Assembly: GCA_017460835.1 (NCBI GenBank)
Contig: JAFUAD010000051.1
Span: 1-35,215 of the forward strand
Reading direction: 5' to 3'
DNA length: 35,215 nt
Origin: Oscillospiraceae bacterium
GTDB lineage: Bacteria > Bacillota > Clostridia > Oscillospirales > Ruminococcaceae
In this document: one piece after another, positions 1 to 35,215 of the stretch
Position numbering within the stretch: position 1 is the stretch's first letter
Layout: each line of letters opens with the position of its first letter
Translations under genes and position numbers: made by a program
The notes under the pieces: model-generated
What the model saw: only the letters and a program-made list of their open reading frames with translations
The model's database searches: none
What the model was told of the DNA's origin: nothing

Positions 1-139
1 CAGTCAGATCTTTCGTCAGATTGTATGAAAACGACGCCGCTGGGCTGTCGCCCAGCAAGGAGTTTTCGTGCAAGATGACGAAAAAGCTGCAAGCAGATGT
101 GCCGCCAAGCCGTCAGGCGGGCTTTGTGCGGTGTTGCCT
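1..139. mobile_element. MITE-like element, copy 1 (right part)
   Basis: Bases from the window edge to about 139 match, in the same orientation, the core of the complete element at 26242-26415. Shared blocks include CAGTCAGAT, TTCGTCAGATTGTA, ACGACGCCGCTGGGC, GCCCAGCAAGGAG and GCAAGCAGAT, and both copies contain a GCTGGGC/GCCCAGC hairpin. The right end differs: it finishes GCGGTGTTGCC next to TTAA, where copy 2 finishes CAGTGGTTCCC next to TA. A TA follows at 140-141, matching the TA flank of copy 2. It lies inside the ATPase gene. The left end is outside the window. Confidence 0.7.
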
Positions 140-2537
140 TAAATATCTCAACAAGACGATCAATGTGTTCCAGCACGCTGATATACGGCGGGAAGGAAAA
201 CGGATTGATACGCAGGAGCTCTGTATACATCGGATTCGTTCCGTAAACCGTAACATTCCGGTATCCGCCAAAGACATTTTTATACTCTCCCTTTGCAGGT
301 TCTATCACAAGGAAAGTCCGGTTGAATTCATTTCGGATATCACTGAGAATATTGTAGATAAAATTGGATTTACCGGTACCGGTCGAACCGGTAATGAAAG
401 TGTGGGAGCATAAGCTCTGCAGATCCAGTTTTACCTGAATATGCGATTCAACCTTTCGCATATGGTATATTTTTCCGACATAAACGGTCTCGTCAGTTTC
501 CGCCTTTTCTGAAAAGTGCTGGATTTCACGCCCGAATGCAACGCTCTCGAGAACAGGAAGCCCGCTGACAGATTTTTTCGGCAAATTGAGCGCATAGCTG
601 AGCTCCCGCCCGGTCAGACTGACTGTTGCATTCACATGCGGCGGATACATCAGCCAGTTTTCTTCCATATGATCCAGCACAAATTCCGGATGCTGGAGCC
701 GGCGCAGGAATGTCAGGATTTGTGCAATATTCGTGTCGTTCCTCTTGTCATATTGCCAGAAATTCACTGCTGCTTGTGTCAGATAGGACTCATCTCCCTG
801 TGTCAGTGAAAGATACATATGCGCTGCATTATTGGTCACAGTCTGGCTTTTGGAAAGAAAATATGCTGAAAACTCCCACATTCCGAGTGCAGCACTTTGA
901 TCCAGACGCTTGATTTGCTTTTTTATGACCTCTAGTGCATCCTGAACTGTGTAGTTCGTAAACTGACGTGTCAATGTATCATTCTTCCCGACTGTTACCG
1001 AAACGGTTGAAGACCTGGCAAAGCTTGCTCCGATATTGGCACCGAGACTGTGTCCGACATTGGCTGCTTTGGAGGACATTTTCCCGATCGTGTCGGTTAT
1101 GGAGTGGCTTTGAGTTTCTGTCAAAGATGAACCTCTCATAACAGATTGAGACGTTGAAAGCGTTTTTGAAACTGCATCGCTAACAGCTTTAGAAAAAGAC
1201 TCTGATGATGCATCAGACATACTGGTGTTTTTCGCAATAGATTCGCTCATATTCTTAGCAATAGTTTTCGCAAATGACTCACTCCAACTTGTTGAAGATG
1301 AATTGCTTTTTGATTTGTTTTGTCCAAAACTAATCAATCCCAAAAAACTAAATCCGCCGTTTTTACCGCTAGTATTACTTTCAGTAGAATTCTGTGAGGA
1401 ACTACTTGATTCTTGTTCAGAAACAGAATCCCCCTCTGTTTTTGTTATAGTTGTCCCTTCTTGGGTAGTATGTGTATTGCCATGAGATTCCGTTTCGGTA
1501 GTTGTCTGAGTGTTTCCTTGACTTTCTCCTGAAGTATCTGTTGTAGATTCATTTTCACCACGCGCAACAGATTCCTGCTCGCCCTCAGCATGCGACTCAT
1601 TATCTCCGGTCGTATTTGTGATTCCCGTCTGCCGTCCGATGGATGCGCCGAGGTTGACACCGGTCGTTGCCGTAGAGGATTCTCCGGAGGTTTCGGTATA
1701 GGTAAATGCGGTAGACCAGGATGCATAAGGGGAGAGCTCTGAATAAAGCTCGCCAAGCTGTTCCTTCCGTTCCAGTGCTTCCTGAGAAGGTGTTGCAAGC
1801 AGGACAATCGTGTATTCCTCATCCTCGGTTTCCGGCACAATTCCGTCCAGCAGCTTTTCCATGCTCTGGCTGATAAATTTCTCCGATTTTTCGGTCGGGA
1901 CATTCGACACGATCGCAGCAGAGCAGTCTGCTGCATTCTTCAGCGGCTCCGGAATCCCGGTTCCGTATCCCCTCTCCCCTTCTGTAATAATCTCAGCACC
2001 CGGAAAATTACCGCGCAAAGCTGCTGTCAGTCTGTCACGCAGCATATTCGCAAAGCCCGGAAAGCTGCTCTCCGAATTATTGACAACAGCAAAGTATACC
2101 CTGACCCCGTTTCGTTTCCGATCATAGATCAGCGCAATATTGCATGCTTCCTCACTCAGTACACGATAGAGATTTGTGAGCTTGTCCAGATTATTTTCAG
2201 TCGGATCCGTGACCCATTTAGTGACTTCAAAATATCGAATCCTGTTGTTGAGGCTATCGTGATCCTCCTCATCGCCCAATGAAATCGGACGGTACAGCGT
2301 TTGCAGCTCAGTCAGATAGGCCTCATAGGCTTCAATTGCATAAGATCCGAGTCGCCGCTTTATGAATTCCGGGTCATTGTCCGGCTTTTCGGAAAGATAT
2401 TTTTCCCGCGCTTCTTCAACAGCCTGAAGCTGAAAAGAGCTGAGAGAGGATGCTTTCGCAACAAGGTTTCCGGCACGATCGGCTGCTTTATGAAGCAGCG
2501 AGCCTGCTCCTTTTTTTACAAGTGCCAGGACAGCCAT
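1..2537 (-). CDS. HerA/VirB4-type P-loop ATPase, interrupted by a MITE-like element and cut by the window edge
   Basis: The frame is open from an ATG at 2537 to the window edge. It starts one base after the stop of the dynamin-like gene (TAA-T-ATG), so translational coupling is likely. About 798 native residues are visible. They comprise a mixed N-terminal domain (residues 1-295), a Ser/Thr/Asn/Glu-rich low-complexity segment (about 300-470), a further domain, then a Walker A motif GSTGTGKS near residue 715, followed by FLVIEPAKGEY and LRINPF. These last motifs are typical of HerA/VirB4-like hexameric ATPases that act on DNA or proteins. Right after residues VEIF (near 142) the sequence becomes the MITE-like element. 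The frame stays open through the element to base 1, so the product is either a chimera or a truncated protein lacking the rest of the ATPase core (Walker B, arginine finger). The true 3' part lies outside the window. The family assignment is by motif only. Confidence 0.8.
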   Translation of the reverse strand, partial: MAVLALVKKGAGSLLHKAADRAGNLVAKASSLSSFQLQAVEEAREKYLSEKPDNDPEFIKRRLGSYAIEAYEAYLTELQTLYRPISLGDEEDHDSLNNRIRYFEVTKWVTDPTENNLDKLTNLYRVLSEEACNIALIYDRKRNGVRVYFAVVNNSESSFPGFANMLRDRLTAALRGNFPGAEIITEGERGYGTGIPEPLKNAADCSAAIVSNVPTEKSEKFISQSMEKLLDGIVPETEDEEYTIVLLATPSQEALERKEQLGELYSELSPYASWSTAFTYTETSGESSTATTGVNLGASIGRQTGITNTTGDNESHAEGEQESVARGENESTTDTSGESQGNTQTTTETESHGNTHTTQEGTTITKTEGDSVSEQESSSSSQNSTESNTSGKNGGFSFLGLISFGQNKSKSNSSSTSWSESFAKTIAKNMSESIAKNTSMSDASSESFSKAVSDAVSKTLSTSQSVMRGSSLTETQSHSITDTIGKMSSKAANVGHSLGANIGASFARSSTVSVTVGKNDTLTRQFTNYTVQDALEVIKKQIKRLDQSAALGMWEFSAYFLSKSQTVTNNAAHMYLSLTQGDESYLTQAAVNFWQYDKRNDTNIAQILTFLRRLQHPEFVLDHMEENWLMYPPHVNATVSLTGRELSYALNLPKKSVSGLPVLESVAFGREIQHFSEKAETDETVYVGKIYHMRKVESHIQVKLDLQSLCSHTFITGSTGTGKSNFIYNILSDIRNEFNRTFLVIEPAKGEYKNVFGGYRNVTVYGTNPMYTELLRINPFSFPPYISVLEHIDRLVEIFKATPHKARLTAWRHICLQLFRHLARKLLAGRQPSGVVFIQSDERSD

Positions 2538-2538
2538 A

Positions 2539-4965
2539 TTAGCTCACTTCACTTTCTGCTTCTGCCGCTCTTTCTTCTGCCTGCGGCGCAGGCTTCTGCA
2601 TTTGCAGCAGAGATTCTATGTATTGCGTGGTTTCCTGGAGAAGCTGCGCATGACTTTTTTTTTCGTCAACATCTTTTTGAAGCGCTGCGATTTTTCGTTC
2701 AGCTTCCCGCAGTTCTTCATTGAATGTACTGATCTTTTCACTTACAGAAGAAATGACCTTTCCGCACCAATTGTCAAAAACCTCAGTGTTTTGGTTTTTT
2801 ACTGCCTCGATGCGTTCCTTGACCAGTCGTTCAAACTCAGCAAGGAAATTTCGGCAGCAGCCGGAGTTGTTGTAGTTTTCTTTTCCGATCGGGATAAACG
2901 GAATAATCCCCATCCGAATTCCCTTGTGCTCCCGCAGATCAAACTCCACACGTTCCGTTTCCATATCGCTCATATCCAGAACAACAGCATCAAGGATCTT
3001 TTTTTGCGCCTGATTCAGCTTTTTGCTGTCTGTAATAATCGTGCGAAGGATTTTTTGGAAGACTGTTGTCCGTGTTTCCCAAAATGCTTCATTTTCACAA
3101 TTCGTCTCAGCGGATACTGCGTTAAGTAAATTATTGAGCTGCTCTGTAACATAGGTCTGCATTTGCTGAAGCGCCTGCTTTTCATCTCCTCCGTTTGCGA
3201 TCGCAACAGCCTTCAGTGAATTCCATTTTTGCTGGAAATCAACATAAATGCTGCTGTTACTGCGTGTTCCAAAGGTAGTATAGATTTTATTTCTTGCCTT
3301 GAACTCTTCATAGACCTTCAGAACCTCCATACGGAAGAAATCCGCGGCCTTGCTGACAACTGCCTTCCGCTGCACACTCATCGAATCTACAATCTGCTTC
3401 TTTTTTTCTTCAAATTCTCTTGTTGCTTTGGCAAGCGCATCGGTCTGGGCGGCTTCAATATTCCGGACATTCTCTGCGCATTTATCAGATGCCGTTTTCA
3501 GGTATCGGATCGCTTCATGGCATTTCACATACTGTGCATAGCGGCGTGCGTAATTCGCAAGCTCCAGTTCAATACTGGCAAGGCCGCTGTTATAGAGCAG
3601 AAGCGTATTGACACCGTCCTGTTCCGTCAATTCATAATCAAATTGCCTGCTGCGGTCAATAATATTGAAGGTGTATAGCTTCCTCTCGTCACTTTCATAC
3701 AGACTGCTGTTTTTTTCAAATATTTCAAATGTATCCAGATCAAACCAGCTTGATTCCTCGTGCGGATTTTCCTTTTTGCTTGCAAGGCCGAGAATTGATG
3801 ACACAAAAAATATCCGTGTAGATTTCCATTTGGTCAGCTTCAAGCCATCAATTTTATCACGCTTTTCTCCAAGTGAACGGGGGCCCTTGTCATCTGCCTT
3901 GTTGATTACGATCAATCCGTTTGTTGTATCCAGCTTGCTTTCATGTGTATGAAGCAGATTCAATAGGGCATCATTGTCAGTGTTGTCCATGGTATCCGGA
4001 GTTGTCAGAATAATCGGCAATGCATTTGTCTGCACTGTCAGGGCTTCATTCAACACTCTGAAATGCTCTCTGTTGCTCGCAGAATTGGAGCCTGGTGTAT
4101 CATAGATAACAAAATCAAATTTGTCCGTCGGCAAAAGCGTGTTCACATACGGAAGGGTGACCGTAATCAGTTCCCCATCGTTGAACATTTCACCGAACGG
4201 CCGGTTGGCATTCAGGAACTTCAAATAATGGTACATTTTTGCAATTGTGTCTTTTCCATTCTGAATCTGCGCCTGAATCATTGCTTTTACTTCATCATTT
4301 TCACCGGCAATGACCGGAATATCACTGTCAAAATTTACGGAATACTGACATCCGTTCACATAGACTGAAATTGTATAGGAATCCCTGCACTGGATCTTAC
4401 AGACCTTTGCCGTAGTCGGATCCGATGCACTCGGCAGAAGCTCTGCACCGACGAGGCTGTTGATGAATGCGGACTTTCCGGCACTATACAGCCCCATTAT
4501 GCAAATCGCGAGATCGGGTTTGATTGTTTTTTCATAGCTGTTGAGCAATTCTACAATGGCATCTTCTTTGTATTCCGATAAAATACCTTCCACCTCAGAG
4601 AATCTTGTCTTGATATTAGAAAGGGCATACTCAGCATCCAGAAAAAATGGCGGCTCTTTTATGCAGAAAATATTTTTGCTCTCATAGAATAATTCGACTA
4701 CACGTTTCAGGTCATCGAAATCATCCTGCGTGCCGATAAAATGCACTTCAATTCCAAGATCACTCGGATCAAGGTTATCAATTATTTTTACGATTTCATC
4801 TGCTCGGCTTTGCAGTGTCACATCGCGGGTGTATTTTGCATTTGTTAATTCAGAAAAAATATCTGACCGTTCTGACATATCAATATATTTGCCCTCTGAT
4901 TCATCAAACCAGAGATAATCCATCGTTTTTTCATACGGATCGCAGATCATCATCATTTTCATCAT
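2539..4965 (-). CDS. Dynamin-like large GTPase
   Basis: This is a large GTPase of the dynamin superfamily. Counting from the ATG at 4965 (808 aa), G1 is GLYSAGKS at about 158-165, G2 lies in DPTTAK, G3 is DTPG at about 289-292, and G4 is NKAD at about 355-358. The N-terminal 150 residues precede the G domain and are unlike classical dynamins. The C-terminal half is mainly helical and ends in a long coiled coil (to about residue 780) and an Ala/Glu-rich tail. I see no clear transmembrane span. A GTG at 4974 gives three more residues, but the GGAG at 4976-4979 is correctly spaced only for the ATG at 4965. It is the first gene of a two-gene operon with the ATPase downstream and has a consensus promoter (5028-5056). 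Bacterial dynamin-like proteins remodel membranes and some act in phage defence; a defence role here is inferred from the neighbours. Confidence 0.88.
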   Translation of the reverse strand: MMKMMMICDPYEKTMDYLWFDESEGKYIDMSERSDIFSELTNAKYTRDVTLQSRADEIVKIIDNLDPSDLGIEVHFIGTQDDFDDLKRVVELFYESKNIFCIKEPPFFLDAEYALSNIKTRFSEVEGILSEYKEDAIVELLNSYEKTIKPDLAICIMGLYSAGKSAFINSLVGAELLPSASDPTTAKVCKIQCRDSYTISVYVNGCQYSVNFDSDIPVIAGENDEVKAMIQAQIQNGKDTIAKMYHYLKFLNANRPFGEMFNDGELITVTLPYVNTLLPTDKFDFVIYDTPGSNSASNREHFRVLNEALTVQTNALPIILTTPDTMDNTDNDALLNLLHTHESKLDTTNGLIVINKADDKGPRSLGEKRDKIDGLKLTKWKSTRIFFVSSILGLASKKENPHEESSWFDLDTFEIFEKNSSLYESDERKLYTFNIIDRSRQFDYELTEQDGVNTLLLYNSGLASIELELANYARRYAQYVKCHEAIRYLKTASDKCAENVRNIEAAQTDALAKATREFEEKKKQIVDSMSVQRKAVVSKAADFFRMEVLKVYEEFKARNKIYTTFGTRSNSSIYVDFQQKWNSLKAVAIANGGDEKQALQQMQTYVTEQLNNLLNAVSAETNCENEAFWETRTTVFQKILRTIITDSKKLNQAQKKILDAVVLDMSDMETERVEFDLREHKGIRMGIIPFIPIGKENYNNSGCCRNFLAEFERLVKERIEAVKNQNTEVFDNWCGKVISSVSEKISTFNEELREAERKIAALQKDVDEKKSHAQLLQETTQYIESLLQMQKPAPQAEERAAEAESEVS

Positions 4966-5027
4966 AAAGCTCACACTCCAGGCTGTATTTTATCGAAAAT
5001 AATATTTTTTAGTGTGCTATATAAGTA

Positions 5028-5056
5028 ATTATATCACATAGATCATTCTGTGTCAA
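5028..5056 (-). promoter_or_regulatory. Consensus sigma-70 type promoter of the dynamin/ATPase operon
   Basis: On the minus strand, TTGACA (5051-5056) is followed after exactly 17 bases by TATAAT (5028-5033). Both hexamers are perfect. It lies about 63 bases upstream of the ATG at 4965 in an AT-rich gap. I see no other signal in 5057-5227. Confidence 0.85.
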
Positions 5057-5227
5057 GTTTTTACTGAAATTGAGTGAATTATGATTTCTATTTAGTCAGA
5101 ACCAACAAGACAATCCTGCCTTTTCCGTACATATAGCAGCGTTTCATATCTTTCTTCTGTAGGAAATTCCTTTCATTGCAGCTTTAAGCGCCGTATAAAC
5201 TTTGTACAATATCCTAAATCATTTAAG

Positions 5228-5884
5228 CTAAATAAAACTTAATGAGTACCCCTGCGAAATTTTCGACTTGCAAAGATACTCCGAAAGGATTGCCTCGGCG
5301 CGGAGCTTTGCACTGCGGAAGACGCTGCCGTCTGCGAGATATTCCTGCTCTTTCCGATTCTGAAACTCCCCCATCACATCCATCAGCTCCTGATCCTCAG
5401 TTGAAATCAGCCACGAATCATACACGGTTTTGACATACACGCTGTCCATATCAATCTGATTATATACGATTTGAGGTTTTGGCAAAGAAAGCGTGATCGT
5501 TTCCCTGTAATTATCGACCGTGATGTCCATTTCCGTCAGATCGAATCCAATCCCGATCTCACAGGTGAATGCGAGAAATGTCTCATCTGAGGAAAGTGGT
5601 ACCTTGAATCCGAATACCTCGCGGTGCTTCTCGTAGCTTTCCTGCACGGAGTATGCGTCCTTGATCGTCACGAGATCTCCCGCCGGACGCAGAATCTCCA
5701 TAACAGTTTTTTCGCTGATCACACCCTGCTCAGCCTGTCCCGCGGAGATATTCCCGGTCTGCGGCGGCTCGGCAGTCAGCCAGCGAACTGCATGCACCGC
5801 AGCCGCAACGATCAGCACAAGCACCGTCAGCGCGCCGATGCCGGTCAGGACGAGAATAGTCTTTTGCAGATACTCCTTTTTCAT
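5228..5884 (-). CDS. DUF4230-like membrane-anchored protein
   Basis: The start is the ATG at 5884, preceded by AAGGAGGGG with 5-base spacing; an upstream in-frame start lacks such a site. The 218-aa product begins with a short basic stretch and one transmembrane helix (about residues 8-30), followed by a linker and an outside domain. The domain contains ITVDNYRETITLSLPKPQ and DSVYVKTVYDSWL, the pattern I associate with DUF4230 proteins, whose function is unknown. It lies just downstream of the kinase/NB-ARC gene and the terminator at 5971-5999. A TATAAT-like box at 5925-5930 (minus strand) suggests its own weak promoter. The DUF assignment is from memory of the family pattern. Confidence 0.75.
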   Translation of the reverse strand: MKKEYLQKTILVLTGIGALTVLVLIVAAAVHAVRWLTAEPPQTGNISAGQAEQGVISEKTVMEILRPAGDLVTIKDAYSVQESYEKHREVFGFKVPLSSDETFLAFTCEIGIGFDLTEMDITVDNYRETITLSLPKPQIVYNQIDMDSVYVKTVYDSWLISTEDQELMDVMGEFQNRKEQEYLADGSVFRSAKLRAEAILSEYLCKSKISQGYSLSFI

Positions 5885-5970
5885 ACGAACCCCTCCTTGT
5901 CTGCACATTTTTCTGCGCAATACTATTATAGCAGACGCGAGAGACGGATTATAAAAACAGATTCCAAAGC

Positions 5971-5999
5971 AAAAGCAGGCTCACGATAAGCCTGCTTTT
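5971..5999 (-). terminator. Intrinsic terminator overlapping the end of the kinase/NB-ARC gene
   Basis: AAAAGCAGGCT and AGCCTGCTTTT form an 11-bp perfect stem with a 7-base loop. On the minus strand the stem ends in a T run just after the TGA stop of the kinase gene (5981-5983). The plus strand also ends in five T, so it could work both ways. Confidence 0.75.
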
Positions 6000-8713
6000 T
6001 CGCGTATTTCATCGCTGACCGGGCGGAACACGCCCTGATCTCTATATGCATCGTTCAGGCGGTCGATCTCTGTGATCAGCCTGCGGCATGTGCTGTAATC
6101 CTGCAATTCTGCATACACATCGAGCTGACAGTTCAGCAGCTCAGCACATTTATCGGTATACGGAATCAGCTCCGGATGCTGTTCGCAAATCTGTACGGCT
6201 TCTTCAAGTTTATCTGCCGCCGCCTGCAATTCTCCGAGATAAAACATGCAGTTTGCAGCCGGAATATGAATAATATCAATGATTTCCAGTTCGGTCGGGA
6301 AGATGCTGCATGCAATCTTCTCGGCCTGACTGATATACAGCATCGCTGTCTGATAATCCGGCTCAACCAAAGTAAAATACCACGCCGAAACCATGCAGAA
6401 ATAACAGTAGTTTTCGGAATGCTCCTGCCCGTATTTCCCAATCAAATCTTGCGTTTTCATGAGCAAATCAGAAATCTTTTCATGATACTCCGGATACATA
6501 CTGCGAATCAGGATACTTGCAAGCGACACGCAGTATTTTGTCAGATAATGCGGTGCTTCCGGCGCATCGGACTGCTCCGCCTCTGAGATCGCATGTTCAG
6601 CAGTCTCCACCTGTTTCAGGAACAGCTCCGCTTCGTCGGCATTCTCCGGCACATAACGCCCCGCAATCAGCGCGTCGTAGTAGAATCCAAGCATCTCATG
6701 GTACATTGCATTGACCAGATGCTCCGGATGCTGTTCCCTGTAATGCGCCGCCTCACGGACAATCAGCCGGATCTGCTCCGCATTCAGCATTCCCATGTAA
6801 ATGTCGATCATTTTCTGATGATCGTCCATGACCTGCACCGCTTTCGGCTCCTGCCAATGCCAATTCCGCACCGTTTCCGCAATCACCGGATGCAGCCGAA
6901 TCCTGCCGTCTGAGATCATCCACCCCTGCTGTGCAAGATTGTTGAGCGTATTGGAATTGATCATGGGATAAAACCGAAGCAGAAGCTCCGTTTCCAGTCC
7001 GCGCACATTCAGCAGCGCAAGGATTTTCAGTGTATGCGCGCTTTCGGGATGCATTCCGGCAGCGATAAACAAACCGGAAATGATCGAAGCAAGCGATGCA
7101 TAGACCTCCTCGCCGTCCTTGTAATTGCCGATTTTTTCGCCGGAAAAGTGCGAGAATCCGTGCTCGCGAATCAAATCCAGCGCAGTATGAATATCGAGAT
7201 TGCCCGCTGCGATCTGCCGCGCAATCAGCTCGATCACGAGCGTATGCTCCTGCACCAGTCCGGTGATCTCATCAAAGCAAACAGTTTCTTCTTTTGTCAT
7301 CTGCCGTTCCAGATTCAAAAGAATCAGCCGGCTGAGCGCAGTTTTGTCTGCGATTGCGCCGATTTCCAGATGCGCAAAGCTGTTTTTCGGCGGCTGATTC
7401 CGCGTGACGATCACGGTATCATAGCCGCAGTCCAGCACGCGGCTCAGGTCTTTGGTCACGGTTCCGCTGAAATTATCCAGCACGAACAGCACGCGCTTTT
7501 CCCCGCAGATATTCCGGAACTGTGTCAGCTTTCTGCGGAAGTACTCCCCTGCCGGTTCGCCGTCCTGCCGCCGAACCGTACTGATTTGCAGCTGGTCGTC
7601 ATCGTTGAATGTCCGCACAAAATCCCCGTCAAATTCCAGATAGACAATCACATCGTACTGATCTTTGTTCTGAATCACATAATTGCGGATCAGCGTGCTT
7701 TTTCCGATTCCGCCGATGCCGGTGACAAAGAGCGTCCTGTTCTGCTTGAGGCTTTCATAAACAGCTTGGAGCTCCTGCGCTCTTCCGACGAAATGCGGCG
7801 AAACCGGCGGCAGCTTCGGAATAATATACTCCCGCAGGCTGCATTCTTCGATCAGCGCATCCAGCAGCTTGACGATCGAATCGGTATCCGGAAAGCGGTT
7901 TGCTGCCGACGAGCGAAGCGTTCCCCGGAACAGCTTTGTCAGAAGACGCTGCACATCCGGGCGGTCAGAATATCGGCGGAATTCCCGCCTGCATTCATGA
8001 AACGGATAACTGGAAAAGCCGCGGTGCTCGGTATCCTCGGAATGCCTGCCGAACAGCAGATAAAACACAATCTCACCGATTGCATACAAATCCGCCGCAG
8101 AGCTGATTCGTCCCGCAGCAAAGGGATGATACTGCTCCGGCGCCGCCCATGCCCGTGTATAGGAATAAACCGATTCTGCTGACAATTCCTGCACTGCACG
8201 GATGCTGTCAAAATCAATAAACTCCACAAGCTGCGTCACGGTTTCATCCGACGCATTTTGCAGGATGAAGATGTTTTCTGGTTTCAGATCGAGCACCAGA
8301 AAGCCGGCCTGATGATACGCGCCGACGGTTTTTGCGATTGCCCTGCACAGCTCCAGATATTCCGGCAGCGTGAGGCCGGTCAGGCGGTCGAGCGTCGTGC
8401 CGCCGAAGCAGGCAATATCCGAATACGCCGTGTCGTTTGCCTCAAAGATGTGGCTGACCGGCGGCGTTCGGTTTTGCAGTGCTGCATTCTGACGCACACG
8501 GTTCTGCATCCTTGCGGCTGCAATAAAACGAGCCTTTCCGGCATCAAAATCTGCCGCATTCCGTGGGGCATACTCCTTCAATATGCACTGATATTGCAGC
8601 TCACCGCTCCGGCACTGTACCAGATACGCGGCAGCATTGGCACCTCTGCCCAGCAGCGCCGTGACAAAATATTCCCGGTTCTCTGCGGTCAGTGTCTCCC
8701 CTGTTTTCAGCAT
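5981..8713 (-). CDS. Ser/Thr protein kinase fused to NB-ARC (STAND) NTPase and helical repeats
   Basis: The 910-aa protein has three parts. Residues 1-285 are a Hanks-type kinase: Gly-rich loop GRGANAAAY at 22-30, catalytic Lys46 (ILKEY), Asp142 in LDLKPEN, metal-binding DFD at 167-169 in place of DFG, and APE at 191-193. The kinase therefore looks intact. Residues 305-610 are an NB-ARC-type NTPase: FVGR at 308-311, P-loop TGIGGIGKST at 331-340, Walker B VLFVLDNF at 408-415, VIVTRNQ at 434-440, then a winged-helix-like segment. Residues 630-910 are helical and probably TPR-like, a usual sensor region of STAND proteins. The ATG has a strong GGAAGGAGG, and TATAAT at 8736-8741 (minus strand) suggests a promoter in the 46-base gap. 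By family logic it is a signal-sensing switch whose kinase domain would be the effector or output; the target is unknown. Confidence 0.9.
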   Translation of the reverse strand: MLKTGETLTAENREYFVTALLGRGANAAAYLVQCRSGELQYQCILKEYAPRNAADFDAGKARFIAAARMQNRVRQNAALQNRTPPVSHIFEANDTAYSDIACFGGTTLDRLTGLTLPEYLELCRAIAKTVGAYHQAGFLVLDLKPENIFILQNASDETVTQLVEFIDFDSIRAVQELSAESVYSYTRAWAAPEQYHPFAAGRISSAADLYAIGEIVFYLLFGRHSEDTEHRGFSSYPFHECRREFRRYSDRPDVQRLLTKLFRGTLRSSAANRFPDTDSIVKLLDALIEECSLREYIIPKLPPVSPHFVGRAQELQAVYESLKQNRTLFVTGIGGIGKSTLIRNYVIQNKDQYDVIVYLEFDGDFVRTFNDDDQLQISTVRRQDGEPAGEYFRRKLTQFRNICGEKRVLFVLDNFSGTVTKDLSRVLDCGYDTVIVTRNQPPKNSFAHLEIGAIADKTALSRLILLNLERQMTKEETVCFDEITGLVQEHTLVIELIARQIAAGNLDIHTALDLIREHGFSHFSGEKIGNYKDGEEVYASLASIISGLFIAAGMHPESAHTLKILALLNVRGLETELLLRFYPMINSNTLNNLAQQGWMISDGRIRLHPVIAETVRNWHWQEPKAVQVMDDHQKMIDIYMGMLNAEQIRLIVREAAHYREQHPEHLVNAMYHEMLGFYYDALIAGRYVPENADEAELFLKQVETAEHAISEAEQSDAPEAPHYLTKYCVSLASILIRSMYPEYHEKISDLLMKTQDLIGKYGQEHSENYCYFCMVSAWYFTLVEPDYQTAMLYISQAEKIACSIFPTELEIIDIIHIPAANCMFYLGELQAAADKLEEAVQICEQHPELIPYTDKCAELLNCQLDVYAELQDYSTCRRLITEIDRLNDAYRDQGVFRPVSDEIREKAGLS

Positions 8714-8759
8714 CGAATCGACCTCCTTCCATCATATTATAACGCATTGTCCGGCGCCG

Positions 8760-9899
8760 TTATAAATCGGAATTCCGCTCGTTGACCAGATGCATCGTCA
8801 GGATCGGGTCATACGAATTGGCACAGTACATCAGCAGGCAGTCAAACGGATGGCAGAAATAAATCTGCGCAAATCCGCAGGAATGCAGAGCGGCATCCGT
8901 TTCCTCATAAAAGTCCAGCAGATTCTGCGTTATCATATCTTTATCCGAATTGGGATTTGTACTGTAGAAATTATAAAAATGCAGCATCATCAGCGTTTTC
9001 CGCAGCAGCTCATAAGACGCTGCCTTGCCGTTGATGATTTTTCCGAGCGTCACATCATTCGGGAGCGATTCGGTAAAGCGTTTCGGAAGCAGCGGCTTTT
9101 CTCCGTCCTTCAGACTGCTCTGATACCGGTAGCCGAACAGCTCCGCGATTGCCGCGCTGTTCAGGCGGTCGCCTGACAGGATATATTTGCTGTCATCATT
9201 CTGAATTGTTTTCTTGAGTTGTTCCAGTTCTTTGAGAATCATCGACCGCGCTTTCTGAAACTGCTGTTCATTGTTGTAGCAGTGCGATGAGAGATACTGC
9301 ATGAATGCCGCATCATCCTCCGTCTGCATGATTTTTGTCATGATCTGCGAGGTCGAGGTGTGCGCATTTTCCTGCGGTACAAATCCGGATGAATTTTTGA
9401 TCATTTCAGCAGCGGAAGCATACGGCTTGTTGTGATAAAAACAATAGCAAAAAACCGCATCCTCGCGGCTTTTCACATTGAACGGAACCGTCAGGAAATG
9501 CTTCTGAAAGAACAGCGCAGTCTGTTTGAAATCCACTTCAAGCGCATAACAAAGCTCGTAATTGTTGATGCGGTTTGTAATGCCGGGGACGGTTCCGTGC
9601 AGCCAGTTCCGCACCGCTTTGGGACAGGGCTTCCGGAGTATTTCTTTGTATCGCCGCTTCACCTCCGCCGACATGACCGCGCTGTCATCCGGCGAACAGG
9701 GAACGCCGAGCTCTGTCAGCCGCTCTGCCAGTCCCTCCAGGAACACCGGACGGTCATTGAGCTCCATAGCACACTGGATTCCTGCCAGAACATCCTCAGC
9801 GGTCTGCGGATTGACCGGCACCCCGAAGCATGCATCGCTGAATATTTCATCGGTGAGATCACCGCGGGTCAGCTCTCTGACCGGATCAATTTTATCCAT
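8760..9899 (-). CDS. Uncharacterised 379-aa protein with a possible HTH
   Basis: The start is the ATG at 9899, preceded by GAGGAGGAG; the open frame extends 59 codons further up but without a ribosome site and through the promoter. Residues about 80-125 (KEILRKPCPKAVRNWLHGTV and what follows) resemble the helix-turn-helix-plus-linker seen in some Clostridia regulators. The rest is helical with scattered Cys, including CYCFYH near 151-156. I do not recognise the family. It is immediately upstream of the kinase/NB-ARC gene in the same direction, so it may regulate or partner that protein. It has a perfect consensus promoter at 9924-9952, separate from the GTPase operon, whose last terminator is at 9965-10000. 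Confidence 0.8.
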   Translation of the reverse strand: MDKIDPVRELTRGDLTDEIFSDACFGVPVNPQTAEDVLAGIQCAMELNDRPVFLEGLAERLTELGVPCSPDDSAVMSAEVKRRYKEILRKPCPKAVRNWLHGTVPGITNRINNYELCYALEVDFKQTALFFQKHFLTVPFNVKSREDAVFCYCFYHNKPYASAAEMIKNSSGFVPQENAHTSTSQIMTKIMQTEDDAAFMQYLSSHCYNNEQQFQKARSMILKELEQLKKTIQNDDSKYILSGDRLNSAAIAELFGYRYQSSLKDGEKPLLPKRFTESLPNDVTLGKIINGKAASYELLRKTLMMLHFYNFYSTNPNSDKDMITQNLLDFYEETDAALHSCGFAQIYFCHPFDCLLMYCANSYDPILTMHLVNERNSDL

Positions 9900-9923
9900 T
9901 TTACTCCTCCTCTCTATATCTTC

Positions 9924-9952
9924 ATTATATCGTTCCGCGGAGCATTTGTCAA
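9924..9952 (-). promoter_or_regulatory. Consensus promoter of the 379-aa gene
   Basis: On the minus strand, TTGACA (9947-9952) is followed after 17 bases by TATAAT (9924-9929). It is placed about 25 bases upstream of the ATG at 9899 and starts transcription of the 379-aa gene and probably the kinase gene. Confidence 0.85.
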
Positions 9953-9964
9953 TACGGAAAATCG

Positions 9965-10000
9965 CCGGACAGCAGAAAGCATTACACCTCTGCTGCCCGG
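9965..10000 (-). terminator. Intrinsic terminator after the 65-aa gene
   Basis: On the minus strand CCGGGCAGCAGA pairs with TCTGCTGTCCGG (one mismatched pair), with a 12-base loop, and is followed by CGATTTTCC. It closes the upstream transcription unit just before the promoter at 9924-9952. Confidence 0.65.
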
Positions 10001-10012
10001 CTTTGGATGGCT

Positions 10013-10210
10013 TTATTCTTTTACGCGGCTTCGGGCATCGTTCCATTTTTCCGCATCCAGCGGCTGATTCAGCCATTTTTCAAAGATTTCACTCTTTTCC
10101 CATAGCGGTTTGTCCTCAAATCTCAGCTTCAGATCCCACATTGCGTAGCGGTAAATTGCGAAAAGGTCCTGTCTCGAACAGTATGTCAGAAAAAACTCTC
10201 GGTTTGTCAT
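10013..10210 (-). CDS. Small uncharacterised protein (65 aa)
   Basis: The ATG at 10210 follows GAGAGGAG. The product is short, polar and aromatic-rich (EFFLTYCSRQDLFAIYRYAM, then WDLKLRF and WLNQPL), with no membrane span or metal motif. It is the last gene before the terminator at 9965-10000. The 163 bases between it and the next gene upstream hold a possible -10 (TATACT on the minus strand) but no convincing -35. Function unknown. Confidence 0.65.
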   Translation of the reverse strand: MTNREFFLTYCSRQDLFAIYRYAMWDLKLRFEDKPLWEKSEIFEKWLNQPLDAEKWNDARSRVKE

Positions 10211-10373
10211 GGCATCGCTCCTCTCTGCATTCAGACGGTTTCCGTTGAAACGGTCGGTGATAACAGTATACTGCATTGCGGAGCGATCAAATAAAAATGG
10301 ATTCCAATTGTGCGAAAATCAGTTCATTTTCACGCACACATTTCTTCAGACTGTTCAGATTTACGGTGTTTTC

Positions 10374-10601
10374 TCACCGTATCATCCGCCATTTGGTATA
10401 TTTTGCGCACTGACATGGCTGTGAAGGAAATGTCGAGGCTCGTTTCATTTCACACATAGCGCCCCGATTGGACATACTTGTAGCTGCATTGCCATTGTTC
10501 GTTAATTCACGAGCGCCCATCCAGTATTCGCAGCTGACGCAGAGCTTTTCCCCGGTGTTCGGAAACGATGTCACCTTTCCGTTCTGGCCGATCATTGCCA
10601 T
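10374..10601 (-). CDS. Small Cys-rich protein (75 aa), putative metal binder
   Basis: The start has a strong AAGGAGGGA seven bases before the ATG at 10601. The product carries CVSCEYW near residues 21-27, then a Cys in AMCEMKRA and CQC near the end, so five Cys that could hold zinc. It lies 15 bases downstream of the coiled-coil gene in the GTPase operon. The family is not recognised; a treble-clef or rubredoxin-like knuckle is possible. Confidence 0.75.
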   Translation of the reverse strand: MAMIGQNGKVTSFPNTGEKLCVSCEYWMGARELTNNGNAATSMSNRGAMCEMKRASTFPSQPCQCAKYTKWRMIR

Positions 10602-10616
10602 ATAAATCCCTCCTTA

Positions 10617-11381
10617 TCATTCCTCTGCATATGAGTCGATAATCACGTCTTCCGTATTCTTCATGCTAATTACAGCATTGGGCGACATCACGGTCGTTCC
10701 GATTGCAGCAGTCAGCGGCGAGAGTGACTCCATCACAGCATCCATACCCTTAGCCATCAGTGCATCCGTATTCTGATTCAGCCTCTTCAGATCTTCTGAT
10801 AGCTCCACGATAAACTTTCCTGCTGTCTCTACCATGCTGCGCCGCTCGGACATAATATCATCACGCAGCATACTGAATGTTTCCGGATCTGTTTCGGCAA
10901 ACATCTCTTTTGCTTCTTTCAGCTCCAGTATTGACTGCTGTTTCGCCTCATCCTGAATGGCACGGTATGCATTTGTTTTCTCCAGTACAAGGTCATTTGC
11001 ACGCTTCCGCATCTCCAAGGACATCGCTCCGATGCTCTCAACAATATCTCTTGTTGCAGCAGCCAGCTCCGTCTGATATTGCTTAACGGCAGCAACCAGT
11101 CTGTCCCGCCGGGCATCCTCCTGTTCGTTGATAAACTGATCTATCTCCGCATTCCATTTCCGCTCATCGGCACGGAGTGTTGCAGCCTCACGCTCACGCA
11201 GTGCCTCCAGCTCGATCTCCGCCTTTGTCCGGTCCGCCTCGATCTCTGCAAGATTCCGCTCCTTTTGCATATCCCGCTTGTGCTCCATGCGCCGCAGCGG
11301 CTCATGAACCCAGTCGCAGATCAGCTCGACCGGCTTATAGAGAATATCATCCAGTTTATCAAACATATCAAGCAGTGCCAT
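10617..11381 (-). CDS. Coiled-coil protein of the GTPase operon (254 aa)
   Basis: The ATG at 11381 follows GAGGAGG, one base after the stop of the preceding gene, so translation is coupled. The product opens with an amphipathic segment (MALLDMFDKLDDILYKPVEL), followed by a long Glu/Arg/Ala-rich coiled coil (about residues 30-210) and a short C-terminal segment with VMSPNAVISM. There is no signal peptide and no catalytic motif. It may be a scaffold or filament-like partner of the two GTPases upstream; that role is inferred from operon context. Confidence 0.82.
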   Translation of the reverse strand: MALLDMFDKLDDILYKPVELICDWVHEPLRRMEHKRDMQKERNLAEIEADRTKAEIELEALREREAATLRADERKWNAEIDQFINEQEDARRDRLVAAVKQYQTELAAATRDIVESIGAMSLEMRKRANDLVLEKTNAYRAIQDEAKQQSILELKEAKEMFAETDPETFSMLRDDIMSERRSMVETAGKFIVELSEDLKRLNQNTDALMAKGMDAVMESLSPLTAAIGTTVMSPNAVISMKNTEDVIIDSYAEE

Positions 11382-11382
11382 C

Positions 11383-11871
11383 TTATTCCTCCTCTTTTTT
11401 AGATTTTGCCTGTTCTATCAGCTTTTTGTAATGATATTTATGCTTTTTGAGATTCACCTGAAGCTGATTGCTTCTTTCATCCCACGCATCGGAGCATTCA
11501 ATAAGCTGATTCACCGATGCAAGCTGTGCTTTCAGTAATTCCGAGAGGGAAGCTGAAGCATTCGCTTCATCGTCCTGCGCTTTCTGCATCAACTCTGAAA
11601 AGTATGAGGCAAAAAATACAGTCAGCTCCCTCTGTTCCTTTTTGCTTTTTCCGCGCAGGAAATATGCCATTTGATCCCAGTGCTGATCGAGCCATTCCAG
11701 CAGATATGCTTCATAGTAAAGGGCGCGAACCTTTCCGGAATCCGGCTCATGCAGTCCGTTGTAAAGGCCGGAGTAGTGCCGGATGATATCTTCATACAAT
11801 TTTTCCCGCTGCGCCTTCATGATCCGCAGTGAAATCTGCACATTGCTGCGATAGTCCTCCGTCAGTTTCAT
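11383..11871 (-). CDS. Helical protein of the GTPase operon (162 aa)
   Basis: The ATG at 11871 overlaps the stop of the previous gene by four bases (ATGA), a mark of a coupled operon. The product is all-helical, with a Trp/Tyr-rich middle (EAYLLEWLDQHWDQMAYFL) and a strongly basic C-terminus (KKHKYHYKKLIEQAKSKKEE). I do not recognise a family and see no transmembrane span. Confidence 0.8.
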   Translation of the reverse strand: MKLTEDYRSNVQISLRIMKAQREKLYEDIIRHYSGLYNGLHEPDSGKVRALYYEAYLLEWLDQHWDQMAYFLRGKSKKEQRELTVFFASYFSELMQKAQDDEANASASLSELLKAQLASVNQLIECSDAWDERSNQLQVNLKKHKYHYKKLIEQAKSKKEEE

Positions 11872-12248
11872 CGCTGCACCTGTCCCATCGTTTCCTGAAG
11901 CTTCACTTCAAATTCACTGAGATTTTTTGTAATGTAATGCGATATCAGCTTCTCACTGATCTGAAAGCTCTTTTCCATATTCTCCTGAAGCATCGAAAGC
12001 CATTCCGAACGGATCTCAGGCTGAACTTCATCCGCCTCCAGTTCTGCACGAATCGCAGGAAGCTGCTTCAGATAGAATTCCTCCCGCTCTGCCCGAAGTG
12101 CCTCCATCATATTTTCGATTGCTTCGATGTCCTCACGGTACACGCGCAGCAGCCTCATAAACTGCTCCTCGCAGGAAATGACAGCTTCTGCGGTGGTTGT
12201 TGCAGCAGCAACTTTTTTCTTACCGAAGCCGTACATCAGGTCGCCCAT
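11868..12248 (-). CDS. Helical protein of the GTPase operon (126 aa)
   Basis: The ATG at 12248 is preceded by AAGGGGTGATC. The product starts MGDLMYGFGKKKVAAATTTA and continues as two or three long helices (coiled-coil type, Glu-rich). It overlaps the next gene by four bases, and its length and composition resemble that neighbour, so the pair may form a hetero-oligomer. No known family recognised. Confidence 0.8.
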   Translation of the reverse strand: MGDLMYGFGKKKVAAATTTAEAVISCEEQFMRLLRVYREDIEAIENMMEALRAEREEFYLKQLPAIRAELEADEVQPEIRSEWLSMLQENMEKSFQISEKLISHYITKNLSEFEVKLQETMGQVQR

Positions 12249-12254
12249 GTGCGA

Positions 12255-12617
12255 TCACCCCTTTATTTCAATGACGATCTTTTTTTTGCCGATATTGAAT
12301 GATCTGATTCGTCTGGTTTTAAGCCCGCTGAGATATTTCAGAAAGCTCGCTATTCCTGCCGCATACTGCGCGGAAGTCGGAATCTCAAAATAGATCCGCA
12401 TATCTGCATCATACTGAAGCGGATGATTCCAATAACTGAGAATCTGAAATATCTTTTTCTCAGTCTCTAACGAATCACTCTGATCAGGATAACCAGAATA
12501 ATCAGGGCTGCTGCCGCGGCCAGCAATACCGGGATCAGGCTGCCTCTGCGGGGTGATTTGTCCTTGCTGCGCGGATCGGAGGATTCCGTTTTTTTTTGAG
12601 CCCCGTAAGAACCCCAG
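12255..12617 (-). CDS. Open frame overlapping the 337-aa gene's end: startless small gene or -1 frameshift extension
   Basis: The frame is open from 12617 to a TGA at 12255-12257. Its last 75 codons, in the 210-base gap after the 337-aa gene, read like a real protein: ETEKKIFQILSYWNHPLQYD, then MRIYFEIP and FLKYLSGL, ending KKKIVIEIKG. No ATG, GTG or TTG occurs before an internal ATG that would leave only 48 residues without a good ribosome site. The frame is -1 relative to the 337-aa gene, and a run of nine A (T at 12589-12597 on the plus strand) lies where the two frames overlap. A -1 slip there would replace the membrane tail of the 337-aa protein by this domain. Alternatives are a rare start codon such as ATT, or a sequencing error. 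Shown as an open frame; the true extent is unknown. Confidence 0.45.
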   Translation of the reverse strand: MGFLRGSKKNGILRSAQQGQITPQRQPDPGIAGRGSSPDYSGYPDQSDSLETEKKIFQILSYWNHPLQYDADMRIYFEIPTSAQYAAGIASFLKYLSGLKTRRIRSFNIGKKKIVIEIKG

Positions 12618-13480
12618 TCATTTGGCTGGAACCGTTCACGCGGCGGCTGCTCGGTCTGCTGCGGGGCACGCCTGATCTGCACAGAACCGTCATCAGTCTG
12701 CCGAAGCACAGATGAACGCGGAGCAGTCTCCGCCGGCTTCGCAATGCTGATCTTTGGCGCTGATTTCAATGATTCATACAGCTCCTCAGAAACAACTGTT
12801 GTTCTGAACTGCGTTTTTTCCCAGAAGGATCTTTTTTCGATCTCCGTCATCAAGGAGTCGTCAGCACCGCTGAGAATCCGATGGAACATATCATCCAGAA
12901 TTTGCTGACGGTTCGCATCAAAATCCGCTTGCCGGATGACATTGTGCGTGCCGATCGTTACACTCTGCGGGACAAATCCGGCGTTGTATTTCTTTTCATC
13001 CAGCTCAAGCGGCGGGAATTCCAGCTTCTCTGAAGCTGTTTCCTGCACACTTGCCCATTGATGCCGCAGATATTCCAGATAAATATGCCAGTACCGCTCC
13101 GTTGTCACATCCGGGATGCAGTCTGCCTGAACCTCGCTTTTGGGGATTGCGACACCGATAAAGCACGCGATTTTTCTGCCCTTGCAGTCATGCAGATACG
13201 CTTCTGCTTCGGATGAAACATCCTCCGGAACATATGCCGCACCGCTTGCCCTGACAAGTGCAAACAGTGTTTTGCTGATTGCGGTCAATCCGCCGCAGAT
13301 GAAATAATCTCCGACCGCAAATGCAGAGTAGCGGATGCCCTCCAGAAAATCCGGCTCAAACAACGCATCCCCCACATATTTCAATGCGGTCTGATAATCA
13401 AGATCTGCCGGTCGTGTCAGAAAATCGGAAACAAAGTCAAAATTCAGGGTTCTGCTGTAAATCAACGGATATGCTTTCAT
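12467..13480 (-). CDS. Tail-anchored GTPase-operon protein, possibly GAP1-like (337 aa)
   Basis: The ATG at 13480 follows GAGGTGATAAA. Residues 1-230 form a mixed domain opening MKAYPLIYSRTLNFDFVSDF and containing GIRYSAFAVGDYFICGG. This loosely recalls the GTPase-associated (GAP1) proteins that accompany double-GTPase systems, but I cannot confirm it. Residues 240-312 are a Pro/Gln/Arg/Ser-rich linker. The last 24 residues are a hydrophobic helix ending in RVIR, so the protein is probably anchored in the membrane by its C-terminus with the domain in the cytoplasm. A nine-A run (minus strand) within the linker is a potential slippage site (see 12255-12617). It lies just downstream of the second GTPase gene. 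Confidence 0.82.
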   Translation of the reverse strand: MKAYPLIYSRTLNFDFVSDFLTRPADLDYQTALKYVGDALFEPDFLEGIRYSAFAVGDYFICGGLTAISKTLFALVRASGAAYVPEDVSSEAEAYLHDCKGRKIACFIGVAIPKSEVQADCIPDVTTERYWHIYLEYLRHQWASVQETASEKLEFPPLELDEKKYNAGFVPQSVTIGTHNVIRQADFDANRQQILDDMFHRILSGADDSLMTEIEKRSFWEKTQFRTTVVSEELYESLKSAPKISIAKPAETAPRSSVLRQTDDGSVQIRRAPQQTEQPPRERFQPNDWGSYGAQKKTESSDPRSKDKSPRRGSLIPVLLAAAAALIILVILIRVIR

Positions 13481-13496
13481 TTTATCACCTCATTCA

Positions 13497-14552
13497 TTAT
13501 AAATTGACTATTTCTGCGGCATCAAATTCCCGTTCGATTCCGTCCTCATACATCGTAATCTGCCGGCTGTCCCGCAGCAATTGTGACGAGACCGCCTGCA
13601 TCAGCTTTTTATAATGCATCAGCAGTTCAGAATTAGAACGGATTGTTTCCTGCGCAGATTCAATCGCGCGAAGCTGTCCGGAAATATCAGAGCCGTTCAG
13701 CAATCTGCCAAGCCAGCCCCGGTTGTTAATCTGGTTAATCTGACTCTGATTTACGGCAATGCTTCCTCTGTTTCGCCTTTCCTCATCCTCGATTTCTCTC
13801 TTTAAGGACAGACAGAAATTAAGGAACTGATGATATATCCCGATAAAGAACGGCAAATGCATCCCGATCGGTTCCACATCACCGGAGTAATTGTCTTCTG
13901 CGATCCCTTCGCCGAGTGAAACCATCGTAACATAAAACCGAATGTCCTTGCACATCAGCATATCAAAACACTCATGCATAATTTGCGTAATGTTATAATT
14001 GCTCCAGTAATCCGATACAAGATCGCCTTTCGTAATGACAAATACAATCGGCGGAACCGTATCCGGGTGAGATTCAGTATATTCGTTCAGGTACGCATTC
14101 AGTGTTCTGACATTTTTCTTCAGATTGCGGATTCCGACAGCAGGATCATCCTCGCAGAACAATTCTCCGTCAAGAAACAGATAAAGTACGGTTGATTGTT
14201 CAATTGATTCCGTCAGAGCCTGATAGGATTCCGGATTGTTTTCTCGTGCGCGGAGCGTACCCCCTGCATAATCAATCCAGTTAAAGGTCATAATATCCTT
14301 CAGTGCATATTTTAGCTTGAACTGATAATCGGATACCTCAGTCAGTCCGGTACCGGCCGGAAATCGCTCCTGCCCGTTTCCGTCGTCCAGTTGATCCATC
14401 CATGTTTCCAGCTTTGATACGGAATCGCCGTCCGCTTTCAGCGAAAAGCCCTTGTAGCCTGTGATCATCTGATAATACATACCGAGAACATAGCAGGTCT
14501 TCCCGCATCCTGACATTCCGAGTGCTGTAAATCTTGTATTTGTGCTTGCCAT
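13497..14552 (-). CDS. Second GTPase of the operon (351 aa)
   Basis: The ATG at 14552 follows AAAGGA, five bases after the stop of the membrane GTPase. P-loop GMSGCGKT is at 12-19, a G3-like WIDYAGG at 92-98, and a G4-like TKGD at 174-177 after the hydrophobic strand IVFVI. The C-terminal 110 residues are helical with a Gln/Asn-rich stretch and no membrane span. The order of P-loop, DxxG-like and xKxD motifs makes it a TRAFAC-type GTPase. Adjacency to another GTPase matches the double-GTPase (DO-GTPase) arrangement proposed for bacterial conflict systems, so it may be the soluble partner. The specific family is an inference. Confidence 0.85.
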   Translation of the reverse strand: MASTNTRFTALGMSGCGKTCYVLGMYYQMITGYKGFSLKADGDSVSKLETWMDQLDDGNGQERFPAGTGLTEVSDYQFKLKYALKDIMTFNWIDYAGGTLRARENNPESYQALTESIEQSTVLYLFLDGELFCEDDPAVGIRNLKKNVRTLNAYLNEYTESHPDTVPPIVFVITKGDLVSDYWSNYNITQIMHECFDMLMCKDIRFYVTMVSLGEGIAEDNYSGDVEPIGMHLPFFIGIYHQFLNFCLSLKREIEDEERRNRGSIAVNQSQINQINNRGWLGRLLNGSDISGQLRAIESAQETIRSNSELLMHYKKLMQAVSSQLLRDSRQITMYEDGIEREFDAAEIVNL

Positions 14553-14557
14553 TTTTC

Positions 14558-15922
14558 TTATCCTTTCCGAACTGCATTATCATAAAACTGTACCAGTTCA
14601 TCTTTATATCTGACCTGCTTCGGGATATTCTGCATGACAGCCCGCTTCTCCTCAAGGCTGTCCGCCAGCTTTCCCGAAAGCAGATACCATCCAACATAAA
14701 GTGCAACAAAGATAACCCCCCGCACACCGAAGCTGACCATAAAGCCGCCGAGCACGCCGATCACACCGAGTATCTTTGCAGCCTTGTTCTCAACAAACAG
14801 CGCAACGGCTCCCCAGAAAGCCCCGCCTATGATGCCGCCGAGTAAGGATTGATCCTCATTTTCCGGAAACAGAAGTGCTGTCACGACCATAATTCCAAAG
14901 AGAATCAATGCAACCACAGTATTAATCTTCTTCATTTTTTCATGCCAGTACGTCTGGAAATACCCTTCCTCTCTCGATGCATCATAGGAATAGGCGACAT
15001 TGTCAAAGCCGCCTGCCAGCATCGCCTGATTTTTCAGCATCAGCCTGTGAAGGGATATTCCGAAATGGCGCATCGACAAATCTGTTGCAGGGTTGAAGAG
15101 CTGCGAGGATAATCCGGATTCCTCCTGATTCAAGCTCTGTATCTGCTGCCTGAGCTCCTGAATCACAGACCGGCTCTTAAACCGTTTATTGCTTTCAATC
15201 CGGTATTTATTCGACAACTGACTGCGGCGTTCCTGAACCTTTTTGAGCTTCACAGATACCGCTCCGGATACGGTTTCCTGAACATTCCGATATTGACAGA
15301 ACATCAGAGACAGAACAGCAACCAAAGGAGTTCGTACACTTGTATCCGACAGAAGAATCAGCGGCTTCGTCATCTCGGATACAAGTCCACCGAATGCAGA
15401 TTCCACAATACGCCCGAACTTTTGACGTCCTTCATCGTTCAGATACGAGACCAGATATGTGCTGACCTTTGAGGCGACAAATAATAATTCCGGCGCTTGT
15501 CCGTCATGTGCATCGGCATAATCCGAAACGAGCGGAACAATGATACGGGCATATTTCTTTCGGATCGTTTTTTCAATCATATCCTCCTGTTCAGATTGAA
15601 ACCATGCCCCGTCCAGCATAATAATCCAGGAGCTTTTTGTCAGCAGCGAGCGGTACATTTTCTCCCGTTCCGCATCATTTTCCTCATTTTTTTGCAGAAG
15701 CTCACCGGGGTATTCCGTTACGGACACCGTATGCTGCTCCGATCCGTCAATGGATACAGGATAAACCTTCTCAGCAAACGGTCGGTTCTCATCGGGATGT
15801 AATATTGTCGGCTCCCCGATACTGAGCCTCGGCACAAACATCTCTTTATCACGCTCAAAGGCTTCGATCAACGCAGTTTTTCCGGAAGACGGAAGCCCAA
15901 GTACGGCAATATTCAGATTCAT
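14558..15922 (-). CDS. Membrane GTPase, first GTPase of the operon (454 aa)
   Basis: The start is the ATG at 15922 with GAGAGGGG; an in-frame TTG at 15937 lies too close to that site. P-loop GLPSSGKT is at 9-16, a G3-like TEYPGE at 69-74, and ASKVS at 149-153 takes the place of the G4 NKxD motif. Residues 215-275 form a basic coiled coil. After about residue 325 come three to four transmembrane helices, including VVALILFGIMVVTALLF and a Gly-rich pair, then a basic tail. It is thus a GTPase anchored at the inner face of the membrane. It is co-transcribed with the second GTPase; the pair probably signal to each other. Confidence 0.85.
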   Translation of the reverse strand: MNLNIAVLGLPSSGKTALIEAFERDKEMFVPRLSIGEPTILHPDENRPFAEKVYPVSIDGSEQHTVSVTEYPGELLQKNEENDAEREKMYRSLLTKSSWIIMLDGAWFQSEQEDMIEKTIRKKYARIIVPLVSDYADAHDGQAPELLFVASKVSTYLVSYLNDEGRQKFGRIVESAFGGLVSEMTKPLILLSDTSVRTPLVAVLSLMFCQYRNVQETVSGAVSVKLKKVQERRSQLSNKYRIESNKRFKSRSVIQELRQQIQSLNQEESGLSSQLFNPATDLSMRHFGISLHRLMLKNQAMLAGGFDNVAYSYDASREEGYFQTYWHEKMKKINTVVALILFGIMVVTALLFPENEDQSLLGGIIGGAFWGAVALFVENKAAKILGVIGVLGGFMVSFGVRGVIFVALYVGWYLLSGKLADSLEEKRAVMQNIPKQVRYKDELVQFYDNAVRKG

Positions 15923-15940
15923 ATATTCCCCTCTCAAATA

Positions 15941-16108
15941 CTAGTCATCGGAGTGTGTTTGTATTTGACGCGGCGGAACAGGATGCGTTTTTCGTCCCGT
16001 CAGCACACACTCTCTGCAAGGACTGATAATGCAGCGATTCTTGCCGTGCCGATACGGACAGCGGATACATTTTATCCGGAATAATACCGGTCTCATCTTT
16101 CTTCTCAT
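15941..16108 (-). CDS. Cys-rich microprotein at the head of the GTPase operon (55 aa)
   Basis: The ATG at 16108 lies 18 bases before the start of the membrane GTPase at the other end of the gene, after GGTGAAAATC preceded by AAAGGAA. The product is very basic and contains CIRCPYRHGKNRC, SPCREC and a His near residue 42, that is, five Cys and two His in 30 residues, so it probably binds zinc. Another frame across the same bases (15945-16139) has no ribosome site and a random composition. Operon position suggests it is a small regulator or cofactor-binding subunit. No family recognised. Confidence 0.6.
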   Translation of the reverse strand: MRRKMRPVLFRIKCIRCPYRHGKNRCIISPCRECVLTGRKTHPVPPRQIQTHSDD

Positions 16109-16180
16109 GATTTTCACCAATTCCTTTGTTTATACTCAAAAAACGGTGGTATAATAAATGATATACGGTTCAAATCAGCA

Positions 16181-16202
16181 CTTTCGCAAAGTTCGGCAAT
16201 TT
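16181..16202 (-). repeat. 22-bp inverted repeat, left copy, flanking the recombinase gene
   Basis: On the minus strand it reads AAATTGCCGAA, C, TTTGCGAAAG. It matches the sequence at 17536-17557 on the plus strand at 21 of 22 positions. The shared centre TGCCGA is flanked by partly complementary arms, the layout of a tyrosine recombinase core site. Confidence 0.65.
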
Positions 16203-16229
16203 CGGAAAACAATTCCGTTTCTTTCGGAT

Positions 16230-17357
16230 TCACACAGTTTTTTCGTTCTCATCCGACGGAAAATCTGACGGCAAATTTGCTTTTTTCATGAGCAGATTCA
16301 TGCACTCGATCTTCCGCTCCATGGAAGAATGCACATACGCCCTGAGTGTGGTATCGACGGATGCATGGCCGAGAATCTCCGAAAGCGTTTTGATATCACA
16401 GCCGGCCTGCAAGCTGTTCGTCGCGAACATATGACGCAGGCAGTGATAGTTGACTGACGGCAAACCTGCTTTTTTCAGGACGCTGCGAAACCGGTTCTGC
16501 ATGGTCCGCGGTTCAACCAAATGCTCCGTACCGGAGAGCAGATAACACTCTCCTGCACAGGCAAACCGTTTGAGCAGCATCAGAATCGGTACCGGAACCG
16601 GTATCACACGCTGAGAATGAACTGATTTCGGAGTGTCCGTATTAAGCCTCGTACCGTGTTCAGTGCAGATACGCTGTACGGTTCTTCTGACTGTCAGTGT
16701 GCGGGACCCAAAATCAATATCCTGCCACTTCAAGCCGCAGATCTCGCCGATTCGCAGTCCGGCATACATGCTCAGCAGAATACCTGCCGCAGTCGGATTC
16801 AAATTTTGAAGCAGATAATCGGAAAGCGCGCTTTGCTGCTCTTTTGAATATATCTTTTTCTCGCATTTATGCACTTTTGGAATATCGACATATTCCAGCG
16901 GGCTGCGGTATCCGTGTACGCGCTTCATATACTTTGCCATAGATTTCAGCACGGTCACGATGTCTGCGACATATTTCGCGGATAACCCGCTGCAGCGCTT
17001 CTCCGCAATAAAATCCTGCACTGCTGACGGCGTCAGCCTTTCATAATAGAGCGCGCCAAGCCCGGGTAAAAGATGCTTTCGGATCTTCATGGAATAATTG
17101 GCAAATGTTGATGCTTTCACCGTGTTCCGGATCGCAGCAAGCCACTCACGAAAAAGCTCCCGGACTGTCTGTTTCCCGGAAGAATGATTCTGTTCAGGCT
17201 GTGTTCTCAGCAAAATGAGCTTTTGCCGAGCCTCCTGATAGCTTTTCCCGTAAACGGAACGGTATTTTGCCTTTCCGGATAAGTCAGTTCCGCAGCGGTA
17301 ACGGCCTTCCCAACGTCCGTCCCGCCGCTTATATAGATTCTCTCCTCGCCGCGGCAT
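16230..17357 (-). CDS. Tyrosine recombinase/integrase (375 aa)
   Basis: The ATG at 17357 follows CAGGAGGTACGCT. Domains in order: an N-terminal arm-binding domain (residues 1-50, basic, with DGRWEGRYRCG) as in Tn916-type integrases; a SAM-like core-binding domain (about 62-160); and the catalytic domain (about 170-360). Catalytic residues are all visible: Arg202 in GLRIGE, His305 and Arg308 in HCLRH, His331 in LGHAS, and nucleophile Tyr341 in LRAYVH. The enzyme should therefore be active. It is flanked by a 22-bp inverted repeat and not by obvious excisionase, relaxase or cargo genes, which suggests a local inversion or a stranded integrase rather than a complete mobile element. No good promoter was found for it. 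Confidence 0.93.
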   Translation of the reverse strand: MPRRGENLYKRRDGRWEGRYRCGTDLSGKAKYRSVYGKSYQEARQKLILLRTQPEQNHSSGKQTVRELFREWLAAIRNTVKASTFANYSMKIRKHLLPGLGALYYERLTPSAVQDFIAEKRCSGLSAKYVADIVTVLKSMAKYMKRVHGYRSPLEYVDIPKVHKCEKKIYSKEQQSALSDYLLQNLNPTAAGILLSMYAGLRIGEICGLKWQDIDFGSRTLTVRRTVQRICTEHGTRLNTDTPKSVHSQRVIPVPVPILMLLKRFACAGECYLLSGTEHLVEPRTMQNRFRSVLKKAGLPSVNYHCLRHMFATNSLQAGCDIKTLSEILGHASVDTTLRAYVHSSMERKIECMNLLMKKANLPSDFPSDENEKTV

Positions 17358-17474
17358 AGCGTACCTCCTGTCTGATGACGATGATTCTGACGGCTCATAG
17401 TTTGTTTTCGGTCACAGATTCCGGCCTTTCTTAAGTTAATTTGCATACCCGTTCTGTAATTTTGTACAAAACGC

Positions 17475-17503
17475 TTGACAACCGGAAAGAATTGTGGTAT
17501 AAT
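17475..17503 (+). promoter_or_regulatory. Consensus promoter P1, inside the putative invertible segment
   Basis: TTGACA at 17475-17480 and TATAAT at 17498-17503 are separated by 17 bases. It points right, across the inverted repeat at 17536-17557, toward the NACHT gene. The start is expected near 17510. Confidence 0.88.
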
Positions 17504-17535
17504 GTCACAAAGAATACTATTCGGATGCTGTACGC

Positions 17536-17557
17536 AAATTGCCGAAATTTGCGAAAG
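17536..17557 (+). repeat. 22-bp inverted repeat, right copy
   Basis: It reads AAATTGCCGAA, A, TTTGCGAAAG and is the inverted partner of 16181-16202. Locally CGCAAAT (17533-17539) and ATTTGCG are perfect 7-base inverted arms around TGCCGA. It lies in the leader between P1 and P2. Confidence 0.65.
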
Positions 17558-17609
17558 CAATTCCGATAGATTTCGTCTTCTGTTTCCGTGCAGAAGACAT
17601 TTTCTTTGC

Positions 17610-17638
17610 TTGACAACCGCCTTCAACTATGGTACAAT
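17610..17638 (+). promoter_or_regulatory. Promoter P2 of the NACHT gene, outside the putative invertible segment
   Basis: TTGACA at 17610-17615 and TACAAT at 17633-17638 are separated by 17 bases. It is placed about 90 bases upstream of the TTG start at 17730. The gap 17358-17729 thus holds P1, the repeat and P2; I see no further gene in it. Confidence 0.8.
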
Positions 17639-17729
17639 GAACCCATCATATGGATTGTATCATGCTTTCCGAACGGATTTATCTCCAAAATCACGATATT
17701 TATCGCCGGCGAAAAAAGAGGTGAAAGGG

Positions 17730-20504
17730 TTGCATCTGACACTGAATGTACTGCTGTCCCTGCTGATTCAGGCGAAGCGGCAGGGACAGGGTAAGATCGG
17801 AAACGGAAAAATGCTTGTCATGCTGCTGCAAATAATCGCAGACACGGACGATCCGGAACAGACACAGAAGCGAAATCTGCTGCGCATTTTCACGGATGAA
17901 CCGGTCAAAAGCCTTGCATATCAGAAGATCGACAAGCAGCTTGTGAAGTTCATCCCGAGCGGCAAGCCGTACCCGTATGAGGCGCTGCATTTCACGCGGT
18001 TCGAGCACGCAATCGGCAATCTTCCGGCATTCGGATTTTATCTGATGCGGATGAATCGCTGCTGTCAGGAGCTGATTGACCCGGATAAGGCGGAGTCCCT
18101 TGCCTATACGCTGCTGAAGATTTTACGCGCTGATACTGCGTTTTCAGATGTACTGTACGGTGAGCGGTATCTCCCGAAGGCGGCGCTGTTCGGGTCGCCC
18201 GCACACCCCGTAAAGCTCTGTCTGCCGGCACTCCTGCTCGGGCTGATGTATCAGATGCATTTATCGCCGCATACCGGCGGCGCTCCTGTAAAGCTCATGC
18301 AGGCGCCGCTGCTGCTGCATTTTTATCTCGTAAACCCGGCAGGCAGCTACCGTGACCGGACAGAAGCGCTGCGGGATTTACTGAATCCGGATGAGCCGAT
18401 ACCGATGGAGCAAAGCATTTCTCAAACTGCCGCTAAGCTGAATATCACGAAAAACAAGGATTATTACCCCGTCGAACTGCGCAGCAGATCGGGACAATTC
18501 ACTTCGCTGCCCGAAAGCGGCGATGTATTTCTGTACGGAACAGGCGGCATCGGCAAATCCACGATCCTGAACCGCCTGAAAGCAACGCAAACCGCCTTTA
18601 TCCTGCCGTTATACAGCTATCATCCGCAGTACATCCGTGCGTATCAGCCTAACCGAAGCGTCTGGATTTTACTGCAAATTCTTCTGAAATATTACTATCA
18701 GAACAGCTATATGGCCTACGAATCCTGCGCTGCAAATGAGGGCGAAGAAGCGGTACTGCGGGCGCTTCATGAGCTTCACGGATTGTTTGCCCGGACACCT
18801 CTGAATGCACAGTTTTCATATACGCTGATGCTGGACGGCATCAATGAAATCCCGCCGGATTATCAATCGGATTACATGAATGAAATCGAACATATCTGCA
18901 CGAATTGGCGCAATGTCCGCCTGATTGTAACCGGAAGAAATGTGCCGCCAAATCCGGTATTCAGCACATTCTGTCAGATTGAGCTATGCGGAATCACCGA
19001 TGAATTTCTCGATACACTTCTGCCGGCAAGCATCGGACAGCGCAGTAAAATCCTGCTCAAAACGCCGCTGTTTCTGGAGATTTACGATACAGCAAATCTT
19101 GACCGTATTACGCTGAATCGCGCCCGCCTGATTGATGCGTATGTGAATCGGCTGATCGAACAGGTACATGACAAATCCGTACAGCCGCTGCTGCGGTTTC
19201 TGACCCTCTATGTCCTGCCGGTCGCCGCAAATCATGCGGCAAAGCATCAGCAAATGATGCTGGAGCGGGCCGATCTCGCAGATGCGGTCAGTCGGGCAAT
19301 CGAGGTGTATATCGAGGATGAACGCATTTATCAAAACCTGCTGTATCCGCAAAACATTACAAAAAGATCGCTGCCGATCGGCAGCGGCAAGGACGAGCTC
19401 ATTGATTTTCTGGTATCGCACATTTGTCTGATTCAGACTGACGCATCTGACCCGAAAATGCTGTGCTTTTCGCACCAGTATTTCCGCGATTATTATGCAG
19501 CAAAACACATCGTCAATCTGCTGAATGCGCTGCAAACCGGCTATCAGAATGACCTGAAGCAGCTTGAAGAACTGTTTTACAAATACGGACTGGCGCACAT
19601 CTGGTATCCGGAAGAAATGAAGGATATTTACTGCCTTATCGGCGAGCTTGCCGGGGATGACAGCAATCAGGCTGAGGCGGATTTCTGCTGTCAGGAAACG
19701 ATTTTGGATACGGTTCTGGACTGGTCGCGGCAATTTGACACATTCCGTGTGACCGAAAACATCATCCGGACGATGGCTGCTGTGCGAAACAATATCATTT
19801 GCGGCGTGAATTTCAGCGGTACCAATCTGCCGCTGTATCTGCCCTGCAATCTCAAATTCAGCCTGAACGGCGAATATGCCTGTGATTTTATCCGGTGTCA
19901 TGTCAATCTGATCGGACTGATCGACGGGAATATCTGCTGCACGGCGAAATCTGCCGATAATACAAAAATGCTGCTTGCGCTGGAAGATCAGTATGTCATT
20001 CTGTTTGATTCGGTCAGCAAAACAGTTTTGCACGAGTATGATTTTTCGGATGGAAATATGCCGTGGTGTACATTTGATACCGCTGCATTTTCGCCGGATA
20101 ATCGCTTTGCGTTCCTGATGACGGATAATGCTGCAATTCTCCTGAATGCGGATTCCGGCACCGTCATGTACCAATATATCAATGTCAAAGAACACTGCAT
20201 CGTGGATTTTGCCGCGTTCTCGCATGATTCCCGCTACTGGGTGATTCGTGTTCAGGAGCATATTACGCTGATCGACCTGATTGCTGAATGTGAAATACAG
20301 CCGGAAAAGCCGCTCGCTGATTACGGTATTTCAGATTTGGACAAGTATACTCTGGCTTTGGCAGAAACCCGAACAGTCTCCGAGCTGGAACCGGAATTGC
20401 TCAGAGAACTGTACCGGAATCTGACACATTTTCAGGGCTGCGATTTCACCGGTTCGACGTTTCTTTCGGATGATACAAAACACTGGCTACCGGTTATGAT
20501 ATAA
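17730..20504 (+). CDS. NACHT-type STAND NTPase, bacterial NLR-like (924 aa)
   Basis: The best start is TTG at 17730, six bases after GAGGTG; the open frame begins earlier but runs through both promoters. Residues 1-255 are a mostly helical N-terminal domain of unknown type. The NTPase has P-loop LYGTGGIGKST near 268-278 and a NACHT-style Walker B, TLMLDGINEIPP, near 363-374, then LIVTGRN, a sensor-like segment. Residues 450-680 are helical. The C-terminal 220 residues look like an incomplete WD40/beta-propeller: VILFDSVSKTVLHEYDF, AAFSPDNRFAF and AAFSHDSRYW repeat the usual strand pattern, with pentapeptide-like CGVNFSGTN and GCDFTGSTF before and after. NACHT NTPases of this size act in antiphage defence in other bacteria; the role here is inferred. 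Two tandem promoters and a strong terminator make it a one-gene unit. Confidence 0.88.
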   Translation: MHLTLNVLLSLLIQAKRQGQGKIGNGKMLVMLLQIIADTDDPEQTQKRNLLRIFTDEPVKSLAYQKIDKQLVKFIPSGKPYPYEALHFTRFEHAIGNLPAFGFYLMRMNRCCQELIDPDKAESLAYTLLKILRADTAFSDVLYGERYLPKAALFGSPAHPVKLCLPALLLGLMYQMHLSPHTGGAPVKLMQAPLLLHFYLVNPAGSYRDRTEALRDLLNPDEPIPMEQSISQTAAKLNITKNKDYYPVELRSRSGQFTSLPESGDVFLYGTGGIGKSTILNRLKATQTAFILPLYSYHPQYIRAYQPNRSVWILLQILLKYYYQNSYMAYESCAANEGEEAVLRALHELHGLFARTPLNAQFSYTLMLDGINEIPPDYQSDYMNEIEHICTNWRNVRLIVTGRNVPPNPVFSTFCQIELCGITDEFLDTLLPASIGQRSKILLKTPLFLEIYDTANLDRITLNRARLIDAYVNRLIEQVHDKSVQPLLRFLTLYVLPVAANHAAKHQQMMLERADLADAVSRAIEVYIEDERIYQNLLYPQNITKRSLPIGSGKDELIDFLVSHICLIQTDASDPKMLCFSHQYFRDYYAAKHIVNLLNALQTGYQNDLKQLEELFYKYGLAHIWYPEEMKDIYCLIGELAGDDSNQAEADFCCQETILDTVLDWSRQFDTFRVTENIIRTMAAVRNNIICGVNFSGTNLPLYLPCNLKFSLNGEYACDFIRCHVNLIGLIDGNICCTAKSADNTKMLLALEDQYVILFDSVSKTVLHEYDFSDGNMPWCTFDTAAFSPDNRFAFLMTDNAAILLNADSGTVMYQYINVKEHCIVDFAAFSHDSRYWVIRVQEHITLIDLIAECEIQPEKPLADYGISDLDKYTLALAETRTVSELEPELLRELYRNLTHFQGCDFTGSTFLSDDTKHWLPVMI

Positions 20505-20587
20505 TGCATCTGACAAAAGCAGCATCCGGATGTTACCTTAATACGGCGATTGTGTCTGATGCATATTTTCTGCCAAAAAGAGTAAAG

Positions 20588-20626
20588 ATACCGGAATCCC
20601 CATCGCAGGGATTCCGGTATTCTTTA
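20588..20626 (+). terminator. Intrinsic terminator of the NACHT gene
   Basis: ATACCGGAATCCC and GGGATTCCGGTAT form a perfect 13-bp stem around a 7-base loop, followed by TCTTTA. It ends the transcript about 85 bases past the stop. Confidence 0.88.
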
Positions 20627-20826
20627 TCACAGCAGCGGGTGTACCCTTTGGAATTGCATGCACAATTTCTTTTTCTGCCGCAGCTTTCAGCGCACCGGCT
20701 GCCATATGCTCCGGTATGGAATGCTGCTTTTGCATCTGCTTAGGACAGCAGCCGGTCTGTATGCTTTAGAGTATTCTGTATCAGCGTGCCCCGGAAAAGA
20801 ATCCGCAATAATTGTTTTGTCAGACC

Positions 20827-20880
20827 TTGACAATACTGGAAAAACGTGTTATTATTAAACTAGATTTAACAAGGTTAAAT
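20827..20880 (+). promoter_or_regulatory. Promoter with adjacent palindrome upstream of the zinc-ribbon operon
   Basis: TTGACA (20827-20832), 17 bases, TATTAT (20850-20855). A perfect 7-bp palindrome, ATTTAAC-AAG-GTTAAAT (20864-20880), lies over the expected start site and could be an operator. The gap 20627-21028 has no convincing gene; besides this promoter it holds only the LytTR-type site at 20928-20991. A 79-codon open frame at 20504-20743 runs through the terminator and is not supported. Confidence 0.6.
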
Positions 20881-20927
20881 AATCCCGCAACCCGGATCAA
20901 ATAAAAAGGAAGCCTGCGGTAACGCAT

Positions 20928-20991
20928 TTCACGACAGAAAAAATACCGTTCACGACATTTATGTCCCAAAGAGCGCAAAATGTGATATCCT
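20928..20991 (+). promoter_or_regulatory. LytTR-type operator and promoter, site 1
   Basis: Two identical 9-mers TTCACGACA (20928-20936 and 20949-20957) are 21 bp apart, two helix turns. After exactly 28 bases comes the -10 box TATCCT (20986-20991), then a TCAGAGC at the expected start region. It precedes the 67-aa zinc-ribbon gene. No -35 box is visible, as expected for an activator-dependent promoter. Confidence 0.75.
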
Positions 20992-21028
20992 AGCATCAGA
21001 GCACAGGAAACGAACCGAGGTGATCGTG

Positions 21029-21232
21029 ATGTCAATGGTATATTGCAGCAAATGCGGAAAGCTCATTAGTACGGCAGCAGAAAGCTGCTGCCGCTGCGGT
21101 GAGCCGATCTCAGACAGTGCAGAGCTCGAGCTTGCGGAGCTGCAGCGGCTCAGACGGCAGCGAATGCTTACCGCAGTCCGGACTGCGGCGGCACTCGCCT
21201 TTGCAGCGCTGATCGTGTACCTGCTGGTCTGA
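21029..21232 (+). CDS. Small zinc-ribbon membrane protein (67 aa)
   Basis: The ATG at 21029 lies 8 bases after GAGG. The N-terminus has Cys pairs YCSKCG and CCRCG (a zinc ribbon), then an amphipathic Glu/Arg-rich helix and one C-terminal transmembrane helix (about 48-67). It is the first gene after the LytTR-type promoter, followed by the lipoprotein gene 56 bases on. It shares its zinc-ribbon-plus-membrane plan with the genes at 23746, 24744 and 32840, which suggests a common membrane function that is not known. Confidence 0.75.
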   Translation: MSMVYCSKCGKLISTAAESCCRCGEPISDSAELELAELQRLRRQRMLTAVRTAAALAFAALIVYLLV

Positions 21233-21288
21233 TTCGGTTCATAGTCTTTTTGGGGTATTCAATAAATGTAAAAACGGAGGAAAAAGCA

Positions 21289-22251
21289 ATGAAAATGATG
21301 AAAAAAGTGATCGCTGCCCTGCTTGCAGCACAGATGCTTGTATCGGCAGCAGCCTGCGGCAAAACGGAATCTTCCGAAAAAGAGATTGTCCGGATGGATG
21401 CTTCGCAGCACTATTATCATGATGATACACAGAAGCAGATCGACTTCATCCATGATGTACTCAGCGAGAGCTCGGAAGAAGAGGCTGCGACAACGACGAC
21501 CGCCAGAACCAGTACGACTGCCAGAACGACCACGACTGCCAGAACGACTAAGGCGGCCGAAGAAGAACAACTGATTGTAAATTACAAGCATTATGATCTG
21601 GGCGATATGACCATTGATTATGAAGCCGATGTTAAAATTATGAATAACACTAATGATCTTCTCTGGACAATGGGTACTTACTCTGAAATGATGATCTACT
21701 TTAATCCTATTGTGGGAAATGTTCTAAATTTTGCCCATGATGAGGACAAAGAGATGAAAGTAGACGGCGACCGTATCGCTTTCTACAATAGAGGAAGATT
21801 TAACTATGTAAGAATCATCGTTACTGACACTGACACTTATGTTATTGTTTTCATGTGCCAAGAAAACAGAGAGGCTGCCCTCAGAGGTGTATTTGAGCAT
21901 TTTGCTGATTCTGCACAAATAAAGGAGACAAGTGCCGCGGCTGCCGCAGAAGAAAATGAAGATTTTATTGAAACACAGAAGGAAACAATCACGACACGTG
22001 TATTGGATATTCTGTTCAACAAAGCCTCGGGACTCATCATGGAATTCACGCAGGAAATTGCGTTTGAAATGCTGGTGGATGAGATTGATGACGATATCGA
22101 CAGCATTGTGGAGACGATGAAGAACAGCGACAGCTTAGTTTTATCTATAGGCGGCTTTATATTTGACTTTACGCTGAAGTCGTGGCTTGAGAACCGGATA
22201 GAATCAAAGCTCGAAAACTACTGGGATGCAAAAGGCTGGTCACATTATTGA
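21289..22251 (+). CDS. Secreted lipoprotein with Thr-rich linker (320 aa)
   Basis: The ATG at 21289 follows CGGAGG. A basic N-terminus, a hydrophobic helix and a lipobox SAAAC with Cys23 mark a type II signal peptide. Residues about 65-95 form a Thr/Ala/Arg-rich linker (TTTARTSTTARTT type), common in secreted proteins of ruminococci. The rest is a mixed domain with no recognised family and a long helical C-terminal part (HIS-poor, acidic). It is the second gene of the LytTR-controlled cluster and may be the outside sensor or effector partner of the GHKL kinase that follows. Confidence 0.8.
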   Translation: MKMMKKVIAALLAAQMLVSAAACGKTESSEKEIVRMDASQHYYHDDTQKQIDFIHDVLSESSEEEAATTTTARTSTTARTTTTARTTKAAEEEQLIVNYKHYDLGDMTIDYEADVKIMNNTNDLLWTMGTYSEMMIYFNPIVGNVLNFAHDEDKEMKVDGDRIAFYNRGRFNYVRIIVTDTDTYVIVFMCQENREAALRGVFEHFADSAQIKETSAAAAAEENEDFIETQKETITTRVLDILFNKASGLIMEFTQEIAFEMLVDEIDDDIDSIVETMKNSDSLVLSIGGFIFDFTLKSWLENRIESKLENYWDAKGWSHY

Positions 22252-22339
22252 TAACCGCGTTTGACGGCAATTTCAATTAGTTAAGCGGAATTCGATTAAG
22301 CTGCAAATCCTAATCTCATTATACAGGAGGGATTCTCTT

Positions 22340-23749
22340 ATGCCATTGACCCTAATCATTCTGATTATCCTCGTTTATCTCCCGTTAAGCCTGCTGCCGC
22401 TGCCTACGGCAGCCATCATAAAATCATTCTACGATGACCGCATTACGGTCTCGGTCAAAAGATTCCTGATCTCGGCGGCGGGGATGTTTCTATGGGCTTT
22501 CACCATAGGCATTCTATCCCTAGAGATCAATCGCGGTAATCTGGATTATAATACATGGCGTACACCTTATCTTGTTTTATCGCTTGTTTTAACGTTCCTG
22601 ATTTACTATATTCAGCCTATCATATTCTGTGCAAGGCGCGGCATGAAGTTCTTTTACTATCTTGAGAGCATTATTCTGTTCCACATTGTCGCGATCATAT
22701 ACTACATGTCTGTCTGGTCACTTGCCAAACTGATCGTCAAGCTGACACAGCTTCTGCTGAATGATACCGACCCGCTCACGAAGCTTCTCAAACTGGAGGA
22801 CAACTCTGTCTTATTTGTTGCCATTTTGATCGGATTGATTGTCTATATCTGGCTTTATTTCTCATTTATGCGCAAAAAGATATTTCTGAAGATGCGGTTC
22901 ACAGATAATCTGATGTTCCTGCTGTATTACGGTGCATCGTTCTGCGGCGCTCAGGTCGTAACATCTGCCTCGATCGAATTTCTCCCGTCATTCGTCAGAA
23001 CAGGCGGTATGATCATCTGCACCGCGCTCATCATCTTCATGCCGATTATGATTCTCAAAATCCGCCAGTCTGCTTATTATAACGAAATGAGCACACGCAA
23101 TGAGCAGTTCCTTGAGGCAGAGCTCATCGCCTCAAATGCGTACAAGCAGTCGCAGGAGGATACCCGCGCATTCCGCCATGATATGAACAACAACCTGTCC
23201 CTCGTATCCGCCATGATGAAGAAAAAACAGTATGACGAGGCCGAGGAATATATCAACGGTCTGTGCGGCAGGCTGTCGTCATTCTCCCCTTCTGTCGTGA
23301 CCGGCGATGATATGCTGGATTCGCTCATATCCTCCAAGATTCCGGTCATGCGGGAAAAGGGCATCCGCTTTGCAATCGACGGCGTGATCGACGGCGGTCT
23401 CGGCTGGAAGCCGATTGATATCTGTGCTGTATTTGCGAATCTGATTGATAACGCAATCGAAGCCTGCGAGAAGGTCAGCAGCGCAGACGCTTATATCACG
23501 CTCCTGCTCCGCAAGACCGAGCATCAGCGCGTCATTACGCTGAAAAACAGCACAGCCCGGCGGGTAGACACCGCACAGCTCAGCAGCGGCTCGCACTTTA
23601 CATCCAAAGCCGACCGGAGCAGGCACGGCTTCGGCATCAAGAATATCCAGGATACCGCCGAGAAAAACGGCGCAATGGTCAGATTTGAATGCAGCGATAC
23701 CGAATTTACGGCATCTGTTATCATTATGAGAGCGGGGGTGATGAAATGA
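22340..23749 (+). CDS. GHKL (AgrC/LytS-like) sensor histidine kinase (469 aa)
   Basis: The ATG at 22340 follows AGGAGGGATT. Residues 1-235 hold about six or seven transmembrane helices with short loops, as in AgrC-like sensors. A linker helix leads to the phosphoacceptor His near 278 (AFRHDMNNNLSLV). The ATP-binding GHKL domain shows the N box NLIDNAIEA near 367-375 and GFGIKNI near 430. It phosphorylates a LytTR regulator, almost certainly the one at 25423. Its stop overlaps the next gene by four bases. The signal is unknown. Confidence 0.93.
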   Translation: MPLTLIILIILVYLPLSLLPLPTAAIIKSFYDDRITVSVKRFLISAAGMFLWAFTIGILSLEINRGNLDYNTWRTPYLVLSLVLTFLIYYIQPIIFCARRGMKFFYYLESIILFHIVAIIYYMSVWSLAKLIVKLTQLLLNDTDPLTKLLKLEDNSVLFVAILIGLIVYIWLYFSFMRKKIFLKMRFTDNLMFLLYYGASFCGAQVVTSASIEFLPSFVRTGGMIICTALIIFMPIMILKIRQSAYYNEMSTRNEQFLEAELIASNAYKQSQEDTRAFRHDMNNNLSLVSAMMKKKQYDEAEEYINGLCGRLSSFSPSVVTGDDMLDSLISSKIPVMREKGIRFAIDGVIDGGLGWKPIDICAVFANLIDNAIEACEKVSSADAYITLLLRKTEHQRVITLKNSTARRVDTAQLSSGSHFTSKADRSRHGFGIKNIQDTAEKNGAMVRFECSDTEFTASVIIMRAGVMK

Positions 23750-24588
23750 AATGCAGCAATTGCGGCAGAGAATGCTCCGAACATGCAGTATTCTGCAAAA
23801 ACTGCGGTACGAAGCTGCATGCAGATATAATTGCTCCGCAGCCTGTTGTTCAGGAGCCGGTTATTCCGCAGCCTGTTATTCAGGAGCCGGTTATTCCGCA
23901 GCCTGTTGTTCAGGAGCCTGTGATTCAGCAACCTGTACCCGTTCAAAAGCAGCCGACTGCCGCAAAACGGGCAAAACGGGCAAAACGCGGCATTCCGCGG
24001 ATTCTCCGGCTCTTGGCAGCGTTCGTGTTTGTCATGACATATACTGGTCTCATCGTTGCCTTAATGCTCAGCAAGCTTGATACGACAGCAAACACGATCC
24101 GGTATCAGTTTATGGAGTTCTCTATATCTATGCCGTCAGAGCTTGTTCCCTGTGCAGCTAAATACAGCTATTCCGACCAATATCTTGATATGGAACTGGA
24201 GATCGGCGGCAGCAAATACACCATACCAATGTCACGGTATCTATATGCAGATCCTTCAAATGATTTTGATTTGTATTTTATGGCGTTTACCTCAGTATAT
24301 AAACCGATAGAGGATGAATTGGATGCTGTAAAGAATCACAGCGGCGAGATGCTCTATCAGATCGTAAACAAGCAATTCGCAACCGACCAGAACGGAACCG
24401 ATGAGGGATTTCAGATCAAGGACGGCATGATTCAGTTCCAAAAAGCCGGAAACCAAAAGCCCTACTATTTCTATGGCAAAGAAATGATCGCGAACGGTCG
24501 TATTTACTGCTTTTGCTTTGTGACAATACAAGAGATGGATCAGCAGGCAAAAACCTGGCTTTCGAGTGTCTCCCTGAACCGGTACTGA
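23746..24588 (+). CDS. Zinc-ribbon membrane protein with VQEP repeats (280 aa)
   Basis: The ATG at 23746 overlaps the stop of the kinase gene (ATGA) and follows GGGGGTG. An N-terminal zinc ribbon has Cys at 3, 6, 17 and 20. It is followed by PVVQEPVIPQP-type repeats (about 30-65), a basic stretch KRAKRAKR, one transmembrane helix (about 85-108) and an outside domain (110-280) with no recognised family. The zinc ribbon faces the cytoplasm if the positive-inside rule holds. The same plan, with a different outside domain, is seen in the genes at 24744 and 29370. Regulation is likely shared with the sensor kinase gene. Confidence 0.85.
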   Translation: MKCSNCGRECSEHAVFCKNCGTKLHADIIAPQPVVQEPVIPQPVIQEPVIPQPVVQEPVIQQPVPVQKQPTAAKRAKRAKRGIPRILRLLAAFVFVMTYTGLIVALMLSKLDTTANTIRYQFMEFSISMPSELVPCAAKYSYSDQYLDMELEIGGSKYTIPMSRYLYADPSNDFDLYFMAFTSVYKPIEDELDAVKNHSGEMLYQIVNKQFATDQNGTDEGFQIKDGMIQFQKAGNQKPYYFYGKEMIANGRIYCFCFVTIQEMDQQAKTWLSSVSLNRY

Positions 24589-24600
24589 GAATTCGTGCAG

Positions 24601-24664
24601 TTCACGACAAAAAACATACCGTCTGCGACTTTTTCCGCACATACCGCACAAGATGTGGTATGAT
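24601..24664 (+). promoter_or_regulatory. LytTR-type operator and promoter, site 2
   Basis: TTCACGACA (24601-24609) and TCTGCGACT (24622-24630) are 21 bp apart. The second repeat is degenerate. Exactly 28 bases later is the -10 box TATGAT (24659-24664), followed by ATCAGAGC. It lies just after the stop of the 280-aa gene and precedes the 204-aa gene and the response regulator. Confidence 0.72.
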
Positions 24665-24743
24665 TATATCAGAGCAAGGGACAGAGCGAAAGTGCTCCGG
24701 AATTGCTCACGAAACATCATAACATATTTTAGGAGGAATCATC

Positions 24744-25358
24744 ATGTATTGTCTGAATTGCGGAAAAATGCTGCTTGACGGAGGCCGGTTCTGCCCCGGA
24801 TGCGGAACCCCGTTGCACGAAACAGTGCCGGAAAAGCCGGCGGTACGGTACTCAAAGCCCTCGCAGCTTGCCAAGCCCAGAAAAAAGCACCCTGTATTGA
24901 TCGTCTTTTTCCTTTTGATTATCGGAATCGGCTTCCTTGTTGTGAGTCAGTATATCAAGGAAAATAAAAGCGACAAGAAGCCCCCGCTCAAGACCTATGA
25001 TTACGGTGCTTTCACGATCGACCTTCCGGACAACATGGAGGAGGGACACAACTACTTCGATCTGGGTAACGACACCGTGAACTTCAACCAGGATATCAAA
25101 AAAAATAATCCCGGTTTGACCGCAGAAGAATATGCAAAAGAAATGGAAGCCAGCTTCAAAACGAACAATGCGGTTTCAGACGTCAAGCGCAGCGGTACAA
25201 TCCTGACCTATACGAGCAAGGATATCGCCGGCCTACCCGTTGAGACAATGTGCAGTTTTTACACCAGCGGAGATAACGTGATTATGATTACCCTAAGCGG
25301 GAGAAAAGGAAATGAGAGCTATTTCAGAGAGCTTCTCGATACCGTAAAAATCAAGTAA
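24744..25358 (+). CDS. Zinc-ribbon membrane protein (204 aa)
   Basis: The ATG at 24744 follows TAGGAGGAATCATC. An N-terminal zinc ribbon has Cys at 3, 6, 17 and 20. A short linker and basic stretch lead to one transmembrane helix (about 50-70). The outside domain (75-204) begins TYDYGAFTIDLPDNM and is otherwise unassigned; an analogous opening (DLGDMTIDYEADV) occurs in the lipoprotein at 21289. It is driven by LytTR-type site 2 and followed by the response regulator gene 64 bases on. Confidence 0.85.
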   Translation: MYCLNCGKMLLDGGRFCPGCGTPLHETVPEKPAVRYSKPSQLAKPRKKHPVLIVFFLLIIGIGFLVVSQYIKENKSDKKPPLKTYDYGAFTIDLPDNMEEGHNYFDLGNDTVNFNQDIKKNNPGLTAEEYAKEMEASFKTNNAVSDVKRSGTILTYTSKDIAGLPVETMCSFYTSGDNVIMITLSGRKGNESYFRELLDTVKIK

Positions 25359-25422
25359 ATTATCAGTCAAAGCTGTGCCGCAGGATCGGTACGGCTTTGC
25401 GCTGCTTTCAGGAGGAACCCTT

Positions 25423-26124
25423 ATGTGGATCGCAATTTGTGACGACGAGAAACGATTTCTCAACGATTTATCCGAAATAATCCGAAGACATTATCACAGC
25501 CTTGATATCGCGGTAAACAAGTTTTCGAGCGGTTCCGAGCTGCTCCAGAGCTTTTACAGAGTCAAATACGATATCGTATTTCTTGATATTGAAATGCCGG
25601 GACTTGACGGCATTTCTCTTGCCAGAAAGATCCGGGAGCTGAGCGAGGATGTGTATATCGTGTTCCTGACCGGGCATATCGAATATGCGCTCAAGGGATA
25701 TGAGGTAAACGCTCTGCGTTATCTCACCAAGCCTGCGACCGATGCGAGCGTGCATGAGGTTCTCGATCAGGTGCTGAAAAAGCAGAGCAATGAAAAATCG
25801 CTCTGGCTGAAAAACCGCGACGGGGAACGCAGAATCCGGCTTTCAGAGATCGTTTTTATCGAGGCACAGGATCAGAATATCGTCTTCTACACACCATCTG
25901 ACAGCTTTGAGATTCGCGGAAAGCTGAATGATTACGAGCAGCAGCTGAAGCAGGAGGGATTCTTCCGCATCCACCGCAGCTACATTGTCTCACTGTCTAA
26001 AATTTCAGGGGTTACCGGCAAGGAGATTACGGTTACGGGCGGTTACAGGCTGCCCGTCGCAAGAGCAAAGGAACGCGAGTTCCGGGATGCATTTATGTCA
26101 TATATCAGCAAGGAGGCGTTCTGA
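25423..26124 (+). CDS. LytTR-family response regulator (233 aa)
   Basis: The ATG at 25423 follows CAGGAGGAACC. Receiver domain: acidic pair D7-D8, phosphoacceptor Asp55 in FLDIEMPG, and Lys in LRYLTKP near 104. The LytTR DNA-binding domain covers about 135-233, with FIEAQDQNIVFYT and FFRIHRSYIVSLSKI. It pairs with the GHKL kinase at 22340 and most likely binds the direct repeats at 20928, 24601 and 26165, one of which lies upstream of its own operon, so it would autoregulate. A terminator follows at 26131. Confidence 0.94.
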   Translation: MWIAICDDEKRFLNDLSEIIRRHYHSLDIAVNKFSSGSELLQSFYRVKYDIVFLDIEMPGLDGISLARKIRELSEDVYIVFLTGHIEYALKGYEVNALRYLTKPATDASVHEVLDQVLKKQSNEKSLWLKNRDGERRIRLSEIVFIEAQDQNIVFYTPSDSFEIRGKLNDYEQQLKQEGFFRIHRSYIVSLSKISGVTGKEITVTGGYRLPVARAKEREFRDAFMSYISKEAF

Positions 26125-26130
26125 TCTGCT

Positions 26131-26166
26131 GCGCTCCCGGTAACATCCGGGGGCGCTATTTCATTT
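26131..26166 (+). terminator. Intrinsic terminator after the response regulator
   Basis: GCGCTCCCGG and CCGGGGGCGC pair (one G-T) around TAACAT, followed by TATTTCATTT. Confidence 0.7.
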
Positions 26167-26228
26167 CACGACATCAGCGCGGCACTTCACGACAATTTCC
26201 GCAAAAGTTATGCGATCTGTGTTATCAT
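26165..26228 (+). promoter_or_regulatory. LytTR-type operator and promoter, site 3
   Basis: TTCACGACA (26165-26173) and TTCACGACA (26186-26194), 21 bp apart, with 28 bases to the -10 box TATCAT (26223-26228), then CTCAGAGC. It drives the transglutaminase gene at 26458. The first repeat touches the terminator of the previous gene. Confidence 0.75.
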
Positions 26229-26241
26229 GTTCTCAGAGCTA

Positions 26242-26415
26242 GGGAATCACTGATTAAATCTGGTGCGCGAGATGCGCAGTCAGATTTTTCGTCAGATTGT
26301 ACGAAAACGACGCCGCTGGGCTGGCGCCCAGCAAGGAGGTTTCGTGCAATATGGCGGAAAAGATGCAAGCAGATTGCGTGCCAAGCCGTATGGAGTGATT
26401 TAATCAGTGGTTCCC
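26242..26415. mobile_element. MITE-like element, copy 2, complete (174 bp)
   Basis: The left end GGGAATCACTGATTAAATC and the reverse complement of the right end GATTTAATCAGTGGTTCCC match at 18 of 19 positions. Both ends are flanked by TA (26240-26241 and 26416-26417), a target-site duplication typical of IS630/Tc1-mariner-mobilised elements. The core contains a GCTGGGC/GCCCAGC hairpin. It codes for no supported protein and sits in the 5' leader of the transglutaminase gene, 13 bases after the -10 box of site 3. Copy 1 at 1-139 shares the core. Confidence 0.85.
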
Positions 26416-26457
26416 TAAGGAAACGGCTCAAAATACCGATTACGGGAGGAACATGAT

Positions 26458-27981
26458 ATGAAAAAGATCATCACATTATTTTTGGCAGCGACACTGACTG
26501 CCTCCGCACTTGCACTGACCGTCAAAGGAAATTCAGACACCGATTGCCCGAATATTTCCAGCTTTCTGCACACATGGTTCGATCAGGATGAAAACGGGAA
26601 CGAAAGCAGCACGGATACCCTGCTTTTCGCCGAGAGCACAACTGCATCTGATACGACAAGCACCACCGAGACTACCACAACCCTGACCACTGCATCCGCA
26701 ACAGAACGGACGAAGGTCACCACAACCTCATCGGCAGTTGTCACCACTGTCGTCACAACAAGGCAAACAAGCGAAACCGCATCCTGCACAACAACGGCAG
26801 CTTCCGGTTCTTCGGCCAACCGCACATACAGCCGCGCTGCTGATTCATCGGTCAGCCGAATGAAATACTGGAAGCATGTTTCACCGGATCCCGGCAACAC
26901 AATGAAGGATACAACGCTCCATCTCACCTCCTCCGATGACCTCTTTACAATTTCAAAAAACCAAACATGGTACTTCTATCATTTCGATCAGAGCGGCGTG
27001 ACCGGCATCGGCATCAACGGCGAGCAGTTCCATTCGGTCGGATACGCGCAGCTTTATGCAGCGATCGAGGACAACCGATACCTCACTGTCAGCTTCACTT
27101 CGGACTCAGACGATATCGAATGCAGAGACATTACGATGACGCTCGGACTGGACAGCAGCGCCGATCTTGACACGGAATTCAGCAGATACGAGATGCAGCT
27201 CACAGCAGATCTGTACGACCGCTGCTTCGTGAACGGCATTTATGAGCTTGATGCATCATACAGCTTCCGCGATGAGCCCGAGCACTGCACGCTCTATCTT
27301 TTCGTAAACTGCGTATCCGACAGCGCTGAGGACTATGAGTTCTATATCTGTTACGGAGAGCAGCAATACATCTCCCGGAACTTTTCACCTGCCGAACGGC
27401 GCCGGGAAATCACAGACCTGCTGACCATCCAGGGCGTAACAGCGTCCAATTCGCTCGATCCGGATGTCATTTATCCTTACTGCGCCAGCAGCACAACCAG
27501 TGATACGGATTTCTGGATCAAGAAGTCTCATGAGATTCTCGACGGCTATGGCAATCTCAGTGCCGGTCAGAAGCTCCTGTACCTGCATGACTGGATGACC
27601 TCCAATATGAAATATGACTATTACAAGGTAAACGTGCTGTCCGCGCCGCGGTATTATGTCGGCAGAAAGCTGGATACCTCGATGTACCTCTCCAACAACT
27701 ATACCGGCGTGTGCCTTGATTTCTCCTGCATCTATGCGATCATGTGCCGCGAGGCAGGTATCCCGTGCGTCGTACTGAACGATAATTCGCATGCGTGGAA
27801 TGCAGTATACCTAAACGGCGACGGATGGGTCGAGGTGGATCTCACGGTCGATGTAAACCGCTTCGTATACGGCAAAGATCTCAGCAAGGTCTCCGGCACA
27901 TGCCTCTATCGCTACGAAGGCTTTGCATCCTTCGATGTCAACACGCATACGCCGGATTCAGCAATCCGATTCTGCTTCTGA
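26458..27981 (+). CDS. Secreted transglutaminase-like protein (507 aa)
   Basis: The ATG at 26458 follows GGGAGGAACATGAT. A signal peptide (about 1-22) and a Thr-rich linker (about 60-120, in part TTTTLTTASATERTKVT) lead to a mixed domain, then a transglutaminase-like fold. Catalytic residues are visible: Cys near 418 in GVCLDFSC, His near 443 in DNSHAWNAV, and Asp near 460 in WVEVDLT. Such proteins are cysteine proteases or crosslinkers at the cell surface. Transcription is predicted from the LytTR-type promoter at 26165, through the MITE in the leader. It is a one-gene unit ending at the terminator at 28041. Confidence 0.9.
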   Translation: MKKIITLFLAATLTASALALTVKGNSDTDCPNISSFLHTWFDQDENGNESSTDTLLFAESTTASDTTSTTETTTTLTTASATERTKVTTTSSAVVTTVVTTRQTSETASCTTTAASGSSANRTYSRAADSSVSRMKYWKHVSPDPGNTMKDTTLHLTSSDDLFTISKNQTWYFYHFDQSGVTGIGINGEQFHSVGYAQLYAAIEDNRYLTVSFTSDSDDIECRDITMTLGLDSSADLDTEFSRYEMQLTADLYDRCFVNGIYELDASYSFRDEPEHCTLYLFVNCVSDSAEDYEFYICYGEQQYISRNFSPAERRREITDLLTIQGVTASNSLDPDVIYPYCASSTTSDTDFWIKKSHEILDGYGNLSAGQKLLYLHDWMTSNMKYDYYKVNVLSAPRYYVGRKLDTSMYLSNNYTGVCLDFSCIYAIMCREAGIPCVVLNDNSHAWNAVYLNGDGWVEVDLTVDVNRFVYGKDLSKVSGTCLYRYEGFASFDVNTHTPDSAIRFCF

Positions 27982-28040
27982 CAGTGCCGGTTCCGAACAA
28001 ATCAAAGCTCAAATCCGGCCAATCCGCATAATCCAAACAA

Positions 28041-28080
28041 AATCACCGCCTGATTTTCCAAAATCGGGCGGTGATTCTTT
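28041..28080 (+). terminator. Intrinsic terminator after the transglutaminase gene
   Basis: AATCACCGCC and GGCGGTGATT form a perfect 10-bp stem, extended inward by GATTTT/AAAATC, then CTTTC. A strong structure with a short T tail. Confidence 0.8.
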
Positions 28081-28123
28081 CAGAATAATAATTTGTACCG
28101 CAGCATTGTTTCTGCATTTCCGC

Positions 28124-28152
28124 TTGCGTTTTCCCGGAGAATCAGGTATAAT
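28124..28152 (+). promoter_or_regulatory. Promoter of the M20 peptidase gene
   Basis: TTGCGT (28124-28129), 17 bases, TATAAT (28147-28152), 33 bases before the ATG at 28186. Confidence 0.8.
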
Positions 28153-28185
28153 AGTATCACAAGATAAAGCAACGGAGGGATTCAT

Positions 28186-29316
28186 ATGACACCGGCCATA
28201 CATCCGGAGCGGCTTTCGGCAGATTTTCTTGCGCTGGCCGCTGCAAGCTCCGAGAGTCTGAATGAGCGCTGCATCGCCGATCTGCTGACAGAGAAGCTGC
28301 ATGAGCTTGGATTTTCTGTTTATGAGGACAATGCCGGCGCGCTGCTCGGCGGAAATGCCGGAAATCTGTACGGATACCTTGCCGGCGCGCTTTCCGGAGC
28401 GCCGCTTCTGCTCTCGGCGCATATGGATACCGTCAGACCCGGACACAACAAGCGCCCGATTCTGCATGAGGACGGCACGTTTACATCTGACAGGACAACT
28501 GTGCTCGGTGCCGACGACTGCGCGGGAATTGCCGAAATTTTAGAGGGAATCCGCAGTGTGCAGGAATCCGGTATTCCGCATCGGAGCATCGAGGTGCTGT
28601 TTCCGGTTGCCGAGGAAATCTATATTCAGGGCAGCGGCGTATTTGACTTCCGCCGCATTCAGGCAAAGGAAGCATATGTGCTCGATATGAGCGGCCCGGT
28701 CGGGAGCGCAGCCGTCCGTGCGCCGTCGCTGATTTCCTTTCGCGTGACGGTGACCGGCAGGGCATCTCATGCGGGCTTTGCACCCGAGAACGGAATCCAT
28801 GCCATCAAGGCAGCAGCAATTGCAATCGCAAAGCTCCCGCAGGGTCAGATCGACCCGGAAACAACCGCAAACATCGGTACGATCACGGGCGGAGCCGAGA
28901 AAAATATCGTGCCGGAGCAGTGCATCTGTACGGGCGAGGTGCGGAGCTTTTCGCATGCGCGCGCATTGCAGCATATTGATGAGATCCGGCAGGCATTCTC
29001 AGAGGCCGCGTCTGCCTGCGGTGCGGTTTCAGAGATGGAGACCAGAGAGATTCTGCGTGCTTATGATGTTCCGGCGGAGGCTCCGGTCGTACAGCGATTT
29101 GTGCGCGTCTGCAAGCAAATGGGGCTCCCCGCTGAGCTGCGCCGCACATTCGGCGGCAGCGACAATCACAATTTCCTGAAGGCCGGCATCAGCGGGATTG
29201 TTCTCTCCTGCGGCATGAACCGCGTGCATTCGACGGACGAATCTGTTACATTGCCGGAACTGGAGCAGGGCGCGTCGCTCGTCGCGGGATTGATCGCGGA
29301 TTGCCCACATGATTAA
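28186..29316 (+). CDS. M20-family metallopeptidase, peptidase T-like (376 aa)
   Basis: The ATG at 28186 follows GGAGGGATTC. Zinc ligands and catalytic residues in order: AHMDT near 78-82, GADDCAG near 107-113, the Glu pair in PVAEEIYIQG near 143, Asp in VLDMSG near 167, and His in RVHSTDE near 347. The middle dimerisation domain (about 180-290) is present, with ITVTG-like VTVTGRASHAGFAP. Length fits the family (about 370-410). It hydrolyses small peptides or amino-acid conjugates in the cytoplasm. No signal peptide. It is an ordinary housekeeping gene unrelated to its neighbours. Confidence 0.92.
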   Translation: MTPAIHPERLSADFLALAAASSESLNERCIADLLTEKLHELGFSVYEDNAGALLGGNAGNLYGYLAGALSGAPLLLSAHMDTVRPGHNKRPILHEDGTFTSDRTTVLGADDCAGIAEILEGIRSVQESGIPHRSIEVLFPVAEEIYIQGSGVFDFRRIQAKEAYVLDMSGPVGSAAVRAPSLISFRVTVTGRASHAGFAPENGIHAIKAAAIAIAKLPQGQIDPETTANIGTITGGAEKNIVPEQCICTGEVRSFSHARALQHIDEIRQAFSEAASACGAVSEMETREILRAYDVPAEAPVVQRFVRVCKQMGLPAELRRTFGGSDNHNFLKAGISGIVLSCGMNRVHSTDESVTLPELEQGASLVAGLIADCPHD

Positions 29317-29323
29317 CAAAAAG

Positions 29324-29358
29324 CTGCACCCTCTGGACAGTCAGAGGGTGCAGTTTCG
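29324..29358. terminator. Bidirectional terminator between converging genes
   Basis: CTGCACCCTCTG and CAGAGGGTGCAG form a perfect 12-bp stem with a 6-base loop. The plus strand continues TTTCGCTT and the minus strand CTTTTTGTTAA, so it serves both the M20 gene and the M4 protease gene. Confidence 0.88.
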
Positions 29359-29369
29359 CTTATTTTGGA

Positions 29370-32300
29370 TTAACCGAGAACCTGCGCGATCGTGTCGATC
29401 GTCAGCTCATACTTGCGGCCATGCGACTCCCATCCGTCAAACGTGTGCTCTGCAACGAGCCTCTCGTATTCTTCATGCGTTACAGGCTCTCCGTTGATGA
29501 TATAGTACCGTTCCGCTTCTGTCATAACCGCTCCCGCATTTGATTCAGCTGAGAAAATCAATTTGAATTCATTGTTTTCCAGTCTGTAATGCGAATCAGT
29601 ACCGTAACCCTGCGCCATAAATCCGGACCACATCAGATTATGGCTTGCATTGTATGAAACCTCGCCGTATTCGCCAAAAGAACCAAGCTCGATGATCTCT
29701 CCGTTGTCAACAGTGTAAATCTGAACCGATGCAACGTGGAAGTACGCGCCTGATATCAATAATTCCGGAATTTCATCACCGTTCATATCAACAAGGTCAA
29801 ACATCGCGTAAATATTATCCGGATTTATTTCTGCCCTTAATTTGGCCGCATACAGGCTTCTCCAGTCGGTTACCTGAGACAGATCCAATTCACGCCCTGT
29901 GATACGATGATATGTTTCGGCGGAAACCGCAAATCTGTCGTCAGATATAAACCAGTTGCCGAACCCGTAATTCACACATGTCTGATTTCCGTTGTCATCC
30001 TGTCCTTTCTCCATATCCCGGTACATCGCATCAAATCCCGACGTATAGAACGAATCCCAGAAAATTTCGAGAGACTCAAAGTCCGGATCATCCGGAATCC
30101 CGTTTTCCTGATCGAATTCGCAGATTGCATATGCTTTGCTGCGGTTGGAATCCTGTATGAATTTTCCGTCATTCCATTCGCCGTTCGGGAAGATCAGCGC
30201 ATAATGCTCAAGATCCTGCTCATTATTCGGCTCGCCGGCGCGCCAGTTCTCATAGCTCGACTGCCGGTTGTCCAGCCATACCCAGTTTCCCTCGTGCCCC
30301 TCATCGGAATAACCGAAATAGGCATAGTCAAGCCCGAGCTTCTCTACGCATTCAGCCAGAAATGCATTTTCGTCCGCGTCATTGATATGTGCAAAGTATC
30401 CGCCGAGATGTTCAAATCCCTCTGCGGTCTGATCTCCTGTCATCTGAACCTTAAGAAATAGATAGGAATGGCCTTTATAGCGGTAGATATCGCCGATTTT
30501 TTCTGTAAAATCCTCCATCCTCAGCGTTTTGGAAACCCCAACAAATTTTCTTCCGTCAAATTTGTACTGACAGTAATCCGTACTGGGAACGCCGTACTGA
30601 TAAGTGCAGATATAATAATTTTTGTCCTTTGTATTATAAAATACAACCTCATAGTCATCAATACTGATAGAATTCAGATTGCTTTTTTCATAGACAAGCT
30701 CCGGCCTTCCGTTGATCAGCGTATAAATCCTGACCGATGTACTCATTTCCTTTGTGCCGGCAAGATAGAGCTCGGAAATTCCGTCACAATTGAAATCAAT
30801 CAGCCTGCATAACATGTCGTTCGGCAGGGTTTGGTCGCCGCTCCGAACCGGGAACCCGTAGATGTCGATAAAGCTGTTCAGCACATCGGCATAGACGGTG
30901 TAATCAGGCTCAGTCTGCTGCTGCGGTGTCCCTCCGTTCAGAGTCAGCCCCGCATCATCGCATACCTTTGCGATTCCGGCTTGCTGTGCATCGCTCAGCC
31001 CGAGCAGCTCCGCAGCGTGCTCCAGAGCATACCGGCAATCCATGAAGGTCGAATCTCCGTGAAGCTGGAGCAGAGCAGTATACCAGAGCTGCGCAGTCAG
31101 ACGGGTATCCCTGACCGCAGTCTGATTTGCCGTGTAGGAGTCTGTTGCTGTGCCGTTGTAGATGCTGTATGCAATATGGCTGATCAGGGTGCTTGCGCCG
31201 TGGCAGTCAAGGGAGGAGGAATATTCTGCGTAATTCGTGATATGCTTGCCCCCCTCAACGCTCTTGCTGAGATCGTTGAGATCACGGATGCTGATGCTGT
31301 TGCCGATAATCCAGTTGGGGGTGCGCCCGTATATGGATGCCTCGGCGCATTCTCCGAGAATATCGGCAAAAGCTTCGTTCATGGCACAGGACTGCTGAGA
31401 GATGCCGAAATGCGCGGTGTGACGCACAATGGCATGCGTGTATTCATGTGCCATGATATCGGGATAGGCACAGAGGTAATTCTGGAAGTAGCTGATCGGG
31501 CAGACGGCGATCATTTCGCCGTAGCCGTGATCTGTGCCGTCCCAGTAAAACGCATTGTCCTTTCCGCTCCAGACATGGGGAATGTACCCTACATAAAAAT
31601 AGACATTCACAGGAGAGCCTTTGCCGTCAAGCGCATAGTATCCGAGCGTATCGGCAAAGAAATCGTAGATATTCTCCATGTTGCCGAGTGTCTCGGCGGC
31701 AACCGCAGCATCCCGCTGTTTCAGCGAAGCTGCATCGGTTTTCGTGCTGAAAACGGAATAATCTCCGGGAACCCACCAGTAATCGGAGCGGAGCTTGTTG
31801 ACGCTGATATTCCGCTGCGCATCAAAAAACACAAGCTCACTGCCGGAATCGTCGATATCGAGATCATAGCTTTCCAGCTCGCCGTTTACCGTGATATCCT
31901 GAAATTCCTGAACGCTCCCGAGATAGGAGCCGTCATCAGCATTGAAAAAGAGCACGGTTCCGCCGGAGGTTAATCTGTATGCGAGCACGGGAGCCGAATC
32001 AAATGTGAAGATGCACAGCTCCGGCGAAGTGAACACGATATTTTCTAAGCTGCCGTCGGAAATACTGCGAAGATAATCCGCGGCGGCTTTTTGAATCTCA
32101 TCCGCACTCATCCCCGGAGAGACATCAATCGCCGCACAATCGGTCATATTGGAGGACAGCGAGAATGCGCGGTCCTGTTCATCCGCTGTCAGGATCACAT
32201 CTCTGCCGTAGACCGGCAGCTCCTTGTAATAAAGCTGAAAACGGTAAAAGTCACTGCCGCCGGATTCATATTCCCCGATCGGACGGATGTCATAATCGGA

Positions 32301-32840
32301 GCTGCTCAGATCAACGGCCTGCTCCGCCCCGACGATCACATCATACGCCGTATCCGCGTTCTTTACGGTAATATTCTGGCCGCGCAGGTCGGTGAACGCC
32401 GTGCTGCCGGCCTGCTCCGTATCCGGATCGTCATAGGAAAGCGCAAGCGGTTCGAGATAGTCCGATATCGGCCTTTCCGCCGCAGAATCCGGCGCAGCGG
32501 AGCTCTCGTTTCCCTTCCGGCTCCGCGAAAGCCGGGTCAGGCCGAAGATCAGCGCAGAAACGCCGCCCAGCAGAACAATCGGCGCCAGAATGAGCGCAAC
32601 AAGACGCTTTTTGCTCCCCTTTTTCCCATTCGGGGCTTGCTGCTGTGCCGGCGGCTGTATCGGCGGCTGTATCGGTTGTTGTACCGGCTGCTGTATCGGC
32701 TGCTGTATCGGCTGCTGTACCGGTTGCTGTACCGGTTGCTGTACCGGTTGCTGTACCGGCTGCTGCCCTGTCTGCTGTCCGCATGACGGACAGAAATAAA
32801 AATAACCGTTCAGTGTTTTTCCGCAATGTTTGCAGACCAT
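29370..32840 (-). CDS. Zinc-ribbon, membrane-anchored M4 metalloprotease with C-type lectin domain (1157 aa)
   Basis: The start at 32840 (MVCKHCG, after AAAAGGAAGTGG) matches the zinc-ribbon paralogs; an ATG at 32873 with GGAGGG is an equally good alternative and adds 11 residues. Parts in order: a zinc ribbon with CKHCG and CPSCG (1-23); a Gln-Gln-Pro-Val repeat (about 26-70); a transmembrane helix (about 83-105); a propeptide-like region; an M4 (thermolysin-type) domain with HEYTH near 463 and NEAFAD near 485; EF-like or VCBS-type domains with DVNGDE-like DMNGDEIPELL; and a C-type lectin-like domain (about 840-905) with GEPNN and WND. It would be a surface protease anchored by one helix, with the zinc ribbon inside. 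Promoter at 32915-32943. Confidence 0.9.
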   Translation of the reverse strand: MVCKHCGKTLNGYFYFCPSCGQQTGQQPVQQPVQQPVQQPVQQPIQQPIQQPVQQPIQPPIQPPAQQQAPNGKKGSKKRLVALILAPIVLLGGVSALIFGLTRLSRSRKGNESSAAPDSAAERPISDYLEPLALSYDDPDTEQAGSTAFTDLRGQNITVKNADTAYDVIVGAEQAVDLSSSDYDIRPIGEYESGGSDFYRFQLYYKELPVYGRDVILTADEQDRAFSLSSNMTDCAAIDVSPGMSADEIQKAAADYLRSISDGSLENIVFTSPELCIFTFDSAPVLAYRLTSGGTVLFFNADDGSYLGSVQEFQDITVNGELESYDLDIDDSGSELVFFDAQRNISVNKLRSDYWWVPGDYSVFSTKTDAASLKQRDAAVAAETLGNMENIYDFFADTLGYYALDGKGSPVNVYFYVGYIPHVWSGKDNAFYWDGTDHGYGEMIAVCPISYFQNYLCAYPDIMAHEYTHAIVRHTAHFGISQQSCAMNEAFADILGECAEASIYGRTPNWIIGNSISIRDLNDLSKSVEGGKHITNYAEYSSSLDCHGASTLISHIAYSIYNGTATDSYTANQTAVRDTRLTAQLWYTALLQLHGDSTFMDCRYALEHAAELLGLSDAQQAGIAKVCDDAGLTLNGGTPQQQTEPDYTVYADVLNSFIDIYGFPVRSGDQTLPNDMLCRLIDFNCDGISELYLAGTKEMSTSVRIYTLINGRPELVYEKSNLNSISIDDYEVVFYNTKDKNYYICTYQYGVPSTDYCQYKFDGRKFVGVSKTLRMEDFTEKIGDIYRYKGHSYLFLKVQMTGDQTAEGFEHLGGYFAHINDADENAFLAECVEKLGLDYAYFGYSDEGHEGNWVWLDNRQSSYENWRAGEPNNEQDLEHYALIFPNGEWNDGKFIQDSNRSKAYAICEFDQENGIPDDPDFESLEIFWDSFYTSGFDAMYRDMEKGQDDNGNQTCVNYGFGNWFISDDRFAVSAETYHRITGRELDLSQVTDWRSLYAAKLRAEINPDNIYAMFDLVDMNGDEIPELLISGAYFHVASVQIYTVDNGEIIELGSFGEYGEVSYNASHNLMWSGFMAQGYGTDSHYRLENNEFKLIFSAESNAGAVMTEAERYYIINGEPVTHEEYERLVAEHTFDGWESHGRKYELTIDTIAQVLG
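32652..32768 (-). repeat. 12-bp tandem repeat coding for the QQPV linker
   Basis: About nine tandem units of 12 bases (CTGCTGTACCGG on the plus strand, with variants CTGCTGTATCGG and CTGTATCGGCGG) encode a Gln-Gln-Pro-Val/Ile repeat between the zinc ribbon and the membrane helix of the M4 protease gene. In-frame unit number could vary by slippage without breaking the gene. Confidence 0.85.
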
Positions 32841-32914
32841 ATTTCCACTTCCTTTTCCTGAATCGCCTGTCATCACGGGATCCCTCCGTGAAATGATTAT
32901 GATTACCCAATCAT

Positions 32915-32943
32915 ATTATAGCATATTATGGCGGAAAACGCAA
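32915..32943 (-). promoter_or_regulatory. Promoter of the M4 protease gene
   Basis: On the minus strand TTGCGT (32938-32943), 17 bases, TATAAT (32915-32920). A small palindrome ATGATT-GGGT-AATCAT (32899-32914) overlaps the expected start site. Confidence 0.75.
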
Positions 32944-33031
32944 TGGGAGCATGAGAAAAAGTACGATGGGAACTGCCGGAAACAGCATTTGGATTCGCAA
33001 TGAGCTTCTTGTGATTATTTACAGAATCCTA

Positions 33032-33060
33032 TTGAACTTTTCAATAAAATATGGTATCAT
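33032..33060 (+). promoter_or_regulatory. Promoter of the winged-helix gene
   Basis: TTGAAC (33032-33037), 17 bases, TATCAT (33055-33060). It lies within the upstream extension of the open frame, so translation probably starts further down. Confidence 0.65.
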
Positions 33061-33145
33061 CGGTGTCGGTGTTGTGGGCGGTGTTGCCTATATTGCATAT
33101 AAGGTCGGTGAGTGCAACGGAGAGATGAACGAGAGGGTTCACGCT

Positions 33146-33673
33146 ATGGCTGACATCGAGGACGGTGACGGCGAGTATTCCGAGGACGATGATGAGGATC
33201 ATCATTTGATGGTGTTTGATGAGCCGGACGATGGGTGTATAGCTCCCGTCAATGAAGCAGTCACATCTTCTGACAGCAACAAGGCGCTTACCACCAACAA
33301 TGATGCTCCTGACGAGATGAATGAAGCAACTGTTGAGCAGCCCAAAACGGATAAGCCTATATCACAGGCAGATAACAAAAAGTCTGCGGTAAAAACGGTC
33401 GCACCTCCTGTCAGGAAGTATGCTCCTTTGAGCAGTATTAAAATTCGCGGCATTTCCAGTTATGAGATCGAAAAGCTGCTGCTTTGGATAATCAGTCATA
33501 AAGAATTTAACAAGGTTGATCTGACCTATGTGATTGATGCAGGCTCAACGAAAATCAACCAAATCTGTGATGCATTTCTCAAAGCAGGATATATCCGCAA
33601 GGAAGAAAAGAGCAGAAAAACATACTGTAATCTCACAAAAGAGGACTTTTACTGGCTGTTATTAGAAGAATAA
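33146..33673 (+). CDS. Acidic protein with C-terminal winged-helix domain (175 aa)
   Basis: The chosen start is the ATG at 33146, 8 bases after GAGAGGG and about 85 bases after the promoter. The frame is open further up (to 32951) and would add a Gly-rich membrane helix (IIGVGVVGGVAYIAY), but a promoter lies inside that part; a GTG just after the promoter remains possible. Residues 1-30 are strongly acidic, 30-105 a Ser/Thr/Asn/Asp linker, and 110-175 a winged-helix fold (ISSYEIEKLLLWIISHKEF, then INQICDAFLKAGYI and the wing) resembling FtsK-gamma-like DNA-binding domains. Function unknown. Base use is more like mobile genes next door (Rpn, topB) than the left part. Confidence 0.7.
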   Translation: MADIEDGDGEYSEDDDEDHHLMVFDEPDDGCIAPVNEAVTSSDSNKALTTNNDAPDEMNEATVEQPKTDKPISQADNKKSAVKTVAPPVRKYAPLSSIKIRGISSYEIEKLLLWIISHKEFNKVDLTYVIDAGSTKINQICDAFLKAGYIRKEEKSRKTYCNLTKEDFYWLLLEE

Positions 33674-33704
33674 AAGCACACTCCCCATGTTGGGGAATGT
33701 GCTT
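33674..33704 (-). terminator. Terminator between the winged-helix and Rpn genes
   Basis: AAGCACACTCCCC and GGGGAATGTGCTT form a 13-bp stem with one mismatch and a 5-base loop. On the minus strand it runs into TTTTATTC just after the Rpn stop. It may also help the plus-strand gene. Confidence 0.72.
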
Positions 33705-33717
33705 CGGTAGATGTGGT

Positions 33718-34536
33718 TTATGCAGTAATAGAAGCCAACTGAGCTGCAAGCTGAGTAACTTCTTCTACTGTAAGGCCTGTGATGTCTGCGATTTCCTGCG
33801 GAGTATCCTTGCCTCTTGTGATAAGGTTGATTGCGATACGGATAACTCTCTGGCGCTCTCTATCGGCGCTGATCTCGTCCATTATCTTGCACACTTCTTC
33901 ATGACCTCCTTCTGTATTTTTGAGATGGTCGGCTCTGTCGGCTAATTCCTTATAATACATATCCTGTGGTCGCTGACATTGAAAATCGTGCATCAGCTTG
34001 CCCAAAGGTGTATCTGAGTTATTCTCACCATTCACATATATGATATGTTCCATATCTCCAAAAGCCATCATATCCAGTTCATTGATATAACGGTCGATAG
34101 TGTAGACCGGAAGTCCTTTTTTCCAATAGTCTTTTGATGTGATGAAAATGACATACGTTTCGGGGAGCATATCAAAATCCTGTCCAGGCAGAAGTGAATT
34201 GGCATCGATCATACTGCTGTGATACCTTGCGCGTTTCGGTTTTGCACCTGAATTTTCCTGCTGAACCTCAATGTCGATCTCTTTACCGTCACCCAGCATA
34301 GCATCAACATCAAGCGTGATAGAACGTCCTTGCAGATTTTTCAAAACCTTCTGTGTTTTATCATTCGTAACGGTGAGCTTATCATCGTTCATGATAATGC
34401 GAAGAACAAACTCTATCAGGTCTTTCCGTCCGTTAAAAAACGCTGACATATAGGTATCGTCCATAAGACGAAACTCAGGTATTTTAGCAAGAAGTTCAGC
34501 TCGCTGCTGTTCGGGTGTTTTTACTTCAACGTCCAT
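33718..34536 (-). CDS. Rpn-family PD-(D/E)XK nuclease / putative transposase-like protein (272 aa)
   Basis: The ATG at 34536 follows AGAGGCGATAACC. The N-terminal PD-(D/E)XK fold shows Asp76 (LDVDAML) and EVQ at 90-92 (IDIEVQQ), the usual Rpn active-site pattern, after MDDTYMSAFF. The middle (about 130-180) has YVIFITSKDYW and PVYTIDRYI. The C-terminal part is helical, with IADITGLTVEEVTQLA, a helix-turn-helix-like tail common in this family. Rpn proteins cut DNA and promote recombination; many are linked to mobile DNA or phage defence. It has its own promoter (34577-34605) and terminator. Confidence 0.9.
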   Translation of the reverse strand: MDVEVKTPEQQRAELLAKIPEFRLMDDTYMSAFFNGRKDLIEFVLRIIMNDDKLTVTNDKTQKVLKNLQGRSITLDVDAMLGDGKEIDIEVQQENSGAKPKRARYHSSMIDANSLLPGQDFDMLPETYVIFITSKDYWKKGLPVYTIDRYINELDMMAFGDMEHIIYVNGENNSDTPLGKLMHDFQCQRPQDMYYKELADRADHLKNTEGGHEEVCKIMDEISADRERQRVIRIAINLITRGKDTPQEIADITGLTVEEVTQLAAQLASITA

Positions 34537-34576
34537 TGGTTATCGCCTCTTTGCAGTAGTATTCCTGTTCAATACT

Positions 34577-34605
34577 ATTATATCACATCTTCCGAGAAAA
34601 ATCAA
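34577..34605 (-). promoter_or_regulatory. Promoter of the Rpn gene
   Basis: On the minus strand TTGATT (34600-34605), 17 bases, TATAAT (34577-34582), about 40 bases upstream of the ATG at 34536. Confidence 0.75.
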
Positions 34606-34637
34606 TAGCAAAATTATTACGAAAGGGCGTGTTTAAC

Positions 34638-35215
34638 ATGATTTTGATTATCGGTGAAAAGCCGAGTGTTTCGAGGGCAATTAGTTCCGTTGTCGGAGCA
34701 AAAACCACAAAGAAGGGCTATACAGAGGGTAACGGCTATATCGTTTCATGGTGTGTCGGTCATTTGGTCGGGCTGAAATATCCGAATGACTACGGCAACG
34801 GTTGGGAGGACAGGTGGAGCTTTTCGCAGCTTCCTATGATACCCGATAAGTGGCTTTTCAAGGTCACGGACAGCACAAAGGCTCAGTACAATATCCTGAA
34901 AGAGCTGATGAACAGCGACAGCGTGACGGAGATCATCTGTGCGACCGATGCCGACCGTGAGGGTGAGTGCATTTTCCGCTATGTCTACAATATGGCTCGG
35001 TGCCGCAAGCCTGTGAAGCGTTTATGGGTTTCTTCTCTTGAAGAAAAGGCTATCCGACAGGCTCTCACGGTCATGAAGCCTATGTCCGCATACGATAACT
35101 TGTTTTCGGCAGGATACGCAAGAGCAAGAGCCGATTGGCTTGTCGGTATGAACGGCTCTCGTCTGTTCTCCGTCCGATACGGCGGTAAGCTGAATATCGG
35201 GCGTGTGCAAACTCC
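34638..35215 (+). CDS. topB: DNA topoisomerase III, N-terminal part (cut by the window edge)
   Basis: The ATG at 34638 follows GAAAGGG. The TOPRIM domain is clear: IIGEKPSV at 4-11 with Glu7, and ATDADREGE near 96-104 with the metal-binding DxD. LYSxG-like LFSAGYARARADWLVG and GRVQTP, the start of the topoisomerase core, follow. The frame is open to the edge (192 codons). Type IA topoisomerases of this sort in Firmicutes are often carried by integrative conjugative elements, so a mobile element may continue to the right; that is inferred. Confidence 0.92.
   Translation, partial: MILIIGEKPSVSRAISSVVGAKTTKKGYTEGNGYIVSWCVGHLVGLKYPNDYGNGWEDRWSFSQLPMIPDKWLFKVTDSTKAQYNILKELMNSDSVTEIICATDADREGECIFRYVYNMARCRKPVKRLWVSSLEEKAIRQALTVMKPMSAYDNLFSAGYARARADWLVGMNGSRLFSVRYGGKLNIGRVQT

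Follow-up and report, generated by a model that had tools for sequence, protein, structure and literature searches.

A candidate invertible promoter cassette with its own tyrosine recombinase between a GTPase operon and a NACHT-like gene in an Oscillospiraceae bacterium

The segment and its recombinase

The window, by which is meant the whole 35,215-bp contig of an Oscillospiraceae bacterium that was analysed, belongs to a genome of 2.98 Mb in 103 contigs, and its nearest named relatives in a scan of contigs are Ruminococcus records. A GTPase operon that runs leftward and a NACHT-like gene that runs rightward enclose a segment of ~1.35-1.38 kb (Table 1), the ends of which form an inverted repeat of 22 bp (21/22 complementary), and in which the single evident gene is an intact tyrosine recombinase, transcribed leftward. 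Such a repeat around an intact recombinase gene had been described in a sequence-only reading of the window; the repeat itself and a profile search bear this description out, and the observation of the segment is confirmed. The centre given there, the 6-base TGCCGA, is indeed asymmetric and the same in both sites, but is one base short, the common centre being the 7-bp TTCGGCA. Extended inward, the right site is a perfect palindrome, CGCAAAT-N7-ATTTGCG (17533-17553), reading CGCAAAT-TTCGGCA-ATTTGCG; the left site departs from it by a single change in its outer arm, and its inner arm is degenerate. The segment has two of the features expected of an inverton, namely inverted sites with an identical crossover region at its borders and an internal promoter directed outward, the latter a consensus match of predicted activity. 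An integrated element, with direct-repeat ends and further element genes, is not what is found, the ends being inverted and the recombinase being the only evident gene inside.

The recombinase contains R202, K244, H305, R308, H331 and Y341, all six of which are invariant in 60/60 aligned relatives and which presumably fill the catalytic roles of the R-K-H-R-H-Y set. The protein thereby has the catalytic domain and residues of a tyrosine site-specific recombinase; a Hin-type enzyme would have a serine recombinase catalytic domain, and the Pfam search returned tyrosine recombinase domains only. Of the ten other tyrosine recombinase matches in the window genome, seven were covered (two of them short and partial), and none of these seven has inverted repeats around it.

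Table 1. Features of the switch locus and its neighbouring genes (window coordinates)
Feature	Position	Strand	Basis or remark
Hairpin of 15 pairs, terminator-like, past the end of the switched operon	9964..10001	-	sequence scan
GTPase-module protein, last operon gene	10617..11381	-	syntenic in L176, L177; weak ZorA-type match 3.4e-4
GTPase-module protein	11383..11871	-	syntenic in L176, L177
GTPase-module small protein	11868..12248	-	syntenic in L176, L177
GTPase-module protein, C-terminal membrane segment, GAP1 position	12467..13480	-	beside GTPase in L176, L177; no significant Pfam match
DO-GTPase-like protein	13497..14552	-	PF19975 4e-6, 26.7 bits against cut-off 27
GTPase-like protein, apparent membrane segments	14558..15922	-	weak DO-GTPase2, PF19993 E 0.0025, below cut-off
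Cys-rich protein, 55 aa, first gene of switched operon	15941..16108	-	homologue in same place in L022
Possible inward promoter, 9/12 (weak)	16126..16155	+	consensus match, no better than shuffles
Left recombination site	16181..16202	+	outer arm CTTTCGCAAAG, centre TTCGGCA 16192-16198, inner arm start ATTT
Short terminator-like hairpin just within left site (weak)	16203..16217	+	sequence scan
Tyrosine recombinase, 375 aa, presumed invertase inside its own segment	16230..17357	-	PF00589 4e-23, PF14659 3.8e-11
P1, TTGACA-17-TATAAT, sigma-70-type, outward, inside segment	17475..17503	+	consensus match, 12/12
Right recombination site, inverted	17536..17557	-	centre 17540-17546, reverse complement of TTCGGCA
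Intrinsic terminator, 9-bp stem, T-rich tail to ~17608, -13.9 kcal/mol	17575..17598	+	between right site and P2
P2, TTGACA-17-TACAAT, NACHT-like gene's own promoter, outside segment	17610..17638	+	consensus match, 11/12
NACHT-like STAND NTPase, 924 aa, TTG start	17730..20504	+	start read from GAGGTGA ribosome site; P-loop, LDG.NE

The genes on either side

A terminator-like hairpin follows the leftward operon and the genes beyond come with separate, perfect promoter-like sites (9952-9924, minus strand, 12/12; and 5056-5028), from which it follows that a switch at this place would control seven genes, from 16108 to 10617. The Cys-rich protein at their head aligns with its L022 homologue (loci are given by L numbers) with a score of 96, against 52 for the best of 500 shuffles, the L022 cargo behind it being unrelated. 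Five genes of the operon (13497-10617) form a module that recurs in two other genomes of the family (3/294 at 1e-15, own included), L176 and L177, on stretches which when examined contained no recombinase or NACHT match; the GTPase module is thus a separate cargo. The module resembles the DO-GTPase/GAP1 conflict systems in that a membrane-anchored protein comes after the DO-GTPase-like one, at the place of GAP1, and differs from them in that its Pfam DO-GTPase match falls just under the cut-off and that the Pfam search gave no GAP1 match (PMC7159879). The operon is a putative defence or conflict system, the evidence on phage defence being the profile matches of related cargo.

On the other side, the NACHT-like protein scores below the cut-off with the Pfam NACHT profile (E 0.13), its P-loop and LDG.NE motif being conserved in five aligned proteins, and its structure model, built with five sequences, is poor (mean pLDDT 44). 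A NACHT-like gene diverges from the recombinase start in six loci, namely the window, L009/L042, L019, L020, L021 and L022. For L009/L042 the match is 55% across the 132 residues that its contig covers, and for the other four it is 33-37% over 736-862 aligned positions. NACHT homologues are also present in L083, L167 and L052, where the stretches examined have no recombinase match.

Promoters and terminators

Promoters and terminators alike were called by consensus match. The sequence-only reading placed a perfect promoter, P1, within the segment, pointing outward across the right repeat, and a second, P2, outside it and serving the NACHT-like gene; both are found as described. It also saw no good promoter before the operon start at 16108 in the present orientation, which agrees with the best match toward that codon within 16109-16229 being 8/12, close to the mean score of 8.2 for shuffles of the P1 region. 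Three 9/12 matches lie before the GTPase gene in the direction of the operon (16108-16081, 16096-16069 and 15937-15908) and a 10/12 match lies inside the operon (13525-13496); these internal matches might give the operon some expression in either orientation.

The further claim that P1 serves the NACHT-like gene at present is not supported, because the intrinsic terminator intervenes between the two. A hairpin with a T-tract stands where P1 faces the NACHT-like gene in 6/6 loci (-13.9 to -19.0 kcal/mol), the hairpin being, in L019, L020, L021 and L022, the recombination site itself followed by T's. Moreover, a P2-type promoter of at least 10/12 precedes the NACHT-like gene in five of the six loci (four of the five relatives), the exception being L020. 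With a terminator between P1 and the NACHT-like gene, and with P2 belonging to that gene, the best reading is that P1 is in its OFF state in the assembly and that the NACHT-like gene is independent of it.

When inversion is modelled, the -10 box of P1 comes to lie 126 bp upstream of 16108 with no T-tract terminator between. Among the NACHT loci in the modelled flipped state, the P1 transcript meets no T-tract hairpin beyond -6.4, except in L042 (-11.9); the bare site still folds in the modelled ON state (window -14.3, L042 -15.3, L022 -14.0), mostly without a T-tract. In the assembled state the near-palindromic right site is 32 bp from the P1 -10 box.

The same design in relatives

Relatives of the recombinase were collected from a genome-contig scan (18 loci), a genus scan at 1e-60 (8/30 genomes with a relative, own included), a family scan at 1e-80 (30/297 genomes, own included) and a plasmid scan (13 records). 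The recombinase family occurs in Ruminococcus relatives and in some Enterococcus records.

Had repeats been absent beside related recombinases, the sequence-only reading would by its own account have been wrong; an inverted repeat of score at least 14 surrounds the recombinase in 56/64 loci, L121 and L127 among these having long repeats and not plain sites. The eight loci with no repeat of that score are L019, L020, L021, L023, L045, L051, L101 and L125, of which the first three have a common inverted core of only 8-9 bp, and L023 (R. flavefaciens YL228) has a left site, no right site being found. In an earlier set, a score of at least 16 was reached in 45/56 rows (42/53 minus the duplicates L066, L067 and L077), as against 1/560 shuffled flank pairs. 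The 7-bp centre is identical at 7/7 positions within the locus in 29/29 loci, these being sites which fit the TTCG-type arm and were all preselected for a repeat, such that the within-locus identity is partly selected; between loci the centres are 37% identical. Centres that match within a locus and not between loci are the pattern demanded by strand exchange.

With site coordinates picked by hand, an outward promoter of at least 10/12 lies between the site and the recombinase start in 46/48 loci, as against 12% of shuffles and 12/48 on the other strand; at 11/12 or better the counts are 25/48, 1.2% and 3/48. A terminator is present on the side that P1 faces in 14/46 loci and on the other side in 2/46 (shuffles 4% and 3%), L047 and L074 being left out of this count for their short flanks. 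Sites, recombinase and outward promoter together are, from these sequence comparisons, a family trait of the recombinase relatives.

The genes opposite the NACHT-like gene, or in the corresponding place, vary. Two dynamin-like GTPases are present both in L020, where PADLOC matches one to LeoA and the other to nothing, and in L025 (both PADLOC LeoBC), and one, a PADLOC LeoA, in L084, which has no adjoining NACHT. L022 has a retron-type reverse transcriptase (RT_Ec107-like, 3.8e-118), L021 and L028 have IetA-like AAA ATPases, and L168 has a GTPase-like gene recognised by eye from its P-loop only. L042 carries a zinc-ribbon protein with YidD, and L027 an SH3 protein with no PADLOC match; these last two cargoes do not favour an exclusively defensive role. 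The identified types cover the cargo of neither L019 nor L032, L025, L027, L028 and L168 are contig ends on the NACHT side, and the cargo side of L020 comes with its own 10/12 promoter.

Opposite orientations

A comparison of related genomes for the opposite orientation, which the sequence-only reading had proposed as a check, finds it, with one shared flank in each of two pairs, and also in the side on which a response regulator stands. L111 and L112, from two species of one genus, have one flank in common (91.9% over 3.3 kb) and the segment reversed (89.8% over 1.39 kb). L111 aligns to L112 in reverse over 7719-9095 and forward over 9066-12347, both alignments ending within the site with the inner arms swapped. 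The other flank of L112 extends for only 132 bp and has no match to L111. A second locus of the L111 genome, L113, has this cassette between different flanks, with a site-to-site identity of 92.6%. Response regulators of LytTR type (Pfam-checked for L097, the rest recognised from similarity or from their start sequence) adjoin the recombinase end in seven loci (L092, L097, L098, L099, L116, L118 and L127); in two others (L043 and L115) they stand on the side that P1 faces.

The second pair is L169 and L019, which align forward over the NACHT-like gene, P2 and the left site (88%, 1.58 kb) and in reverse over a block of P1 and the recombinase leader (85.5%, 145 bp). L169 has no recombinase match, and the gene faced by its P1 has 71% DNA identity to the cargo of L027, another recombinase copy in the same genome, such that the L169 cargo matches that of L027 and not that of L019. 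We read L169 as a copy fixed in its ON state, on a MAG contig for which misassembly is possible in principle. All six NACHT loci with an intact recombinase are in the same orientation. Among eight Enterococcus loci (five of Enterococcus raffinosus, one of E. gilvus, one of E. faecalis and one of Enterococcus sp.) no flips were found, all having the same orientation among the blastn matches listed of more than 150 bases. Three weak tblastx matches on opposite sides (26-33% identity) involve L105.

Proposed mechanism and alternatives

Taken together, it is probable that the segment is a self-contained invertible promoter cassette, inversion of which would turn the GTPase operon ON. Strand exchange by the recombinase, inside the 7-bp centres of the two inverted sites, would turn ~1.35 kb around. 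In the assembled orientation P1 would fire across the right site into the intrinsic terminator with nothing useful being transcribed, the NACHT-like gene running from its own P2; after inversion, P1 would face the Cys-protein/GTPase operon (16108 to 10617), which would then be ON. We infer that the window copy flips and that P1 would be the main promoter of the operon; the state of the switch would be heritable and probably stochastic. Counting against this model are the promoter-like matches inside the operon region, the cargo-side promoter of L020, the site that can still fold in the modelled ON state, the single orientation of the six NACHT loci with an intact recombinase, and the one shared flank in each of the two pairs, which leaves some probability for the arrival of a cassette in the other orientation. 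That inversion puts P1 before the operon had been proposed in the sequence-only reading, and this part of the proposal is supported by the family design and by the opposite orientations in relatives; the part in which P1 serves the NACHT-like gene meanwhile is not supported.

A wider and rather doubtful extension is that the NACHT-like sensor and the self-inverting cassette form a conserved regulatory head for interchangeable defence cargo, the cargo being normally OFF, with P1 facing a terminator in or next to the recombination site, and armed by inversion, possibly on a signal from the NACHT-like protein, so as to give heritable immunity. The cargo types concerned would be the DO-GTPase module, dynamin-like GTPases, the retron-type reverse transcriptase and the IetA-like AAA ATPase.

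Unlikely, too, is the more specific proposal that the NACHT-like protein is a constitutive sensor which, when triggered, would promote inversion and arm the operon opposite. Consistent with this, the gene has its own promoter and is insulated by the terminator, and in a recombinase tree of 60 rows (four of the 64, L051, L087, L092 and L104, being left out for their short extracted frames) the NACHT-linked recombinases cluster with L023 (95/81) while the cargo varies, the NACHT label needing two changes. Against it, the clustering dissolves once partial rows are added (a 26-row tree that includes five partial recombinases is unresolved and needs five changes), relatives with other targets occur in both orientations with no NACHT-like gene, and the homologues in L083, L167 and L052 have no recombinase match nearby on the stretches examined. 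That the NACHT-like protein might govern the flip is, from linkage, only a suggestion.

A two-way switch, in which P1 would drive the NACHT-like gene now and the GTPase operon once inverted, is improbable: P1 is aimed at the NACHT-like gene in the present orientation and the NACHT-like gene and recombinase adjoin in six loci, but the strong terminator-like hairpin intervenes in every one of these and all except L020 have a P2-type promoter. There is likewise little probability that the recombinase is part of an element, lost or mobile, with the repeats as attachment arms or ends and the orientations as separate arrivals. The Pfam integrase domains of the enzyme would suit such an element, as would the single common flank in both L111/L112 and L169/L019, and the near-identity of the L111 and L113 cassettes within one genome suggests that cassettes also move. 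Attachment sites would, however, be direct repeats, whereas those here are inverted with no other evident element gene between; the inner arms swap at the L111/L112 breakpoint; and an outward promoter with a one-sided terminator is not expected of an element. Lost attachment arms in particular are disfavoured, the sites being inverted and relatives occurring in both orientations. That the repeats are operators at which the enzyme would act to repress P1 and its own gene, with no inversion, is most improbable, since, for all that a near-palindromic site stands close to the P1 -10 box, operators would have no need of an identical asymmetric centre, as found within every one of the 29 loci (themselves preselected for a repeat), and both pairs show opposite orientations.

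Relation to known systems

In the invertible H segment of Salmonella, flipping by the serine invertase Hin joins an internal promoter to an operon outside. The Hin recombinase lies within its inverted segment (PMC2784873, PMC5903667). The window cassette is like it in that recombinase gene and outward promoter are both inside and inversion would link the promoter to an outside operon, and unlike it in having a tyrosine recombinase, another type of site, a GTPase conflict-type target and an opposing terminator that marks the OFF state. It is best described, on its sequence, as a candidate invertible-promoter switch of Hin-like layout with a tyrosine recombinase, membership of the Hin type not being claimed.

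Among gut invertons, those of Clostridia group 139 are associated with tyrosine recombinase group 35, and their flipping has been followed in reads (PMC11892184). The window shares with them the Clostridia, the tyrosine recombinase and, as proposed here, the inversion between repeats; the two group-139 examples with printed coordinates are, at ~255 bp, too short for a recombinase gene (PMC11892184). The invertible promoters of gut bacteria are often tied to surface structures, and the word 'defense' has no occurrence in the main text of that paper (PMC11892184). The model for cwpV of Clostridioides difficile, a switch with RecV, includes at the inverted repeat an intrinsic terminator whose effect depends on orientation and which halts the OFF transcript (PMC2784873); the OFF terminator of the window resembles it. 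In cwpV the promoter lies beyond the segment and the recombinase is encoded at another place in the genome, whereas in the window both are inside. A larger putative invertible segment, of 844 bp, enclosing a recombinase ORF has been described (PMC5903667), and is alike in its inverted repeats around its own recombinase.

With regard to defence, the serine recombinase PinQ of one Escherichia coli prophage inverts a segment of another and so inhibits adsorption of T2 (PMC12529663). The likeness is a DNA inversion tied to phage defence, which for the window is putative; the PinQ inversion differs in not being a promoter for a defence operon (PMC12529663). The same paper remarks that a recombinase beside defence genes is frequently written off as the sign of a prophage (PMC12529663). 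In the main text of the account of DO-GTPase/GAP1 systems, 'invert' and 'integrase' have no occurrence and 'recombinase' has one (PMC7159879). No description of a tyrosine-recombinase invertible promoter before a defence operon was found among the titles and abstract starts listed in searches of open PubMed Central text.

Implications

The overall emerging picture is of a recombinase family that appears to carry promoter and enzyme as one flipping unit, one lineage of which is attached to operons of conflict or defence type. If this is so, a costly defence would be a heritable and reversible choice of single cells. It would also explain one kind of 'integrase' in defence islands, which is easily dismissed as the relic of a mobile element.

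Genes beside related cassettes

The recombinase cassettes of other loci lie beside several kinds of gene. The cassettes of L085, L091, L096, L122 and L125 stand next to very large proteins of 1,128-2,338 amino acids, the N-termini of which resemble secretion signals, and the cassette of L126 adjoins small peptides with a GG-type leader; these six look like switches that control either surface proteins or peptides of the bacteriocin type. Relatives of the recombinase with inverted sites also adjoin apparent surface-protein operons on the megaplasmids of Enterococcus raffinosus and E. gilvus (L103 and L105), where the neighbouring gene of L105 is annotated as a WxL protein and the flank of L103 is similar by tblastx. 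Several further recombinases of the family (L092, L097, L098, L099, L116, L118, L127, L043 and L115) are attached to response-regulator operons, which occur on either side of the segment, and these loci are apparently phase-variable regulators.

Within the NACHT group of recombinases, the switch of L023, from Ruminococcus flavefaciens YL228, is probably locked, since only its left site is seen and the sequence after the recombinase has a resolvase-like look. The NACHT homologues of L083, L167 and L052 have no recombinase match within the stretches examined, and that of L052 retains only about 124 N-terminal residues.

Plasmid-borne and duplicated cassettes

Plasmid pRUMAL02 of Ruminococcus albus 7 (L102), which is typed as conjugative, carries a cassette with sites matching at 20 of 20 positions and a perfect outward promoter, near which lies a second site-specific integrase gene. 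One genome holds the same switch cassette at two loci (L111 and L113), 92.6% identical from site to site and differently flanked, as if cassettes could be copied or exchanged between sites.

GTPase module and adjoining genes

Two further genomes in the family also carry the five-gene GTPase module of the switched operon, where it stands as a syntenic block on its own. In the window, two further conflict-type genes, each with a perfectly matching promoter-like site upstream, form an immune-like island adjoining the switch.

Coordinates of duplicated cassettes, GTPase modules and conflict-type genes
Feature	Locus	Position	Upstream promoter-like site
Switch cassette	L111	7719-9092	
Switch cassette	L113	4063-5435	
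Five-gene GTPase module	L176	7500-11538	
Five-gene GTPase module	L177	2382-6053	
Protein kinase domain with STAND-like ATPase region	Window	5981-8713	9952-9924
Dynamin-like GTPase	Window	2539-4974	5056-5028
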